Source: Oceanicoccus sagamiensis | GTDB lineage: Bacteria > Pseudomonadota > Gammaproteobacteria > Pseudomonadales > Dasaniaceae | Assembly (NCBI RefSeq): GCF_002117105.1 | Contig: NZ_CP019343.1 | Coordinates: forward strand, 372,001 to 436,000 | Direction of reading: 5' to 3' | Length of the DNA stretch: 64,000 bases | Part shown: one piece after another, positions 1-64,000 of the stretch | How the letters are laid out: each line of letters opens with the position of its first letter | How positions within the stretch are numbered: position 1 is the first letter of the stretch | Position numbers and translations under genes: made by a program | Notes under the pieces: model-generated | Databases searched by the model: none | What the model saw: only the letters and a program-made list of their open reading frames with translations | Told to the model about the DNA's origin: nothing

Positions 1-50
1 GCTACCTTGCCATGGTAAGCACGGCTTACAGGTAGAGTTAAGTGACCTAA

Positions 51-75
51 AAAGGAGCTCACCGCTCCTTTTTTA
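51..75 (+). terminator. Rho-independent terminator of an upstream gene
   Basis: An 8-bp perfect stem (AAAGGAGC at 51-58 with GCTCCTTT at 64-71) with a 5-nt loop is followed by a short T run. It presumably ends a plus-strand gene lying left of the window. Only a few codons of that gene could be inside, and no reading frame across bases 1-50 is long enough to name it. Confidence 0.8.
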
Positions 76-206
76 TTGTCTGTAAATGTACCGCCTTAAT
101 TGCCTGGGATAAAAGAGACTATTGATCTTTTTGACAGAATTAGTCCTAATCTCTATGGTGTAACACGGTTTAATTTTTATCCCTTTATGATAGCCGGAAA
201 GCCCCT

Positions 207-1028
207 ATGATCGAACAACGAAACGTTTTAATCAGCCTGTTAGCCCTGATCACTATTTTTTTGGGTCAGGCACTTTCTCGCACCATTAATCGAGTGATTG
301 TCGAATCCATCAATGACTGGATGCTAGTGGGTTTTATCGCCGTTGGCATTGCGGGTGTTATTGTGCTGGCAACCCAGATTAATACGCCTGGTATAAAAGG
401 CACGTTGAGTGGGTTTATTGCAGGCCTGTTAATTTGGCGAGGTTTTGTTGATGGCCCTATGCGCGTATTTGCTGAAATATTTTCGATGGGGGCGATTGAT
501 TTTGGCGGTTTTCCCTTAAGCGGGCGCTATGCCTTATTGATGTCCACCCTGCCGGTTATGTTAGCTATGTTGGTGCTCTATGGTTTGTTAAGCCAGGAAA
601 CCCGCTGTAACTTTATGCGCTTTACGCTGCGCTGCCTGCGCTGGTCACCGGGTAAACCCACACCGGCTATGCCGCGCAGTGTTGCAAGAATTACCGCTGT
701 TGAAACGGTGTTTGTGCAATGGGGGATTTTCCTGCTGTTTTTATTTTTGGGCGGCGCCCTTAGCAGCCCCTTTTATATTGCCATGCTGGTCTGGCTGGTT
801 TATCTACTCTATCAATTACTCAAACTCAGTCAGGTAGATTATGCCTTCCGCTATGCGATTCCCGTGTGCGTGATTCTATTTTCACTGGTTGAGGTGGGCG
901 CGTTCTTTGGCTTATATCCTGAACCCTGGCAAAAACCCGCTGAGTACCCGGTGACCATTGCGGTTATGTCCATAGTGTTTATTGGTTGCTTGTTTCAGCT
1001 AGTGAAGATGCAGAAAACCAAGACTTAA
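207..1028 (+). CDS. polytopic inner-membrane protein of unknown function
   Basis: The 273-residue product is very hydrophobic, with about seven or eight predicted membrane segments (roughly residues 7-25, 36-56, 66-82, 106-128, 165-205 as one or two, 216-238 and 248-268). The only clearly polar stretch is a basic loop near residues 130-162 (several Arg and two Cys), which would face the cytoplasm. I do not recognise the family. The ATG is preceded by a weak GGAAAG ribosome site. The gene stands alone between two terminators, and its stop is followed 25 bases later by a strong hairpin shared with the convergent UbiD-like gene. A transport or membrane-structural role is possible, but nothing in the sequence shows it. 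Confidence 0.8.
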   Translation: MIEQRNVLISLLALITIFLGQALSRTINRVIVESINDWMLVGFIAVGIAGVIVLATQINTPGIKGTLSGFIAGLLIWRGFVDGPMRVFAEIFSMGAIDFGGFPLSGRYALLMSTLPVMLAMLVLYGLLSQETRCNFMRFTLRCLRWSPGKPTPAMPRSVARITAVETVFVQWGIFLLFLFLGGALSSPFYIAMLVWLVYLLYQLLKLSQVDYAFRYAIPVCVILFSLVEVGAFFGLYPEPWQKPAEYPVTIAVMSIVFIGCLFQLVKMQKTKT

Positions 1029-1053
1029 TATTGGCTGAGTGATAAAAGATAAC

Positions 1054-1080
1054 AAAAAGGCTACCTAAGTAGCCTTTTTT
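1054..1080. terminator. bidirectional terminator between convergent genes
   Basis: GGCTAC (1059-1064) pairs with GTAGCC (1069-1074) around a CTAA loop. An A run on the left and a T run on the right extend the stem and make it usable from both strands. It lies between the stops of the membrane protein (+) and the UbiD-family gene (-). Confidence 0.85.
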
Positions 1081-1108
1081 AATACTGAATTTACCAACAC
1101 GATTAGCG

Positions 1109-2758
1109 TTAACTCCAATCGGTTTGGAATAAAATATCGGCATATTTTTTATCGATTCTCTCGAAGATACCTGGCGACCCTTGTTTTAAATTGGTTCGGT
1201 TCTTTTCAGGGAAGTTTTCAACACCGCCCTCTTCCGGGAGTTGCAGTGTCGCATCAATAATCACTTTCACATTGGTTTTCTTATCCAGTGAACCCGGGTC
1301 AAGTATCAGGGTTTTATAGGTATCAATATGCGTAGCCGTATCCATACGCCAACGGGTCGAGATAGCATTTAGCACTTCCAAGCGGTTATAGACATCAACA
1401 TCGTCATCGACAATCACAATAACCTTGGCAATGGGGGCAACTTTCATCAAAAACCTTGCCATGCGCTTTGCCTGTTTTGGTTTCGTCTTTTTGATGCTGA
1501 TCCAGTAAGTGCCTAACGCACCGGTAATGGTGGCGAAGTCGGTGGTGTATTTAAATACATTTTGCAGGTCTGCCAAGATCATGCCGTTATCAGGAGCGGT
1601 CAAAATACCACCGGCTACGGACGTAAAAGAATTCACCACCCAAGGGTCTTTTCTATGGGTAATGGAAGTAATACGCATACTGTAGTTTTCTTCCTTTTTA
1701 TCGCCCATATAACCAAACAGCTCATGGTAAGGACCTTCAGGTGCCATCTCATCTAAAAGCACTTCACCCTCGATAATAATTTCAGCATGTGCCGGTACCA
1801 TATGATGGGTGGTTTCACCTTTAACAACTTCAATCGCCTGGCCCCCAAGACCGCCAGCCAGAGCGTATTCATCGACAGGGTCAGAGGTGCGTCGAATAGG
1901 AATCTGGCCACCCGATACCGTCCAGGTCAAGGGATCCTGACCGACAGCCAGCGCAATAGGCACGGTTTTTTCACCACGCTTTTTAGCGGCCTGAAACATT
2001 TTCCAACCGGTTTGACCCGGTTCGGAGTTAACCATTAAGCGGTCTTTACCCTTTATCTGGCAACGGTAAATAGCCAGGTTATAGCCCAACTCAGGGTCAG
2101 AGGTGATCACCGTGGCGGTATTAATATAACGACCGGCATCGGCCGGGTTACCCTGAATAAACTGGAACTTGGTGATATCAATTTCGTCGCCCGTTAACAC
2201 CACCTCTTTACAAGGGGCTTGTTCACGGCTGATTTCTTTGGGGGGAATTTCAGGGTACTTAAATTTGTTCTCCCGGTACATTTTCATACAATGCTCACGG
2301 GCTTTTTTGAACGAGCGAATGGGACAGTCCGGGTCAGGCTCTATGCCCAAAGCAATACAATTGGTATGGCCATTGGCAGTATGGTTGGCCAGCAACTTGC
2401 CGTTGATCCAGTCACCATCCACTTTGACCTGATCAGCAGCAACACAGGGCGTATGTGGCACACCAAATTGATCCACCAGACGGTACAGTAAACCTGGGAA
2501 TTCATAGCTTGAGCTATCGTACTGGCCCATATTCACTACAAGGTTGCGGTCTTCCAAAGCCGTATAGTAATCTCTGAGGCTTTTATAGGGCCCAAGCTTT
2601 GAAGTCCCAACACCCGGACGTTGACTGCCCGCTAGTGGCGCACAGGCACTGACGACTGTAGCACTCGCAGCCAGCACCGGCAAAGCTAAACTTTTGGAAA
2701 TAAAATCACGACGAGACTCGTCAGCGTTGGAGTTAGGTTTAGCACTTGGCTTAGTCAT
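1109..2758 (-). CDS. UbiD-family decarboxylase with a Tat lipoprotein signal
   Basis: The 549-residue protein belongs to the UbiD family, which uses prenylated FMN for reversible decarboxylation of aromatic or alpha,beta-unsaturated acids. The family's catalytic network is visible: R232 in a YR context, and the glutamate pair in the EGPYHE motif (E341 and E346), matching the Arg-Glu-Glu set of Fdc1-type enzymes. Unusually, the N-terminus carries a twin-arginine motif (SRRDFI, residues 15-20), then a hydrophobic stretch ending in VSAC with the cysteine at 39. This looks like a Tat-exported lipoprotein rather than the usual cytoplasmic enzyme. The remainder is close to ordinary UbiD length (about 490 residues). 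No ubiX-like prenyltransferase lies nearby. The substrate is unknown. Confidence 0.88.
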   Translation of the reverse strand: MTKPSAKPNSNADESRRDFISKSLALPVLAASATVVSACAPLAGSQRPGVGTSKLGPYKSLRDYYTALEDRNLVVNMGQYDSSSYEFPGLLYRLVDQFGVPHTPCVAADQVKVDGDWINGKLLANHTANGHTNCIALGIEPDPDCPIRSFKKAREHCMKMYRENKFKYPEIPPKEISREQAPCKEVVLTGDEIDITKFQFIQGNPADAGRYINTATVITSDPELGYNLAIYRCQIKGKDRLMVNSEPGQTGWKMFQAAKKRGEKTVPIALAVGQDPLTWTVSGGQIPIRRTSDPVDEYALAGGLGGQAIEVVKGETTHHMVPAHAEIIIEGEVLLDEMAPEGPYHELFGYMGDKKEENYSMRITSITHRKDPWVVNSFTSVAGGILTAPDNGMILADLQNVFKYTTDFATITGALGTYWISIKKTKPKQAKRMARFLMKVAPIAKVIVIVDDDVDVYNRLEVLNAISTRWRMDTATHIDTYKTLILDPGSLDKKTNVKVIIDATLQLPEEGGVENFPEKNRTNLKQGSPGIFERIDKKYADILFQTDWS

Positions 2759-2891
2759 TAAACACCCTTAATCGAATTTAAAATTTATCCGCTATTTTAC
2801 GTTAGAAGTTAAAGCCGGGATTAGCTCGAATAAGCATATTATTGTAAAGAATTGTATGGTTGTTGCTAACACGTACAGGTGGCGTCGCGGC

Positions 2892-3368
2892 TTATTCAGC
2901 CGCTATCAGCTTATCCAGATAATCCGCACTGGCTTCTTCAATACTGGCGCAAAGCAGCAGCTCTTCGATAATGTGCGGGTCTTCAAGCTGATCGGCAATA
3001 TCACGCCATGCGCGGGCCCCCTGGCGCTCGGCATTGGCCTGAATAGCAAGCTGGTCAATCACTGGCAGAGCCGAGAACACCTGATAATAGGTATCTCTGG
3101 CGGGCTCGATATACTGATTGATCAAGTCCGTATGCTCTGCACTGCTAGCCGGCAACACCGTTTCCACACGGGTGGCAATCTCATCTTCACGCTCGGCGCA
3201 GGCGAGTAAACCCGCTTTATGCTCGGGGAGTTGTATTGCCCAGCCACGATAACGTTCGGCGGCGGTGCGTTCGAGTCTGGATAAAAAAGCCGGCTGAGAG
3301 GCTTCGGGAATGGCACCGATATAAGGGGCGAGTAAACTACCGAAGTCGGGTATGTCGATACGTGTCAT
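2892..3368 (-). CDS. all-helical protein, possibly ferritin-like
   Basis: This 158-residue soluble protein has no signal peptide or membrane segment and appears entirely alpha-helical. I do not recognise it with certainty. Acidic residues are spaced as in a four-helix ferritin-like bundle: ERYRGW near residue 37, EREDE near 59, AERQGARAW near 113 and an IEEASADYL segment near 143. Iron or diiron binding is therefore a reasonable but weak inference. It is read on the same strand as the UbiD-like gene, with 133 bases between them, so co-transcription is possible. The ATG at 3368 has only a weak ribosome site. Confidence 0.7.
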   Translation of the reverse strand: MTRIDIPDFGSLLAPYIGAIPEASQPAFLSRLERTAAERYRGWAIQLPEHKAGLLACAEREDEIATRVETVLPASSAEHTDLINQYIEPARDTYYQVFSALPVIDQLAIQANAERQGARAWRDIADQLEDPHIIEELLLCASIEEASADYLDKLIAAE

Positions 3369-3436
3369 GGTCAGTCCTCTGGCGATGGTAAAAAACGGTA
3401 ACTATGGGGTCGAGTTAATGGTGTCAGAGTTATACC

Positions 3437-4402
3437 TTACTTATCAGTATACCTTTCACGCACCTGCCGCAAGTAACTTTGCGAGACCGGTATCACTTCA
3501 TCATTGTTCAGCACAATCAGGTATTTCGAGCCTGCTTTTTTCACCTGCTTGACGGCGGCGTCGGCCACCCAGTATGAGCGATGTACTTGCATACCCTGAT
3601 GGCATTCCAATTCCATCATCGCTGTACCGAACTTAAAACGAATCAATTCACTGCCAGCGTCGGTCCATACCTTGATAAAGTGCTCTTGGGCATGGACAGC
3701 CTGAAGTTCACCCTGGTTGTTGCTGCTTAATAGTTTTACAAAGCCAGGCTCTGGCCTTGTTGGTATCGGTGCGGGGTCGGTTTGGCTTAAAGGCTCGCCA
3801 TGTTGTAAGTCATAGCGATAAATGGGCTGTTTGAGCGCCGTAGCAAAATAATAGTTTTGCGCGGTAAAGAGCAAGAGATTAGGCGCCATAAAACTTAAGA
3901 AATTAATAAAAAAATCCAAGGACAAGCTCATCGCTAACGGCGATGACTTGCCAATCACCTGCGGCATTAAAGCATTCAAGAACTCGATATAGATATTGAT
4001 CAGATAGGCCCCAAGCCAACTTAATGCCGCGGGCGCTAACAGTGAAACCAACCAGAGGGGGGCACGCCAGGGCTTCATTATTTCAAAACCCAATAGGGCC
4101 GAGGCAATCACCGCAAGCCAACCGAGCTGAAAAAAGCCGACCCAATAAGGTACCAGTACAAAACGGACCATAAGGTCCTGCCCGCCTTGATCTGCTTTAA
4201 ACCAACCAAAATAAACACCAATCAGCACCGGCACCGCACAAAAGTATAGTAGCTTGCGGCTGATTGGCATGGCCATTAGTTGCTGCCATGCCGAGCGTGT
4301 TGTGTGGGTCTGGGTCGTCACTGTGTTTGCCAGTTTGTTATTGGGGGCTTGTCTCACCGTATTTAAGCAACACTTGCCGAACTCATGATACGTCAATCCC
4401 AT
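3437..4402 (-). CDS. membrane-anchored LytTR-family transcriptional regulator
   Basis: The N-terminal two thirds (about residues 45-195) contain four hydrophobic segments. The C-terminal ~95 residues form a LytTR DNA-binding domain, recognisable from the AxxxYI/HFIKVWT-type strand, the MQVHRSYWVA segment and the final PVSQSYLRQVRERY. Membrane-bound LytTR proteins usually bind DNA from the membrane and respond to signals there. The gene is divergent from the alpha/beta hydrolase at 4557 and shares a 154-base promoter region with it, so that gene is a natural target (inference). Translation could also start at an internal Met near residue 43, just before the first membrane segment, because the first 40 residues look unstructured and the ATG at 4402 lacks a clear ribosome site. 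Confidence 0.85.
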   Translation of the reverse strand: MGLTYHEFGKCCLNTVRQAPNNKLANTVTTQTHTTRSAWQQLMAMPISRKLLYFCAVPVLIGVYFGWFKADQGGQDLMVRFVLVPYWVGFFQLGWLAVIASALLGFEIMKPWRAPLWLVSLLAPAALSWLGAYLINIYIEFLNALMPQVIGKSSPLAMSLSLDFFINFLSFMAPNLLLFTAQNYYFATALKQPIYRYDLQHGEPLSQTDPAPIPTRPEPGFVKLLSSNNQGELQAVHAQEHFIKVWTDAGSELIRFKFGTAMMELECHQGMQVHRSYWVADAAVKQVKKAGSKYLIVLNNDEVIPVSQSYLRQVRERYTDK

Positions 4403-4556
4403 TCATAAAACTTGCCAATATGATTCACGAAAAACGCTTATATTTCATGAACTTCAGAGCGCATAATGATTAATCGATTGTATACTGATCTCATAACAAG
4501 CACCAAGCGCCCAACACTAAGCAAGCATAAAACCGTACCAACAAGGACAGGATTGA

Positions 4557-5396
4557 ATGCATATCATCATAAAAAGAACACTCTGGAGCCTACTTATCGC
4601 CGCTTTGGCAATGGTGTTAGTCGCCGTCTCGTTAATGGTGTGGATGGGGGTTGCCAAAAAAGGCATTCCGGGGCCCGATGCAGTTATAGCTCTGGCGGCA
4701 CTGGAGGACAATCCGGCGGTGCAGGCAGACTATGGTGAGCTGTTTACCCTGCGCCCCACAGCGGTAGCACCCAAGGCTGGGTTAATTATCTATCCCGGAG
4801 CCCATGCCGACCCCCGTGCCTATGTGCAAGTGATGACCAGAATTGCCGAAGCAGGCTATCTCGCTGTTGCCACCGAGATGCCTCTCGGCTATGCCTTTCT
4901 GGCACCGGACAGAGCCGAAGATGTTTACCGGGCCTATCCAAACATTCAACACTGGTTCTTAGCCGGCCACTCTCTCGGTGGCGCCATGGCTGGGCGCTAT
5001 GCTGCCACCCATGGCGACAAACTGGCAGGGCTGGCATTTTGGGATGCCTTTCCACCCGATTACAACAGCCTTGCCGATTCTAATGTACCCACCATTATGC
5101 TTTATCGCGCCACATTGGATGGGGAGCCCGAAGAAAAATTTAAAGAGAAACAGCACCTGTTTCCCAAAGCAACGGACTGGGTGCCGATTTTGGGCGGTGA
5201 CCATAAGCAGTTTGGCTCGGGCCAAGGCGGTATGTTTAAAGAGTTTGGTATGTTTATCCGCGGTATGGATGAGCAAGAATGGGAAGCAACCCAGTGGAAG
5301 CCAATGATTAGCCGCGACGAACAACAAGCGATTATCGTCAAGGCGATGCTGGCCTGGTTTGAACAAACGCTAGCGGCGCAAGCAACCGATCAGTAA
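4557..5396 (+). CDS. membrane-anchored alpha/beta hydrolase
   Basis: The 279-residue product begins with an uncleaved membrane anchor (about residues 8-30). An alpha/beta-hydrolase domain of the dienelactone hydrolase/hydrolase-5 type follows. The nucleophile elbow is GHSLGG with Ser139. The probable catalytic His is H216 in GGDHKQFG. The acid is likely the Asp in the FWDAFPPDY region near 163. The catalytic domain should face the periplasm. The substrate cannot be read from the sequence; esters or lactones are typical. AGGACAGG precedes the ATG at a good distance. The gene is divergent from a LytTR regulator and convergent with a LysR gene. Confidence 0.85.
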   Translation: MHIIIKRTLWSLLIAALAMVLVAVSLMVWMGVAKKGIPGPDAVIALAALEDNPAVQADYGELFTLRPTAVAPKAGLIIYPGAHADPRAYVQVMTRIAEAGYLAVATEMPLGYAFLAPDRAEDVYRAYPNIQHWFLAGHSLGGAMAGRYAATHGDKLAGLAFWDAFPPDYNSLADSNVPTIMLYRATLDGEPEEKFKEKQHLFPKATDWVPILGGDHKQFGSGQGGMFKEFGMFIRGMDEQEWEATQWKPMISRDEQQAIIVKAMLAWFEQTLAAQATDQ

Positions 5397-5421
5397 AGCA
5401 AAATAAGTGATTAAAGTGCAC

Positions 5422-5440
5422 TGCCTGCCAACAACAGGCA
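5422..5440. terminator. small hairpin between convergent genes
   Basis: TGCCTG (5422-5427) pairs with CAGGCA (5435-5440) around a 7-base loop, between the stops of the hydrolase (+) and the LysR gene (-). There is no T run, so its role as a terminator is uncertain. Confidence 0.35.
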
Positions 5441-5478
5441 TGGCTCTTAGCGGGAAAACATTAGCCCTATTAAGCCTC

Positions 5479-6351
5479 TTACTTAAGGCAGGCCATGGCC
5501 TCAGCAATTACCGTATTCACCCTATTAGGCAAGACTTTATTGCGATCAACAGCAAGGTACAGTGTTTCACGAATTTGATGGGGCAAACGATGTACGGTAA
5601 CCGCCGCTGTGTTGCCAAACGCTTCAATCGCATAAGTGGGCAATACCGTAAAGCCCAAGCCCATACAGACCGGCTCAAGGATTAAGTTGACCTGATTAGA
5701 AAACCCCGCCGAATCAAACTGCTTCACATGCTGAAACTCGGGATAGTTGGCACTTAAAAGCAGACCGGCGTGATAAGCCCCATCAGGGTGATCGATAAAA
5801 CCCAGAGCCATTAGTTGCTTCCAACTGGGCGTATTGATGCCTGCCGGCGTGATTAAACGCAACTCTTCCTCAGCCACCGCTGTAGAACTGATATCGGCCA
5901 AGGTTGAGGGACTGGTCATAAAGCCTATATCAACACTATTCTCCGCGATCAGCTGCTCAACACTAGCGTTAGGCGCAAAGCGATAATCAATCACCAGTTT
6001 GGGATGTTGTTGCTGCACGGTTAAGAGATGACGGTAAAGCTTGAGCCCCATACTACCCGGTGAAGCAATCCGCACCACGCCCTCATAAGCCGGATTAGCC
6101 CCCACCCGCATTTCAATCCCGGACAAGGCACTGATCACCTCCCGGCCTTCGAGGTAGAGGTTGTCTCCAGCATCAGTCAGCGTAAAGCTCTTGCCATGCC
6201 TGACCAGCAAAGGGCAGCCCAGATGGTCTTCCAATTTTCGTACATGCTGGCTAACGCCTGACTGTGTCATATTCAACTGCTCAGCGGTACGGGTGAAATG
6301 GCCTATTTCAACCAGGGTACAGAAGCTGCGTAACCAGACAGGGTTAATCAT
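5479..6351 (-). CDS. LysR-family transcriptional regulator
   Basis: At 290 residues this has the standard length. An N-terminal winged helix-turn-helix occupies about residues 1-60 (the LRSFCTLVEIGHFTRTAEQLNMTQSGVSQH region is typical). The C-terminal part is the usual two-lobed effector-binding domain. The regulator is divergent from the VOC-family gene at 6447 with 95 AT-rich bases between the start codons. In the LysR family the divergent neighbour is most often the regulated gene, so control of that gene is inferred. The effector is unknown. Confidence 0.92.
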   Translation of the reverse strand: MINPVWLRSFCTLVEIGHFTRTAEQLNMTQSGVSQHVRKLEDHLGCPLLVRHGKSFTLTDAGDNLYLEGREVISALSGIEMRVGANPAYEGVVRIASPGSMGLKLYRHLLTVQQQHPKLVIDYRFAPNASVEQLIAENSVDIGFMTSPSTLADISSTAVAEEELRLITPAGINTPSWKQLMALGFIDHPDGAYHAGLLLSANYPEFQHVKQFDSAGFSNQVNLILEPVCMGLGFTVLPTYAIEAFGNTAAVTVHRLPHQIRETLYLAVDRNKVLPNRVNTVIAEAMACLK

Positions 6352-6446
6352 TATAAAATGTACTCATAATAATAATAAATGATAATTTTACATAATTTAA
6401 CATCCTCTGTAACCTAGCTTCAACCTAAACGAAGGAGCAAACCATC
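6352..6446. promoter_or_regulatory. divergent promoter region, LysR / VOC gene
   Basis: This is a 95-bp, strongly AT-rich stretch between the start codons of the LysR regulator (-) and the VOC protein (+). It includes a run of AAT repeats near 6368-6380. It must hold both promoters and the LysR site, but I see no single unambiguous palindrome. GAAGGAGC directly upstream of 6447 is the ribosome site of the VOC gene. Confidence 0.6.
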
Positions 6447-6947
6447 ATGAGCAACGTATACCCACGCAATTTCTCGCATATCGGCATTTCAGTGCCTGAC
6501 CTGGACAAAGCCGTTAAGTTTTATACCGAAGTGATGGGCTGGTATCTGATTATGGAGCCCACTGAAATTGTTGAAGACGACAGTGCGATCGGCGAAATGT
6601 GTACCGATGTCTTTGGTGGTAATTGGGAGAAATTCCGAATTGCTCACCTCTCAACCGGTGACCGTATTGGTGTCGAAATCTTTGAGTTTAAGAATCAGGT
6701 TAACCCGGAAGATAACTTTGAGTACTGGAAGACTGGTGTATTCCACTTCTGTGTTCAAGACCCCAATGTTGAAGAACTGGCGGAAAGAATTGTCGCCGCG
6801 GGTGGTAAAAAACGGATGGAGAAACCCCGTTACTATTATCCGGGAGAAAAACCTTACCGCATGATTTATATGGAAGATCCATTTGGCAATATTCTGGAAA
6901 TCTACAGCCATAGCTATGAGCTGGTATACAGCGAAGGCGCTTATTAA
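6447..6947 (+). CDS. VOC (glyoxalase/dioxygenase fold) family protein
   Basis: The 166-residue protein has the paired beta-alpha-beta-beta-beta modules of the vicinal-oxygen-chelate superfamily. Four candidate metal ligands sit at the canonical positions: H11 (FSHIGI), E77 (GVEIFEF), H100 (VFHFCV) and E151 (ILEIYSHS). The DPFGNILEI segment is diagnostic. The His/Glu/His/Glu set suits glyoxalase I-like isomerases or related lyases and epimerases rather than extradiol dioxygenases. The substrate is not determined. A strong GAAGGAG site precedes the ATG. The gene is divergent from a LysR regulator that probably controls it, and it ends before a long hairpin. Confidence 0.87.
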   Translation: MSNVYPRNFSHIGISVPDLDKAVKFYTEVMGWYLIMEPTEIVEDDSAIGEMCTDVFGGNWEKFRIAHLSTGDRIGVEIFEFKNQVNPEDNFEYWKTGVFHFCVQDPNVEELAERIVAAGGKKRMEKPRYYYPGEKPYRMIYMEDPFGNILEIYSHSYELVYSEGAY

Positions 6948-6961
6948 TAAAGCCCGGTAAA

Positions 6962-7005
6962 ACTCGTGAGGCCTGATGCAGTGATAGATAACAGGCCTCA
7001 CTAGT
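6962..7005. terminator. long inverted repeat between convergent genes
   Basis: GTGAGGCCTG (6966-6975) pairs perfectly with CAGGCCTCAC (6992-7001) around a 16-base loop. An outer ACT/AGT pairing extends it after one mismatch. It lies between the stops of the VOC gene (+) and nei (-). There is no T run, but the stem is GC-rich enough to act in both directions. Confidence 0.6.
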
Positions 7006-7045
7006 ATTGATACGCTGCTGCTCTGTTTCGGATAATGGGTTCTGA

Positions 7046-7864
7046 TTAAGTCTGGCAGCCACCGCAATAAAAAAGATTTCTGGCATTGGCCTCTATCCGT
7101 TTGACTGGCTGCCCACACAGATGACATAGCTTAGCCTCACGGCCAAATACGGCAAAACGGGCTTGTTCAAAGGATAAACCACCTTTAAGCAACTGACGAT
7201 AGCGCTTAACAGGCTGTGTCACCCCCTCCATTTTATAACTGCGCTGACTAATAGCCAGTGTCTGCCTCCCTAAGCGAGCTCGCTGTGCGGCGTTTAATTC
7301 CCTGGCCTTTAACAAGGGGTTAATGCCTGCTGCAAATAAAATTTCTGAACGCAAATAATTACCAATACCCGCTAAAAAAGCCTGATCCAGATAGAGCGAT
7401 GACAAACTTTTACCGGAAAACTGGCGCTCTTGTAATCGCTTGTCTATTGCTTTGGCCGTCAGTGCCGGGCTGAGAATATCTGGCCCTATTTTGCTTAAAA
7501 AATGATGCGCCCATAAATTCTCTGTTTGCCAAACGCTGATATCACTGGCGCTATATAACAGAGCACTGTGATCATCGGTATGTAGGGCCACCCTGAGTTT
7601 CCGCTGTGTCTCAGGCAGCTCACCGCGAGGCATAATATACCAACGGCCATAGAGCTGGTTATGGGAATATAATGACCAGCCATGGTCAAAATGTGTCAGC
7701 AAGGCTTTACCCCGTGTCTCAACAGATAGCACGGTATGGCCTTGCAAAGTTTTATTATGCTTGCTGAGCTTGGGCTGCATCAATTGAACCTTTGCCATAG
7801 CCTGCCCTTTGAGTACTTGCTCAATACTATCGGCGGCGCGTCTGATCTCGGGCCCTTCTGGCAT
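7046..7864 (-). CDS. nei: endonuclease VIII (Nei), DNA glycosylase/AP lyase
   Basis: The 272-residue product removes oxidised pyrimidines from DNA and nicks the abasic site by beta,delta-elimination. The start is fixed at 7864 because the family needs Pro2-Glu3 right after the initiator Met: MPEGPEIRRA follows a GGGAG site at good spacing. A further in-frame start 33 bases upstream would bury the catalytic proline. The helix-two-turn-helix region and the C-terminal zinc finger (CHLCGQ ... FYCGGCQT, four Cys) are intact. The gene lies 63 bases downstream of the photolyase on the same strand, so photoreactivation and base excision repair are probably co-transcribed. Confidence 0.93.
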   Translation of the reverse strand: MPEGPEIRRAADSIEQVLKGQAMAKVQLMQPKLSKHNKTLQGHTVLSVETRGKALLTHFDHGWSLYSHNQLYGRWYIMPRGELPETQRKLRVALHTDDHSALLYSASDISVWQTENLWAHHFLSKIGPDILSPALTAKAIDKRLQERQFSGKSLSSLYLDQAFLAGIGNYLRSEILFAAGINPLLKARELNAAQRARLGRQTLAISQRSYKMEGVTQPVKRYRQLLKGGLSFEQARFAVFGREAKLCHLCGQPVKRIEANARNLFYCGGCQT

Positions 7865-7927
7865 ACATACTCCCGTAGCAAAGCTCTGTATAAGCACTGA
7901 ATATACGTTTGCGAACCTGTTCGGGAT

Positions 7928-9355
7928 TTAATCCAGCGCTTTAAAATGTTGAATGGCTAATTGCCTGCTTAAACCCAGGTCAACCATCGGCGCGGGATAG
8001 TCGGTTTGACTAAAAAGATCCAAGGGGGGCTGATGTATTTCCCGATTATCCAGATGGCGAAGCTCAGGGACAAAGCGACGAATAAATTCGCCATCCGCAT
8101 CAAATCTTTGCCCCTGTACGACAGGATTAAATACCCTAAAATAGGGCACAGCATCCGTGCCTGTAGAAGCCGACCATTGCCAGCCCCCATTATTGGATGC
8201 CAAATAACCGTCGATTAAATGCTGCATAAAAAACCGCTCGCCCCAGCGCCAATCAATCAATAAATTTTTACTGAGAAACATGGCGGTCACCATTCTTAAG
8301 CGGTTATGCATCCAACCGGTTTCCAGCAGCTGTCGCATTGCCGCATCGACAATCGGTATACCGGTCTGCCCCGTACACCAACGCTGAAAATCCTTTTTGT
8401 CATAACGCCACGGTAGCTTTTCTGTTTTTGCCTTAAACGCTTGATGCTGGCTAACACGGGGAAAGAGATCAAGAATATGGATATAAAAATCACGCCAGAT
8501 AAGTTCATTGATCCAGCACTGGATCTCCTTGTCTTCGCCCGCGCTTATATTCTGCAAGGCTTGATAAGCCACCTTTAAACACTGCCGGGGTGATAGTACG
8601 CCAATCGCCAAATAGGGTGACAGTGAGCTGGTGCCCTCTATAGAAGGAATATCCCGGCGCTGTTGATAACACCTTAAGGAGGCGTCGGCAAAGGCGGTGA
8701 GTTGTTTATAAGCAGCCGCTTCACCGGCTGGCCAACGGATCGGCGGAGCAGGTGCTAAATAAAAGTGCTGCTTATCAATTGGGTCAGGTTCAATCGGTAG
8801 TCTGGCTTGAGTTTTTATCCGGGGCGCAATGCCTGGCGGCCATGGCAACTGCCTGCGCCATTGTTTGCTAAAGGGTGTAAAGACTTGATAGGGCGAGCCA
8901 TCCGCTTTAGTCACCGTGCCCGGCGCCAATACCGTCTGGTCGTGAAAAAAATGACACTCAATAGCGGACGCTGACAACTGGCTCTGACACTCAGCGTCAC
9001 GTTGTTTTTCATTAAAACCATATTCGGCGTTGGCAAAAATATGGGTCACATTGCAGGACTGGCACAGTGATAATAAAGCGGCGGGCAGCTGTTTAAAGTC
9101 CGCCACGGTCACTATTTTTAGTGGTATGCCTTTATCCAGTAATTGCTGCTGCAAGCAAAGCAGGTTGTTGTAAATAAACTGCGCCTTGATGGCTGACATA
9201 TCATGTTCGCGCCATTGCTCAGGTGTTATAGCAAAGCAAGCGATCAGCGGATTTCCTAAAACGCTAGCGGCCTGTAGCGCCGTATTATCATGGATGCGCA
9301 GGTCTGAGCGAAACCAGATAAGGGTGTGGCTTGGGTTATGGTTCATGGTCGACAT
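7928..9355 (-). CDS. phrB: deoxyribodipyrimidine photolyase (class I cryptochrome/photolyase family)
   Basis: The 475-residue flavoprotein splits UV-induced cyclobutane pyrimidine dimers using blue light. The N-terminal antenna-binding Rossmann domain opens with TLIWFRSDLRIHDNTAL. The C-terminal FAD domain has the class I signatures, including GIPIVDAAMRQLLETGWMHNR, the WSAS-TGTDA segment and the PYFRVFNP region. Length matches E. coli PhrB (472). Translation may start at Met1 or Met4; neither has a strong ribosome site. Only 39 bases separate it from the upstream B12-binding protein, and nei follows, so it belongs to a light/DNA-repair block. Confidence 0.94.
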   Translation of the reverse strand: MSTMNHNPSHTLIWFRSDLRIHDNTALQAASVLGNPLIACFAITPEQWREHDMSAIKAQFIYNNLLCLQQQLLDKGIPLKIVTVADFKQLPAALLSLCQSCNVTHIFANAEYGFNEKQRDAECQSQLSASAIECHFFHDQTVLAPGTVTKADGSPYQVFTPFSKQWRRQLPWPPGIAPRIKTQARLPIEPDPIDKQHFYLAPAPPIRWPAGEAAAYKQLTAFADASLRCYQQRRDIPSIEGTSSLSPYLAIGVLSPRQCLKVAYQALQNISAGEDKEIQCWINELIWRDFYIHILDLFPRVSQHQAFKAKTEKLPWRYDKKDFQRWCTGQTGIPIVDAAMRQLLETGWMHNRLRMVTAMFLSKNLLIDWRWGERFFMQHLIDGYLASNNGGWQWSASTGTDAVPYFRVFNPVVQGQRFDADGEFIRRFVPELRHLDNREIHQPPLDLFSQTDYPAPMVDLGLSRQLAIQHFKALD

Positions 9356-9394
9356 AGGAATGGGGTTGCTGGCGGTTAAACGGTGGCAGACGGC

Positions 9395-10477
9395 TTATCG
9401 GCTATCACTGACTTGCTGACGGCTATCCAGCAGACTATTGGCCAACTCTAAAGCCTGATCAGCAGACGTTGCAAAACCATCAGCACCGACTTCTTTCCAT
9501 AAATCCGGTGCACCGGTAAAGCCATTGCCCCCCACCATCACATAGGTCGGCCGTGTACTTTCGCTGCGAATAGCAGCGATGGTTTTGCGTAAGGTTTTGA
9601 CTTGTGCATGCAGGCCAATCGATAACAGCACGACATCGGCATTAAAGCAATTGATGGTCACCGGTAAATCAGCAGCGGGCACATCGGAGCCCAGGTAGAT
9701 GGTTTTCCAGCCGTCAAATTCCAATAAATAAGCAATGGTGCGAATCCCTAATTCATGGGCATTACCGGAAACAGCAGCGGCAATAACCGTCATACCGTTA
9801 TCCGGCTCGCGCTGCTCCATCTGTGCCAATACCGCCATCAGGCGATGGGTGGTGGTGGTCACTAAATGCTCTTCGGCGACCGACAGTTTATTCTCATGCC
9901 ACAACCGTCCTACTTCGACTTGTGCCGGTAATAACACATTAAGGTAAGCCTCTTTAACCGAGAGACCATTTTCAACCTGATCAATCACCGTATCCATACC
10001 CGCATAGACATTGCCTACCACGACGGACTGCAGGTATTGCAAAGCAATACGTTTAAAATGGCTACCCGGGTCAAGCGCCCTGATATCAGCCACTGGCTGA
10101 TCATTATCATCGATGGCGTTTTCTATCTCCAGATAAGTATTGATCAGTGACTGCTCGCTGGTATTTACATACTGCAATAAAGCGGTACGGAAACAATCGA
10201 CGCTATGGCGTAAATCATCCGATGCTAAAGAGCGGGCTTGCATAGCTTGTCGGGACCACTGAATACTGCTCAGAAATATCCTCGGTTCCCCTGCAATTAA
10301 CGCGGCAGTTAGCTCATCGACTCGATTAGAAAAATAATCTATCCAGAGACTTTGAGTATTGTCACCGAAACGCTCCTGTAGCGTCGTATCAGCTAACGAT
10401 AAATGTTGAAAAGCAAACTCTGCAATCGCAGCACGGTTGTTTTCAAGATGCTTTGCCACATCGTTATTAGTCGTCAT
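9395..10477 (-). CDS. cobalamin-binding photoreceptor-like protein without a DNA-binding domain
   Basis: The 360-residue protein has an unrecognised helical N-terminal domain (about 1-150), a four-helix B12 cap (about 150-225) and a Rossmann-like B12-binding domain (about 228-350). The cap carries the Wx9EH motif of CarH/LitR light sensors (W193, E203, H204). The B12 domain carries a His ligand in NAHELG (H241), then LSIGL near 286 and VGGNG near 315. This is the DxHxxG...SxL...GG pattern, except that Asn239 replaces the usual Asp/Glu. No MerR-type helix-turn-helix is present, so it probably signals by protein contact, as AerR/PpaA-type sensors do (inference). It starts 1 base after the RND pump stop and lies 39 bases before the photolyase, suggesting light-linked control of this operon. 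Confidence 0.85.
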   Translation of the reverse strand: MTTNNDVAKHLENNRAAIAEFAFQHLSLADTTLQERFGDNTQSLWIDYFSNRVDELTAALIAGEPRIFLSSIQWSRQAMQARSLASDDLRHSVDCFRTALLQYVNTSEQSLINTYLEIENAIDDNDQPVADIRALDPGSHFKRIALQYLQSVVVGNVYAGMDTVIDQVENGLSVKEAYLNVLLPAQVEVGRLWHENKLSVAEEHLVTTTTHRLMAVLAQMEQREPDNGMTVIAAAVSGNAHELGIRTIAYLLEFDGWKTIYLGSDVPAADLPVTINCFNADVVLLSIGLHAQVKTLRKTIAAIRSESTRPTYVMVGGNGFTGAPDLWKEVGADGFATSADQALELANSLLDSRQQVSDSR

Positions 10478-10478
10478 A

Positions 10479-13400
10479 TTATTTCGGTTCCGTTGCTTTA
10501 TTTAATTCGCTCAACGTTGTAATGGTCATGGGAGAGTTTTGTGTCAAGGGCTGCGCACTGGCGGCCGCCAGTACATCAGCGACGTGATTTATCTCGGCAC
10601 CATCGTCACGGTCACTGCGGATGCGGCTGAAGCGGGTCCGGATAGAATCCAGACCGACCAATAAGGCAGGCAATAAAAACAAGACAATAAAGGTGCCAAA
10701 TAAGAGGCCAAAACTAATCGAAATAACCATGGGCTTTAGGAACTGAGCCTGCTCGGCCTGTTCAAATAACAGCGGTGCAATACCAACAATCGTGGTAAAC
10801 GAGGTTAAGAAAACCGCCCGTAAACGCTTGCTGCCCGCCTCAACCGCGGCATCAAACGCTGCAAGACCTTTTTCCCGCAATTCCTGATAAACCACAATTA
10901 AAATAATCGAATCATTAATCACAATGCCGCAGAGGCCGAAGATACCAAAGAGGGACAGCATGGTGACATCAACGCCTAAGATCCAGTGCCCCACAATAGC
11001 GCCAACAATACTGAAAGGAATAATGCTTAGTACCGCCACCGGCCAAAGATAGGAACGAAATACCCAGGCCAAAATAATAAAGATCATAATAATAGATAGC
11101 GGCAGTGCCAGTTTGATATCACCCACGCTTTCACTCTGGTCCTGTGCCCTACCCCGGTTTTTCCAGCTAATACCGTATTTAGCCACTAATTGCGGTAGTA
11201 CATCCCGCTGTAGTTGGCCACGGATTGCATTGGCGTTATTGACTTTGGAATCCACATCAGCACTGACCCGGACCGCCAGCAAACCGTTTTCATGCTTGAG
11301 GTCATCAAAGCCACGGCTAACACTTAAGTTAGCCAGATTGAGTAGCGGTGAAGTATCACCTGAGGGCAAAGCGATGGGTAATGAGTCCAGCGATTGCGAA
11401 CTTTCACGGGCGCTGCGTTCCAATCTTACCCGCACTTCCACTTCGCTACCCTGATCCTGGAAAATCTGGATTAACTCACCCTCAAAGTTGGCGCGAATTT
11501 GTTCACCCAGATTCTGCCCGGTTAAACCCAACGCTCGGCCCACCGAAGACAGTTCAAAAATCAGTTGTTCTTTGCCGTAATTTAAATCATCACGGGGCGC
11601 TGAAACACCATCATACAAGGCTATTGATTCTTGTAAGTCGACTGCGGCCAGTTTTAACACGTCAGGCGAAGCGCCGGTCAGCTCCAAATCAATATCCGCA
11701 CCGGGCACACCGCCACGGCTGGTTTTAATCAGGAAGAACTCCAGCCCCGGCGTATCAGGAATACGTTTTTTCCAGGCCCGGACTAATTCAGAATTGCTGG
11801 TACGACGCAAATCACCCGGCGTTAATTCGGCAACAATCTCGCCAATATTGGAGCCTCTAACACCTCTATTGGTTTCATTTTGTCGGGTCAGAACCAGCTT
11901 AATAAATTGCTCGCCAGTTTCCTGTTCTGCTTCAAATAAGGCCTGCTTGGCCTGCATCATAAAGGCTTCAACCCGTTCTGGTGGTGAGCCCGCGGTAAAA
12001 CGAGCGCTAGCGGTCACAGTGGAACCATCAGGTTGCGGGAAGAAAGAAAAACCGACTTTGCCACCACCCAATAACCCAAACACAAATAGGATACCGGCAA
12101 TCGACGCTGCCAGAGTAGTACGACGGTTGGCAACACACCATTTGGCTGCGGGGATATAACGCTCTTTACGAAAGCGGTTAAAGGCCGTATCAACCCGTCG
12201 GCGCAAGTTGCTGGTTTGATGCTGGGAAGAAACTTTTAAGGAATGATGAAGATGACCGGGCAAAACAATAAAACATTCCAGCAACGAAGCCATCACCACA
12301 CAGATAACCACCAATGGAATAGCAAATAAAATAGACCCAGTGGAGCCGCCGATGGTCATTAAAGGTAAAAAAGCAGCAATGGTGGTTAAAGACGCAGCGG
12401 TGACTGGCGCCAACATTTTCATGGCTGCCTTTTCCGCAGCGCGGGCCGGTGAAGCCCCCTGCTGATAAAGGGTAACGGCCTCTTCACTAACCACTATCGC
12501 ATCATCAACAATAATGCCCAGCGTCATAATCATAGCAAACAAAGTCATAACATTGATGGTACCGCCAAAGAAGCTTAGCGCCATCAATGCCATTAAAATA
12601 GACACCGGAATACCCGCCGCCACCCAAATCGCTACCCGACCATTGAGAAATAAATATAAAATACCCAATAGCAGTAACAAACCCGTTGCCGCATTGGAGG
12701 TCATTAAATTAATCCGCTCATCCACATTGCGCCAAATTTCATCGTAAATCATCAGCTCAATATTGGGCGGCAAATCTGCTCTGGACTGCTCAACCCACTG
12801 CTGCATATTTTCAGCAACATTAATGGCATCTTCAGTTTCGGAACGGGTTACAACAATTTCTACCGCAGGATTACCTCCGGCAAAAATCATCGCAGAATTT
12901 TCTTTAGGGGCACGTTTAATCGTGGCGATATCCCCCAACCTTAATAAGCGGCCACTGCCATCGGTACTAATAGCCAGCTGCGAAAAACCGGCAACGGAGC
13001 GCTGCTGATCCAGACTGCGCAGTTGCCGCGACATATCTTTTTCGCCAATTGCACCTGCGGGAAGATTAATACTGGCACCCCTAACCTGCTGGGCAATATC
13101 AGACAATGACAGTTTGAGTTCATTTAAACGCTCAGCCGGTAGCTCAATAGAAATTTCTTCTTCGGGTAGGCCTTTAATTTCAATCCGTGATAAACCGCGG
13201 GCCCTTAACTCACGTTCAAAGCGTTTGCTAATGGGGCGTAGCTGTTCTAACTGCGGGCCCGTCAGAACAATACGGGATACCCCTTCGTTTCTGTCGTAAA
13301 TAGAAATTTGAGGTTGTTCAGAACCGGAGGGTAAATTTCTTATCAGCGAAACGGCATTTTTTACCTCATTGAGAGCCGCACTCATATCAGTACCCTGTGG

Positions 13401-13688
13401 GTACTCCAACGTAACCGTGGCAAGGTTATCGGTTGAGGTTGAACTGATATTCCTGACCTCATCAAGGCCCAGTAACTGGTCTTCAATCGGCTGGGTTAAC
13501 GAGGCCTCAACATCTTGCGCGGCAGCTCCAGGCCACTGTACAGAGATGGTAATAATATTCAGCGCAAAGGCTGGCAATAACTGACGGGTTAATTGTGTGC
13601 TGGCCCATAAGCCCGCAAGCACCATAACTATCATGGCCAAATTAGGCGCCACAGGGTTGCGAACAAAGGTTTTTATCAGATTATTCAT
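10479..13688 (-). CDS. RND-family efflux pump, inner-membrane subunit
   Basis: The ~1069-residue protein is a full-length proton-driven exporter of the HAE1/AcrB class. The N-terminal membrane helix (LAMIVMVLAGLW), the large periplasmic loops and two sets of membrane segments are present. The paired aspartates of TM4 (IIVDDAIVVSEE, near residue 395) carry the proton relay. I chose the ATG at 13688 (MNNLIKTFVRNP, the usual family start), which overlaps the adaptor stop by 8 bases. GTG and ATG codons 9 and 6 bases upstream are alternatives. The B12-binding gene begins 1 base after its stop, so translational coupling is likely. The substrate is unknown, and no outer-membrane channel gene is present in the window. 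Confidence 0.93.
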   Translation of the reverse strand: MNNLIKTFVRNPVAPNLAMIVMVLAGLWASTQLTRQLLPAFALNIITISVQWPGAAAQDVEASLTQPIEDQLLGLDEVRNISSTSTDNLATVTLEYPQGTDMSAALNEVKNAVSLIRNLPSGSEQPQISIYDRNEGVSRIVLTGPQLEQLRPISKRFERELRARGLSRIEIKGLPEEEISIELPAERLNELKLSLSDIAQQVRGASINLPAGAIGEKDMSRQLRSLDQQRSVAGFSQLAISTDGSGRLLRLGDIATIKRAPKENSAMIFAGGNPAVEIVVTRSETEDAINVAENMQQWVEQSRADLPPNIELMIYDEIWRNVDERINLMTSNAATGLLLLLGILYLFLNGRVAIWVAAGIPVSILMALMALSFFGGTINVMTLFAMIMTLGIIVDDAIVVSEEAVTLYQQGASPARAAEKAAMKMLAPVTAASLTTIAAFLPLMTIGGSTGSILFAIPLVVICVVMASLLECFIVLPGHLHHSLKVSSQHQTSNLRRRVDTAFNRFRKERYIPAAKWCVANRRTTLAASIAGILFVFGLLGGGKVGFSFFPQPDGSTVTASARFTAGSPPERVEAFMMQAKQALFEAEQETGEQFIKLVLTRQNETNRGVRGSNIGEIVAELTPGDLRRTSNSELVRAWKKRIPDTPGLEFFLIKTSRGGVPGADIDLELTGASPDVLKLAAVDLQESIALYDGVSAPRDDLNYGKEQLIFELSSVGRALGLTGQNLGEQIRANFEGELIQIFQDQGSEVEVRVRLERSARESSQSLDSLPIALPSGDTSPLLNLANLSVSRGFDDLKHENGLLAVRVSADVDSKVNNANAIRGQLQRDVLPQLVAKYGISWKNRGRAQDQSESVGDIKLALPLSIIMIFIILAWVFRSYLWPVAVLSIIPFSIVGAIVGHWILGVDVTMLSLFGIFGLCGIVINDSIILIVVYQELREKGLAAFDAAVEAGSKRLRAVFLTSFTTIVGIAPLLFEQAEQAQFLKPMVISISFGLLFGTFIVLFLLPALLVGLDSIRTRFSRIRSDRDDGAEINHVADVLAAASAQPLTQNSPMTITTLSELNKATEPK

Positions 13689-15057
13689 TGGCATCACCGG
13701 CCAGTGATAGCGGTGTTAGAGTATCTAAAGCCGCTTGCTGCGCAGGCAAAAGTTTGGACTCTTTGGCAATGGCCTGATCACTGCTTAATACGATTTTTAC
13801 CAGTAAGCCATCAGTGGCATTGGACAGCTTAGTGGTAATAATTTGGTCACCGGGATTAAACTGGTCGGAACGAATTAATACCTGCGTTCGACCATCGGGC
13901 AAGCGACTTTCACCCAGGCGATTAACCTCCAACATTTGCATACGTCCATCGATCACCCGGTAGACATTATTATTGCCATAGATGGCTTCTGCGGGTACGG
14001 CAATCACATCGGCTATAGCTGGCAACTGGACTTGTATTCTTACGGTGCTACCCAGACTCAAACCTAAAGGTGCCCGCTGAAAACCAATAAAACTATCAAC
14101 ACCACCGCTGGACTCACGGGTTAAACCGGACACGCGAATCATTTGCCCCTCAATAAAGGTGTTATCTTTGGCCCCCGACCGCGAGGAAGCTAAAGCGACG
14201 CTGGCGGGTACCAGCAAACCTTGCTCAATACTATTGCGCAGTGACTTGGCATAGAGCGACGGAATTTGTGCCCGTATTTCCATTGCGTCAGGATTTTGTA
14301 TTCTTAAAATAGGATCGCCATAGCGTACTCGGTCACCCAGAGAAATACTTAACTCTGACACCACGCCATTAAACGGTGCCACAATGGTGGCGCGCTCAAG
14401 CTCTAGAGCGGACTTATCCCGTTTGGCGGTCAGTCTGGCCAACCTGGCTTCCAGTTCAATATTTTTCGACTGGTTTTCTTGCATCACCAATTCCGCTTTG
14501 CTAACGGCTAACTCCTGACGAGTTAAGTTTTCTGTGGCCGCATCAAAGTCACTTTGTGAAAGCACATTTTTCTTAAACAGGTCTTGTGAGCGTTTATAGC
14601 GAGACTGGGTGATTTTTAACAGGCCCTGCTCTTTTTGATAGGCTGACTCCGCCTGGGTATAGCGCAAGCTGGTCAGTTTGAGTTGAGCACCGGCTTCTTT
14701 TAAATCCGCCTCACTTTCAATTACACTCAGCTGGGCATCTCTATCATCCAGCCGGGCCAGAACCGTACCTTGCAATACAGTATCACCATCGCTTACCAAC
14801 AACTCACTGACCACAGCCTCAATACCTGCCGACAATTGACTGTCCTGAGGGGATTGCACCTGCCCGATTAAAGCAAGGCTTGGGCTCATCGATGCAGGCT
14901 GGGCCTCGATAATATTCACTACCCAGGATTTTTCCTGCCGGGGTGTGGGTGGTTTTTCAGAGCGCGAAAGAATTAACACAAACATTAGCAATACCCCCAC
15001 AGAGAGTATCTGCAGTGGCCTGCTTTGGGGGATAAGTTTGGCTAAACGCTGTTTCAT
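13681..15057 (-). CDS. RND efflux periplasmic adaptor (membrane fusion protein)
   Basis: This protein links the RND pump to an outer-membrane channel. One N-terminal membrane anchor (about residues 16-32) is followed by a lipoyl half (LIGQVQSPQDSQLSAGIEAVVSELLV), a long coiled-coil hairpin (about 90-210), the second lipoyl half (ATIVAPFNGVVSELSISLGDRV) and beta-barrel/membrane-proximal domains. I place the start at the ATG at 15057 (MKQRLAKLIP), because the 23 residues that an upstream start at 15126 would add are unlike the family. An AGGA lies about 11 bases before it. It is the first gene of the run adaptor, pump, B12 sensor, phrB, nei, so the promoter should lie in the gap to its right. 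Confidence 0.9.
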   Translation of the reverse strand: MKQRLAKLIPQSRPLQILSVGVLLMFVLILSRSEKPPTPRQEKSWVVNIIEAQPASMSPSLALIGQVQSPQDSQLSAGIEAVVSELLVSDGDTVLQGTVLARLDDRDAQLSVIESEADLKEAGAQLKLTSLRYTQAESAYQKEQGLLKITQSRYKRSQDLFKKNVLSQSDFDAATENLTRQELAVSKAELVMQENQSKNIELEARLARLTAKRDKSALELERATIVAPFNGVVSELSISLGDRVRYGDPILRIQNPDAMEIRAQIPSLYAKSLRNSIEQGLLVPASVALASSRSGAKDNTFIEGQMIRVSGLTRESSGGVDSFIGFQRAPLGLSLGSTVRIQVQLPAIADVIAVPAEAIYGNNNVYRVIDGRMQMLEVNRLGESRLPDGRTQVLIRSDQFNPGDQIITTKLSNATDGLLVKIVLSSDQAIAKESKLLPAQQAALDTLTPLSLAGDANE

Positions 15058-15519
15058 TGTTATTGAATTCCTGACTAAGGTGATAATGCAGTGACAACAA
15101 AAGTGCATTGTGTAATGTACGCGCAATAGCTTGATTTAGATTGCCAACCATCATGACCACGGCCATCCAGGGCCAATCAGTGATTGGGATAAATTCGGCA
15201 ACACTAAGCCGACATCCGGCAGTATCGATAGAGAGGGGTATTGGGCCAGTATAGAATAAGACTCAGGCTGTTCTCGAACAGTAGGATTCGAGGCCAATAA
15301 ACCACAAAATCAATCACTTACCGGTATTAAGACTGAAAGGCATGGCGCTGGCTCAGGGTTGTCGTTAGCGTTGCTCTGGCCACAATACAAGCAGTGAACC
15401 CATGCACCGCCTTTACGGCCACTTTTAACAACCCAACTGTCCCTTTTTGAATGCCCAATATCACCAGCATACTATAGAATCAGAAGCAAAATACATAGAA
15501 CAAGTATGAGGGAGTTAGT
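15058..15519. promoter_or_regulatory. 462-bp divergent intergenic region, RND operon / PNPOx-like gene
   Basis: This region separates the divergent RND adaptor (-) and PNPOx-like (+) genes and should hold the promoter of the whole RND-B12-phr-nei run. The only clear symmetric element is the palindrome at 15268-15281. Short open frames inside have no codon signal. I do not see a B12 riboswitch: no recognisable B12-box fold could be traced by eye. Confidence 0.55.
15268..15281. promoter_or_regulatory. perfect 6-bp-arm palindrome, possible operator
   Basis: CTGTTC and GAACAG are separated by two bases, giving a compact dyad about 210 bases upstream of the RND adaptor start and 240 bases upstream of the PNPOx-like gene. 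It resembles SOS-type boxes in flavour, but the half-site spacing does not match E. coli LexA. It could bind a regulator of either divergent unit. Confidence 0.35.
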
Positions 15520-16119
15520 ATGAGCGGAATGCGTGACCATGAGGTTGTTTCAATTTATCCATTTAATGAGCAAGAAGTGGATACCTTGATGGGGACAGCC
15601 ATTGAAAGTGTTTTAATGTGGGCGACAAAAGATGGCTGGCCGATTGGTGTTAACCATGCGTTTCTCTGGCGTGATGGCAAGATCTGGTTGACCTTTGCTT
15701 CTCACCGCCACCGTGCTGCTGCCATTCGACGTGATAATCGGGTGTCTGTGAGTGTCAGTTCGGCCACTTATCCAGAAGGTACCTCTAAGGAACTACCTCA
15801 GGGCGGTATCACGTTTAAAGGTACCGGTGAATTTTTCGATGATGAAGACACCAAAGGCTGGTTTTATCAGTCGCTGGTGGAGAAGACTCATCCGGGTGAT
15901 GCGGCCATGCAGGAAGTGTTTAAAGGTATCCTTGACTCACCACTTCGCACCATTCTTTGTGTTACACCAGTTAAGAAGATTATGTATAACAGCTCACTGG
16001 TCGCCAAGCATGCCAGCGGTGAGGTCGGCGAAGACGCGTTAGGGCCACGGCTTAGCAGTGACAAAGACCGCCTGGAAAGCAACTATAAGGATAAAGGCCT
16101 CAAGCGCGACGAGTCTTAA
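15520..16119 (+). CDS. PNPOx-like (FMN/F420 split-barrel) family protein
   Basis: The 199-residue protein has the split-barrel fold pattern of the pyridoxamine-phosphate-oxidase-like superfamily. The strands GWPIGVNHAFLWRDGKIWLTFA and the segment HRHRAAAIRRDNRVSVSVSS are typical of FMN- or F420-dependent members that reduce small molecules or bind flavin. The C-terminal ~50 residues are polar and probably extended. The substrate cannot be inferred. GGGAG lies before the ATG at 15520. The gene is monocistronic: divergent from the RND operon and closed by a repeat-rich hairpin region at 16127-16201. Confidence 0.82.
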   Translation: MSGMRDHEVVSIYPFNEQEVDTLMGTAIESVLMWATKDGWPIGVNHAFLWRDGKIWLTFASHRHRAAAIRRDNRVSVSVSSATYPEGTSKELPQGGITFKGTGEFFDDEDTKGWFYQSLVEKTHPGDAAMQEVFKGILDSPLRTILCVTPVKKIMYNSSLVAKHASGEVGEDALGPRLSSDKDRLESNYKDKGLKRDES

Positions 16120-16126
16120 GCGCACC

Positions 16127-16180
16127 ATCGATAGCCACGCAGGTATCGATAACCACAGCAGTATCGATGATCAGGCAGAG
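16127..16180. repeat. three degenerate 18-bp tandem repeats
   Basis: Three units beginning ATCGAT start at 16127, 16145 and 16163, exactly 18 bases apart. The first two share most positions (ATCGATA-CCAC-CAG-T). The third diverges after ATCGAT and forms the left arm of the hairpin at 16162-16201. The repeats start 8 bases after the stop of the PNPOx-like gene. Confidence 0.7.
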
Positions 16181-16201
16181 CCTAACACCTGATCATCGAT
16201 A
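16162..16201. terminator. strong 14-bp hairpin between convergent genes
   Basis: TATCGATGATCAGG (16162-16175) is the exact reverse complement of 16188-16201, with a 12-base loop. It lies between the stops of the PNPOx-like gene (+) and the SDR gene (-). It is AT-flanked without a long T run. A bidirectional terminator or RNA-stabilising structure is the likely role. Confidence 0.65.
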
Positions 16202-16207
16202 TATTAG

Positions 16208-16966
16208 CTATGAAGATGTAAGCCCGCCATCAACCGTTAATACGCTACCATTGCAGTAAGAACTATCATCTGATGCCAGAAATAAGGCCGCCTTTGCCAT
16301 TTCATTCGGTGAGGAAAAACGCCCTAAAGGAATTCTTGGCAGAAAAGAATTATCTTCGCCGTCTTGCTCGCCGCTATTATCTTCGTTGTAATTGTCCAGC
16401 ATTGGAGATTCCACACCGCCCACGGCAATGGTGTTAACCCGGATCTGCCTTGCACCCGCCTCAATCGCAGCCGCTCGACCCAGGCCGATAACGGCATGCT
16501 TGCTGGTGACATAGGCGGACATCATCCCCACCCCAATCACTCCCGCACCGGAGCTGCATAAGATAATGCTGCCACCGGCTGTCATTACCGGCATAGCCTC
16601 ACGCAGCCCCAACCACATACCGCGGATATTACTATTTTGAACCGTATCCCATTCCTCTTCCGTCATTTCAGTCAGGGCTTTTATCGGCCCCGGAATACCG
16701 GCGAGGGCGTAAAAGATATCGAGACGGCCATAACGCTCAAGGGCCGTGTTAACCATCAGTTGGTTGCCAGCAGCGGTGGCGATATCGGCCGCGACATAAC
16801 TGACTCTGTCAGTGGCCATCTCTTCGGCTGCTTTGGCCAAGGCCTGCTCATTGCGCGCCACCATTAAAACATTGGCACCTTCTTCGGCGAAGACTTTAGT
16901 GGCTGCAAGGCCAATCGTGCCTGAGGCACCGGTAATGATCGCTGTTTTGCCAGCTAGTCTAGCCAT
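16208..16966 (-). CDS. short-chain dehydrogenase/reductase (classical SDR)
   Basis: The ~252-residue NAD(P)-dependent oxidoreductase has the glycine-rich cofactor motif TGASGTIG (near residue 12), the catalytic Ser in ILCSSGAGV and the YVTSK catalytic Tyr/Lys motif. The C-terminus (CNGSVLTVDGG) is typical of FabG-like classical SDRs. The start at 16966 is chosen because AGGAG sits 8 bases before this ATG, whereas an in-frame ATG 27 bases upstream has no ribosome site. The gene lies 72 bases downstream of an NTF2/SnoaL-like gene on the same strand, a pairing common in steroid, terpenoid and polyketide catabolism. The substrate is unknown. Confidence 0.9.
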   Translation of the reverse strand: MARLAGKTAIITGASGTIGLAATKVFAEEGANVLMVARNEQALAKAAEEMATDRVSYVAADIATAAGNQLMVNTALERYGRLDIFYALAGIPGPIKALTEMTEEEWDTVQNSNIRGMWLGLREAMPVMTAGGSIILCSSGAGVIGVGMMSAYVTSKHAVIGLGRAAAIEAGARQIRVNTIAVGGVESPMLDNYNEDNSGEQDGEDNSFLPRIPLGRFSSPNEMAKAALFLASDDSSYCNGSVLTVDGGLTSS

Positions 16967-17038
16967 TGATACGTCTCCTGATGATATGTCCATAGGCGGG
17001 TAGATATTCTGTAAGAGGGGGTTTAAATACAGCGGTAT

Positions 17039-17536
17039 TTATTGGGCAGCGCGGGCCTGGGCCTTTTCGAATAAATTCGCGTTGCCTCGGGTATAGTGCA
17101 CATCGAGCTGTGAGCGCACAATCTTCCAGCGCCCATCCTGCTCTTGATAGTCATTAATATATTCCCCCGCCAAGGTCACATAATCATCATCGCCAGCGTG
17201 CGGGTTAGTCGGGTCCACAAAAATCATATGGTCCGCCAGTAGATAGGCCCGGCAGCTCACTCTGTCTCGGTGCATCGTGATACGGTGGTTGGTAATGGTA
17301 TGGCGAGTAATATCAAAGCCATTGATAGCCGCTTGTAATACCGCCACCCAATCATCCGCAGGACGCGGTTTATCCATCGGCCCCGTGGCAGCACTTAGCT
17401 CACCATAATCCAGCATAATGTTCTCGGCAAAGCATGAACGCACCAAAGCCCAATTTTTAGTATCAATACCTTCAGCGTAGGCGTTGTACGATTTAACCAG
17501 CTCGGCTTTTAACTGATCCATATCCTGAAATGACAT
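17039..17536 (-). CDS. SnoaL/NTF2-like family protein
   Basis: The 165-residue protein has the cone-shaped NTF2-like fold pattern of SnoaL_4-type proteins: an N-terminal helix with YAEGIDTKNWALVRSCFAENIMLDYG, a central HTITNHRITM strand and a final DGRWKIVRSQLDVHY strand. Family members include dehydratases, isomerases and hydroxylating-dioxygenase small-subunit-like proteins acting on ring substrates. His and Asp residues in the predicted pocket (HTITNHRI, ADHMIF) suit acid-base catalysis, but no reaction can be fixed. It is first in a two-gene unit with the downstream SDR and divergent from the secreted DUF3604 gene. Confidence 0.82.
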   Translation of the reverse strand: MSFQDMDQLKAELVKSYNAYAEGIDTKNWALVRSCFAENIMLDYGELSAATGPMDKPRPADDWVAVLQAAINGFDITRHTITNHRITMHRDRVSCRAYLLADHMIFVDPTNPHAGDDDYVTLAGEYINDYQEQDGRWKIVRSQLDVHYTRGNANLFEKAQARAAQ

Positions 17537-17815
17537 AAGTTCTACCTATTATTTTTTTATGGCCTGCGAAGGAATAATCCATGGTAACTACTCCCTGGTA
17601 AGCCTACGATACCATATCATCATTCAAGGTGCCGAGCCCCAAGCCCATCAAGTTAGCTTGACACAGAGAGCGCAGCGTTTAATGGGGAAACCTGTCACCT
17701 TGAATTCCATACGCGCTTTATTCCAAGCCAACACAAAGCCAGCCCAAATCATAGACATTCACTCCAGAACTGTAATATCCTCAGGCCACATTTTTCAAGA
17801 TCAAGGGATAGCGCT
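17537..17815. promoter_or_regulatory. divergent promoter region, NTF2-SDR / DUF3604
   Basis: These 279 bases separate the NTF2-like gene (-) from the DUF3604 gene (+) and should hold both promoters. I see no strong palindrome or RNA structure. AAGGGA about 10 bases before the ATG at 17816 is the probable ribosome site of the DUF3604 gene. Confidence 0.5.
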
Positions 17816-19768
17816 ATGAAAATAACACCTTTAATAACTCTCACCGCTGCATCTATCACCGCCTTGCTGAGCCTGCCTCTCAGCGCCGATTATGCTGGCA
17901 GTATTGTGGGCAATAAACTGGCTATTAAAGAAAGCATGCTGATCAAAGACCAACCCCTGAAGGAAGCGGGTTATTCACCCTATGCAGGTAAGAACTATCC
18001 CGTGCAGGTGCTCTGGGGCGATACCCATCTGCATACCAAACTGTCGCTGGATGCCCGAGCCTTTGGTGTCACACTGGGGCCTGCTGAGGCTTATAAACTG
18101 GCCAGAGGTGAAGAAATCAAATCCTCCCATGGCGAGCGGATCAAATTATCCCGCCCTTTGGACTGGCTGGTAGTTGCTGACCACTCCGACGCCCTGGGTG
18201 CGATGGATGAAGTGGTTAAAGGCAATAAAGAACTGCTTAAAGACCCAACAGTTAAAGACTGGTATGACCGACTACAAGCTGGCGGTGAATCCGCCCTGAT
18301 GGCGACCATGGAGATTATCGAAACCTTTGCCGGTATCACCGGAGAAACCACCCCCGCCGTGTTAACCGACCCCAAGTTTGTGATGTCTGTCTGGCAGCGC
18401 TACCTAAAAACCGCGGAGCAATATAATGAGCCTGGCCGCTTTAGCGCCATTATTGGCTATGAGTGGACCTCTACCGATGGCGGCAATAATCTACACCGCA
18501 ATGTGATCTACCGGAATGGTTCCGAGCAGGCCAAACAAATGCTGCCCTTTACCGCTGCTGAAAGCTTTAACCCCGAAGACCTCTGGCAGTGGATGGCAAA
18601 TTATGAAGAGAAATCCGGCGGTCAGGTACTCGCTCTGGCCCACAACGGTAATGTGAGTAATGGCATTATGTTCCCGGAAATCAACCCCGAAACCGGCAAG
18701 CCTTTAACTAAAGATTACGCTAAAACCCGCAGCCGCTGGGAACCGATTTACGAAACCACCCAGATAAAAGGGGATGGTGAATCTCACCCCAAACTCTCAC
18801 CCAATGATGAATTTGCCGGCTATGACACCTTATGGGATATCGGCAACCTTGGGCCGGTGCTGAAACAAGACGATATGCTGCAATATGAATACGCACGGGA
18901 AGCTTTAAAAAATGGTTTAAAACTGGAAAGCCAACTAGGTACCAACCCCTTTAAGTTTGGCATGGTGGGCTCCACCGATAGCCATACTGGTATGGCCACT
19001 GCGGAAGAAGATAATTTCTTTGGCAAGCATAGCGGCAAAGAGCCCCACCCCGGCCGCTGGGACCAGATCGTCGGTAATTTTGGTGAGGTTAAATATTACG
19101 GCTGGGAACAGGTTAGCTCAGGCTATGCGGCGGTATGGGCAACGGAGAATACCCGTGAAGCTATTTGGGATGCAATGAAACGCAAAGAGGTCTATGCCAC
19201 CACCGGGTCCAGAATCACTCTGCGTTTTTTCGGCGGCTGGGACTTTACCGATAGCGATGCTGAACTGCGCGACCCCGGTTTGATCGGCTATAGCAAGGGT
19301 GTCCCGATGGGCGGTGACCTGAGCAGCGCTGCCAAAAATCAAAGCCCCAGTTTTTTAATGGTCGCCATGAAGGACCCACTCAGCGGCAATCTGGATAGAA
19401 TGCAAGTGGTCAAAGGCTGGTTGGACAAAGACGGTAAAACCCATGAAAAAGTTTATGATGTTGCCTGGGGTGATGCGGATACGCGCAAACCCGGCAAGGA
19501 TAATAAACTCCCTCCGGTGGGCAATACCGTTAATGTTGAACAAGCCTCCTGGACCAATACCATTGGCGATGCAGAGCTGATCACCGTATGGAAAGACCCG
19601 GATTTTGATCGCCAGCAAAAGGCATTTTACTACGCCCGCGTTATCGAAATCCCTACCCCACGCTGGACCGCCTATGACGCTAAGCGCTTTGGTGACAAGA
19701 TGGATGATAAGGTGCCGATGATTACTCAGGAGCGGGCATATAGTTCACCCATTTGGTATACACCCTAA
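17816..19768 (+). CDS. secreted DUF3604-family protein, probable metal-dependent hydrolase
   Basis: The 650-residue protein begins with a Sec signal peptide, cleaved near residue 24 (LSLPLSA-DYAG). The rest matches DUF3604, with PHP-like metal-binding motifs: WGDTHLHTKLS (H71, H73), VVADHSDALG (D122, H123), an IIGYEW motif, LAHNGN and GSTDSHTGM. These suggest a periplasmic multinuclear metal hydrolase (inference; the family's activity is uncharacterised). Downstream come a HupE/UreJ protein and its membrane-anchored partner, which may supply metal or form a complex. A terminator hairpin follows 38 bases after the stop, so the downstream genes probably have their own promoter or depend on read-through. 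Confidence 0.9.
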   Translation: MKITPLITLTAASITALLSLPLSADYAGSIVGNKLAIKESMLIKDQPLKEAGYSPYAGKNYPVQVLWGDTHLHTKLSLDARAFGVTLGPAEAYKLARGEEIKSSHGERIKLSRPLDWLVVADHSDALGAMDEVVKGNKELLKDPTVKDWYDRLQAGGESALMATMEIIETFAGITGETTPAVLTDPKFVMSVWQRYLKTAEQYNEPGRFSAIIGYEWTSTDGGNNLHRNVIYRNGSEQAKQMLPFTAAESFNPEDLWQWMANYEEKSGGQVLALAHNGNVSNGIMFPEINPETGKPLTKDYAKTRSRWEPIYETTQIKGDGESHPKLSPNDEFAGYDTLWDIGNLGPVLKQDDMLQYEYAREALKNGLKLESQLGTNPFKFGMVGSTDSHTGMATAEEDNFFGKHSGKEPHPGRWDQIVGNFGEVKYYGWEQVSSGYAAVWATENTREAIWDAMKRKEVYATTGSRITLRFFGGWDFTDSDAELRDPGLIGYSKGVPMGGDLSSAAKNQSPSFLMVAMKDPLSGNLDRMQVVKGWLDKDGKTHEKVYDVAWGDADTRKPGKDNKLPPVGNTVNVEQASWTNTIGDAELITVWKDPDFDRQQKAFYYARVIEIPTPRWTAYDAKRFGDKMDDKVPMITQERAYSSPIWYTP

Positions 19769-19805
19769 ACAACCGTCGCTGTATTGAAACAACAATTGAA
19801 ACAGC

Positions 19806-19830
19806 AGGGGCTGATAACGGCCCCTTTTTT
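19806..19830 (+). terminator. Rho-independent terminator after the DUF3604 gene
   Basis: AGGGGC (19806-19811) pairs with GCCCCT (19820-19825) around an 8-base loop and is followed by a T6 run, 38 bases after the DUF3604 stop. Confidence 0.8.
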
Positions 19831-19926
19831 ATGACCCGCCAATCTATAAAATTCAACACCTAGCGGTATTGTGTCATCTGGCAATGCGCTAATATCGTAT
19901 AAAAAATTTAATCGAGGATCCAAGGT

Positions 19927-20628
19927 TTGAATCTTTTCAATCATCTCCATGGTCGTGCCAAGTGGCTGCTTGGTATAGCGTTGATGCTGTGCTGTGGCCT
20001 GCTCTATGGCCACGGTGTGGCTCAGGGAGATCAGGGCTATATTCAGGAAATAGCCGGAGTCAATATTATTCCCTTTATCTATCTGGGCGCCAAACATATG
20101 GTGACCGGCTACGATCATCTATTATTTTTGCTCGGAGTTATTTTCTTTCTCTACCGGCTGTCCCATATCGCGATTTATGTCAGCCTGTTTGCTTTAGGGC
20201 ATTCAACCACACTGCTACTAGGTGTGTATCTTGACATCCCTGCTAACGCCTATTTGATTGATGCCATTATTGGTTTATCCATTGTGTATAAGGCGCTGGA
20301 TAATATGGGAGCCTATCAACGCTGGCTGGGGTTTCAGCCCAATACAAAATATGCCACGTTGATCTTTGGCCTGTTTCACGGCTTTGGTCTGGCCACCAAA
20401 ATTCAGGCGTTTGAAATCTCCAGCGATGGTTTGCTGATGAATTTATTGGCTTTTAATGTCGGGGTAGAACTTGGCCAGCTGCTCGCTCTGCTGGGCATTC
20501 TGATTGTAATCAGTTACTGGCGCACTACGTCCTCTTATTATCGTTATGCCTACAATACCAACACCTTACTGATGAGCGCCGGCTTTATGTTATTTGGCCT
20601 GCAAATCACCGGTTATGCGCTTAGCTAA
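19927..20628 (+). CDS. HupE/UreJ family membrane protein
   Basis: The 233-residue product has a signal-like first segment (about 11-30) and about six further membrane helices. The family signature GAKHMVTGYDHLLFLLG (near residue 54) is present, as are FALGHSTTLLLG and LFGLFHGFGLA. HupE/UreJ proteins are thought to move or supply nickel or other metals. The start is TTG at 19927, with GAGG upstream at suitable spacing; no in-frame ATG occurs before the signal segment. It lies 16 bases before the anchored protein at 20645, almost certainly in the same operon. No urease or hydrogenase genes are nearby, so another metal or partner is likely. Confidence 0.88.
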   Translation: MNLFNHLHGRAKWLLGIALMLCCGLLYGHGVAQGDQGYIQEIAGVNIIPFIYLGAKHMVTGYDHLLFLLGVIFFLYRLSHIAIYVSLFALGHSTTLLLGVYLDIPANAYLIDAIIGLSIVYKALDNMGAYQRWLGFQPNTKYATLIFGLFHGFGLATKIQAFEISSDGLLMNLLAFNVGVELGQLLALLGILIVISYWRTTSSYYRYAYNTNTLLMSAGFMLFGLQITGYALS

Positions 20629-20644
20629 GGCTCAGGAATAGATT

Positions 20645-21295
20645 ATGTACAATTCAGAATACCCACAAGACCATCAACTGCCCACCAGCAAGCAGCTATT
20701 TATTTCAACGCTGGGGGCCATAGCATTGGCCTTGGTGTTACTGGTAACGGCCATTTTACCCGCGGAATACGGTATCGACCCTACCGGCACAGGCAAACTG
20801 TTAGGCCTCACTCAAATGGGGGAGATTAAAACTCAATTAGAGCAGGAATCTCTGGCTGACAACGCTGCCCCCATTACCGTTGAAACACCGGAAGTTGAAA
20901 GTGTTGCGGCCGAGCTTACCGCCGCTCCAGCCATCGTCCCAGCAGCGCCGGTAGAACAAGCCGTAATAGCAGCCGTTATCCCGCAAGAACGTATATCGGT
21001 AACACTGGCACCAGGGGAAGCCGCCGAAATTAAACTGGTTATGAACAAAGATGATACCGTGAACTATCACTGGCAAGTGGATACCGGCCATGTCAATTAC
21101 GACACCCACGCTGATAACCCCTCTACCCGATACCACGGTTATAATAAGGGCAAAGCCGTCACGGAAGACAAAGGCATATTAACCGCTGCCTTTGACGGTA
21201 AACACGGTTGGTTCTGGCGCAATCGATCAAAGGAAATCGTAACCGTTGATTTGCAAGTAGAAGGTCAGTTTAGCGAGGTCGTCAGAGTCCTATAA
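20645..21295 (+). CDS. membrane-anchored periplasmic protein, partner of the HupE/UreJ protein
   Basis: The 216-residue protein has one membrane helix (about residues 18-40). A low-complexity Ala/Pro/Val/Glu linker (about 70-115) follows, then a C-terminal beta-rich periplasmic domain (about 118-216) with YHWQVDTGHVNYDTHAD, three nearby His and a GWFWRNRS motif. The family is a conserved hypothetical often found beside HupE-like genes. The His-rich surface could bind metal (inference). The 16-base gap from the HupE/UreJ gene implies joint expression. Confidence 0.8.
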   Translation: MYNSEYPQDHQLPTSKQLFISTLGAIALALVLLVTAILPAEYGIDPTGTGKLLGLTQMGEIKTQLEQESLADNAAPITVETPEVESVAAELTAAPAIVPAAPVEQAVIAAVIPQERISVTLAPGEAAEIKLVMNKDDTVNYHWQVDTGHVNYDTHADNPSTRYHGYNKGKAVTEDKGILTAAFDGKHGWFWRNRSKEIVTVDLQVEGQFSEVVRVL

Positions 21296-21345
21296 TTGGC
21301 CAGACACCTTCGCTTAAACCATTAACAATATGCAGGATAATAATT

Positions 21346-21717
21346 ATGACCAGCAACAGCGATATAGTCCGAGATAATCTTTTCGCCTTTAATGCCATGG
21401 ACTACAACAGAATTATGCAAGACTATGCGGATAACGCTATCGTTCATTTTGTGATGCGGGACCCGGTGGTGGGCAAAGATAATATTCGCGAGCTATTCAG
21501 TTCGTTTGAACATGATATTCAACACTGTGATATTAACATTAGCCATATTATTGAGTCCGGTGATTTGGTGATGGTCGAACGGGTTGATAATGTGCTGTTT
21601 CAGGGCAAGCCTACATCGGTTCCGGTTATGTGTACCGTAGAAATACAGGGCGGAAAAATTGTTCACTGGCGGGAATATTACGACGAAGAAACCTTTCAAA
21701 AGCAGCTACAAGCCTAG
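21346..21717 (+). CDS. NTF2-like (SnoaL / limonene-epoxide-hydrolase type) protein
   Basis: This 123-residue single-domain protein has an NTF2-like fold pattern: helix with FNAMDYNRIMQDYADNAIVHFVMRDPVVGKDNIRELF, then strands ending in GGKIVHWREYYDEETF. That last motif is typical of the limonene-1,2-epoxide-hydrolase/SnoaL group. The reaction is not determinable. It follows the anchored protein by 50 bases and may be the last gene of that operon. Its stop abuts the stop of the convergent acyltransferase (no intergenic base). Confidence 0.82.
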   Translation: MTSNSDIVRDNLFAFNAMDYNRIMQDYADNAIVHFVMRDPVVGKDNIRELFSSFEHDIQHCDINISHIIESGDLVMVERVDNVLFQGKPTSVPVMCTVEIQGGKIVHWREYYDEETFQKQLQA

Positions 21718-22641
21718 TCACTCTTCTGACCACCCTTTATCGGCGGCAAGCTGATTTAACGCTGTCAGCGTGTCATCTTTATGTTGCCACACATCACTGA
21801 CCCACTGCTGAAACCGGTAGCGAAACGCTTCATCTTCAAAATAATTGCAGCCTAAAAACTCAGCGGGAATCTCCCGCAACTCAAAGCGCACCATCACATG
21901 TTTTACCCGGCCGCTTAGAAAATCCATAAAGGTCGGGCGCTTGCCACCGGGATAGGCAATGGTGATATCCAATAGCGAATGCAGGCTCTCCCCCATCGCA
22001 CCGACAACAAAGCCCATACCGCCAGCCTTGGGTTTTAGCAAATGTTGATAAGGACTTTGTTGTTGAGCATGTTTGGCCGGAGTAAAGCGCGTCCCTTCCA
22101 AAAAATTAAATACCGCAACCGGCGCCTGCTTAAACTTTTCGCAGGCGCGTCGGGTACTCTCAAAGTCCTGGCCTTTTTTCTCTGGATGTTTGGCTAAATA
22201 AGCTTTGCTATAGCGCTTCATAAACGGGAAATCCAGCGCCCACCAACACAGGCCAATAATCGGCACCCATATCAATTGCTGCTTAAGAAAAAACTTGAGC
22301 ATCGGCATACGGCGGTTTAATAAATGCTGCACTACCAGAATATCCGCCCAGGATTGGTGGTTGGCTACCACTAAATACCAGTGCTTTTTATCCACTGACT
22401 CCAAGCCCTGCACTTCCCACTGCATAGTCTGGGTCAGGCGCATCCAACCGGAGTTCACAGCAATCCATAGCTCGGCAATACGGATAGCAACCCGTGTGCA
22501 AAAACGCTGCCAGGAAGCCAGTGGCAGAATAAAACGTAACAAACTAACCAGCACTAACGGCGGGCCCAGCAATAGGGTATTCAAGATCAACAAACTTATA
22601 GCAATAAGCGCGCGCAATGGCGACGGCAAAAAAGCCAACAT
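21718..22641 (-). CDS. PlsC-like acyltransferase (YihG/LPLAT group)
   Basis: The 307-residue membrane-bound protein is of the lysophospholipid acyltransferase superfamily. Two hydrophobic segments precede the catalytic motif NHQSWAD (H95-x4-D100). The acceptor-binding EGTRFT motif is at 182-187. Length and motif spacing fit the YihG subfamily of E. coli, which acylates lysophosphatidate (1-acylglycerol-3-phosphate). It appears monocistronic and is convergent with the NTF2-like gene. Confidence 0.9.
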   Translation of the reverse strand: MLAFLPSPLRALIAISLLILNTLLLGPPLVLVSLLRFILPLASWQRFCTRVAIRIAELWIAVNSGWMRLTQTMQWEVQGLESVDKKHWYLVVANHQSWADILVVQHLLNRRMPMLKFFLKQQLIWVPIIGLCWWALDFPFMKRYSKAYLAKHPEKKGQDFESTRRACEKFKQAPVAVFNFLEGTRFTPAKHAQQQSPYQHLLKPKAGGMGFVVGAMGESLHSLLDITIAYPGGKRPTFMDFLSGRVKHVMVRFELREIPAEFLGCNYFEDEAFRYRFQQWVSDVWQHKDDTLTALNQLAADKGWSEE

Positions 22642-22730
22642 AACGATAGATACCTGTTATTGACGATAAGAAACCAGACTATAAACAGATTATTTGAAGG
22701 GGGCTATGGGATTTGGCTATCCCTGCCTAA

Positions 22731-23021
22731 CTAAGCCTCATCGGCGCAGCACTGTTCCTTTAAAAAACCAATCACTGAATCCAACTGCTTATACTGCGCT
22801 ACACAAAACAGTGTTCTCCCCTCTCGGCGCTGACTAATAAGCCCGGCAGCTTCCAAACCCTTTAAATGATGCGACAGTGTTGAACCCGGAATATCCAGTA
22901 CTTGCTGCACCTCACCAACGGCAATACCCTGGCTTCCTGCCCTGACTAACTGCCTATAGACAGCCAGCCGGGTTGGATGACCCAGCTCTTTTAGTGCTTT
23001 TGCGACTGTTTCAATATCCAT
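22731..23021 (-). CDS. ArsR-family repressor with a C-terminal cysteine pair
   Basis: The 96-residue winged-helix repressor has a central GIAVGEVQQVLDIPGSTLSHHLKGLEAAGLIS recognition region typical of ArsR. Cys73 and the vicinal Cys91-Cys92 near the C-terminus resemble ArsR proteins that sense As(III) or similar soft metals through C-terminal cysteines (inference). The ATG at 23021 is preferred: GAGGG sits 6 bases upstream, whereas the in-frame start at 23078 would place the 5' end of the gene over the operator. The gene is divergent from the ArsP-like permease, and two copies of the same palindrome lie between them, so it very likely represses itself and the permease. Confidence 0.92.
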   Translation of the reverse strand: MDIETVAKALKELGHPTRLAVYRQLVRAGSQGIAVGEVQQVLDIPGSTLSHHLKGLEAAGLISQRREGRTLFCVAQYKQLDSVIGFLKEQCCADEA

Positions 23022-23041
23022 GGATAGCCCTCTTTTTAATA

Positions 23042-23065
23042 ATATTTCGATATTACTAGAAATAT
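23042..23065. promoter_or_regulatory. ArsR operator, copy 1
   Basis: The 24-bp dyad reads ATATTTCGAT-N4-CTAGAAATAT. Its arms are identical to those of copy 2, 49 bases away. It lies immediately upstream of the permease -35 element and close to the repressor gene start, where it can control both promoters. Confidence 0.88.
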
Positions 23066-23066
23066 C

Positions 23067-23095
23067 TTGACAGCACAAATGGCAAGGCTTATATT
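23067..23095 (+). promoter_or_regulatory. sigma-70 promoter of the permease gene
   Basis: The -35 TTGACA (23067-23072, exact consensus), a 17-base spacer and the -10 TATATT (23090-23095) lie 48 bases before the permease ATG. One operator abuts the -35 on its upstream side, and the other overlaps the -10. Confidence 0.88.
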
Positions 23096-23114
23096 TCGAT
23101 CATTCTAGAAATAT
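23091..23114. promoter_or_regulatory. ArsR operator, copy 2, overlapping the -10 box
   Basis: The 24-bp dyad has the same arms as copy 1 (ATATTTCGAT-N4-CTAGAAATAT), differing only in the central four bases. It covers the -10 box and the presumed transcription start, so repressor bound here would block RNA polymerase. Confidence 0.9.
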
Positions 23115-23142
23115 AGATTATACAGAGATTGGGAGAAATACA

Positions 23143-24057
23143 ATGACTATCACTTACGACATGGTGCAACAGAGCCTCGGTATGTTCGCCTTTTTGGCGG
23201 TCGAGCTTACGCTACTGTTTCTGCTGATTAGCTATCTGGTTGGGGTACTACAGGAATATATCCCCCCGGCAAAAATTCAGTCGATTTTGAGCGCCAAAAA
23301 AGGCAAGGGCTATGTGGTTGCCGCCTTATTGGGCGCCATCACCCCTTTTTGCTCCTGCTCAACCATTCCCTTTCTAAAAGGGCTGTTACGGGCTAAAGCC
23401 GGTTTTGGCACCATGATGGTTTTTCTATTTGCCAGCCCGTTGCTTAATCCAATTATTATTGGCCTGTTTGCCGTTACTTTTGGCTTAAGCGTTACCGTGT
23501 TTTATTTTGTTATCGCTATGGGTGTGTCAGTGATTGCCGGTTATACCCTGGAAAAACTCGGCTTTGAGCGCTATATCAAGGCAGAAGCCTATAGTGCACC
23601 AGCAGCATCCGGCTGCGGCAGTAGCTGCGGTGGTGCCAGTGCGCCGGTGAATAAATGGAAAGCGATTTGGGATGTCACTTGGGTCGACTTTAACAAGGTA
23701 CTGCCCTATTTGCTGGGAGGTATTGCGCTAGGTTCTTTAATCTATGGTTTTATGCCCACTGAGCTGGTGTCATCGATGGCCAATGAGGACAACCCGCTGG
23801 CGGTACCGATTGCAGCTATTATCGGTATTCCTTTGTATATCCGTGCCGAAGCGGTGATTCCACTGAGTGCCGCACTGGCCGCCAAAGGGATGAGCCTGGG
23901 CGCGGTGATGGCCCTGATTATTGGCAGTGCCGGCGCCAGCCTGACGGAAGTGATACTGCTAAAGTCGATTTTCAAAAACCCGATGATTGCTGCTTTTCTG
24001 GTGGTTATTATCGGTATGGCCATAGCCGCGGGTTATTTATATGGCTTTATCTTTTAA
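23143..24057 (+). CDS. ArsP/YraQ-type permease (DUF318 family)
   Basis: The 304-residue inner-membrane protein has about eight helices. The family signature TPFCSCST (C70, C72) is present, and a Cys-rich cytoplasmic loop (SGCGSSCGG, C158 and C162) lies between the two halves. The family includes ArsP, which exports trivalent organoarsenicals. The conserved Cys pair and the ArsR control support a thiophilic metal or metalloid substrate (inference). A GGGAG site precedes the ATG. Transcription starts from the promoter at 23067-23095 flanked by two operators. A GC-rich hairpin lies just after the stop. Confidence 0.9.
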   Translation: MTITYDMVQQSLGMFAFLAVELTLLFLLISYLVGVLQEYIPPAKIQSILSAKKGKGYVVAALLGAITPFCSCSTIPFLKGLLRAKAGFGTMMVFLFASPLLNPIIIGLFAVTFGLSVTVFYFVIAMGVSVIAGYTLEKLGFERYIKAEAYSAPAASGCGSSCGGASAPVNKWKAIWDVTWVDFNKVLPYLLGGIALGSLIYGFMPTELVSSMANEDNPLAVPIAAIIGIPLYIRAEAVIPLSAALAAKGMSLGAVMALIIGSAGASLTEVILLKSIFKNPMIAAFLVVIIGMAIAAGYLYGFIF

Positions 24058-24064
24058 GGCTGCC

Positions 24065-24085
24065 ACCGCGCTCTTTGAGCGCGGT
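24065..24085. terminator. GC-rich hairpin between convergent genes
   Basis: A 9-bp perfect stem (ACCGCGCTC with GAGCGCGGT) and a TTT loop begin 8 bases after the permease stop and end just before the dehydrogenase stop. There is no T run; a bidirectional terminator is likely. Confidence 0.6.
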
Positions 24086-24091
24086 AGTAGG

Positions 24092-25027
24092 CTAACCGAT
24101 ATCAAAGACCACCTTAATTGCACCGGCTGAGCGATCCGCCGCCGTGGCAAAGGCTTCTGTTACCCCATCAAGCGGAAAGCGATGAGTGACCAGAGCCTTG
24201 GCGATATCAGGGTAGCGATGTAATATGCTGCCCGCTTCATCAAAGCTTCGGCTGGGGCTTTTGCAATGATAGCCCGCCGAGGGAATCAACTCCGGCTCCT
24301 TACCGCAAAAGGCTGGGTCTAAGGCCACCGGCTCCCAGAAAATCCCAACCAGCCCAATCCGCCCCAGAGACTTTAACCACTCCACCGAATCCTTTAACGA
24401 CCCAGCGCTACCCACCGCATCCATCACGACATCGTAGTGGCCGCTGGCCGTGAGGCCTGCACCCAACAGCTCAGCCGATCGTTGTTGGTGGTCGTAGCGT
24501 GCGATCATATCGTAGCGAATACCGCGGGCACGCAATACTGCCCCTACCGCCAAACCAATGGGCCCGGCACCGATAATCAATACCCTGTCCCCTTCTCGTA
24601 CCCGAGCACGATCAACACCGTGTACAGCAACTGCCAGAGGCTCTATCAAAGAAGCAATGCGCACATCCAGCCCGGTAGGTAAAGCGATGAGATGACTGGC
24701 GGGCACATGGACATACTCAGCCATGCCGCCATCACCCAAGACTCCCATTAACGAAAACCCTGACTCACAATGAATCGCCTGACCTTCATCGCAGTAACCG
24801 CACTGGCCACAGCCCCCCAAAGGCTCAATCGCCACCGCTCGGCCATCTTCGGCAATACCGGCAAATTCATGGCCGATAATATGGTCACCAAAAAAGCCCA
24901 TCTCCATCATATGGATATCTGATCCGCAAATCGAAGACGACACGACTTTGACTTTTACCCCGTCACCACTGGGCTCAGGTACATCGACCAACACAGGTTT
25001 TTTATTATTGACCTTAACCGCCTTCAC
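24092..25027 (-). CDS. zinc-type medium-chain alcohol dehydrogenase
   Basis: The ~311-residue NAD(P)-dependent dehydrogenase is of the threonine/sorbitol dehydrogenase-like group. The catalytic zinc site is CGSD...GHE (SSSICGSDIH, IIGHEFAG). The structural zinc-type cysteines appear in GGCGQCGYCDEG, and the Rossmann motif is GAGPIGLAVG. Translation probably begins at a GTG at 25027 because AAAGGGGGAG sits 5 bases before it; the longer frame would have to use a TTG. The protein is somewhat short for the family (about 340), with a trimmed nucleotide-binding domain. It is divergent from the carotenoid oxygenase, so it may process aldehyde cleavage products (inference). Confidence 0.88.
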   Translation of the reverse strand: MKAVKVNNKKPVLVDVPEPSGDGVKVKVVSSSICGSDIHMMEMGFFGDHIIGHEFAGIAEDGRAVAIEPLGGCGQCGYCDEGQAIHCESGFSLMGVLGDGGMAEYVHVPASHLIALPTGLDVRIASLIEPLAVAVHGVDRARVREGDRVLIIGAGPIGLAVGAVLRARGIRYDMIARYDHQQRSAELLGAGLTASGHYDVVMDAVGSAGSLKDSVEWLKSLGRIGLVGIFWEPVALDPAFCGKEPELIPSAGYHCKSPSRSFDEAGSILHRYPDIAKALVTHRFPLDGVTEAFATAADRSAGAIKVVFDIG

Positions 25028-25131
25028 GGTAACTCCCCCTTTATATCCGGTTGGCGTTTTTATTGAACGCAACCGATCTAGTCATCAATAGCCATTCAAG
25101 CTGCGGGCTATCTTATACTAAACAAAGAACA

Positions 25132-25161
25132 CATAGCATTCTGTCTATTTAACTTGCTATG
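25132..25161. promoter_or_regulatory. interrupted inverted repeat in the divergent promoter region
   Basis: CATAGCA (25132-25138) and TGCTATG (25155-25161) form a perfect 7-bp dyad with a 16-base spacer, between the dehydrogenase and the carotenoid oxygenase and about 40-70 bases before the oxygenase ATG. It could be an operator shared by the divergent genes; no cognate regulator is adjacent. Confidence 0.4.
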
Positions 25162-25203
25162 ATTCTACGACAAAAACTACAACGACAAGGATAAGGTTTC
25201 GCT

Positions 25204-26739
25204 ATGCAGCAAGTTGCCACTACTCCTACCAGCCCGGATACAAACCAGCCTAAGCAAAGCCAGCATAAATACTGGCGAGGTTTTTTTCAGGATGTTGTTC
25301 ACCAGCATAGCTACCAGCCGCTGCGAGTCGAAGGCGCCATACCCGACGACCTTAACGGCAGCTATTATCAAAACGGCCCCGCCAACTTTAGCAGCCACGG
25401 TAAAACACTGGGGCATATCTTTACCGGTGACGGCCTGATCCGCTCGGTTCGGCTGGGTAATGGCAAAGCCGAAGGTGCGGTAAAAGTTGTTGACTGCGTT
25501 GGCAGGCAGCGCGAACGCACCGAGGGCAAACCACTGTATGACGAACATGGCGGTTTAAAGTGGCAGCAAGGCTATCGTATGGAGCGTATCAAAGGCCTGC
25601 TAACCGGCGAATTACCGTTTCTGAATGCAGGCAATACCAATATTCTGCCTTGGCAGGGGCAACTGCTAGCACTATTTGAAGCGGATGTACCCACCCTTAT
25701 ATCCCCCGATAATCTGGATACACTGGGCACCACCAACATGGACGGCAATATTATCGGCCCCTTTTCCGCTCACCCGCGCTGGGTTAGTGAACGCCAGTGC
25801 GGTTATAACTTCGGTATACGGCCCGATGGCCAGGATACCCTGCTGGATATTTACGCCATGCCCCGCCAAGGAGCCTGCCAGCTAATCACTTCGATTAAGC
25901 TGGACCGTCGCTGCGTGGGCTATATCCATGATTTTATGGCCACCCCTAATTATCTGGTGTTTTTTGTCCCGCCAATGCACGCCACGATGAAAGACCTGTT
26001 TAATGTGGCACTGGGCGCCTCTCCCTTTGATATGTCCAAGTGGGATAAAAGTCTGGGCACTGAAGTGATCGTGGTACCACTGGACCGGCCGGAACAACCG
26101 ATTCGTTTTTCTACCGACCCGTTTTTTGTGATTCACCATGCCAACGGCTATGAAGAAAATGGCAAGATTGTATTGAACTATATGCACTCCGCTGACCATA
26201 GTCTGTACCGGCAATTGGGTGACCTGCACCGCGGCCTGCCGATTACTTATTTAAGCGAAACCTACCCGGGCCTATGGGATGGCAGCTCCTCATTTAACCG
26301 TCTTACCCGCAGTGAAATTGACCTGCAGAAAAAGCAGATTAGCTACGATATGCTGGCCGATTTGTCCTGTGAATTCCCACGTATTAATCCCGGCCTGCAA
26401 GGCAGCAAGCATCGCTATACCTATATGTTAGGTATGCCGCCTGGCAAACCTGAAATGCCGCTTTTTTCCAGTCTGGAAAAATACGATGCCGACAGTGGCA
26501 AGACAGAAACTCTGGAGCTGGGCGATGAGCAATACCCGAATGAACCCATTTTTATTCGCCGGCAAAACCCCAGCAGTGAAGATGATGGCTATCTGCTATC
26601 AGTGATCTACGACGGCCATAACCATAGTAGCTATCTGGCAGTCATCGATGCCAAAAAATTTAATGAAGGGGTGATTGCCAAAGCCCATTTTGACCAGGCG
26701 CTACCGATTAGCTTTCATGGTAATTGGCTGTCGAGTTAA
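25204..26739 (+). CDS. carotenoid oxygenase family protein (non-heme iron dioxygenase)
   Basis: The 511-residue protein belongs to the RPE65/CCD/lignostilbene dioxygenase family, which cleaves a carbon-carbon double bond in carotenoids, apocarotenoids or stilbenes. The four iron-binding histidines of the seven-bladed propeller are in their usual contexts: H190 (SAHPRW), H242 (YIHDF), H311 (VIHHANGYE) and H505 (SFHGNW). The second-shell Glu in NGYEE is also present. No signal peptide is seen, so it should be cytoplasmic. AAGGATAAGG precedes the ATG. The gene is divergent from an alcohol dehydrogenase. No carotenoid biosynthesis genes are in the window, so the substrate may be imported or non-carotenoid. 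Confidence 0.93.
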   Translation: MQQVATTPTSPDTNQPKQSQHKYWRGFFQDVVHQHSYQPLRVEGAIPDDLNGSYYQNGPANFSSHGKTLGHIFTGDGLIRSVRLGNGKAEGAVKVVDCVGRQRERTEGKPLYDEHGGLKWQQGYRMERIKGLLTGELPFLNAGNTNILPWQGQLLALFEADVPTLISPDNLDTLGTTNMDGNIIGPFSAHPRWVSERQCGYNFGIRPDGQDTLLDIYAMPRQGACQLITSIKLDRRCVGYIHDFMATPNYLVFFVPPMHATMKDLFNVALGASPFDMSKWDKSLGTEVIVVPLDRPEQPIRFSTDPFFVIHHANGYEENGKIVLNYMHSADHSLYRQLGDLHRGLPITYLSETYPGLWDGSSSFNRLTRSEIDLQKKQISYDMLADLSCEFPRINPGLQGSKHRYTYMLGMPPGKPEMPLFSSLEKYDADSGKTETLELGDEQYPNEPIFIRRQNPSSEDDGYLLSVIYDGHNHSSYLAVIDAKKFNEGVIAKAHFDQALPISFHGNWLSS

Positions 26740-26748
26740 TGCAGCGCT

Positions 26749-26768
26749 AGCTTGATGGCAATCAAGCT
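26749..26768 (+). terminator. hairpin downstream of the carotenoid oxygenase gene
   Basis: AGCTTGAT pairs with ATCAAGCT around a GGCA loop, 10 bases after the oxygenase stop. No T run follows, so termination may be partial. Confidence 0.45.
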
Positions 26769-26824
26769 GTGGCAATGGTCTTGAATAAAAAGCCGGGCAC
26801 TAAATATCCAACATTGAGGTATGC

Positions 26825-27385
26825 ATGTTAAGCAGAATCCAGCTAATGAAAATTCACGCACTACTGGCAGCGTTTATTTTCCCCGTGGCCTGCCTGTTTT
26901 TAGTCACTGGTGCACTGTATACATGGGGTATCAAAGGCAATTATGAGACGGACAACTATGCTATTGACCTAAGCCAGCCGATAGAGCCCGAGCTGGAAAC
27001 ATTGCTTGAACTTGCTAACACTGAACTCGGTAAAAGAAACCTTAGCCTGCCTTCCGGTAAGCCAAAAATAAAATCGGCTGGCAATCACTTTTACCTCGAT
27101 TGGAGCGGCGCTAAAAAAGATATCATCCTTGAGCCCACTGACAATCCACTAGTCGCCCAATTAACCGTCAAGCAAGCCAGTTGGTATAGAAATCTGGTGC
27201 AATTACATAAAGCCAAAGGCGGTGTGTTATTTAAAATCTATGCCGCTACCTTTGCTATTGCCTTGGCACTGTTATTGATATCGGGTTTTATTATGGCTTG
27301 GCAAACGCCCAAGTTGCAAAGACTGACTCTGATCACCTCGCTCTTGGGCCTAGGGTCATTTGTTGCCATGGTGCTGTTGAGTTAA
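26825..27385 (+). CDS. PepSY-associated TM-helix protein
   Basis: The 186-residue protein has two or three membrane helices (about 12-34, 140-158 and 165-183) around a periplasmic PepSY-like domain of about 90 residues. The opening MKIHALLAAFIFPVACLFLVTGALYTW is characteristic of PepSY_TM proteins, some of which act with siderophore or iron reduction systems. The His of the KIHALLA and LVQLHKAKGG segments are the usual conserved positions. A GAGG site precedes the ATG. The lytic transglycosylase gene begins 44 bases downstream, so the two may be co-transcribed, though no functional link is obvious. Confidence 0.82.
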   Translation: MLSRIQLMKIHALLAAFIFPVACLFLVTGALYTWGIKGNYETDNYAIDLSQPIEPELETLLELANTELGKRNLSLPSGKPKIKSAGNHFYLDWSGAKKDIILEPTDNPLVAQLTVKQASWYRNLVQLHKAKGGVLFKIYAATFAIALALLLISGFIMAWQTPKLQRLTLITSLLGLGSFVAMVLLS

Positions 27386-27429
27386 AGTAGTCTCCACTTT
27401 ATTTTTTAGACAAGCGATACAAGGTTTGT

Positions 27430-29589
27430 ATGCTGCCACTCAAACACTACAGTTTACTGATTCTCGTGGCCATAGGACTGATACTAACCAGCCTCTATAG
27501 CGATGATAACAATAGTCAGCCCGCCCCTGCTGCCAAGCCTGAAATCGGCGCCAGCGTTGCCACTGTAGTCTCCAAACCGCAAAGCTATATTGAGCTTGGT
27601 GATATCGACAGCCTCGCAGACAGAGGGGAACTGCGAATCCTGATCCACTCTAATCAGGCACTTTATCTTCCCAGAAATGGTCGCCCACAAGATATCGACC
27701 TCGAAATGCTGGAAACCTTTGCTGCTGAACAAGGCCTGGCACTGTCGTTAATCGCGGTCGATAAGTATGAGGATTTAATTCCCCACCTGATCGCGGGCAA
27801 AGGCGATATTATCGCCGCCAATATGACCATTACCGAGCCCCGTAAAGAGCAGGTCACTTTTTCAGTCCCTCTGGATTTAATCAGCGAACATTTACTGAGT
27901 AGTAAAGAACAACCGCTAACGGCGTTAGATCAATTATCAACACGGATTATCGCCGTTCAAAAAGGCACTTCCTTCTGGATTACCGCTCAAAAACTCAAAG
28001 CTGAATTTAACGGGCTCACTATAAAAACCCTGGCTGGCGAAATGAGCCATGATGAAATTTTTGATTTTGTCAGCCAAAACCCCGAATACCTGACCTTGGC
28101 TGATAGCAATGTCGTATCCACTCTGGAAGGCTATCGGCAAGATTTAGAGGTATCTGGCCCACTGGTCAGCAAGCGTCCGGCGGCATGGGCGGTGCGCCCT
28201 GATAACCCGCAACTGTTAACCTTACTCAATCAGTTTATTCGCATCGAAAAACTGACCAACCCCAAAAAAGCAGACAGCATTGCCGATTGGCCAGAAATTA
28301 AGCAAAGAAAACATTTGCGAGTAGCGCTAAGAAATAACAGTGCCACTTACTTTTTATGGCGCGGTAAATTATTGGGCTTTGATTATGAATTACTCAAAGC
28401 CTTTGCTGAAAAACATAAGTTGCTGCTGGATATTGTCGTGCCCCCTGACCATGAACAACTGATTGATTATGTTAGACGCGGTAAAGCTGATATCGCCGCC
28501 GGCTTTTTAACCATTACCCCGGACCGCCAGCAAACCGGGATTGTTTTTTCCAAACCTTATCATTATGCCTCTGAACTACTGATTAGCAGTGAAAACGATA
28601 AAAGTGTTGCAAGCACCACAGACCTGGCGGGAAAAACCATTTATACCCGGCCCTCCAGCAGTTATTGGCAAACCATTCTACAGTTACAAGAAACCGTGGA
28701 TGTACAACTGGTCGCCAGCCCCGAAAATGAAGAAACCGAAGAAGCCATCGCCAAAGTTGCAGCCGGCGACTATGAGTTCACCGTTGCCGACAACCATATT
28801 TTTGATATTGAACTGACCTGGCGCAATGATGTTCGCAGCGCCATGGCGCTGGGGGAACCACTGGGCCAGGGTTGGGCAGTGCGTGAGAATAACCCCTTGC
28901 TGCTCAAACAGCTGAATCAATTTATAAGCAAAGAATACCGTGGCCTTTTCTACAATATCACCTATAGAAAATATTTTAAGGCCCCCAAAGGCGTGGCCAA
29001 ATTAAAAAAAGGCCAATTGGAATTTAGTGACCACGGCACCCTCTCCCCCTATGACGATACGGTTAAACTCTTTGCCGAAAAATATAAATTTGACTGGCGC
29101 TTGCTGGTCGCCCAGATGTATCAGGAAAGTCAATTTAATCCCAAGGCCAGATCATGGGCCGGGGCGGTTGGTTTGTTTCAGGTAATGCCAAGAACCGCCA
29201 AGGAACTTGGCTATAAAAATTTACAGAACCCGCAAATTGGTATTGAGGCCGGGGTACGCTATATGGACTGGAGCAGAAAACGCTTCCCTGACACACTGAC
29301 CGTGACCGACCGGCTCTGGTTTACCCTTGCCGCCTATAATGCCGGCGCCGGCCATGTACATGATGCCAGACGACTGGCCAAGCAAAAGGGCTGGAACGCC
29401 AACCTGTGGTTTGGCCATGTAGAGAAGGCGATGTTACTGCTATCAAAACGGGAATATGCTGCCAAAGCCCGCCATGGTTATGTGCGCGGGCAGGAGCCGG
29501 TGAATTATGTCAGGCAAATCCGTGACCGGTTTAACGCCTATGTTGTACTCACCGAAGATGCGGCGGATGAATTGGCGGCTAACCCTTAG
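27430..29589 (+). CDS. MltF-like membrane-bound lytic transglycosylase with two ligand-binding domains
   Basis: The 719-residue periplasmic protein has an N-terminal anchor (about residues 7-24, no lipobox Cys). Two tandem SBP_bac_3 domains follow (about 60-280 and 290-510), then a C-terminal SLT transglycosylase domain (about 540-690). Catalytic Glu566 lies in QMYQESQFNP, followed by AVGLFQVMP. It would cleave peptidoglycan glycan strands to 1,6-anhydro products. E. coli MltF has a single ligand-binding domain and about 518 residues, so the first domain is an extra copy. Both sensor domains keep the ADFxxANMTITxxR-type core (GDIIAANMTITEPRK and ADIAAGFLTITPDRQ). The end overlaps the convergent DJ-1/PfpI gene by 11 bases. 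Confidence 0.9.
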   Translation: MLPLKHYSLLILVAIGLILTSLYSDDNNSQPAPAAKPEIGASVATVVSKPQSYIELGDIDSLADRGELRILIHSNQALYLPRNGRPQDIDLEMLETFAAEQGLALSLIAVDKYEDLIPHLIAGKGDIIAANMTITEPRKEQVTFSVPLDLISEHLLSSKEQPLTALDQLSTRIIAVQKGTSFWITAQKLKAEFNGLTIKTLAGEMSHDEIFDFVSQNPEYLTLADSNVVSTLEGYRQDLEVSGPLVSKRPAAWAVRPDNPQLLTLLNQFIRIEKLTNPKKADSIADWPEIKQRKHLRVALRNNSATYFLWRGKLLGFDYELLKAFAEKHKLLLDIVVPPDHEQLIDYVRRGKADIAAGFLTITPDRQQTGIVFSKPYHYASELLISSENDKSVASTTDLAGKTIYTRPSSSYWQTILQLQETVDVQLVASPENEETEEAIAKVAAGDYEFTVADNHIFDIELTWRNDVRSAMALGEPLGQGWAVRENNPLLLKQLNQFISKEYRGLFYNITYRKYFKAPKGVAKLKKGQLEFSDHGTLSPYDDTVKLFAEKYKFDWRLLVAQMYQESQFNPKARSWAGAVGLFQVMPRTAKELGYKNLQNPQIGIEAGVRYMDWSRKRFPDTLTVTDRLWFTLAAYNAGAGHVHDARRLAKQKGWNANLWFGHVEKAMLLLSKREYAAKARHGYVRGQEPVNYVRQIRDRFNAYVVLTEDAADELAANP

Positions 29590-30253
29590 CGATTAAGGCA
29601 ACCATAGCCTCACCCACGGCATGGGCTGACGAGGGGTTTTGCCCGGTTACCAGTTGGCCGTCCGTAATCACATGCTCCAGCCAGGGGCCTACCTTAGTGA
29701 ATTTGGCCGCTTTGCGCGTCAACGCTTCTTCCAATAAGAAAGGGATTTTATCGATGGTGGCGAAATCAATTTCTTCTTCGCGGGTAAAGGCCGTTACTTG
29801 CCTGGACGCCAACAGCATGGAGCCATCGGATAGTTCAACCGGCAATAGCGCCGCCGGACCATGACAGACGGCAGCGACGACCTTGCCAGCCTCATAAAAA
29901 TTTGCGGTGATAGCAGCCACGTCCTTATTGCTGGCAAGATCAGATAACAAACCAAAACCGCCGGGGAAAAACAGGGCGTTATAGTCATCGTTATTGATTT
30001 GCGCCGTCGCCAGAGTATCGTTAATACGGGCTTGAAAATCGGCATCGGCCAGTACTGACTGATTGACTGCGTCATCAATCTCTTCGCCGTAGAGTGGTGC
30101 TGCACCGCCGCTAATAGAGGCGATATCGTAGCTATAACCCGCATCCAGAAAAACCTGAAGGGCATGGGTGAGCTCAGGGGCATAGGTACCGTTTTTTTCG
30201 TCGGTATCCCCCAGCGTTGCGTGGTTGGTCACTATAATTAAAACCTTAGCCAT
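29579..30253 (-). CDS. DJ-1/PfpI family protein (class I glutamine amidotransferase-like)
   Basis: The 224-residue cytosolic protein has the nucleophile elbow AVCHGPAALL (C130, H131) and the conserved Glu27 in TYAPELTH, as in Hsp31/glyoxalase III-like members of the DJ-1 superfamily. Likely activities are glutathione-independent conversion of methylglyoxal or repair of glycated molecules (family knowledge; not proven here). It stands alone on the minus strand, downstream of the TonB receptor gene by about 70 bases, and its 3' end overlaps the transglycosylase gene by 11 bases. Confidence 0.88.
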   Translation of the reverse strand: MAKVLIIVTNHATLGDTDEKNGTYAPELTHALQVFLDAGYSYDIASISGGAAPLYGEEIDDAVNQSVLADADFQARINDTLATAQINNDDYNALFFPGGFGLLSDLASNKDVAAITANFYEAGKVVAAVCHGPAALLPVELSDGSMLLASRQVTAFTREEEIDFATIDKIPFLLEEALTRKAAKFTKVGPWLEHVITDGQLVTGQNPSSAHAVGEAMVALIAKG

Positions 30254-30325
30254 AACAAACTCCCTATTTTGTTTTGATCAATCTTTACTATTCGCTTGAT
30301 CAGGCTCAATGGATTGGTCTCTCTG

Positions 30326-32416
30326 TTACCACACCACCGAGGCGCTAAGAAAAGCTGATCGCTCGTAGTAGTTACCCGTCTGGTATTCCAGATACACCTC
30401 ATCCAATAGATTCTCAACCTTGGCATCAAATCTTAGCTGATAGTCACTGATCGTCATTTCTTTACTCAGGGCAATATCATGACGGTAGTAGGAATCGGTT
30501 TTGGTACCGCCGCGCCAATTGGTAAACGACTGGTGGTAACTCAATAAGGAGGCACTCCAACCGCCCTTAAAGCGCTGGGTAATAAACAGGCTGGCGGTAT
30601 GCTCGGGCACATCGTCTTTTTGCGGCTCAGGTGGCCTATAGGATTTATTAATACGAATCGCATCCAACCTTACATTGGCATAAGCCAGAGCGATGGAGGT
30701 ATCGGCCAAGGGGCGCCACTTAATTTGCATATCATAACCGGTAGCACGCCAGAACTTACCATTGTCATTAAAACGTACTTTGCCATTGGTATCATTGGCG
30801 GCAATCCAATCGGCATGGTCGGTTTTGTATTTAATATTATCGATACCGCCATCCATATCTTCCTGGAAGGCGCGCCAATCAATATCCACTTTGCCATCAA
30901 AGAAACTGCCGTAGTAAGCCGCTTCAAGGCTCTCTATTTCCTCGGCGTCGATGTCTTCCTCGGATAAAATTTCATCATCAATCCAGATATCATAGGCGTT
31001 AACACCAATCTTGCGATTGGCCTCAAACAGTGAAGCAGAGCGGTAGGCTTTAGACGCATTAACCCGGAAGTGATGCTGAGGGTGCAACTGGTAGTGAATG
31101 GAAATACGGGGCGACACATTGGTTTGATCAATTTGCTGGTTTTCCACCATGGCGCCAATATTGGTCAGCCATTTTTCTGCAAAGCGCCACTCCACATTGG
31201 AAAAAGCATAATAAATTTCATTATCAACCGTACCCGTGGTTTCCAGTGCATTCGGCGCCTTAAGTGTTTGGTATTTGAAACCTAGCCCAGACAACATTCT
31301 CAGCTGGTTACTAAAGGTATGCTGATATTCCAATTCAGTTTCCCAGAGGGTGACTTCGCGACTGCCAAAGCCCGCATTAACCAGAATATCAGGGTTACCT
31401 TGCAGCTCTATAGCCAACTCCTCCGGGGTCCAGCCTTCTTCCTCCGCCAGCGAAATCAAAGACTGGTGATCTGAGTCTGAATCATACAGCGACATATGCC
31501 ACTTCCATTGCTGGAACTCTTCAACCCGCTGCCAGCCCGCCGTTAGCCAGTAGCTGGTATTTTCATCATCGGCGAACTCTTCACTGTGGTCACCATCGCC
31601 AATGCCAAAATCGCCTTCACTCCAACCCAATTCAAACTCGACCGTATCCAACAGAGAGGGTGTAAACGTGGTATTGAGCACGATATGGCCCACATCGGTA
31701 TCATCATCAAGACGCGCCAGATTGCCATAATCATCTTCAGGGTGAGTACGTCGCCACTCTTCCAGACCAATATTGCCATCAAAGCCATCGTTCTCCCGAT
31801 GAGAAACCCGTACCTGACCATAGCCACTGCCGACTTGGAAGTTAGAGCGAATATTGATATTGCGTGTGTTTTGATCACCCGCTGTAGCCCGTACATGAGT
31901 GCCACTTTCTTTTAATGGGCTTTTGGTGGTGATACTCACAGCTCCGACCACCGCATTGGAACCATAGACCGGCACATTGGAGCCGCGTACAAACTCTATA
32001 TGGTCAATATCATCGGGGGTAATACCCAGTGAATCCCAGCTAATAGTCGGGTATGAAGGGACATAGACACTGCGGCCATTAATCCGCACTTCCAAACGAC
32101 GCGGGTCATCGTCGGTTAGATCATGACCCGACAGGGACTGCACAGAGCCATTGACATAAAAGCTGATAAAGCCCGGCACCAGGCGAAAGACCTCAACCAG
32201 GTTATTGGGTGCCAGTGCAGCGATCATATCGCTGTCGATAACGGTCACTGAAGAGGGGGAGTCTTGCCGTGCCTGCTTCATCCGCGAACCTGAGCTAACA
32301 GCCGGGATATCAACAAACATATCAGTTTCATCGTAGTAATCGGATGATTCTGAAGCAGCCACTGCCGCTGCCGATGACAGCAAAGAAAAAAGTACTACTA
32401 CGGGTAATGCAACCAT
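30326..32416 (-). CDS. TonB-dependent outer-membrane receptor
   Basis: The 696-residue receptor has a signal peptide (about residues 1-20). A plug domain follows (about 45-165) with the QDSPSSVTVIDSDMI and VEFVRGSNVPVYGSNAVVGAVSITTK motifs. The 22-strand beta-barrel ends in the aromatic SASVVW terminus needed for outer-membrane insertion. The plug is strongly acidic near the N-terminus. The ligand cannot be assigned: no siderophore, B12 or sugar genes accompany it. It is divergent from the tandem-domain periplasmic protein, with a 328-base gap. Confidence 0.92.
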   Translation of the reverse strand: MVALPVVVLFSLLSSAAAVAASESSDYYDETDMFVDIPAVSSGSRMKQARQDSPSSVTVIDSDMIAALAPNNLVEVFRLVPGFISFYVNGSVQSLSGHDLTDDDPRRLEVRINGRSVYVPSYPTISWDSLGITPDDIDHIEFVRGSNVPVYGSNAVVGAVSITTKSPLKESGTHVRATAGDQNTRNINIRSNFQVGSGYGQVRVSHRENDGFDGNIGLEEWRRTHPEDDYGNLARLDDDTDVGHIVLNTTFTPSLLDTVEFELGWSEGDFGIGDGDHSEEFADDENTSYWLTAGWQRVEEFQQWKWHMSLYDSDSDHQSLISLAEEEGWTPEELAIELQGNPDILVNAGFGSREVTLWETELEYQHTFSNQLRMLSGLGFKYQTLKAPNALETTGTVDNEIYYAFSNVEWRFAEKWLTNIGAMVENQQIDQTNVSPRISIHYQLHPQHHFRVNASKAYRSASLFEANRKIGVNAYDIWIDDEILSEEDIDAEEIESLEAAYYGSFFDGKVDIDWRAFQEDMDGGIDNIKYKTDHADWIAANDTNGKVRFNDNGKFWRATGYDMQIKWRPLADTSIALAYANVRLDAIRINKSYRPPEPQKDDVPEHTASLFITQRFKGGWSASLLSYHQSFTNWRGGTKTDSYYRHDIALSKEMTISDYQLRFDAKVENLLDEVYLEYQTGNYYERSAFLSASVVW

Positions 32417-32744
32417 TAAAGAATGCCTAAGCTATTCTCCAGATCCATGGATTTTATTATCAATTATAAAAGACTTGAGTCCATTGCTCCCAAGTACAAC
32501 GCCAGACATTGTACAGATAAGCAGAGCTTGCGGGACAGTAAATAGTGGATTTTTTTACAACTTAAATAGATTTTAGTGGGTTTAACCACTCGCTATATAG
32601 GGCTATAGTGCAAAACAGAAACAATTTTACTCAATTGCCCTAAACTGATGCATTCAGTAAACCGCAATATAAATAAGGCAACACCATTCTTTTGCTGGAA
32701 TATTTGCTACGATAACCCAATTACTTTAATACCGGAGATAAACA
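32417..32744. promoter_or_regulatory. 328-bp divergent promoter region, TonB receptor / periplasmic protein
   Basis: The region is AT-rich and non-coding between two divergent secreted-protein genes. A short interrupted dyad, GTACAA (32494-32499) and TTGTAC (32509-32514), lies near its centre-left. I see no clear Fur box or riboswitch. CCGGAGA before 32745 is the ribosome site of the plus-strand gene. Confidence 0.5.
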
Positions 32745-33329
32745 ATGACCTTTTTCAAACAGCTTTCCCTGATGACCCTGGTAGTTGCCAGCTTTACCGC
32801 CCAAGCCAATGAGGTGGGCGTCAATCAGGAAAAACCTGCTATTGCTGCCAGCGTCTCAATGGAAGTGACAGCCGTTGTTGAAGCCATCAATCACGAAACC
32901 CGTGAAGTGAGCCTAAAAAGAACCGATGGAAAAATCATCAGCTTTACCGCTGGCGATGAAGCTCGTAATTTAGATCAGGTGGCTGTTGGCGATATCGTTA
33001 ATGCTGAATATATCGAGTCTGTCTCTATTCAGGTGATGGCAGCCGATAACCCTGAAGCGGCGGAATTGGCCTTAGCCGCAGGCGCACGCAGCGAAGCGGG
33101 TGAGATGCCGGGTATGGCCACCATAGCCACACAAATTTCGGTAGCCACGGTTGAAGCGATTAATATTGAAGCCAATACCTTTAAGTTGAAAACTGCAGAT
33201 GGCGTCGTCAAGGAATATACTGCCCGCAACCCGGAAAACCTAAAGCACTCAGCCGTTGGTGATATCGTAGTCACTACCGTTACCCAAGGCCTTGCCATTG
33301 CTGTTGAAAAAGCGCCTGCTGCTGAATAA
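32745..33329 (+). CDS. secreted protein with two similar OB-like repeats
   Basis: The 194-residue protein starts with a Sec signal peptide (cleavage near AQA, residue 21). It then has two homologous units of about 60 residues (about 43-95 and 128-188). Each has the pattern T/AxVEAINxExxxxxLKxxDGxxxxxTAxxxxxNLxxxAVGDIVxxxY. An acidic/Ala linker with Met (about 98-125) joins them. The repeats look like small beta-barrels. I do not know a function; ligand or cation binding in the periplasm is possible. The membrane-anchored NAD(P)-binding gene follows after only 26 bases, so the two may form one transcript. Confidence 0.8.
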   Translation: MTFFKQLSLMTLVVASFTAQANEVGVNQEKPAIAASVSMEVTAVVEAINHETREVSLKRTDGKIISFTAGDEARNLDQVAVGDIVNAEYIESVSIQVMAADNPEAAELALAAGARSEAGEMPGMATIATQISVATVEAINIEANTFKLKTADGVVKEYTARNPENLKHSAVGDIVVTTVTQGLAIAVEKAPAAE

Positions 33330-33355
33330 GCTGCACTCAGGACTCGGTGATAACC

Positions 33356-34210
33356 ATGCGCTGGACGTTGTCTATGATTAAAAAACTGGTAGCCATTATG
33401 CTCACAGCGCTTATCGCCCTGATTGTCGGCTTTAATATTTGGGGGGCAGCAACCCTGGGCTCTATGGAGCCAGCCGCCAATGCTGAACGAGACCCGACAG
33501 CCAATAAGGTCGTGATGGTATTTGGTGCTACAGGCTCTGCCGGTGGCGGCTTAGTAAAAGCCGCCATTGAAGATACTGAAGTAGACACCGTCTATGTCGT
33601 TACCCGGCGTACCACCGAGTACCTTGATAGTGTTAAAAACTCCGCTAAGGTCAGCATTATTATGCATAAAGACTTTACGGATTACTCCGCGATTACTGAT
33701 CAACTGAGTGAAACCACGACCGTATTATGGGCATTGGGTAAATCATCATTACAGGTTGATGAAGCCACCTACACCCTGATTCATGTTGATTTCCCGGCGG
33801 CCTTTATGCCCACCTGGCTTGCCGCCAGAAAACAGGCTGGCGCTATCAATGCCCCGATGTCCTGGCATTTTATTGCCGGTATGGGCACAGAAGACAGCGA
33901 CGCGCCCTGGGCCCATGATAAACGTAAGACCGAACGGAATATGGCCGCCCTTGCAGAGGGAACAGGCCTAAGAGTATTTAGTTATCGCTCGGCTTATATC
34001 CGCCCCGTTTCTGAAACAACCAATGCTGGCCACCATATTACCGAGGCCCTACTACGCCCTGGCTCACTGGTAACCAGCTCCAAAGAATTGGGCCAGGCCA
34101 TGCTGGAAATTAGCGCCCGCACCAAGGAGCTACCCAATGGCAGCCTACTGGACAATGCTGACAGTCTGGCCTATACAAAAGCTTACCAACAGCAACATCA
34201 GATTAAATAA
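33356..34210 (+). CDS. membrane-anchored NAD(P)-binding protein (atypical SDR/NmrA type)
   Basis: The ~284-residue product has an N-terminal hydrophobic segment (about residues 8-30). A Rossmann domain follows, beginning VVMVFGATGSAGGGLVKAA, a TGxxGxxG-type dinucleotide motif of atypical SDRs. The catalytic YxxxK of classical SDRs is not evident; a WAHDKRKTERNM segment occupies that region, as in NAD(P)H-binding/oxidoreductase-like proteins. The segment before the Rossmann fold may be an anchor or a non-canonical signal. The ATG at 33356 is chosen; a GTG 9 bases upstream and an ATG at 33374 are alternatives. The substrate is unknown. Confidence 0.8.
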   Translation: MRWTLSMIKKLVAIMLTALIALIVGFNIWGAATLGSMEPAANAERDPTANKVVMVFGATGSAGGGLVKAAIEDTEVDTVYVVTRRTTEYLDSVKNSAKVSIIMHKDFTDYSAITDQLSETTTVLWALGKSSLQVDEATYTLIHVDFPAAFMPTWLAARKQAGAINAPMSWHFIAGMGTEDSDAPWAHDKRKTERNMAALAEGTGLRVFSYRSAYIRPVSETTNAGHHITEALLRPGSLVTSSKELGQAMLEISARTKELPNGSLLDNADSLAYTKAYQQQHQIK

Positions 34211-34240
34211 AGATGTGGATCACAACCGGATAAATACGCT

Positions 34241-35071
34241 GTGATAATAAAACCCATACTAGTACTGCTACTACAGGCTGCTCTGGCTTTAACAGCCCAG
34301 CAGGCCTATGGGCAACAGCCGCTGCGTTTTGCCGTAGACAACCGTCACTCTGACCCCATCCCACCCTATAGCTGGTATAACCAATGCAAAAAGGTGCACC
34401 AGGGGTTTAACAATGCACTGTATAAAAAAATTGCCGCTGACCTGTCACTGGAGGCCAAGTTTATTGAAGCCGGGCTGGCAGAAAACACCATTGATATGCT
34501 CAACCAATCCACCGCATTATTAATGGAAAACAAAGCCGACTTTGCTTTGGCTCCGCCCAGTTTTATTCAACAGCGGAATCAACTGACTGCCGGAGAAAAA
34601 CCGGTCACTGCCACCAGCCCTGTACTGATATTAGCCGCCAGCCAGGCCGAGATCACCGAGGTTAAACAACTTGAAAAGCTAAACGGTGTTGGGGTCAATA
34701 GTGCAGATGCCGTTAAAATACTCAAACTGCAAAACGTTAATATTAATGTCAACAAGGTCGGCTCCATTAAAGAAGCCGTTATGCATTTGGCCAGAGGTGA
34801 GCAAGACTACTGGCTGACCGATAAATTTATTGCGCAATATCTGATTAATGACCTCGGGCTACAAAGTAAGGTCAGAATTTCTAAATTAAAGGTCGGTACG
34901 TCCATAGGGCTGCATATTATGACCAACCAGCAGCCCGTCAATCAGGAGCGCCTCCAGCAAATTGACCAGTTGCTAGCCTCCTATCACCAGAACGGCTATA
35001 TCGAGTACCTGAAATTTCGGGTAATGCAGAGTTGGCTGGCTAATAAAGATTGCGCCAATAGCGCGGATTAA
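34241..35071 (+). CDS. periplasmic solute-binding-like protein (SBP_bac_3 type)
   Basis: The 276-residue protein has a Sec signal peptide ending near AYG-QQ (residue 24). It then has a two-lobed binding-protein domain: PLRFAVDNRHSDPIPPYSW, a NKADFALAPPSFIQQR segment that replaces the usual family core, and a C-terminal helix. Two Cys (near 49 and 271) could form a disulphide. The start is a GTG at 34241; GGATAA lies upstream. No transporter genes are adjacent, so it may act as a sensor input or an orphan binding protein. Its stop is 6 bases from the stop of the convergent LysR gene. Confidence 0.8.
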   Translation: MIIKPILVLLLQAALALTAQQAYGQQPLRFAVDNRHSDPIPPYSWYNQCKKVHQGFNNALYKKIAADLSLEAKFIEAGLAENTIDMLNQSTALLMENKADFALAPPSFIQQRNQLTAGEKPVTATSPVLILAASQAEITEVKQLEKLNGVGVNSADAVKILKLQNVNINVNKVGSIKEAVMHLARGEQDYWLTDKFIAQYLINDLGLQSKVRISKLKVGTSIGLHIMTNQQPVNQERLQQIDQLLASYHQNGYIEYLKFRVMQSWLANKDCANSAD

Positions 35072-35077
35072 ACCACG

Positions 35078-36049
35078 CTACCAGTCGGCAAGTTTTGCCG
35101 CCTTGATATTTTTTTCTATACGTTCCATCGGGAGTAATTCCTTACCATTATCTAACATAAAACGAAGAAATTTTTCCGCCACGATAGATAGCCGTTTATC
35201 CTTTAAATGCGAGACCTGCCACTTTGCCATAATCGGAAAGCCGCTGACTTTTAACTGGGTCATTTCCTTGCTATCGAACAGGGTATAAGCGGAGAGAATT
35301 GAAATCCCCATATTGGCAATAACCGCATATTTAATCGCCTCATTACTTTGCACGGTCATGGTTCTGGGTAGCGACAACTGTTTTTGCTGCAAGTATTTTT
35401 CAATATTTAATAAGGTTTCAGAACCCTGCTCCCGCAGGATAAACCGCTGCTCCAGTAGATCGGACCAGGTTAACTTTTTACGTTTTGCCAAGGGGTTTTT
35501 TACCGAAGCTACAACCACAATGGGGTTGGGCAAAAAATCATATTCAACCACTTCCATACCCTCAGGCGTATCCCCCAGAATATATAAGTCATCCAGGTTA
35601 TCCTGCATCCGGGCAACAATTTCACTGCGGTTGCCCACATTAAATTCCACCTCTACACCGGGATAGCGCTCACAAAACGGGCCCAGCACATGGTAGAGAA
35701 AATACTTGGCGGTACTGACCACTGCTATTCTTAACACTCCCGCCTCCAGCCCTTTAATATCATTGATGCGATGACTCAGGCGATTTACCGCATCAAAAAT
35801 TTCCGTCCCTGCGGCCACCACCTCTTCCCCCACATCGGTCAAACTGAGCTTTTTGCCAATCACTTCATACAGCGGCAAGCCAATCGCCTCACTGAGCTTA
35901 CGTACCTGCATGGACACACTGGGCTGGGTTAGGTGCAGCTGCTCAGCGGCTCTGACGATACTGCCCTGCTCCGCCACCGCCATAAAAATTTCTAGCTGGC
36001 GAAGGGTGCCCAGTCTGGTTAGCAAGTGAGTGTCGATAGATTTTGGCAT
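35078..36049 (-). CDS. LysR-family transcriptional regulator (CbbR-like length)
   Basis: The ~323-residue regulator has the helix-turn-helix at about residues 10-60 (TLRQLEIFMAVAEQGSIVRAAEQLHLTQPSVSMQVRKL) and a full effector domain. The ATG at 36049 is chosen, since AGGA sits 7 bases before it and the longer frame would need a TTG. The sequence resembles CbbR/CysB-size members more than the 290-residue type. The gene is divergent from the bicupin gene at 36285; the AT-rich gap has three ATCTAT copies. Control of the bicupin gene is inferred from that arrangement. Confidence 0.9.
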   Translation of the reverse strand: MPKSIDTHLLTRLGTLRQLEIFMAVAEQGSIVRAAEQLHLTQPSVSMQVRKLSEAIGLPLYEVIGKKLSLTDVGEEVVAAGTEIFDAVNRLSHRINDIKGLEAGVLRIAVVSTAKYFLYHVLGPFCERYPGVEVEFNVGNRSEIVARMQDNLDDLYILGDTPEGMEVVEYDFLPNPIVVVASVKNPLAKRKKLTWSDLLEQRFILREQGSETLLNIEKYLQQKQLSLPRTMTVQSNEAIKYAVIANMGISILSAYTLFDSKEMTQLKVSGFPIMAKWQVSHLKDKRLSIVAEKFLRFMLDNGKELLPMERIEKNIKAAKLADW

Positions 36050-36186
36050 GTTGGGTCCTGTTATTTTGAATGGCAAGTAGAGGGGGTGGGAACGAGCTGC
36101 ACTGGGTAGGGGGATGGTTTACAGCATCCCCTGAAACCCTAGCCCTCACTCCTACACCTAATTCGCACACAAATACATAGATCATT

Positions 36187-36224
36187 ATCTATCAAAATTA
36201 TAAGTAATATCTATTTTTATCTAT
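36187..36224. promoter_or_regulatory. three ATCTAT direct repeats in the LysR/bicupin gap
   Basis: ATCTAT occurs at 36187-36192, 36209-36214 and 36219-36224, in an AT-rich stretch 60-100 bases upstream of the bicupin ATG. Spacings of 22 and 10 bases fit two DNA-helix turns and one turn, which suits a multi-site LysR-type regulator. No half-site was verified. Confidence 0.35.
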
Positions 36225-36284
36225 TCTTAATATACACTATTTTTACCCCATCAAAACCCGCACCACCAATAAAGGAGCCGAGTT

Positions 36285-37193
36285 ATGCGCCCCCATGTAG
36301 AATTTGTCGATGAAAAAGACCTGTTATGGCATATCGCCGAGCTGCCCCACGGCGTGGGTGAAGCCAAACAGAAACACCTGAGCTATGACGAAGAAGACGG
36401 CTCAGCCTCAACACGGGTAGACTTTGTTACCGATTGGTCCCGCCCCTCTGGGCTGCATACAGCGGTCACCGAGTGGTTTGTGCTTAAAGGTGAAGTCACA
36501 CTGGGGGATAAAACCTTAGTCGATGGCGATTACTGGTGTGCACCCAAAGGTGTATGTACTCCGGCGATCAGTGTAAAAGCCGGCACTGAAATTCTCTTAT
36601 TCCGCGAATACGGTGACTGGAGCTTTACCCCGGCTACGGCTGACCTTGAAGACAAAGAAGAGATCGCCGAACTCACCATCATGAGCTCCAATAATATGGA
36701 ATGGTATGCGGTTGAAGACCCTGTTAATGGCAGCCCCATGAACTTTGAGCGCGGTGGCGGTGCTATGCCTGTACCCGGCATGTTTATCAAACTGCTTTAC
36801 CGCAACCCGGTGACCGGCTTTTATACCCGCTTAATCAAAGCCGGCCCAGGCTGGAAAGAGCATCCACTGGCCCACCACCCCGTCTTTGAAGAAGCCTACC
36901 TGCTTAGTGGTGAATTTAACTACAACTACGGCACCATCCATGCTGGCGGTTACTTCTTCCGCCCTGCCGGTGTTCGCCACGGTGATTTTGTGGCCGGTGA
37001 TGAAGAAGGCTTTACCTTTATCCTGCGCTGCGATGGTGACCTGGTAGATTGGTATACGGACAACGCCCGTGTTGAAATGCAAGGCGACCCGGTTAACTGG
37101 GGAGAAGGGTTTCCCTTAAGTGAACCACCGGTGATGTTACAGCCCGTACGTTCAAAAACCGCAGGGCCATGGAAAGACCCTAACTACCAATAG
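36285..37193 (+). CDS. bicupin protein (DUF4437-like)
   Basis: The 302-residue protein has two cupin barrels (about 40-115 and 160-255). The second has the metal-site pattern GWKEHPLAHHPVFEEAYLLSGEFNY with several His/Glu, and GGYFFRPAGVRHGDF. The first has a cupin-like HTAVTEWFVLKGEVTLG core with fewer ligands. Metal-dependent dioxygenase or isomerase activity is typical, but the substrate is not clear. AAAGGAG precedes the ATG. It is divergent from a LysR regulator, and 20 bases separate its stop from that of the convergent flavin reductase gene. Confidence 0.86.
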   Translation: MRPHVEFVDEKDLLWHIAELPHGVGEAKQKHLSYDEEDGSASTRVDFVTDWSRPSGLHTAVTEWFVLKGEVTLGDKTLVDGDYWCAPKGVCTPAISVKAGTEILLFREYGDWSFTPATADLEDKEEIAELTIMSSNNMEWYAVEDPVNGSPMNFERGGGAMPVPGMFIKLLYRNPVTGFYTRLIKAGPGWKEHPLAHHPVFEEAYLLSGEFNYNYGTIHAGGYFFRPAGVRHGDFVAGDEEGFTFILRCDGDLVDWYTDNARVEMQGDPVNWGEGFPLSEPPVMLQPVRSKTAGPWKDPNYQ

Positions 37194-37213
37194 CGATGAT
37201 CGGGTGGCAGGCT

Positions 37214-37693
37214 TTAAGGCGCAAGAGTTTTAAAGCCACCATCCACATAAATCAACGAAGACAACTGGTCGGCGTAGCTAACGTCAACCACCCTGCCAAC
37301 AATCATTCCGTGGCTGCCATATTCATTGCGCTGCTCAAACTCACAGACAAAACTGGCCTGAGCATCCGCTAAAACAGGTACACCAGTGTGGTGCTGCTGC
37401 CAATCCCCAACCGAAAAACGCTGCTCACCCTTTTGACGAATACAGGCGTCGACCACCGCTTGATGCTCTGCACCCAGCACATTAACGCCAAAGTGACTTC
37501 CGGGTTTTAACAAGGGATAGAGCGAGGCCGTTTTTTCAAGCGGCAGCAATAAGCTTGGGGGATCGTTGGTTAAATTAGTAATGGCTGAAGAAGGCGACGC
37601 ATAACGCCCCTGATGATCACTCACCGTTACAATACAAATGGATTTGCCAAAGCGCTTAATCGCCTGTTCGGTTTTATCGGCCAGAGTACTCAT
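37214..37693 (-). CDS. flavin reductase family protein
   Basis: The ~159-residue protein has the split-barrel flavin reductase pattern: CIVTVSDHQGRYASPSSAITNLTNDPPSLLLPL, then HFGVNVLG, and a GSHGMIVGRVVDV strand. Members supply reduced FMN or FAD to two-component monooxygenases. No oxygenase component is adjacent, so the partner is unknown. The ATG at 37693 follows AGG-TAGTG; a GTG immediately before it is an alternative. A possible role with the neighbouring bicupin gene is only positional. Confidence 0.86.
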   Translation of the reverse strand: MSTLADKTEQAIKRFGKSICIVTVSDHQGRYASPSSAITNLTNDPPSLLLPLEKTASLYPLLKPGSHFGVNVLGAEHQAVVDACIRQKGEQRFSVGDWQQHHTGVPVLADAQASFVCEFEQRNEYGSHGMIVGRVVDVSYADQLSSLIYVDGGFKTLAP

Positions 37694-37726
37694 CACTACC
37701 TGTTATGCTTATGAAAAGAGAGACTA

Positions 37727-37984
37727 TTATTGCATAGCTTCCAATTGCTTACGCCGTTTTTCATCCGCTTCCATGGCTTGAGCATCCAAGGACCTGGCTC
37801 GATTCAAGGTATCGATCTGATGCTTGGGAATCACCCCTGTGCCACTGCTTTGCTGTGTCGGGGCCACGGTCTCATCAGCGTTATCGTCTTCGGCAGATTG
37901 AGAACAGGCACCTAACACGAGCGACAAGCTTATTGTCAAAGCCACAGCGAGACTTGCGGGGTGTGAATATCGATGATTTAGCAC
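37727..37984 (-). CDS. small lipoprotein
   Basis: The 85-residue protein has an N-terminal signal of the lipoprotein type (SLVLGACSQS, with Cys at about 27). A short acidic and Gln/Thr-rich stretch and a charged helical tail (DEKRRKQLEAMQ) follow. It contains no recognisable domain. It is transcribed on the minus strand, with its start 86 bases from the DUF2845 gene on the plus strand, so the two have divergent promoters. An outer- or inner-membrane structural role is possible. Confidence 0.72.
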   Translation of the reverse strand: MLNHRYSHPASLAVALTISLSLVLGACSQSAEDDNADETVAPTQQSSGTGVIPKHQIDTLNRARSLDAQAMEADEKRRKQLEAMQ

Positions 37985-38070
37985 TTTTCAAACCTCTTAT
38001 AAATAGCTTAAGGTAGCCCTCAGTCTTGCACTTTAACCAGAAAATGCAAGCCAGTAACAGCGGAGCCATT

Positions 38071-38403
38071 ATGCACAAGCGAGTACCTACAACGGCCACT
38101 ATCGTTATTGCCCTTCTCCTTAGCTTTAGCCATAGCAGCCCCTTGCAAGCCGACGACACCCTGCGCTGCGGTACCCGCCTGATACAAAAAGACGACCTGG
38201 CAATACAAGTCAGAGAAAAATGCGGCAAACCTGTCAGTCAGGAAATTATCGGCTATACCCTGCGCAATGAGTACCAATACCAAACCAACCGGCAGCGAGA
38301 ATATAAAATTGAACAATGGCTGTATGGACCTTACCGCGGTTTTTATCAGGAAATTATTTTTGAAGCGGGCAAAGTCAAACAGATAAACCGCATCAAAGAC
38401 TAA
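38071..38403 (+). CDS. secreted DUF2845 protein
   Basis: The ~110-residue protein has a signal peptide (MHKRVPTTATIVIALLLSF, cleavage near SPLQA). The DUF2845 core follows: a DTLRCGTRLIQKDD strand with Cys, a VREKCGKPVSQ motif, and a GFYQEIIFEAGKVKQI strand. The two Cys probably form a disulphide. The ATG at 38071 is selected because GCGGAG sits upstream; the longer frame from 38026 lacks a signal-like start. Its function is unknown; the family resembles lipoprotein-like envelope proteins. The last 4 bases overlap the convergent SDR gene. Confidence 0.85.
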   Translation: MHKRVPTTATIVIALLLSFSHSSPLQADDTLRCGTRLIQKDDLAIQVREKCGKPVSQEIIGYTLRNEYQYQTNRQREYKIEQWLYGPYRGFYQEIIFEAGKVKQINRIKD

Positions 38404-39179
38404 GCCACCTTATTAGCTCTGGCCATCATCTTCCACAGCAAACCCGGAAATAAACGCCGCCATAACACCAAAAAACCAGCCTCATTGGGGCGCACCACCC
38501 ACTGGCCTTTTTCCAGCGCGGTTTCAGTTGCATCAATAATCGATGCCGGGCTGGACATTTTGCCCGTGTGCTTGGCCTCTTTCAAACCTGCCGGGCCATC
38601 TTGCATCGCCTGATTGACCAGAGGGGTATCTACCATCGGCGGGCAGACTAACAAAAACCGGATGGGGCTATCCTTATTTTCATGCACCAGAACCTCAGCA
38701 AACGCGTTAGTGGCTGACTTGGTCGCGCAATAGGCCCCCATATTATGCATAGGCACATCACCCAGCATGGAACCAAACAGAATAATATCGCCAGCGCCAC
38801 GCTGCTCCATCAACGGCATCAGGGTTTTCACCAAATTGACAGTACCAAAATAATTGACCGACATAGTCTGGTTGATTTTTTCTGCGGGCATATCCTTTAA
38901 CAACTGGCCCGGCATAATCGCCGCACAATGGGTTAAGCGGTCAATGGGACCAAGGCGCTGTTCAACCTCGGCCACCAGCGCCCTCACCTTGGCCAGGTCA
39001 GTCACGTCGCAGTTAAAGGGTGTAATATTGTCGGACTCCGCCGCCGTTGCAGCCAAGGCCTCGTCGTTAAGGTCAACAATCGCAACCTTTGCTCCTTGCT
39101 CTGCCAAACGTAAAGCAGTGAGCCGCCCCATACCACTGGCACCTCCCGTCACCAATGCAACCTTGCCATAAAATGCCAT
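38400..39179 (-). CDS. short-chain dehydrogenase/reductase
   Basis: The 259-residue NAD(P)-dependent classical SDR has TGGASGMG (about residues 11-18), the catalytic Ser in LFGSMLGD, and the YCATK active-site motif. A hydrophobic and basic C-terminal tail (FLVLWRRLFPGLLWKMMARANKV) suggests membrane association, as in several acyl-lipid or retinol-type SDRs. The substrate is unknown. It overlaps the end of the DUF2845 gene by 4 bases (convergent) and is divergent from the DUF1499 gene at 39346. Confidence 0.9.
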   Translation of the reverse strand: MAFYGKVALVTGGASGMGRLTALRLAEQGAKVAIVDLNDEALAATAAESDNITPFNCDVTDLAKVRALVAEVEQRLGPIDRLTHCAAIMPGQLLKDMPAEKINQTMSVNYFGTVNLVKTLMPLMEQRGAGDIILFGSMLGDVPMHNMGAYCATKSATNAFAEVLVHENKDSPIRFLLVCPPMVDTPLVNQAMQDGPAGLKEAKHTGKMSSPASIIDATETALEKGQWVVRPNEAGFLVLWRRLFPGLLWKMMARANKVA

Positions 39180-39345
39180 AAAGCGATTTACCCTTACTGA
39201 TATGATTGATTGTCACCACGGGGATCATAGACCATGACCGCAGCTGTGACTTGAACACACTAAAGCCATAGAGTACCGTGTCGCTACAATAATTATCCAG
39301 TCATTTCAGTCAGTTCTAACAAACCGACACCGCAGGAGATCAGCC

Positions 39346-40089
39346 ATGACCGCAGAGACCACCGCCCCCGCCTCAAAAGGCGCCCAAAGAATACGCACCA
39401 TAGCGATTGTGTTACTAGTTCTGCTGCCTGTATCAGCACTGGGTTCACGCCTTGGCATTTGGCCTTATAGCATCGGCTTGTTATTACTCTCCGTCTCTTT
39501 ACTGGGCAGCTTGATTATCCAAATCATCAATGCCATCTGGCTATTTCGCAAACCCGCTGCCGGCACCAAATCTGCCCTGCGCTATGCCAGCTTAATCGCC
39601 CTGCCACCCCTGGTACTGGTCGCTAACTTTATGCAAGGCATGGGTGAAGACCGCCCGCTTATTCACAATATCAGCACCGACCTTGAAAACCCGCCACAGT
39701 TTGTCGAAGCCATCCAGCAACGGGGTAATGACAGCAACCCACTGGAATATTCGGCGGAAGTTGCCACCTTACAGCAGCAGAGTTTCCCTGAGATTAATAG
39801 CCTGCAATCAGACCTTAGCCCAGAGCAGGCCTTTGCCAAGGCCCTAACCACCGCCGAGGCTATGGGGTGGTCGGTATACGACCAGAATAAACTGCAAGGC
39901 CGTATTGAGGCGGTGGATACCACCTTCTGGTTTGGCTTTAAAGACGATGTGGTTATCCGCATTAAGGCCAGTGATCAGGGCAGTATTATCGATATGCGTT
40001 CGGTCTCACGGGTAGGCAAAGGCGATATGGGGGCCAATGCCAAGCGGATTATGGCTTTTCAGGCGATGTTTAAAGGTGAGAAAGGCTAA
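39346..40089 (+). CDS. membrane protein with a C-terminal DUF1499 domain
   Basis: The 247-residue protein has three membrane segments (about 17-33, 39-64 and 78-95) followed by a DUF1499 domain (about 105-240). The DUF1499 signature ending in GSIIDMRSVSRVGKGDMGANAKRI is clear. The function of the family is unknown. AGGAGA sits before the ATG. It is monocistronic, divergent from the SDR and upstream of the hybrid kinase by 160 bases. Confidence 0.86.
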   Translation: MTAETTAPASKGAQRIRTIAIVLLVLLPVSALGSRLGIWPYSIGLLLLSVSLLGSLIIQIINAIWLFRKPAAGTKSALRYASLIALPPLVLVANFMQGMGEDRPLIHNISTDLENPPQFVEAIQQRGNDSNPLEYSAEVATLQQQSFPEINSLQSDLSPEQAFAKALTTAEAMGWSVYDQNKLQGRIEAVDTTFWFGFKDDVVIRIKASDQGSIIDMRSVSRVGKGDMGANAKRIMAFQAMFKGEKG

Positions 40090-40249
40090 CTCTCTCACTA
40101 AGCCGACTGTGGTATTAATACGAAAATAGGTGAAAATACGTATGTAATTCACAGCCACAAGAGCGAATAGTAGGGTCTTTAATCCGTAATATGACCGGGA
40201 GCTAATCTGCCGTCCTATTCCGGACCTACTGATAGGGGATAGGCCGCTC

Positions 40250-42763
40250 TTGCCTCGACTGCTGAAGCACGCATCGAATAACCATACCGCAGCACCCAGC
40301 GTTGGAATTGGGGCTGCTTTAGCACGCCTGCTAAGTCTGCCTTACTTACTACTGGCACTGATTTTTTCAAGCCCTTACAGCCTCGCCAATACCGCTTCAG
40401 CCTTATCGACCAACGACTATATTAAGCTCGAACAACAGCTGCATAGTCTTGACCTGACAACGTCTTTATTGTGGCTGGAAGACAGAACCCATTCCCTCAA
40501 TATCAACAAAGTATTACAACCGGGACAACGGCAATATTTTCAGAGCAATACTGCCCCTGTTTTTAATCAAGGTTATACCGATTCTTCCATCTGGTTTTAT
40601 CTCCCGCTTGAGCAACTGGGCAACTTCTCTGACCGACACTGGGTCATTGAAATTGGCTACCCGCAACTGGATTTAATCGACTTTTATATTCGCCGCCCCA
40701 GTGGTGAAATCCGTCATATAAAAATGGGGGACTCACTGCCCTATGCGGCACGGGATTTTGCCAGCGAATCCTATTTAATACCGATAAACTTTGGCGCTGA
40801 TAAAACCCTGGAAATTTTCTTTAAAGTAAAAACCAGCAGCGCCTTGCAGCTACCCATCAGTATTAATAGCGCTAAATATATGATGGAAAAGCAAAGCCAA
40901 CACCACACGATCTACGGTGTTTACTTTGGCATTATGGGCGTAATGATTTTATATAACCTGTTTATTTACTTCTCTTTCCGGGAGGTCAGCTATTTATATT
41001 TTATCAGCTATGTCGCTACCCTGGCTCTGATGCAGGCCTCTATCTCCGGACATGCTTTTACCTACCTCTGGCCCGCATCAACCCAGTGGGTCAATATCGC
41101 AACGCCCTTTTTTATTAGTTTAGCCAGTTTGCTAAGCCTGCAATTTACCCGCACTTTTTTACCGCTAAAACAATTTGCCTATAAACTCGACCAGCTAATC
41201 AAAAACCTTTGTTACCTGAGCATGGCCCTCGCAGTGGCAAGTCTGATACTGCCGACAGCTATGGTCGTGCAGCTCGGTGTAGTATTGATGCTGATCAGTT
41301 GTGCCATCACTATCTATGCCGGTATCAACAGTCTGTCCAATCACTTTCAGGCAGCACGATTTTTTGTCGCCGGCTGGTTATTTATGTTGCCGGGGGTGTT
41401 TATTCACTCGCTGGCCAGTATTAACTTAATGCCCTCTAACTTTTTCACCATGTATGCCGGGCAGATTGGCGCACTGATTGAAATCTCATTGCTATCACTG
41501 GCTCTGGCAGACCGGATGAACATCCAGCGCAAGGACAATCTGGAGAGCGCCGAAACCACCCAGCAACAATTGGAAAAAATCAATCAGGAACTTAATCAGG
41601 CACTGGATAATCTGGAACAAAACAACCGTCTAAAAGATCAGTTTTTGGGCACTATGAGCCATGAACTACGCACCCCCATGAATGGGGTAGAAGGTTCATT
41701 AAAGTTATTGAGCACCGACAACCTGACCGATAAGCAGCGCAACTATCTCGACACGGCCAAATTGTCCGCCAAAGAAATGACCTCGGTGATAGACTCCTTA
41801 CTCTGCTTTTCTGAAATGCAGTCCGGTGAACTGGCCTGCAACCGGGAAGCCTTTGAATTTCGCACGTTATTAAATCCTCAGGCGCTTGAGTTCCGCCACC
41901 AGTGCCAGCAGAAAAACCTGGACTTTAACTGGCATATCGATAAATCAGTGCCGATGATTATTAATGGCGACAGCCACCAAATTTTATTAGTACTACAACA
42001 ACTCATTGATAATGCCATTAAGTTTACTCAGCAGGGCCAGATAGCCGTCAATATCAGCACCGGCTGGGATGAACAAAGCCAGCAGCAAATGTTATCCTTC
42101 TCGGTCATCGATAGCGGCAGTGGTATTCCTCCAGAACAGCTCAGCACTATCTTTACCCCCTTCCAACAGGGCGACGGCAGTGCATCACGCAGCCATAGCG
42201 GGCTGGGCATTGGTCTGGCGATCTGCCAGCAAATTGCCGCTATGATGGGTGGTCGCTTAAAAGTCGACTCCGCCATTGGCCGCGGTACTGAATTTACCTT
42301 TACTATTCCCCTCTCCACAGATGGAGAGTGCAAGGCTGTTGCCAAAACCCTCAACAAAGAAGCCACCAGCTATTTGCCAAAAACCATATTAATTGCCGAA
42401 GATAATCCGGTTAATCAAATGGTGCTGAAAGGGATGCTGCAATCTCTGAACTGCCTGATCCTAACCGCCAGCAATGGTGAAGAGGTTTCCAAACTACTCA
42501 ATGAGCAACCGGTCGACTTGATTATGATGGACTGCCAAATGCCGGTTATGGATGGCTTTGAAGCCACCCGCAAAATTCGCAATAGCCAGGCAGCCTACAG
42601 TAATATTCCCATTATTGCCGTGACAGCCAATGCCATGAGCGGAGACAGCGTACGCTGCATCAATGCGGGTATGAATGATTATATTAAAAAGCCTATCAAG
42701 CAAGATGTGGTCGAACGCAAGGTCAAACGCTGGCTGCAAAATAGCAAGCTAATGGCCAGCTAG
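40250..42763 (+). CDS. hybrid sensor histidine kinase with 7TMR-DISM sensor
   Basis: The 837-residue hybrid kinase has an N-terminal signal-like segment, a 7TMR-DISM extracellular domain (about 55-200) and seven membrane helices (about 218-430). A coiled coil (about 435-465) follows, then HisKA with the phospho-acceptor His471 (TMSHELRTPMNG), HATPase_c with its N and G boxes (GSGIPPEQLSTIFTPF, GLGIGLAI), and a C-terminal receiver with Asp761 (MMDCQMPVMDG). The receiver suggests a phosphorelay, but no Hpt protein is visible here. The likely start is TTG at 40250 with an AGG upstream; no ATG occurs in the N-terminal signal region. CheX follows 127 bases downstream. Confidence 0.9.
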   Translation: MPRLLKHASNNHTAAPSVGIGAALARLLSLPYLLLALIFSSPYSLANTASALSTNDYIKLEQQLHSLDLTTSLLWLEDRTHSLNINKVLQPGQRQYFQSNTAPVFNQGYTDSSIWFYLPLEQLGNFSDRHWVIEIGYPQLDLIDFYIRRPSGEIRHIKMGDSLPYAARDFASESYLIPINFGADKTLEIFFKVKTSSALQLPISINSAKYMMEKQSQHHTIYGVYFGIMGVMILYNLFIYFSFREVSYLYFISYVATLALMQASISGHAFTYLWPASTQWVNIATPFFISLASLLSLQFTRTFLPLKQFAYKLDQLIKNLCYLSMALAVASLILPTAMVVQLGVVLMLISCAITIYAGINSLSNHFQAARFFVAGWLFMLPGVFIHSLASINLMPSNFFTMYAGQIGALIEISLLSLALADRMNIQRKDNLESAETTQQQLEKINQELNQALDNLEQNNRLKDQFLGTMSHELRTPMNGVEGSLKLLSTDNLTDKQRNYLDTAKLSAKEMTSVIDSLLCFSEMQSGELACNREAFEFRTLLNPQALEFRHQCQQKNLDFNWHIDKSVPMIINGDSHQILLVLQQLIDNAIKFTQQGQIAVNISTGWDEQSQQQMLSFSVIDSGSGIPPEQLSTIFTPFQQGDGSASRSHSGLGIGLAICQQIAAMMGGRLKVDSAIGRGTEFTFTIPLSTDGECKAVAKTLNKEATSYLPKTILIAEDNPVNQMVLKGMLQSLNCLILTASNGEEVSKLLNEQPVDLIMMDCQMPVMDGFEATRKIRNSQAAYSNIPIIAVTANAMSGDSVRCINAGMNDYIKKPIKQDVVERKVKRWLQNSKLMAS

Positions 42764-42890
42764 TCGCTGCCGCCTGTATAAGCCCATGCCCGCCCCCATC
42801 ATCTAGTGCAGAATCACCAATAGATATTGTACAAACCGCAAAAGCCAACTAGTCTTGAAAGATGATCAAAACAATAGTCTCTTTTGCTGT

Positions 42891-43352
42891 ATGAATGTTA
42901 AGTATATCAACCCCTTATTGGAATCCACGGTCACGGTGCTCTCCACCATGGCCATGGTTGAAGCAACGCCGGGCAAGCCTTCCATCAAAGAAGGACAAGA
43001 CACACTGGGTGATATCACTGGCATGATTGACCTGGCCGGTGACAAGGTCCACGGCTCATTAGCCATCAGCTTCTCTGAACCCGCCATCCTCGATATTACT
43101 GAAAAAATGCTCGGGGAAAGCGTGACCAGCATCGACGCCACGGTAATTGATGTGGTTGGTGAAATTACCAACATGATTACCGGCAGTGCCAAAAGAATCT
43201 ATTCGGAACAAGGTATGGAATTTGACCTGACCCTGCCTTCTACTCTGGTGGGTAATGACCAACCCCTCCAACACAGTGTCAATGGTGAGCTGATAGTACT
43301 TCCCTTCAATACAGCGGCCGGGCAATTTTATCTGGAACTTTGTTTTAGCTAA
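42891..43352 (+). CDS. cheX: CheX-family phosphatase-like protein
   Basis: The ~153-residue protein has the CheX fold pattern of CheC/FliY/CheX phosphatases, which remove phosphate from CheY-type receivers. The catalytic ExxN motif is seen as GEITN (E91 and N94), as in Thermotoga CheX. The MNVKYINPLLESTVTVLSTMAMV opening is typical, so I choose the ATG at 42891 even though no ribosome site is obvious; a TTG 36 bases upstream is the alternative. The gene follows a hybrid kinase with a receiver domain, so it may dephosphorylate that kinase's receiver or its partner. No chemotaxis cluster is present nearby. Confidence 0.82.
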   Translation: MNVKYINPLLESTVTVLSTMAMVEATPGKPSIKEGQDTLGDITGMIDLAGDKVHGSLAISFSEPAILDITEKMLGESVTSIDATVIDVVGEITNMITGSAKRIYSEQGMEFDLTLPSTLVGNDQPLQHSVNGELIVLPFNTAAGQFYLELCFS

Positions 43353-43451
43353 GCCCTGTCTTAAAAATTGCCCAAGCCTATAAAACCAGTTGAGATACTG
43401 ACAATATCTGTCCACAATAGCTCGCACCGCTATCAGCCAGACGATTGAGCT

Positions 43452-45308
43452 ATGTTGCCAATAAAAATATTAACTGCCCTACTTGCACTGATTCTCTTGC
43501 CCGGGTGCGAACAAACCCAACAGCAACCTGCTAGCGACCAGGAACAGGAACTCACGGCTTTTTTTGCCAGTAGCTACCAGCAAACCTTATCCCGCTCTCC
43601 CATGACGCAAACCTACCGCGGCATAAAAGATAATTATGGCCAATGGGATAATCTCTCTGACAGCTTTGCGCAAGAATCCGAAGCGATTAAAGCCGCCAAT
43701 CTGGAAACGATTAACAGCTTTGAGTTCTACCGACTCAACCCCGACTTACGCCTGTCAGCTGAGCTCTTCCAATATGTAGCGAAGCGCAATCAGCGCTATA
43801 ACAACTTTCGCCACCACAGCTATATCATGCAGCAATTTAGTGGCTGGCATACGCAAATCCCCAGTTTTCTGATTAATATGCATCAGGTCAGCTCACAGGC
43901 TGATGCCGAGGCTTATATCACTCGCCTCTATGGCGTACAAACGCTATTGGATCAGGTGATTGAGCAACTCACTATCCGCGAACAGCTCGGCATCTTCCCC
44001 CCCAAATGGTCCTACCCGCAAATGCTGGATGCCAGCAATAATGTCTTGCAGGGCCAACCCTTTGATAATAGCGATAGCGACTCCGCTATTCTCGCGGATT
44101 TTCGCGCCAAGGTAGAAGCCTTAGATATTGATACCGAGATAAAACAGCTCTTAATTAAAGATGCGCAAGCGGCATTGCTAAACTCACTACTGCCCGGCTA
44201 CCAGTCTCTGATTAACACACTCACCGCACAAATGGCCCTCGCCAGTGATAACGATGGGGTTTGGAAGCACCCCAATGGCGACGACTACTACACCCTGCTA
44301 CTCAACACCTATACCACCACTGATTTAACGGCCGGAGAAATTCACCAGATTGGACGTAAACAAGTAGCAAGAATTCACGCCGAGATGCGCGAGATTATGC
44401 ACACGGTTGGTTTTAAGGGTGACCTGCAGGCCTTCTTTAAATTTATGCGTGAAGACCCTCAGTTTTATTACCCCAATAACGCGCAGGGGCGCGAGCTGTA
44501 TCTCAGTGAGGCCAAACGAGTGCTGGCGGTCATGGAAGAAAAACTCCCACAGACCTTTGGTTTATTACCTAAAGCCCGCCTGAAAATAAAAGCGGTGGAA
44601 GCCTTTAGGGAAAAAACGGCCGGTAAAGCCTTTTATCAATCACCGGCACAAGATGGCTCACGTCCGGGTATTTATTATGCCAACCTCTACGATATGAATA
44701 GCATGCCCATCTACCAGTTAGAGGCGCTGGCTTACCATGAAGGCTTGCCCGGTCACCATATGCAACTGGCCATCACCGTTGAACTGGAAGACGTACCGGA
44801 GTTTCAAAAATACGCCCGCTTTACCGCGTTTACCGAAGGCTGGGGCTTATATTCTGAATATCTGGCCAAAGAGATGGGCGCCTATCAAGACCCCTACAGC
44901 GACTTTGGCCGTCTGGCGATGGACCTTTGGCGAGCCTGCCGTCTGGTGGTCGATACCGGTATTCACGCCAAGCGCTGGGATAAGCAAAAAGCCATCGACT
45001 ATCTGGTAGAAAACACCCCCAATGCCAAGGAAGATGCCACCAAAGCGATTGAGCGCTATATCGTCTACCCCGGTCAGGCCACCGCTTATATGATTGGCAA
45101 AATGAAAATTCTGGCGCTGCGGGAAACTGCCCGCCAACAATTGGGTGAGCAGTTTGATATTCGAGATTTTCATGATCAGGTACTCAAAGATGGTCCGATG
45201 CCGCTAACCCTGCTGGATGCAAAGATACAGCGCTGGGTAGCACAGGTTCAACGACAACAGAAGATTCATTACCCACCACAGTCCAAACTACAGTCCAAAC
45301 TACAGTAA
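43452..45308 (+). CDS. DUF885 lipoprotein, probable metallopeptidase
   Basis: The 618-residue lipoprotein has a lipobox (LLPGC, Cys19) and the DUF885 domain throughout. The HEGLPGHH motif (about 429-436) is the family's likely zinc-binding and catalytic site, and a TEGWGLYSEY motif follows near 460. It probably hydrolyses peptides in the periplasm (family inference). The last codons contain an exact 12-bp repeat that encodes QSKLQSKLQ. The methyltransferase gene starts 4 bases after the stop, so the two are translationally linked or in one operon. Confidence 0.88.
   Translation: MLPIKILTALLALILLPGCEQTQQQPASDQEQELTAFFASSYQQTLSRSPMTQTYRGIKDNYGQWDNLSDSFAQESEAIKAANLETINSFEFYRLNPDLRLSAELFQYVAKRNQRYNNFRHHSYIMQQFSGWHTQIPSFLINMHQVSSQADAEAYITRLYGVQTLLDQVIEQLTIREQLGIFPPKWSYPQMLDASNNVLQGQPFDNSDSDSAILADFRAKVEALDIDTEIKQLLIKDAQAALLNSLLPGYQSLINTLTAQMALASDNDGVWKHPNGDDYYTLLLNTYTTTDLTAGEIHQIGRKQVARIHAEMREIMHTVGFKGDLQAFFKFMREDPQFYYPNNAQGRELYLSEAKRVLAVMEEKLPQTFGLLPKARLKIKAVEAFREKTAGKAFYQSPAQDGSRPGIYYANLYDMNSMPIYQLEALAYHEGLPGHHMQLAITVELEDVPEFQKYARFTAFTEGWGLYSEYLAKEMGAYQDPYSDFGRLAMDLWRACRLVVDTGIHAKRWDKQKAIDYLVENTPNAKEDATKAIERYIVYPGQATAYMIGKMKILALRETARQQLGEQFDIRDFHDQVLKDGPMPLTLLDAKIQRWVAQVQRQQKIHYPPQSKLQSKLQ
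45278..45306 (+). repeat. 12-bp tandem repeat at the end of the DUF885 gene
   Basis: ACAGTCCAAACT is repeated exactly at 45278 and 45290, with a partial third copy (ACAGT) at 45302-45306. The repeats sit in the C-terminal tail and keep the reading frame, so copy number could change tail length without a frameshift. Confidence 0.75.
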
Positions 45309-45311
45309 ACC

Positions 45312-45929
45312 ATGACCATGCAAAAAAATATCCGCAGCGCCTTTGGTGTCAATATTCTCACTTCACAGCATAAGGATATTCGCCGTATCAAGCGCGAAGA
45401 AGAAAACCCCTCTATTCATGGCAATAAGTTTTGGGGTTCCAGCTATTTGATCATGGACTACTTGCAGGAAAACCCACCCGAGCAGGGCTGCAAAGTATTA
45501 GAGCTGGGCTGCGGCTGGGGTCTGGCAGGTATTTACTGTGCCAAACAGCTTGGCGCCGAGGTCACGGCGGTTGATGCCGATGATGCTGTCTTCCCCTATT
45601 TGCATTTACATGCCGAACACAATGGCGTAGCCGTCACAACCCAACAACAGTACTTTGAAAAAATTACCGCCAAGCAACTGGCCGAATACGATCTTATTAT
45701 TGCCGCGGATATTTGTTTTTGGGACGAGCTGGCCGACACCGTGTATAAACTGGTTAAGCGTGCCTGCAAAGCCGGCGCTGGTAAGATTATTATTGCCGAC
45801 CCGGAACGGCCACCGTTCTTCACCATGGCTGAACGCTGTATGGATGAGTTTTACGGGGAGCTGCAACATCGGCAGGTCAATGAACCTCGTCGCGCCACAG
45901 GGGCCATGTTAGTTATCGAGAATGCCTGA
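45312..45929 (+). CDS. class I SAM-dependent methyltransferase
   Basis: The 205-residue cytosolic protein has the Rossmann-like methyltransferase motif I VLELGCGWGLAG (about residues 58-69), then a motif II-like acidic VTAVDADDAV and an IIAADICFWDEL segment. It resembles METTL-type small protein or lipid methyltransferases, which cannot be told apart from sequence alone. It starts 4 bases after the DUF885 stop. A hairpin lies about 20 bases downstream. Confidence 0.85.
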   Translation: MTMQKNIRSAFGVNILTSQHKDIRRIKREEENPSIHGNKFWGSSYLIMDYLQENPPEQGCKVLELGCGWGLAGIYCAKQLGAEVTAVDADDAVFPYLHLHAEHNGVAVTTQQQYFEKITAKQLAEYDLIIAADICFWDELADTVYKLVKRACKAGAGKIIIADPERPPFFTMAERCMDEFYGELQHRQVNEPRRATGAMLVIENA

Positions 45930-45950
45930 CGGCTATACTTGCCACATAAA

Positions 45951-45976
45951 GCTGTTGCCCCTGAGCAAACAACAGC
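45951..45976 (+). terminator. hairpin after the methyltransferase gene
   Basis: GCTGTTG (45951-45957) and CAACAGC (45970-45976) form a 7-bp stem with a 12-base loop, 21 bases after the stop. No T run follows, so activity is uncertain. Confidence 0.35.
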
Positions 45977-46122
45977 CTGAGCAAGCTAAATAATTACAAA
46001 ACCTGCTTCAGTAACTGTCTTATCAAGCACTCATTACCCAAGGGCTTATCAGCAGGACTTTCCACTTCACAGCCTTAGCGATTCGTTCTACAATCATCCC
46101 ACTTTAAAGAACGGAGATCACC

Positions 46123-46320
46123 ATGCGTCTGCTACTTGCATTGCTACTGCCCTGGCTGCAATTTTTCACTATTGGTCGCCCCATCGCTGGTATTGTCTGC
46201 CTGCTGCTTCAACTCACCCTGATTGGCTGGATCCCTGCTGCAATTTGGTCTGTCTATGCCTTAAGCCAATATAAAACCGACCAAAAAATCGAAGATGCAC
46301 TCGGCGGCGGCAAAGACTAA
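46123..46320 (+). CDS. YqaE/Pmp3 family small membrane protein
   Basis: The 65-residue protein has two membrane helices, with the conserved GRPIAGIVCLLLQLTLIGWIPAAIWSVYAL block of the YqaE/Pmp3 family. These proteins are linked to membrane potential and stress resistance. GGAG precedes the ATG. It is a short gene but clearly real because of the family match. Confidence 0.88.
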   Translation: MRLLLALLLPWLQFFTIGRPIAGIVCLLLQLTLIGWIPAAIWSVYALSQYKTDQKIEDALGGGKD

Positions 46321-46380
46321 TCCATAGGATTAGTTTTGGCATCACCCTCCTCTTTAATCACTGATCTAACAGGTGAGTTT

Positions 46381-47049
46381 ATGACAATGTTTCAAACATC
46401 AAAGTTACTGCCATCATCGCTACTGATTATTATGCTGAGCGTTTTGCTATCCGGCTGTGAAAGTACCTATTATTCCGCACTGGAAGAAGTGGGCTACCAC
46501 AAGCGGGATATTCTGATCGACCGGATTGAAGAAGCGCAGGAAGCTCAGGTTGAAGGGCAGGAACAATTTAAAAGCGCGCTGGAGCAATTTAAGTCGGTGG
46601 TGAACTTTGATGGCGGTGAACTGGAAGAAGTCTATCAGCAGCTCAACGATGAATATGAAAGCAGTGTTGATGCGGCCGAAGAAATCAGCAACCGCATTGA
46701 ATCGGTAGACAGTGTCGCCAATGCTTTATTTGACGAATGGAGTGATGAACTTGGCGAATACACCAATGCCAACCTGCGCAGAGACAGTGAAAGAAAGCTG
46801 AAAGAAACCAAACGACGCTATAAAAACTTACTCAGCGCTATGCGCAAAACAGAGAAATCGATTGACCCCGTACTCAACACCCTGCGGGACAATACGCTTT
46901 ACCTAAAGCACAATTTAAATGCCAGAGCTATCAGCTCACTGAAAAATGAGCTGGGCACAGTGAATAAAAATGTAACGGCCTTAATCAGTAATATGGAACA
47001 AGCGATTAAAGAATCTGATGCCTTTATTAAAGAATTAAAACAAGGATAA
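46381..47049 (+). CDS. DUF2959 lipoprotein
   Basis: The ~222-residue envelope lipoprotein has a lipobox (LLSGCES; Cys near residue 26) and a long helical, coiled-coil-like region (about 60-215), characteristic of DUF2959. Charged heptads dominate. Its function is unknown. The ATG at 46381 is chosen because AGGTGAG lies before it and because the longer frame would add a non-signal segment. The MBL-fold gene starts 6 bases after the stop, so the two are one operon. Confidence 0.85.
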   Translation: MTMFQTSKLLPSSLLIIMLSVLLSGCESTYYSALEEVGYHKRDILIDRIEEAQEAQVEGQEQFKSALEQFKSVVNFDGGELEEVYQQLNDEYESSVDAAEEISNRIESVDSVANALFDEWSDELGEYTNANLRRDSERKLKETKRRYKNLLSAMRKTEKSIDPVLNTLRDNTLYLKHNLNARAISSLKNELGTVNKNVTALISNMEQAIKESDAFIKELKQG

Positions 47050-47055
47050 AACACC

Positions 47056-47940
47056 ATGTTAAAGCAACTACTGATCACCCTGACCGCTGCCACCGTAAGC
47101 AGCAGCCTGATGGCTGGAGGCCATGGAGCCACCGCAGGTTTTAACAGCACCAAAATCAATGACTCTATCACCTTGCTACAGGGTAAAGGCGGCAATATTG
47201 CTGTCAGCCATGGCAGTGATGGCCTGCTGATTATTGATGACGATTATGCAGATATGTCAGACAGCCTGAAGCAACAATTAGCAGAACTGGGTGGCGGCAG
47301 CGAATTAAAATATATCCTGAATACACACTGGCATAGTGACCATACCGGCAGCAATGATGCATTGGGCAAAGGGGTCGCTATTGTGGCCCATGATAATGTC
47401 AGAAAGAGACTAAGCAGCCCGCAGGAAGTGCCTTTTTTCAATATGGTTACCACCGCTCAAGCCAAGCACGCCCTGCCCAGCCTGACTTACCCTGATGCAA
47501 TGAATATTCACTTTAACGATGAAAGCATTCGACTGGAGCATTACCCCAATGGCCATACCGATGGCGACTCGGTGGTGTTTTTTGAATCATCGAATGTGGT
47601 GCATATGGGCGACCATATGTTTTATCCGATGTTTCCCTTTGTCGATATCAGCAGTGATGGCAATGTCGTTAACTTCGCGAACAATGTGGGCAAAGTCTTA
47701 GCCAAAGTAAATGATGCTACGGTGGTTATTCCTGGTCATGGCCCGCTTACCGATAAAAAAGGCTTAACGACTTACCATCAGATGCTGATGCAAACCATTG
47801 CGGAAGTTAAAGCTATGAAGGCGGAAGGCCTAAGCGTTAAACAAGCTCAGGCCAGAGGCTTAAGTCCAAAGTGGCAGGAATGGAATGGCGGCTTTATCAA
47901 ACAAGAAAATTATATTGCGTTTATTTACCAGAGTTTATAA
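47056..47940 (+). CDS. secreted metallo-beta-lactamase-fold hydrolase
   Basis: The 294-residue periplasmic enzyme has a Sec signal (cleavage near SLMA-GG, residue 20) and the MBL signature THWHSDHTG (H91, H93, D95, H96). Further metal ligands are probably the His in YPNGHTDGD and the terminal HGP motif (IPGHGPLTD). The substrate cannot be assigned: beta-lactam, lactone, ester and sulphate targets occur in related proteins. It follows DUF2959 by 6 bases and is convergent with hda. Confidence 0.88.
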   Translation: MLKQLLITLTAATVSSSLMAGGHGATAGFNSTKINDSITLLQGKGGNIAVSHGSDGLLIIDDDYADMSDSLKQQLAELGGGSELKYILNTHWHSDHTGSNDALGKGVAIVAHDNVRKRLSSPQEVPFFNMVTTAQAKHALPSLTYPDAMNIHFNDESIRLEHYPNGHTDGDSVVFFESSNVVHMGDHMFYPMFPFVDISSDGNVVNFANNVGKVLAKVNDATVVIPGHGPLTDKKGLTTYHQMLMQTIAEVKAMKAEGLSVKQAQARGLSPKWQEWNGGFIKQENYIAFIYQSL

Positions 47941-47951
47941 AACACCGGGGC

Positions 47952-48653
47952 TTACCAGCCCATAATATCCTTCACAAAGGGCACCGTTAGCCGGCGCTGT
48001 TCTTTTAACGACGCATGGTCCAGGGTGTCTAATACATCTAACAACGTTTCCATATCGCGCTGGCAGCGGTGATAAATAAACTGTATAACCTCATCATTTA
48101 ATTCCAGCCCCCGCCGCTCAGCGCGCAACTGAATGGCGGCACTGCGCTGTGGGTCGCTCAGGCTTTTCAATTGAAAAACTGCCCCCCAACTTAAGCGGGA
48201 ACTTAAATCAGCCAAACCACTATTAAGTTCACGCACCGCGCTATTGGCACTCACGATAAGATGGACCTGTCGTTCCTGCAAACGATTAAATAAATGAAAT
48301 AGCGATTGTTCCCAGTCGCTATCCCCCATCACCGTATCAATATCATCCAGGCAGACCAGCGATAACTGTTCCAAGCCTTCAAATAATTCCTGCGGGGGGT
48401 AATCGCGCAATTCGGTCAGGGGTAAATAAACGGACGTCAGGCCCAATTCATCGGCCTGATGGCAAGCGGCCTGTAACAGGTGGCTGCGGCCACCCCGGCT
48501 GGCACCATAGAGAAAAATATAGCGCTCACCACTGGGCAGTTGAGCACGCAGGGTTTCCAGTAATAATGCGTTATCACCGGCATAAAAATTATCAAACGTA
48601 GTATCGTCCCGCAGCTGAACTGCCAGCGGTAATTGCTCAAAGGTAAAACTCAT
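47952..48653 (-). CDS. hda: DnaA regulatory inactivator Hda
   Basis: The 233-residue AAA+-like protein works with the DNA sliding clamp to convert DnaA-ATP to DnaA-ADP after initiation. The N-terminal clamp-binding motif QLPLAVQL (residues 7-14) is present. The Walker A is the family's Arg variant (GASRGGRSHLLQ), and Walker B is LVCLDDIDTV. It is the last gene of the DUF2066, AI-2E permease, hda operon; its start overlaps the permease stop by 4 bases (ATGA). Confidence 0.93.
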   Translation of the reverse strand: MSFTFEQLPLAVQLRDDTTFDNFYAGDNALLLETLRAQLPSGERYIFLYGASRGGRSHLLQAACHQADELGLTSVYLPLTELRDYPPQELFEGLEQLSLVCLDDIDTVMGDSDWEQSLFHLFNRLQERQVHLIVSANSAVRELNSGLADLSSRLSWGAVFQLKSLSDPQRSAAIQLRAERRGLELNDEVIQFIYHRCQRDMETLLDVLDTLDHASLKEQRRLTVPFVKDIMGW

Positions 48654-49711
48654 AAACCGTCCGCAGAATACAGCTTGCTATCTTTATAGCTGGAATGGGC
48701 ATGGCGCAATAACACCATAATCACCGCGGCGACGGGCAAGGCCAATAATACACCGGTAAAGCCAGCCAACTGGCCACCGGCCATAATGGCGAAAATAACC
48801 GCCACTGGGTGCAAGCCAATTCTATCGCCGACCAGCAGCGGGGTTAATACCATACCTTCTAACATCTGACCGACAGCGAATACGCCACCGACCGCCAGTA
48901 ACATCGATAATTCATGGAACTGGAACCAGGCGGCTATACCTGCTGCGGCAATACCTACAATAAAACCCATATAGGGAACAATACTGGCCAGACCTGCGGT
49001 AAGCCCGAGGATTAGTGCCAAATCCAGGCCAACCATTTTCAGACCAATGGTATAGATAATTCCCAGCGCCAACATGACCAGTAACTGGCCGCGAATAAAG
49101 GCCCCTAAAATTTCATCACACTCGTTGGCCAGACCTGCCACGGTTGGCTCGATAGAACGGGGCAACAGGTCGCGCAGGCGGGCCATGAGAACATCCCAAT
49201 CCCTTAGCAGGTAGAAAGTCACCACGGGGATTAATACCAGGTTGGCTAAGCCGGTTAACATCGCCACACTGGAGCCCGCTACTTTGCTCCAGATCTGGCC
49301 CAGCAGACCACCGGCGGAGGTCCAGTTTTCTGTGAGCACGGTTCTAAACTGGGTGATTGGCAAACTGTCTTTGGGTAAGTCCATCGTACGCTGCAACCAG
49401 GGTATCAGGACATCCTGAATAGCATGCAGCCACTGCGGAATTTTTGTGGCCAATAGATCCAGTTGCCGCCCGATAAGCGGAATGGTCAGTAAGATGCCGA
49501 TCACCACCACTGAACTCAAGCTGACAAACACCAGCGTTACCGCCAAGGTGCGGCCCAAACCGCGCTCTTCTAAACGATCAGCCAAGGGGTCTCCCAGATA
49601 GGCCAGCAGCGCACCGACCAGAAAAGGCATCAGGATAGCCTCTAACATAACCACTAACACTGCCATCACAAGCAGCGCTGCCAACGCCCATAACTTTTGT
49701 ATGTCTGTCAT
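48650..49711 (-). CDS. perM: AI-2E family transporter (PerM-like permease)
   Basis: The 353-residue membrane protein has about eight helices and the AI-2E/UPF0118 signature, including the glycine-rich segment near LGLTAGLASIVPYMGFIVGI. Substrates include signal molecules or ions in different members; none is set here. It is in the conserved DUF2066-permease-hda operon next to purM, and its last 4 bases overlap the hda start. Confidence 0.9.
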   Translation of the reverse strand: MTDIQKLWALAALLVMAVLVVMLEAILMPFLVGALLAYLGDPLADRLEERGLGRTLAVTLVFVSLSSVVVIGILLTIPLIGRQLDLLATKIPQWLHAIQDVLIPWLQRTMDLPKDSLPITQFRTVLTENWTSAGGLLGQIWSKVAGSSVAMLTGLANLVLIPVVTFYLLRDWDVLMARLRDLLPRSIEPTVAGLANECDEILGAFIRGQLLVMLALGIIYTIGLKMVGLDLALILGLTAGLASIVPYMGFIVGIAAAGIAAWFQFHELSMLLAVGGVFAVGQMLEGMVLTPLLVGDRIGLHPVAVIFAIMAGGQLAGFTGVLLALPVAAVIMVLLRHAHSSYKDSKLYSADGL

Positions 49712-49735
49712 CAGATAATCCCTGTTATCCAGCGT

Positions 49736-50848
49736 TTAAGGAGCAGGCCAAGCATAATCCAGAGCAATCGTATAATCACCCTGATAGCTGCTAAGCACCT
49801 GCGGCTGGATACGTTTATCCAGAGCAAAAGACTGCTCTAACTGGGCCAATAAACCATCAGCTATGAGACGCACGATAATTTCATCCGCCTCAACACTCAC
49901 CACATTGGCATGCCGAATGGCCGCCACCGACTCCAGATAGCTAATAGCGCGGGCATAGGCGGTAAAGTCATTAATGCCGCTGAGGCGCATTAACACGCCA
50001 TTGTCGGCAATATTCACTGGGGCAATCGCATACTGCTGGGCCAGTCGCTCTGCCACTTCATCAACCGCCACTGCTATATAGTCGTTAGCACTGGTGGCTT
50101 CAGCATCAAACCTGATCGTCTGCCCGGCATAAGAGTAGCGCCAACTGCCCAGCCATTCACCATTGGTCAGGCGAGTTACCCGGCCCAGTAATACGGTATC
50201 GGTCTGGTAGCGCTCGACCGCTGCATTGGCCCGCGGGTGGTTTAGTTGCCACAGCTGATCAGTGGATACAGCCACCATATCTTCCAGATCCAGTGTTGGC
50301 AGTTTAACCGCAAGACCCCTGCGCTCAGCATTGGCAGCGATAGCCTGCAATAGATCGGGGTCGGTATCCGCATTGGCAAAACGTCGCTTATTGCCCTCCG
50401 CCACAACCACCCATAGCAAAACCGTTGGACGATTGCTGGACCATAGCGGCAAGCCCGCCTCACGCAGGGTGGCGTCGATTAGTTTGGGTTCAAACTCAAT
50501 CACCGCATAGAGCTGTTCGCCCTCGACGTTGGCAGGCTCACTGGCTATCAGCCGAGGCCGCTTTTCATAGCGGAACTGCTTGATATATTGGCTGGCGTTT
50601 TTGATCGCTGACTTAATGGCGGGCTGCTGCACCAGCTCGGCATTACCCGAGACACGAACCAGCACGGTGCTTAACCCCTCTCGGGTGGCACGCGTTAGGT
50701 CCTGACTGGACTGGGAATCCACCTTCACCGCGGTATCATATAAGCCATCCACCTCTTCAGCGCTGGCCAGGGGTGACAGCAGCAGGCAATAGACGATGCC
50801 AATAAGCCGGGCAAAATGTAATCGAGCAACCAAGATAATGTATCCCAA
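49736..50848 (-). CDS. DUF2066 protein
   Basis: The 370-residue protein begins with a signal peptide-like segment (about 12-29; LLLSPLASA) and has the DUF2066 pattern with TREGLSTVLVRVSGNAELVQQPAIKSAIKNASQYI. It is probably periplasmic. Its function is unknown, but the gene is conserved beside purM/hda in gammaproteobacteria. No ATG is present at the signal peptide; the TTG at 50848 or a TTG at residue 6 (GGGA upstream) is the start. The promoter faces purM across the 232-base gap. Confidence 0.88.
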   Translation of the reverse strand: MGYIILVARLHFARLIGIVYCLLLSPLASAEEVDGLYDTAVKVDSQSSQDLTRATREGLSTVLVRVSGNAELVQQPAIKSAIKNASQYIKQFRYEKRPRLIASEPANVEGEQLYAVIEFEPKLIDATLREAGLPLWSSNRPTVLLWVVVAEGNKRRFANADTDPDLLQAIAANAERRGLAVKLPTLDLEDMVAVSTDQLWQLNHPRANAAVERYQTDTVLLGRVTRLTNGEWLGSWRYSYAGQTIRFDAEATSANDYIAVAVDEVAERLAQQYAIAPVNIADNGVLMRLSGINDFTAYARAISYLESVAAIRHANVVSVEADEIIVRLIADGLLAQLEQSFALDKRIQPQVLSSYQGDYTIALDYAWPAP

Positions 50849-51080
50849 ACTGGTGATTTAGCCTGTTGCCAGCGGCAATAGGCCTTTTATGATGGGACGC
50901 ATTGTAGCAATCTGATTCAATCAGTACAGCTTTCATCGCGATTCCACTGGCCAAGCGGTTAAAGAGCTTAATTTATGGTCGTACTTGGGCGGCATTCAAG
51001 CTAAAATAGCGCGCCTAGAAAGTTGGCAACCCAGATAACCGCCATCACCAATCACAGACTACCCAAGAGCCCAGTAATCC
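50849..51080. promoter_or_regulatory. divergent promoter region, DUF2066 operon / purM
   Basis: These 232 bases hold the promoters of the DUF2066-perM-hda operon (-) and of purM (+). A 13-bp palindrome, CTGATT-C-AATCAG, lies at 50912-50924. It does not match the PurR box consensus (ACGCAAACGTTTGCGT-like). Confidence 0.55.
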
Positions 51081-52133
51081 ATGAGCGAAGAAAATTCCAA
51101 GCAGTCCTTGAGCTATAAAGATGCCGGCGTTGATATTGACGCAGGTAATGCCCTGGTTGACCGTATCAAACACGTTGCCAAGCGCACCCGTCGCCCCGAA
51201 GTGATGGCTGGCCTGGGCGGCTTTGGCGCGCTGTGTGAAATCCCTGAAGGCTATAAGCAACCTGTGCTGGTGTCAGGCACCGATGGCGTGGGCACCAAAT
51301 TACGGCTGGCGATGGATCTGGGTATTCACGATACGATTGGTATCGATCTGGTAGCCATGTGTGTCAATGACCTGATTGTAGCCGGTGCCGAACCGCTGTT
51401 TTTTCTCGACTATTATGCAACGGGTAAGCTTAACGTTGATACCGCAGCAGCGGTGGTTGAAGGGATTGGCACAGGCTGTGAACTGTCCGGCTGTGCATTA
51501 GTCGGTGGTGAGACCGCTGAAATGCCCGGCATGTATGAAGGCGAAGATTATGATCTGGCGGGCTTCTGCGTCGGCGTGGCCGAAAAAGCCGACATTATTG
51601 ATGGCAGCAAAGTCAGCACCGGTGACACCTTGATTGGCCTGGCCTCCTCGGGCCCCCACTCCAACGGCTATTCATTAATTCGTAAAATCATTGAAGTCAG
51701 CGGCGCCGATTTGACCGAAAACTGCGGCGATACCACACTCGCCAAAGCCTTAATGGCGCCTACACAAATCTATGTCAAAGCCATACTGGCACTGATGAAA
51801 GAGTGCTCGGTCAATGCACTATCGCATATAACCGGCGGTGGTTTGCTGGAAAATATTCCCCGCGTCTTGCCCGACAATGCCAAAGCCGTTATCGACCTGC
51901 AAAGCTGGCAGCAGCCTGAGGTATTTAACTGGCTGCAACAACAGGGCAATGTCGACGCGGTTGAAATGTACCGCACCTTTAACTGCGGTGTGGGTATGGT
52001 CTTGGCGGTAGCCAATAGCGATGCTGATAAAGCTTTAGCAGTACTTAAAGCTCAAGGCGAAACCCCCTGGGTGATTGGCCATATTGCCAGCGCCGCAGCG
52101 GGAGAAGAACAGGTCGAGTTGCAGGGACTGTAA
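51081..52133 (+). CDS. purM: phosphoribosylformylglycinamidine cyclo-ligase PurM
   Basis: The 350-residue enzyme of purine synthesis converts FGAM to AIR with ATP. Diagnostic segments are [50 protein letters not shown] and [15 protein letters not shown]. Length matches E. coli PurM (345). purN follows 4 bases after the stop codon, the usual order. Confidence 0.96.
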
Positions 52134-52137
52134 CTGC

Positions 52138-52806
52138 ATGACACGCTCTAGTTCATCTGCAACGCCTTGCAAACTGGTTATTCTGGTTTCCGGTGGCGGC
52201 TCTAATTTGCAATCCTTTATTGATGGTGTGAGCAACGGCAGCCTGACCGCCGATATCGCCGCTGTCTTTAGCAACCGACCCAAGGCCTTTGGTCTGGAGC
52301 GAGCGGCCAATGCCGGTATTGCCACTGAAGCGATTGACCATACTCTGTTTGAAAGCCGTGAGGCCTTTGATGCCGAGCTTATGCAGCGGATTGATCACTA
52401 TGCTCCTGACCTGGTCATACTGGCCGGATTTATGCGCATACTCACACCGGGCTTTGTGCAGAATTATCACGGCCGCTTATTGAACATTCATCCCTCGCTG
52501 TTGCCCAAGTATCCGGGCCTGCATACTCATCAACGGGCCATCGATGCCGGTGACCCACAGGCCGGTGCTACCGTTCACTTTGTCACTGAGGAATTGGATG
52601 GCGGGCCAGCGATTGTGCAAGCTGCTGTGCCTATAGAAGCCGGTGATAATGCCGACCTACTGGCTAAACGCGTACTGACACAAGAACATATTATCTACCC
52701 ATTGGCGGCGCAGTGGTTTGCTGAAGGTAGACTAAGACTGGAATCAAACAGTGCCCTATTGGATAACACCCCCCTCTCTGCTGGCGGCTATCAATATAAC
52801 GATTAG
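52138..52806 (+). CDS. purN: phosphoribosylglycinamide formyltransferase PurN
   Basis: The ~222-residue enzyme transfers a formyl group from 10-formyl-THF to GAR. The phosphate-binding VSGGGSNLQSF motif and the HPSLLPKYPG catalytic segment are clear, and the catalytic Asp sits in EELDGGPAIV. The ATG at 52138 is chosen because CAGGGA lies upstream; a frame beginning at 52075 would add 21 non-family residues and run into purM. The end overlaps the start of the DUF3108 gene by about 56 bases. Confidence 0.95.
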   Translation: MTRSSSSATPCKLVILVSGGGSNLQSFIDGVSNGSLTADIAAVFSNRPKAFGLERAANAGIATEAIDHTLFESREAFDAELMQRIDHYAPDLVILAGFMRILTPGFVQNYHGRLLNIHPSLLPKYPGLHTHQRAIDAGDPQAGATVHFVTEELDGGPAIVQAAVPIEAGDNADLLAKRVLTQEHIIYPLAAQWFAEGRLRLESNSALLDNTPLSAGGYQYND

Positions 52807-53506
52807 TCGCACAGCCACCCTGCTATTACTGCTGGCCTGCTCCGCCAGTATAAACGCTGACACCCTGTTAAAACCCTATCAGGCTATCTATGGCACCAAG
52901 CTTGGCGGCATTAGCGCAGAGATGGAACAAACCCTCAATAAAGAGGCGGCCGGACACTGGCAGCTGCGCAGCTATGCCTCCCTTTTATTTGCCAGTGTGG
53001 AAGAGCAGGCCAGTTTTACGGAGGCCGATAATCAGTTAACCCCTTTAAGCTATCGCTATAACAATAAACTCAGCAGCAAGCGAAATAGCGAACTGGTGTT
53101 TGACCCCAAACAGAAAACAGCTGTCGACCGTTTGCACAGCAAAAAGCCCTTAACGCTGCCGGACAATAGCTACGATAAATTAAGTTTTCAAATACAGCTG
53201 CAACTGGACCTACTCAAAGACCCTGAATTTAGCCAGCGAACTTATCACTTGGTGGAGCGAAAAAAGCTAAAAAACTATCAAGTGAAACTATTGGGTGAAG
53301 AAACCCTTAACACAGCACTGGGTAAATTTAGCACCATTAAGTTAGAGCAACGCCGACCCGGCAAAGATAAGTACACGTTGATGTGGCTGGCCAAAGACTG
53401 GAATTATTTTCTGCTACGGGTTGTGCGAATTGACGAAGGCGAGCAAGAGTACCAGATTGATTTAAAACAAGCTGAACTGGATGGGCGAAAAATCCAGGGG
53501 CAATAA
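52751..53506 (+). CDS. secreted DUF3108 protein
   Basis: The 251-residue protein has a Sec signal (TLLLLLACSASINA near residues 22-36) and the DUF3108 pattern: a LLKPYQAIYGTKLGGISAEM start, TPLSYRYNNKLSSKRNSELVFD, a basic middle and an LAKDWNYFLLRVVRID end. It is probably an envelope beta-protein. Its function is unknown, but it follows purN in many gammaproteobacteria. The GTG at 52751, within purN, is the only reasonable start that keeps the signal peptide. It stops against the convergent nitrilase gene with no gap. Confidence 0.85.
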   Translation: MPYWITPPSLLAAINITISRTATLLLLLACSASINADTLLKPYQAIYGTKLGGISAEMEQTLNKEAAGHWQLRSYASLLFASVEEQASFTEADNQLTPLSYRYNNKLSSKRNSELVFDPKQKTAVDRLHSKKPLTLPDNSYDKLSFQIQLQLDLLKDPEFSQRTYHLVERKKLKNYQVKLLGEETLNTALGKFSTIKLEQRRPGKDKYTLMWLAKDWNYFLLRVVRIDEGEQEYQIDLKQAELDGRKIQGQ

Positions 53507-54337
53507 TTATTCCGCGGTAATCCCAAAGCGCTGATGCTGTTTAATCGGCATAGCGCGGCGCTGCTTTTCCAATACTGTAGTATCCACCTCCGCCACAATA
53601 TAAGCGGGCCCACTATCCGCTTTGGCAACGATATTACCCCAGCCATCAATCACCACCGAATCACCGGAGGTACTGCGCGATGGCGTATGCTCCCCGCCCT
53701 GGTTAGCACCGACAATATAACATTGATTTTCAATCGCCCTGGCCTGTAACAGCGGCAACCAATGGGCCTTACCGGTTAGCAGGGTGAAGGCCGCTGGCAC
53801 CGCTATAATATCGACGCCCTGGGCAAACATAAGCCGGAACAGTTCTGGAAAACGAATATCGTAGCAAACCGCCAACCCCAAACGACCGAAGGGGGTATCG
53901 ATCACCACCGCCTCATTGCCCGCTAAAAACGTATCTGACTCACGGTAGCTACCCTGAGAGTCGGCCACATCCACATCAAATAAATGAATCTTGTTATAAC
54001 AGGCTTGCTCGATGCCCTGATCATCCACCACAAAACACGAAGACAATACCTGCTCGCTATCAGCGACTGCCACTGGCACCGTACCGGCAACAATCCAGAT
54101 ACCCAGCCGCTTGGCCAGAGCGCTGATAAAAGGCCTGATCACTGCATCCGCTGAAGCTTCCCGTTGACCCAAGGCCTTTTGCTGACGGGCGCTAAACATG
54201 GCAAAGGTTTCTGGCAATACAATTAACTGAGCACCTTCAGCCGCCGCGGCCTCCACTAGACGTTCTGCCTCGGCAAGATTCTCATTCAGGTTATTTGTAC
54301 TCACCATTTGTATAGCCGACACTCGATACTGGCTCAT
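53507..54337 (-). CDS. carbon-nitrogen hydrolase (nitrilase superfamily)
   Basis: The 276-residue enzyme has the Glu-Lys-Cys catalytic set: E43 (LPETF), K116 (YNKIHLFD) and C158 (AVCYDIRFPELFR). It resembles NIT2/omega-amidase-like or deaminated-glutathione amidase members that hydrolyse small amides. It is the last gene of the mre-maf-rng-yhdP run; its start overlaps the YhdP stop by 4 bases (ATGA), which suits translational coupling. Confidence 0.92.
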   Translation of the reverse strand: MSQYRVSAIQMVSTNNLNENLAEAERLVEAAAAEGAQLIVLPETFAMFSARQQKALGQREASADAVIRPFISALAKRLGIWIVAGTVPVAVADSEQVLSSCFVVDDQGIEQACYNKIHLFDVDVADSQGSYRESDTFLAGNEAVVIDTPFGRLGLAVCYDIRFPELFRLMFAQGVDIIAVPAAFTLLTGKAHWLPLLQARAIENQCYIVGANQGGEHTPSRSTSGDSVVIDGWGNIVAKADSGPAYIVAEVDTTVLEKQRRAMPIKQHQRFGITAE

Positions 54338-56718
54338 GGTACTGGCTCCACTGCGGGTTCAACTGCCGTCGTCTTATCAACGGCGGTTTTTGATTTCTTG
54401 CCACTGTCGTAAACTTTCACAAAAGAAAGCTGGGGGTCATTCCAATCCCCTTCAATACTATAGACAGCACTGGATAGTCGATCGAACTGATCTTCAAAAA
54501 TTTTACTGGCGACATAGACACCCGCAGCGGTGGGCAGGCCACCGGCCAGCGCAGCAATCCAGGGTAAATTATTAGCAACCGGCAAGGTCGCAATAAGCTC
54601 CATATCCAGCGCTTTGGCTTCTAAATCAGCATTGCCCCGCAAACTAAAGCGGCTGGAAGGTGACTCAATCGTTAAGTCTTCAACGATATTTAACTGTGCT
54701 TGTTCAAGAATCAATTCACCTTCAATACGATCATAGCTAATACCGCTATCGTAAATATCAGAAAAATCTAACTGTAAGCGCCTAACAATATTGGTAAGGT
54801 TTATAATACCTACCACTTTTAAAGTGCCCGACGCCCCGTCCGATGCCTTTAAAAAACGACCATCTTCAATATTTAAATACAGCGGGCCATTGGAGGCTGC
54901 CAAAGACCATTGGTTAGGAGCGCCGGGCCAGGTCAAATCCAATGACAGCTTGCCTTGCTGACTTTCAATGATCCGCTCATAATTCCATTGCTCAAGTACA
55001 TCCCCCAAATCAGCAAAGGCAAACTCGCCGTATAAGCGCGACTCTTCGCCACGCTCTGTTTGCAGCCACTCCAGTGTTGCCGGCTGGTCTTTTGCAATCA
55101 CGATACCGCGTAAATCACCATAGATATTATTAAAGACCAAACCATCTTGCTGGCTGCGTAGCTCAAAGGCCAGACTGCCGTATAAGATTTGCCCTAAAGA
55201 TAACTGGTCCACCGAAAAGTCCAGATTAAGTTCGCGCATCGATTCAAAGGAGGAACTGCCAAGGTCTTCCTCCACAGAAGATTCCGGTAAGCGAAGCCTG
55301 CGCAGTTTTGCTATTAGCGGAGTGGTTTGATCATCGGCAATAAATAACTCACCAGCCATAATGTCATTACTGACCTGCAACCACCAGGCATCTTGCCAAC
55401 GCTGTAAACCAACGGTGGTATTTTCATAGCGCTGGTCAAATCCTGAAAATTTTTCTACCAGTAACTCCCGCACTTTGATCGACAACCCCTCCGCCGCCTC
55501 TTGATCACCCGGAGCGGGTGTAGCAGCCAGCGCTTCAGCGGCTTCGGTATACTGGGTAAGAACCTGCTGCCATTCATCCAATACAAAATGATCAACTGCG
55601 CCTGTGACGACTAAAAAGCCTTCTTCATGGCGGGTGTTTTTCATTTTATCCAAAATCACCAAACCACTTTCTACACGGCCTTGATCTAAACGCAGTTGCA
55701 GCTCAGCAATATCCACCATACCCATACGCAGTAGCGGTTTCTCGCCGAGCAGAGGCAGTTTTAACCAGTAATCACGGGGCTGTTCCGCGGTTTTGTTATA
55801 GGGCTCAGGCAAGGTAATCGCCACGCCGACCAGATCGGATGAAACGGTAAATTGGCTTTCACCTTTGGGGCTCACTTTAACCTGCGCCGCCATATTGGTT
55901 TCGCCACTGGCAAAGGACAGCGCCGGTTGTTGACTCCAGTCCAGAATATCCGCCATATCGACACGGCCAGCGAAATCGACCAGCACACCCTGCTCTGCAT
56001 CCTGCTCAACCGTCACTGTAAAGGGCTTGTTATAGAGCAACGCATTCAGGCCCGGCGAATACATGCCGCGCTCACTGCTATAGTTAAGCGGCCCGTTAAC
56101 ATCAGTAAACTGCAAGCGATACTCCGGCATCAAAAGATCGGTATCCTGCAACTGTACGGCCACGTCAATATCGGCTGGCCGGGTGGCTCCCACCAGTGGC
56201 AAACCAAGGCTCACCTCAGCACTGGCCTGCCCATCCAGCTGCCACTGTTTAAACACGTTACCAACAACTTGTTGTAACGCGCTCTCGTTAACCAAACGAA
56301 TGGCATCACTGGACTGGCCGGCAGCCTGCGCATCAATGGTTAACCAAATACCGCCCCCTTCGACTGCGGTGGTGGTGACGGTTGCCGCCGACACATCCAT
56401 AGCATACAGCTTGGCTTTGGAGGCGTTGACGGTAACATCGGCATTGTCCACTTCGACTAAGCCGCTAATAGCGGTTAGCTTTGGCCAATCGGGGTGATAA
56501 TCCAGCGTGCCGTTTTCGACATTTAAATAGAGCTGTACCGTACGGTCTTTAACATCTTCTTTACGTAGCGAGCCTCGATAGATAAAGCCACCATCAATAA
56601 CACGCCCTTCGGGAACACTGCCCGCCATCCAATCCAGAAAACTCTGGTTAAGGGTATAGGGAATAAATTTATCGCGGTAGCTGGCTGCGGTATCCTTTAA
56701 GCCAATGGTTAAGGTCAT
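54334..56718 (-). CDS. yhdP: YhdP-family AsmA-like protein, C-terminal part (split gene)
   Basis: The 794-residue open frame is the C-terminal two thirds of YhdP (DUF3971/AsmA2), a large inner-membrane protein that spans the envelope and moves phospholipid. The first residues (MTLTIGLKDTAASYRDKFIP) correspond to the middle of normal YhdP, not to a true N-terminus, and no ribosome site lies before the ATG at 56718. The upstream frame ends at the same place with an ATGA overlap beside a C6 tract. One extra C there would fuse the two frames through ...GSEIPPEMTLTIGL. Combined length is about 1300 residues, the usual YhdP size. Confidence 0.85.
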   Translation of the reverse strand: MTLTIGLKDTAASYRDKFIPYTLNQSFLDWMAGSVPEGRVIDGGFIYRGSLRKEDVKDRTVQLYLNVENGTLDYHPDWPKLTAISGLVEVDNADVTVNASKAKLYAMDVSAATVTTTAVEGGGIWLTIDAQAAGQSSDAIRLVNESALQQVVGNVFKQWQLDGQASAEVSLGLPLVGATRPADIDVAVQLQDTDLLMPEYRLQFTDVNGPLNYSSERGMYSPGLNALLYNKPFTVTVEQDAEQGVLVDFAGRVDMADILDWSQQPALSFASGETNMAAQVKVSPKGESQFTVSSDLVGVAITLPEPYNKTAEQPRDYWLKLPLLGEKPLLRMGMVDIAELQLRLDQGRVESGLVILDKMKNTRHEEGFLVVTGAVDHFVLDEWQQVLTQYTEAAEALAATPAPGDQEAAEGLSIKVRELLVEKFSGFDQRYENTTVGLQRWQDAWWLQVSNDIMAGELFIADDQTTPLIAKLRRLRLPESSVEEDLGSSSFESMRELNLDFSVDQLSLGQILYGSLAFELRSQQDGLVFNNIYGDLRGIVIAKDQPATLEWLQTERGEESRLYGEFAFADLGDVLEQWNYERIIESQQGKLSLDLTWPGAPNQWSLAASNGPLYLNIEDGRFLKASDGASGTLKVVGIINLTNIVRRLQLDFSDIYDSGISYDRIEGELILEQAQLNIVEDLTIESPSSRFSLRGNADLEAKALDMELIATLPVANNLPWIAALAGGLPTAAGVYVASKIFEDQFDRLSSAVYSIEGDWNDPQLSFVKVYDSGKKSKTAVDKTTAVEPAVEPVP

Positions 56719-58241
56719 TTCGGGGGGATCTCGCTACCCGCCTGCTTGGGCAAATCCAGATCTAACAGCGCTGTTGCAGGGCCGTGATCAGCGGTTAGGG
56801 ATAATAGGCCGCTATCCACATAGACTCTGTCTTCGGTAAGCTGCCATGCCACTTTGCCTTTGCCGGAAGCAAACCCCAGAGGGTTACGGTAAACCAAAGG
56901 AAAGTCTAACGAGAATGCGCCGGTGTCGAGTTCCACAAAGCCATCGGCAGGATTGACCTCAAGATAACCATTAATACCGGTTGCACCCGGTGCGCCCTTC
57001 CAGGGTTTGACCGAAACATTGTCTAAATTCGCTTGCAGAATAAAGCGAGGTGTTTTTCTTGGGGTGGGATTGCGCGATAAATTTAACACCACCTGCTGTA
57101 AATTACCGGACAGGGACAATGTGCTAACCGTTTCTTTTAGCGGGTCTCCGAGCAGATCAATAGCTAATAACTGTGACGTGGTTGCTGCCAAATCCAGACT
57201 GGGTATCGACAGTTGCAACTGTTTGTTTTCAATAGCAACACCTAATTGCTCAAACTTAAAGGGCTGTTCCTGCCATTGCATGGCCAATAAGGGAACCCAG
57301 CCCTCCCAATTATCATTGGCGTTTTTTTCTGCGCGAAAATGAATTTGAACATCTTTTAACGGCGCCAGCGGTCGGCCACTTAACGCCGCTATATCTAATA
57401 GTGGTGTGGTAATGGAACCCTGTAATTCAATAACAGTCTGCGGTTTCCAGTCCAACCATAGCTGGCCATCAATGCGTGCATCTTCGAGGTCGATACCTAG
57501 CGCGCCCATGGCGGGAAGTTGCGCTGAAAAATCCACTTCATTAAATTTTAAATAGGCCTTGGCCGAAAAGCCTTCAATCTCACGAGGGTCTCCCTGGGAT
57601 TCAATAATACCCAGCAAAGGTTCTTCTGACTGGTCAAAATTAGCTTCAATTTTAAAACGTCTGAATTTATCAGCGCGCTTAAAGGACAGCTCTTTAACTG
57701 CCAGTAAGGCGTCGCTACCTTTGGCGAAGTTGATATTGATATTGGCGCCTAATAATTCAGCGCCCTCGACAGAAAGAATTAAATCCACCACGTTATCAAG
57801 ATTGGTGGTGCCACCTGCGGCGACGGGATAGCCTTTTAATTCCCATTGTCCCGGGCTGGTTTCCTTTAACGCACAATCAACGCCGTCAATTAATAAGCGC
57901 TTTATCTGCAAAGAGCCTTGCATAAGACTGCGCAGAGGGTCCAGCTGTAAACTGAGGGTATCGATGGTTAGAACGGTTTGCTCAGGATTATCCGGTGCAT
58001 AGAGTTTTAGCTGCTCCATGGTCAATACCGGCGATAGCCTGGACCAACGGCCATAAAGTCGATCGATATCCAAGGGTAAATTAGTAAATTGATTAAAGCG
58101 GGCTAACAGCGGCTGTTGGTATTCTTCGACATAGTTAATATAGTAGCGGCCAATACTGACATAAGTGGCGACAAGGACTAATGCGGTGAACAAACTTGCC
58201 CACAGCAAACGGTTAATCCAAATGGCACTCTGTTTTAACAA
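56715..58241 (-). CDS. yhdP: YhdP-family AsmA-like protein, N-terminal part (split gene)
   Basis: The 508-residue frame has the expected YhdP N-terminus: one membrane anchor (about residues 10-32), then AsmA-like repeats of beta-rich sequence (LPLDIDRLYGRWSRLSPVLTMEQLKLYAPDNPE is typical). It ends at a TGA within the C6 region at 56722-56727, just where the C-terminal frame begins. It follows rng by 40 bases on the same strand in the order rng, yhdP, nitrilase. I read the two frames as one gene with a probable one-base indel in this sequence. A natural two-gene split is the alternative. Confidence 0.85.
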   Translation of the reverse strand: MLKQSAIWINRLLWASLFTALVLVATYVSIGRYYINYVEEYQQPLLARFNQFTNLPLDIDRLYGRWSRLSPVLTMEQLKLYAPDNPEQTVLTIDTLSLQLDPLRSLMQGSLQIKRLLIDGVDCALKETSPGQWELKGYPVAAGGTTNLDNVVDLILSVEGAELLGANININFAKGSDALLAVKELSFKRADKFRRFKIEANFDQSEEPLLGIIESQGDPREIEGFSAKAYLKFNEVDFSAQLPAMGALGIDLEDARIDGQLWLDWKPQTVIELQGSITTPLLDIAALSGRPLAPLKDVQIHFRAEKNANDNWEGWVPLLAMQWQEQPFKFEQLGVAIENKQLQLSIPSLDLAATTSQLLAIDLLGDPLKETVSTLSLSGNLQQVVLNLSRNPTPRKTPRFILQANLDNVSVKPWKGAPGATGINGYLEVNPADGFVELDTGAFSLDFPLVYRNPLGFASGKGKVAWQLTEDRVYVDSGLLSLTADHGPATALLDLDLPKQAGSEIPPK

Positions 58242-58281
58242 GGTTTTTATTCGCCTATCTTAGTCATCAGCAACAACAGGA

Positions 58282-59760
58282 TTACAACAAAATCACATCA
58301 AACTGTTCTTGGTTGTAAACCGCCTCCACCTGGAACTTAATCGTTTTGCCAATAAATTCCTCCAGGTCCGCCACACTGGCCGATTCTTCATCCAGCAAGC
58401 GATCAACCACAGACTGGGATGCCAACACCATCAGCTTGTCATTTTCATAGGCACGGGCTTCCCGCAGAATTTCACGGAAAATTTCATAACAGATGGTTTC
58501 AGCGCTTTTAATCGAACCTCTGGCATCGCAGACCGGGCAATCTTCACACATCACATGTTCAAGACTCTCACGGGTACGCTTGCGGGTCATTTCTACCAGA
58601 CCTAACTCAGACACACCGGTGATAATATTTTTGGCATAGTCATGCTCCATCGCTTTTTCCAAGGTGCGATGTACCTGACGGCGATGCTCTGGATCTTTCA
58701 TATCGATAAAATCAATAATAATAATGCCGCCCAGATTGCGTACTCTAAGTTGCCGGGCTAAAGAGGTCGCCGCTTCCAAGTTGGTTTTAAATATGGTTTC
58801 TTCTAAATTTCGGTGCCCAACAAAACCGCCGGTATTCACATCGATAGTGGTCATGGCTTCGGTTTGATCAATAATCAAATAACCGCCAGATTTTAACGCG
58901 ACTTTACGGCCCAGAGCTTTTTGAATTTCATCTTCTACACTGTAGAGATCAAAAATCGGCCGTTCACCGGGGTAGTATTCGATACGATCTTTTAACTCGG
59001 GAATATAATCTTCCGCAAACTGCCGCATATTTTGAAAGCTTTCATTGGAGTCAATGCGGATTTTTTCAATCTCTGGCCTAACCAGATCACGCATGGTGCG
59101 CATATATAAGGGCAGGTCTTCATAAATAATAGCCGGTGCTTCGCGCTCTTTCATTTTACGCTCTAGCGCAGCCCAAAGACGTTTAAAGTATTTTATATCT
59201 GCCAGTAATTCATCTTCACCAGCACCTTCCGCCGCCGTACGAATAATAAAGCCACCAAGTTTTTCCATGGCCTCGGTTTTAATACACTGCTCAACCACTG
59301 CCCGTAAGCGATTGCGCTCCTCTTCCTCTTCCAGGCGCTGGGAGATACCAATATGTTGAGTATGGGGCATATAGACCAGATAGCGGGAAGGAACCGATAG
59401 ATGGGTGGTTAGCCGTGCGCCTTTAGTACCAATAGGGTCTTTGATAACCTGCACAATCAGGCTCTGCCCCTCCCGCACCATCATCCGAATATCCGGCTCT
59501 TCATTACTGCGCTGCTCAACACCATCCTGGTCAACCACAGCAATATCTGATACATGGATAAAGCTGGTACGCTCCAGACCTATTTCTACAAACGCCGCCT
59601 GCATACCCGGCAATACTCGAACGACCTTGCCTTTATAGATATTACCGACAATGCCTTTTGAGGCACTGCGCTCGATATACACTTCCTGCAACATGCCATT
59701 TTCAACAATCGCCACCCGTGTTTCGGTGGGGGTGACATTGGCTAGTATTTCTTCACTCAT
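58282..59760 (-). CDS. rng: ribonuclease G
   Basis: The 492-residue endoribonuclease of the RNase E/G family matures 16S rRNA and turns over mRNA. It has an S1-like RNA-binding domain near residues 30-120, the catalytic Asp regions MTTIDVNTG and IIIDFIDMK, and a CEDCPVCDARG zinc-link. It lacks the long C-terminal scaffold of RNase E. It is in the conserved mre-maf-rng operon, and its start overlaps the maf stop by 8 bases. Confidence 0.96.
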   Translation of the reverse strand: MSEEILANVTPTETRVAIVENGMLQEVYIERSASKGIVGNIYKGKVVRVLPGMQAAFVEIGLERTSFIHVSDIAVVDQDGVEQRSNEEPDIRMMVREGQSLIVQVIKDPIGTKGARLTTHLSVPSRYLVYMPHTQHIGISQRLEEEEERNRLRAVVEQCIKTEAMEKLGGFIIRTAAEGAGEDELLADIKYFKRLWAALERKMKEREAPAIIYEDLPLYMRTMRDLVRPEIEKIRIDSNESFQNMRQFAEDYIPELKDRIEYYPGERPIFDLYSVEDEIQKALGRKVALKSGGYLIIDQTEAMTTIDVNTGGFVGHRNLEETIFKTNLEAATSLARQLRVRNLGGIIIIDFIDMKDPEHRRQVHRTLEKAMEHDYAKNIITGVSELGLVEMTRKRTRESLEHVMCEDCPVCDARGSIKSAETICYEIFREILREARAYENDKLMVLASQSVVDRLLDEESASVADLEEFIGKTIKFQVEAVYNQEQFDVILL

Positions 59761-60364
59761 AGGGTTCCAACTGTTCTATTTTTTGCAGCAGTTGACCGGT
59801 TTCCAGCAGGGGCAAGCCCACTACCGCGGAATAACTGCCTTCAATGTTCTCTACAAATAGTGCACCGCGCCCCTGTATAGCATAGGCACCGGCCTTACCC
59901 AGAGGTTCACCGCTAAGCCAATATTGTTCCAGCTCATCGGGCTCAATATGACGGAAGCTAACCCGGGTAATACTTAGGGCCGTTTCCTGACACTGTTGAT
60001 AGCATAGACAGATTGCACTCATCACTTGATGCGTACTACCTGACAATTGCCCTAACATCGCCAAAGCGTGATCGCGGTCACGGGGTTTACCCAAAATCTG
60101 ACCATCGATAATCACCGAGGTATCTGCACCCAGTACAGGTAAGGGGCTTAAGCCCTGCTGCTCAACTAGCGCCAAGCCAGCCTGAGCTTTGGCAATAGCA
60201 ACACGCTGCACATAGTCCTGCGGTGATTCACCAGCCAATACTGACTCATCGGTATCGACGGATATTTTTTCAAAACCAAGCGCAACCTGCTCTAACAACT
60301 CGGCACGGCGGGGGGACTGTGACGCCAAATATAAGCGCGCCTTATTGGCAGTGTCAGGTGACAT
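59753..60364 (-). CDS. maf: Maf-like nucleoside-triphosphate pyrophosphatase (YhdE group)
   Basis: The 203-residue enzyme has the Maf signature YLASQSPRRAELLEQ and the later KAQAGLA, VLGADTSVIIDGQILGKPRDRDHAL segments. YhdE-type members hydrolyse dTTP and UTP or modified forms. It overlaps mreD by 11 bases and rng by 8 bases, so translational coupling is likely. Confidence 0.93.
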   Translation of the reverse strand: MSPDTANKARLYLASQSPRRAELLEQVALGFEKISVDTDESVLAGESPQDYVQRVAIAKAQAGLALVEQQGLSPLPVLGADTSVIIDGQILGKPRDRDHALAMLGQLSGSTHQVMSAICLCYQQCQETALSITRVSFRHIEPDELEQYWLSGEPLGKAGAYAIQGRGALFVENIEGSYSAVVGLPLLETGQLLQKIEQLEPYE

Positions 60365-60836
60365 AGTAGGCTCGGCGCAGGACCCGCAAAAACAATGACA
60401 GCAATGGCCATAACAGGGCGCTGACCAGAGCGGGTAATAAAAACAATAGATTAGGCGACACAGTACCGGTTAAGGTTTCAACCCAATGACAGAGCAACTG
60501 GTTAAGCCCTATCAAAACAAAAATAACCGCCGCTTGCTGGACTGGGGTATACATCCGCAAGCGCTGATAGAGTATGAGTGACAGATAGGCCAATACTGCC
60601 AAAGCAAAGGCATGCTGGCCCAGCGGGCTACCTTCCATAATATCTTGAAGTAAGCCGACCACCCAGGCCATACCAATACCTACGCGCTCGGGCAATGCAA
60701 TCACCCAGTAAACCAATACCATGGCGACAAACTCCGGACGACCCCACTGGGCCCATACCGGTAACGGCACAATCGCCAGCCATAATGCGACCAGCAGGGT
60801 GAGCGCGATAACCCAGCGGCCATTACTCTGGTTCAA
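60354..60836 (-). CDS. mreD: rod shape-determining protein MreD
   Basis: The ~160-residue membrane protein has about five helices and the MreD pattern, including GLLQDIMEGSPLGQHAFALAVLAYL. The TTG at 60836 is preferred because an AGGGAG site lies about 8 bases upstream, it gives MreD's usual length (E. coli 162), and it overlaps the mreC stop by 14 bases. A longer frame from an ATG at 60881 would add 15 residues without a ribosome site. Confidence 0.88.
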   Translation of the reverse strand: MNQSNGRWVIALTLLVALWLAIVPLPVWAQWGRPEFVAMVLVYWVIALPERVGIGMAWVVGLLQDIMEGSPLGQHAFALAVLAYLSLILYQRLRMYTPVQQAAVIFVLIGLNQLLCHWVETLTGTVSPNLLFLLPALVSALLWPLLSLFLRVLRRAYYVT

Positions 60837-61608
60837 CAGCCTCACTCCCTTCCAGCCGGTTGCTAAATACCAGTAATACATGGCGGCTTCTATTTAGTGC
60901 CGCACTGGGCTTGGCTTTAACAATGGCAAACGCCTGGCCGGGGTCAATGGTGACTTCTGTCACCACGGCCACCGGATAGCCCACAGGGAAACGCTGACCC
61001 AGACCGGAGCTAACCAGCAAGTCACCAACTTTGATATCGGTGGTCGCCGCTACGTGCTGGAGAATCACTTCATGGAATAACCCGACACCTTCCGCCACAC
61101 TTCTAACGCCATTGCGGTTAATCTGTACCGGCAATGCATGGGCCGCATCGGTAATCAGCAAGACCCGGCTCTGCAATGGCCCCACTTCAATAATCTGCCC
61201 CATCAGGCCCAGCGCATCAATCACCGGCTGGCCAACGTAAAGGCCGTCTTTCTTGCCCTTATTCACAATAATTTGATGGTGCAGTGGGTCTGGCGACACA
61301 CCGACCATTTCGGCTACCAGCACACTGTCATCGAGGATGGCGGAGGAGTTGAGCAATTCCCGCAGGCGCACATTTTCCGCTTCCAGCGAGGCCAGTTTTT
61401 GCACCTGTGCTTTGAGTAGCAGTGACTCTGCGCTCAGGCGTTCATTGTCGCTAATCAGGGTTTTGCGGCTGCGTATATTTTCATCGCCCCACTCGGAGAT
61501 TTTGGTGGGGATATCACTGACCCAGTAAAACGGGGTGGCAACAATAGAGAGGTTGGCTTGCAGGTCTTTAACCCAGCCAAAGCGCTGGCCGGCAAAAATA
61601 AGCACCAA
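60823..61608 (-). CDS. mreC: rod shape-determining protein MreC (start unresolved)
   Basis: The MreC protein links MreB to wall synthesis in the periplasm. The coiled-coil and beta-rich region is complete (SLLLKAQVQKLASLEAENVRLRELL, then GLMGQIIEVGPLQSRVLLITDAAHALPVQINRNGVRSVAEG). The first usable codon in frame, TTG at 61608, cuts the N-terminal membrane helix in half. The same frame continues upstream with clear family sequence (IKPLFVKGPSIGAR... from 61674) but has no ATG or GTG before a stop. An ATG at 61687 would open this frame if the adjacent G4 run were G3. The true gene is therefore likely longer by about 25 residues. Confidence 0.85.
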   Translation of the reverse strand: MVLIFAGQRFGWVKDLQANLSIVATPFYWVSDIPTKISEWGDENIRSRKTLISDNERLSAESLLLKAQVQKLASLEAENVRLRELLNSSAILDDSVLVAEMVGVSPDPLHHQIIVNKGKKDGLYVGQPVIDALGLMGQIIEVGPLQSRVLLITDAAHALPVQINRNGVRSVAEGVGLFHEVILQHVAATTDIKVGDLLVSSGLGQRFPVGYPVAVVTEVTIDPGQAFAIVKAKPSAALNRSRHVLLVFSNRLEGSEAVEPE

Positions 61609-61791
61609 GGCAAGCAGGCTCAGTATTAATAACCGAGCGCCAATAGAAGGGCCTTTTACAAATAACGGTTTGATGAGCTTACCCCATATTTTTTTGCTGT
61701 CAGGGTGAATGCTATATTAAGCCCCGAAGCAGCCGGTGCTTAATACGTTACTCAATAGTCCGTCAGATTTACTGGTAGAACGCTTATGCGG

Positions 61792-62828
<1,037 letters not shown>

Positions 62829-63113
62829 GTAGTTAGTTCACCTTGAAGGTCTTGGCACCGGCGCAGAGAAGTGCTCTGTTCGCTCTGGCAATATGTCATT
62901 GGTTTGACAGAAGTTTAGCCTATTTTGGCCAGCATTTTTAATGTCTTGCAATAAATTTGCCACTCTAACAACGGCAGGCATTTAGAGCAAGGCAGAAATG
63001 TGATAAGTTTAGCGTTTATAAAGACTTATCGACTCGCTGGCGCCATTTAAAATATTCGGGGCCGGCGGTTGATGTTAAAGCAGTAAACAGCGCCTAAAAC
63101 CGAGTACCCAACA
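62829..63113. promoter_or_regulatory. divergent promoter region, mreB / gatC
   Basis: These 285 non-coding bases separate the mre operon (-) and the gatCA genes (+). A dyad, GATAAGT (63002-63008) and ACTTATC (63024-63030), lies about 85-110 bases before gatC. It could be an operator or a weak hairpin; nothing else stands out. Confidence 0.5.
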
Positions 63114-63401
63114 ATGTCCGTAGAACAATCCGATATTGAAAAAATCGCTACCCTCGCACGTATCCGTGTGGCCGAGGATAATATCCCTGAGGTCGCCGAG
63201 CGTATTAACGATATTCTCGCTATGGTCGACAAGATGCAGGCCGTCGATACCGCCAATATTGAGCCCATGGCCAACCCGCTGGATGCAATACAGCGCCTGC
63301 GTGATGATACGGTGACTGAAGTTGACCAACGTGAACGCTTTCAGGCCATCGCTCCGGATGCCGATGAAGGCCTGTATCTGGTCCCCAAGGTTATCGAATA
63401 G
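63114..63401 (+). CDS. gatC: Asp-tRNA(Asn)/Glu-tRNA(Gln) amidotransferase subunit C
   Basis: The 95-residue GatC subunit stabilises GatA in the transamidation that makes Gln-tRNA and/or Asn-tRNA. The sequence opens with the typical DIEKIATLARIRVAEDNIPEVAERINDILAMVDKMQAVDT and closes with the GLYLVPKVIE tail that packs on GatA. gatA follows 56 bases downstream in the usual order. The usual third subunit gatB must lie beyond the window. Confidence 0.94.
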   Translation: MSVEQSDIEKIATLARIRVAEDNIPEVAERINDILAMVDKMQAVDTANIEPMANPLDAIQRLRDDTVTEVDQRERFQAIAPDADEGLYLVPKVIE

Positions 63402-63457
63402 AAGCCTAATCCAGCACTGCCTCATATTGATCGAATTTGTCTACCACAGGAATTTCC

Positions 63458-64000
63458 ATGCATAACAAAACACTGGCTGAGCTGAGTACGGGCTTGGCGG
63501 ATAAATCATTCTCCAGCGAAGAGCTGACCCAACACTATCTGGGCCGTATTGAAGCACTGGACCCCAGCTATAACAGTTTTATTACGGTAACCGCTGAGCA
63601 GGCCTTAAGCCAGGCTAAAGCGGCTGACGAGCTATTAGCTAGCGGCAATGGCTCAGCACTGACCGGCATCCCCTTGGCACACAAAGATATTTTTTGTACC
63701 GAAGGCGTAAAAACCAGTTGCGGCTCAAAAATGCTGGATAATTTTATCCCGCCCTATAACGCCACTGTGATTGAAAAATTTAACCAGGCGGGCGCTATCT
63801 CTCTGGGCAAAACCAATATGGATGAATTTGCCATGGGCTCATCGAATGAGTCCAGCTTTTATGGCGCGGTTAAAAACCCCTGGAATACGGACTGTGTTCC
63901 CGGTGGTTCATCCGGCGGTAGCGCAGCAGCCGTAGCGGCCCAACTGGCTCCGGCCAGCACCGGCACCGACACCGGAGGCTCGATTCGTCAGCCCGCCGCC
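63458..64000 (+). CDS. gatA: Asp-tRNA(Asn)/Glu-tRNA(Gln) amidotransferase subunit A, truncated by window end
   Basis: The 181 visible residues are the N-terminal part of GatA, which hydrolyses glutamine or asparagine to supply ammonia. The amidase signature is present: K76 (AHKDIF), cis-Ser S151 in [10 protein letters not shown] and the nucleophile Ser175 in TGGSIRQPA, matching the Ser-cisSer-Lys triad. The gene runs past the right edge. CAGGAA precedes the ATG at 63458. Confidence 0.94.

Follow-up and report, generated by a model that had tools for sequence, protein, structure and literature searches.

Within the window, the 64,000-nucleotide stretch of Oceanicoccus sagamiensis DNA analysed here, the open reading frame at 9395–10477 (minus strand) encodes a protein of 360 residues, P0001, which on Pfam, profile and model evidence is a photoglobin–B12 protein, that is, a photocobilin architecture with the globin in front. 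From its sequence and predicted fold we consider it probable that P0001 is a soluble light sensor of this architecture, built of a globin and a CarH-type AdoCbl domain, that has B12 as its main chromophore, acts through protein contact and plays a part in photoprotection. Photocobilins are already divided into groups with an N-terminal and groups with a C-terminal AdoCbl domain (PMC10979010), so both domain orders are in print and the N-terminal globin of P0001 is not new; the photoglobin family itself was named by Schneider et al. 2022 (via PMC11796333 and PMC10151467). What looks new, judging from the alignments, is not the domain order but the branch to which P0001 belongs. This branch may already be visible in published networks, our literature search having covered the main texts of open papers.

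The C-terminal part of P0001 is readily assigned. Pfam detects B12-binding (2.7e-16) and B12-binding_2 (1.3e-11), far beyond chance, and locates the two halves of the B12 domain at residues 162–217 and 230–343. Together with the model, these matches delimit a helical part at residues 139–224 (9806–10063, minus strand), which carries W193, H194 and E203-H204, and a Rossmann B12-binding fold at residues 225–352 (9422–9805, minus strand) with the His ligand H241. The residues singled out by the initial annotation (W193, E203, H204, N239 and H241) all lie where it had placed them, and the light-response signature of B12 domains, GxxW, EH, GxxH and GxxxP (PMC11796333), is complete (G190-W193, EH at 203–204, G238-H241 and G263-P267), which bears out its recognition of a light-type B12 module. 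The replacement of Asp/Glu by Asn239 beside the His ligand is equally real, but it is a group trait rather than a peculiarity of P0001, Asn being found in 17/24 members of the branch defined below and in 7/30 other relatives. The model of the whole protein has a pLDDT of 93.6 and a pTM of 0.89.

The N-terminal domain (residues 1–125; 10103–10477, minus strand) was assigned with a family profile and a model of the domain alone. At its cut-offs Pfam names no domain in the first 136 residues, and its HTH families give no match there at E <= 1, in agreement with the earlier view that a helix-turn-helix is lacking. Taken singly, the P0001 domain also scores weakly against individual models (E 0.1 for the Pfam Phycobilisome family; i-Evalue 21 for a second stretch matched to 8j2w), so that the globin assignment rests on the family profile and on the fold. 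A profile of 50 such N-terminal domains, built without any solved photocobilin and searched against all PDB sequences, has as its top matches the globins of SasPcob (8j2w, 2.1e-12) and AbPcob (8j2y, 5.7e-8), with phycobilisome proteins and smURFP coming next; the Phycobilisome model reaches E <= 1 in 18/50 of the profile members, at best 1.4e-7. As controls, a profile built without P0001 recovers it at 6.8e-21, and one made from the 27 profile rows outside the branch recovers it at 6e-12 and retrieves 24/24 branch members, the weakest at 1.9e-4 (search size 1000 in both cases), with no match among 28 other B12-domain proteins of the same order (L008–L035). Five of these 28 were scanned: four (L009, L010, L015 and L031) have a MerR HTH and one (L011) has no named N-terminal domain.

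The fold agrees with the profile. Modelled alone, the domain has a pLDDT of 89.6 and takes on a phycobiliprotein-like globin fold, with no DNA-binding fold found. It superimposes on allophycocyanin chains with Z 16.4–16.6 and rmsd 2.1 over 125 residues, and on the photocobilins 8j2x and 8j2y with Z 13.8 and 13.6 (VIA-align). The 50 VIA-align matches listed are phycobiliproteins, smURFP or designed bilin proteins, or photocobilins; Foldseek lists proteins of the same kind, none at E < 0.001 (best 2.2e-3). An RsbR-type globin is absent among the matches listed by either program, an absence that excludes nothing. By profile and predicted fold, then, the domain that had been taken as unknown, or as different in kind, belongs to the photoglobins, phycobiliprotein-like globins whose pairing with B12 domains in photocobilins is established. 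Such proteins are rare in the order as sampled, full-length matches occurring in 2/390 genomes, that of O. sagamiensis and one other (G007).

Among solved structures, the best relative by sequence is SasPcob of Saccharothrix syringae (8j2w/8j2x, 3.5e-25), which has the same two domains, stands alone and has no enzyme or HTH domain. Its B12 domain (CBD) is 29% identical to residues 139–352 of P0001 and superimposes with Z 27.1 and rmsd 1.7 over 208 residues. The two proteins differ in that the globin is C-terminal in SasPcob and N-terminal in P0001, Asp270 is replaced by Y48 and the Gln after the CBD Trp by H194, whereas the equivalent of Trp296 is kept (W74). AbDPcob, an Acidimicrobiaceae photocobilin-diguanylate cyclase (8j2y), shares the two domains and likewise does without the bilin Asp (it has His), but its globin is C-terminal and is accompanied by a fused diguanylate cyclase, neither of which applies to P0001. 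The same domain order and a similar length are found in N-terminal photoglobin–B12 proteins of the Azospirillum, Ilyobacter and Shewanella type (L004, L006, L007 and L085 among others). Two Azospirillaceae plasmid genes for photoglobin–B12 proteins (L005:8974-10026 and L004:8908-9969) are annotated merely as "cobalamin-dependent protein", and the second of them adjoins genes for a histidine kinase and a response regulator.

CarH and LitR share with P0001 a CBD with W-H, EH and the His ligand, but carry a MerR HTH where P0001 has the globin. The NCBIfam CarH model gives P0001 66.7 bits of the 400 needed, and the P0001 CBD groups apart from five CarH/MerR-type CBDs with SH-aLRT 99 (L013 among them; MerR is confirmed by scan for L009, L015 and L031). 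AerR acts by protein contact, binding CrtJ, and AerR/PpaA resemble P0001 in being B12-domain proteins without an HTH. The initial annotation had compared P0001 with this pair as a protein-interaction sensor. The interaction part probably stands, but AerR itself (7te2; Z 20.8, rmsd 3.3 against the CBD) is a weaker structural match than SasPcob; and since 203 of its 205 residues align to the CBD, it leaves no room for a globin.

We then compared P0001 with its relatives column by column. The collected set comprises the 80 relatives most like P0001 that a single peptide pattern, with EH and T in it, retrieved, so that the invariance of E203, H204 and T207 is partly built in and all proportions describe a sample, not a census. 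Loci were admitted when the match started at or before residue 70 and the frame was 320–430 aa long with no internal stop, which left 49/80; the 31 others were CBD-only, overlong calls, cut or broken frames, or too diverged in the N-terminal domain (15 of them still carry the globin by profile but lie outside the column counts). With P0001 itself and L003, L004, L006 and L007 this gave 54 full-length aligned rows, L005 being excluded as an overlong call.

A branch of 24 rows was picked by W45 (10343–10345, minus strand) together with Arg, Lys or Ile at position 52; W45 is absent from the other 30 rows, where Cys prevails (18). The remaining bilin-site columns differ between the two sets as well. 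Position 48 (10334–10336, minus strand), which corresponds in the alignment to Asp270, the residue that holds biliverdin in SasPcob (AbPcob has His here), is acidic in 23/30 of the others and in 0/24 branch rows, where it is His (12), Asn (4), Gln (4), Tyr (2, including P0001), Phe (1) or Trp (1). R52 of P0001 (10322–10324, minus strand) is Arg in 22/24 branch rows and His in 28/30 elsewhere, and position 55 is Glu/Asp in 23/24 (E55 in P0001) as opposed to Tyr/Phe in 27/30. The photoglobin motif is given as CXQD (PMC10151467), whereas P0001 reads W45-I46-D47-Y48, so that the acidic residue at the bilin nitrogen site is missing. Asp270 is described as the key biliverdin residue of SasPcob and Trp296 as contacting both B12 and the bilin (PMC10979010); the counterpart of the latter at the bilin/corrin contact, W74 (10256–10258, minus strand), is invariant (54/54).

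The branch is also recovered without the columns used to pick it. In a tree of the B12 domain only, all 24 rows fall on one side of a branch, with support 100/99 in a careful tree that leaves out the long CarH/MerR rows and L101, and SH-aLRT 89 in a quick tree that includes the CarH/MerR rows. P0001 forms a subclade with L003 and L036 (support 100/93). The B12 domain differs too: a His directly after the CBD Trp, equivalent to His132 of CarH, occurs in 18/24 branch rows, including P0001, in which W193-H194 is matched to the W-H pair of Thermus CarH, and in 2/30 others. Upon illumination of CarH this His takes the upper coordination position on the cobalt (PMC10442372). L003, from the same genus and 49–50% identical to P0001, has Gln at 194, so bis-His ligation would not be constant even within the genus.

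Genomic neighbours separate the same two sets. A GGDEF, kinase or receiver gene lies within 2.5 kb of 28/30 genes outside the branch and of 0/24 inside it (tblastn with seeds taken from the loci themselves; Fisher 2e-13, a statistic that ignores shared ancestry). The flank is shorter than 2.5 kb for P0001 and L003 (~1.5 kb on each side), L036 (2.3 kb downstream), L038 (0.6 kb) and L058 (0.1 kb), and likewise for eight rows outside the branch; for P0001 (window) and L003 (locus L116), the ORF lists, inspected partly by eye, hold no GGDEF or kinase gene beside the sensor. Branch members instead adjoin genes for ECF sigma factors (L038, L039 and L045), a SpoIIE-type protein (L044), PAS-LuxR proteins (L054, L056 and L057) or RND transporters (P0001, L003 and L036), the regulators being identified by Pfam in L038, L044, L045 and L054 and by similarity in L039, L056 and L057; the remaining 14 members have none of the tested neighbour types. 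In two of these loci, MAGs with the same upstream genes, the ECF sigma gene starts 8 bp past the photoglobin–B12 gene (L038:7352-7897 and L039:4861-5406), a candidate for direct sensor-to-sigma control. In a planctomycete MAG the SpoIIE-type phosphatase gene (L044:8411-9940) lies 33 bp before the branch member.

The gene of P0001 stands in a tight, putatively co-transcribed row on one strand, in the order membrane fusion protein (MFP), RND, sensor, photolyase, Nei. An AcrB/MexB-like RND efflux transporter (10479–13697, minus strand) has its stop codon 1 nt before the sensor ATG and is preceded by the HlyD-family membrane fusion protein of the pump (13681–15126, minus strand; Pfam). A deoxyribodipyrimidine photolyase, the only FAD_binding_7 match of the genome (7928–9355, minus strand), lies 39 bp downstream of the sensor, and endonuclease VIII (Nei; 7046–7897, minus strand; ORF list and family match) 30 bp past the photolyase. 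The step from RND to sensor is kept in 3/3 subclade members, with the 1-nt spacer in P0001 and 4-nt overlaps in G007 (the L003 sensor) and in L036, a contig labelled as a Rhodospirillales MAG, where the overlap depends on the starts called; the MFP gene precedes the RND gene in all three. In G007 the RND gene beside the sensor (L116:9189-12403) is split over two overlapping frames.

The photolyase, considered as a conserved partner, was rejected: photolyase and Nei queries match none of the other loci (115 loci, E <= 1e-8), and within the genus a photolyase lies elsewhere in G007 and occurs without the sensor in G004 and G005. The cytosolic tail of the RND protein, considered as a docking site, is a weak candidate; by eye, the three pumps linked to a sensor seem to have longer C-terminal tails than several paralogues do, but the tail of L036 is unlike the other two. 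Rfam finds no family at gathering threshold in 6800–15700, the cobalamin riboswitch included. Between 6900 and 15600 there are 16 promoter-like sites (12.9, sd 3.4, in shuffles) and 17 terminator-like sites (9.8, sd 3.3), none of the minus-strand terminator-like sites listed falling between sensor and photolyase. No paper pairing a cobalamin-dependent photoreceptor with an RND transporter was found in the literature search, which covered the main texts of open papers, and the main text of PMC10979010 nowhere mentions photolyase, efflux, operon or heme oxygenase.

From its sequence, P0001 is most likely an AdoCbl light switch that acts by protein contact, perhaps without a bilin. In the dark, AdoCbl placed between W193, E203-H204 and H241 would hold a dimer together; green light would break the Co–C bond, the adenosyl group would leave and the dimer or domain arrangement would change, upon which H194 may become the upper cobalt ligand in the manner of CarH His132. 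Because P0001 has no DNA-binding or enzyme domain, the output would be contact with another protein and not with DNA; there is a precedent in a stand-alone photocobilin whose contact with a diguanylate cyclase alters the enzyme, differently in the dark and in the light (PMC10979010). The globin may serve as an interface, or bind a partner, or hold another ligand. Since the bilin site is rewritten (W45, Y48, R52 and E55), the chromophore is probably B12 alone or mainly B12. The tight same-strand row that the sensor gene shares with those of the RND pump, photolyase and Nei makes control of a response protecting against light or photodamage the likely role.

Several other readings bear on these points. 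P0001 could be a two-chromophore photocobilin that senses red light as SasPcob does, with biliverdin or another bilin bound to its N-terminal globin in addition to B12. The phycobiliprotein-like fold and the invariant W74, aligned with SasPcob Trp296, speak for this, and AbDPcob still shows ~20% biliverdin occupancy although it has His at the Asp270 site (PMC10979010), so loss of the Asp is no proof of bilin loss. Against this, position 48 is Tyr and not Asp, W45, R52 and E55 stand in place of the commoner C45, H52 and Y/F55, and neither a PF01126 heme oxygenase nor a PHY domain was found in the genome; we regard a second, bilin chromophore as rather unlikely. Bilin loss through missing heme oxygenase in the branch genomes was considered and discarded, because PF01126 is as frequent there (7/23 searched genomes) as in the others (7/26, three of the seven being weak matches); L085, L004, L006 and L007 are not part of this count, and absences in it are soft since completeness is not given for 48/49 genomes, many of them MAGs. 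A more radical reading, in which a separate globin–B12 class has given up the bilin, rebuilt the pocket (W45, non-acidic 48, R52 and E/D55) into a docking or small-molecule site, moved the B12 switch towards CarH bis-His chemistry and, in this lineage, become a sensor that is translationally coupled to the RND transporter, attaches to this pump and puts efflux under the control of light, strikes us as improbable.

For the AdoCbl switch favoured here, the partner could be a regulator encoded elsewhere through which the sensor controls its own operon (pump, photolyase and Nei), in the manner of AerR and CrtJ. Such control is a real possibility, although we hold it tentatively: 7/24 branch members adjoin regulator genes (ECF sigma, SpoIIE or PAS-LuxR) and a search of the genome with P0001 finds no second CarH-like protein, but the gene row has no regulator gene of its own, and the nearby LysR (5479–6351) and LytTR (3437–4402) genes are not conserved beside the sensor, queries with them against the collected loci giving one distant LysR-like match (L071) and no LytTR match. 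That P0001 serves as the corrinoid carrier of a methyltransferase or as a subunit of a B12 mutase, an identity that the initial annotation had set against its photoreceptor reading, is far less probable. The NCBIfam models MtgC (3.4e-16) and MtbC (3.5e-13) do match, and the structure of the MetH B12 domain superimposes well (Z 22.5); however, methyltransferase and mutase models all score far under their curated cut-offs (59.4 of 370 for MtgC and 49.5 of 350 for MtbC), W193 and the complete light signature are present, and Pfam identifies no methyltransferase among 15 further genes scanned in the window (207–19768), those at 207–1028 and 2892–3368 having no Pfam match.

The genome, a single contig with an estimated completeness of 100, contains a CobO/BtuR adenosyltransferase gene, consistent with AdoCbl as the presumed cofactor. 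Searched with P0001 at E up to 10, it yields no second CarH-type sensor, the sole other match (E 0.08, in a 1238-aa frame) being probably MetH. Photocobilins have been presented as broad-spectrum sensors that use two chromophores to control enzymes. A branch with a rewritten bilin site, a CarH-type upper His in 18/24 members and different neighbours would show that the globin can have a function besides holding a bilin and would provide a clean contrast for working out how the two chromophores are coupled, while the gene row would allow a direct test of light control over an efflux pump and DNA repair.

Five relatives have a gene for a small ABM-type protein directly before the photoglobin–B12 gene, with GGDEF/kinase genes on the other side (L073:3096-3419, L085:9513-9821, L094:9653-9952, L098:336-704 and L103:301-600). 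The five ABM genes form one similarity cluster, four being identified by Pfam and that of L098 by the cluster, and all five sensors keep D48. The ABM protein of L073 has as its best match TT1380, of unknown function (2.2e-11), followed by heme-degrading monooxygenases (yhgC/HmoB from 1.1e-7, MhuD-type ~6e-7 and IsdI 4e-5). The catalytic Asn of HmoB/IsdG seems to fall on Ser in this alignment, so heme degradation is unproved; it is possible, on these similarities, that the ABM proteins supply the D48 relatives with their own bilin or heme product. The literature search, again of main texts of open papers, found no paper pairing a photocobilin with a heme oxygenase or heme-degrading enzyme. Finally, in the window itself, the product of the gene at 3437–4402, on the same strand as the sensor and ~2.6 kb beyond the nei 3' end (7046), has a C-terminal LytTR DNA-binding domain and an N-terminal part that, by eye, looks membrane-bound.
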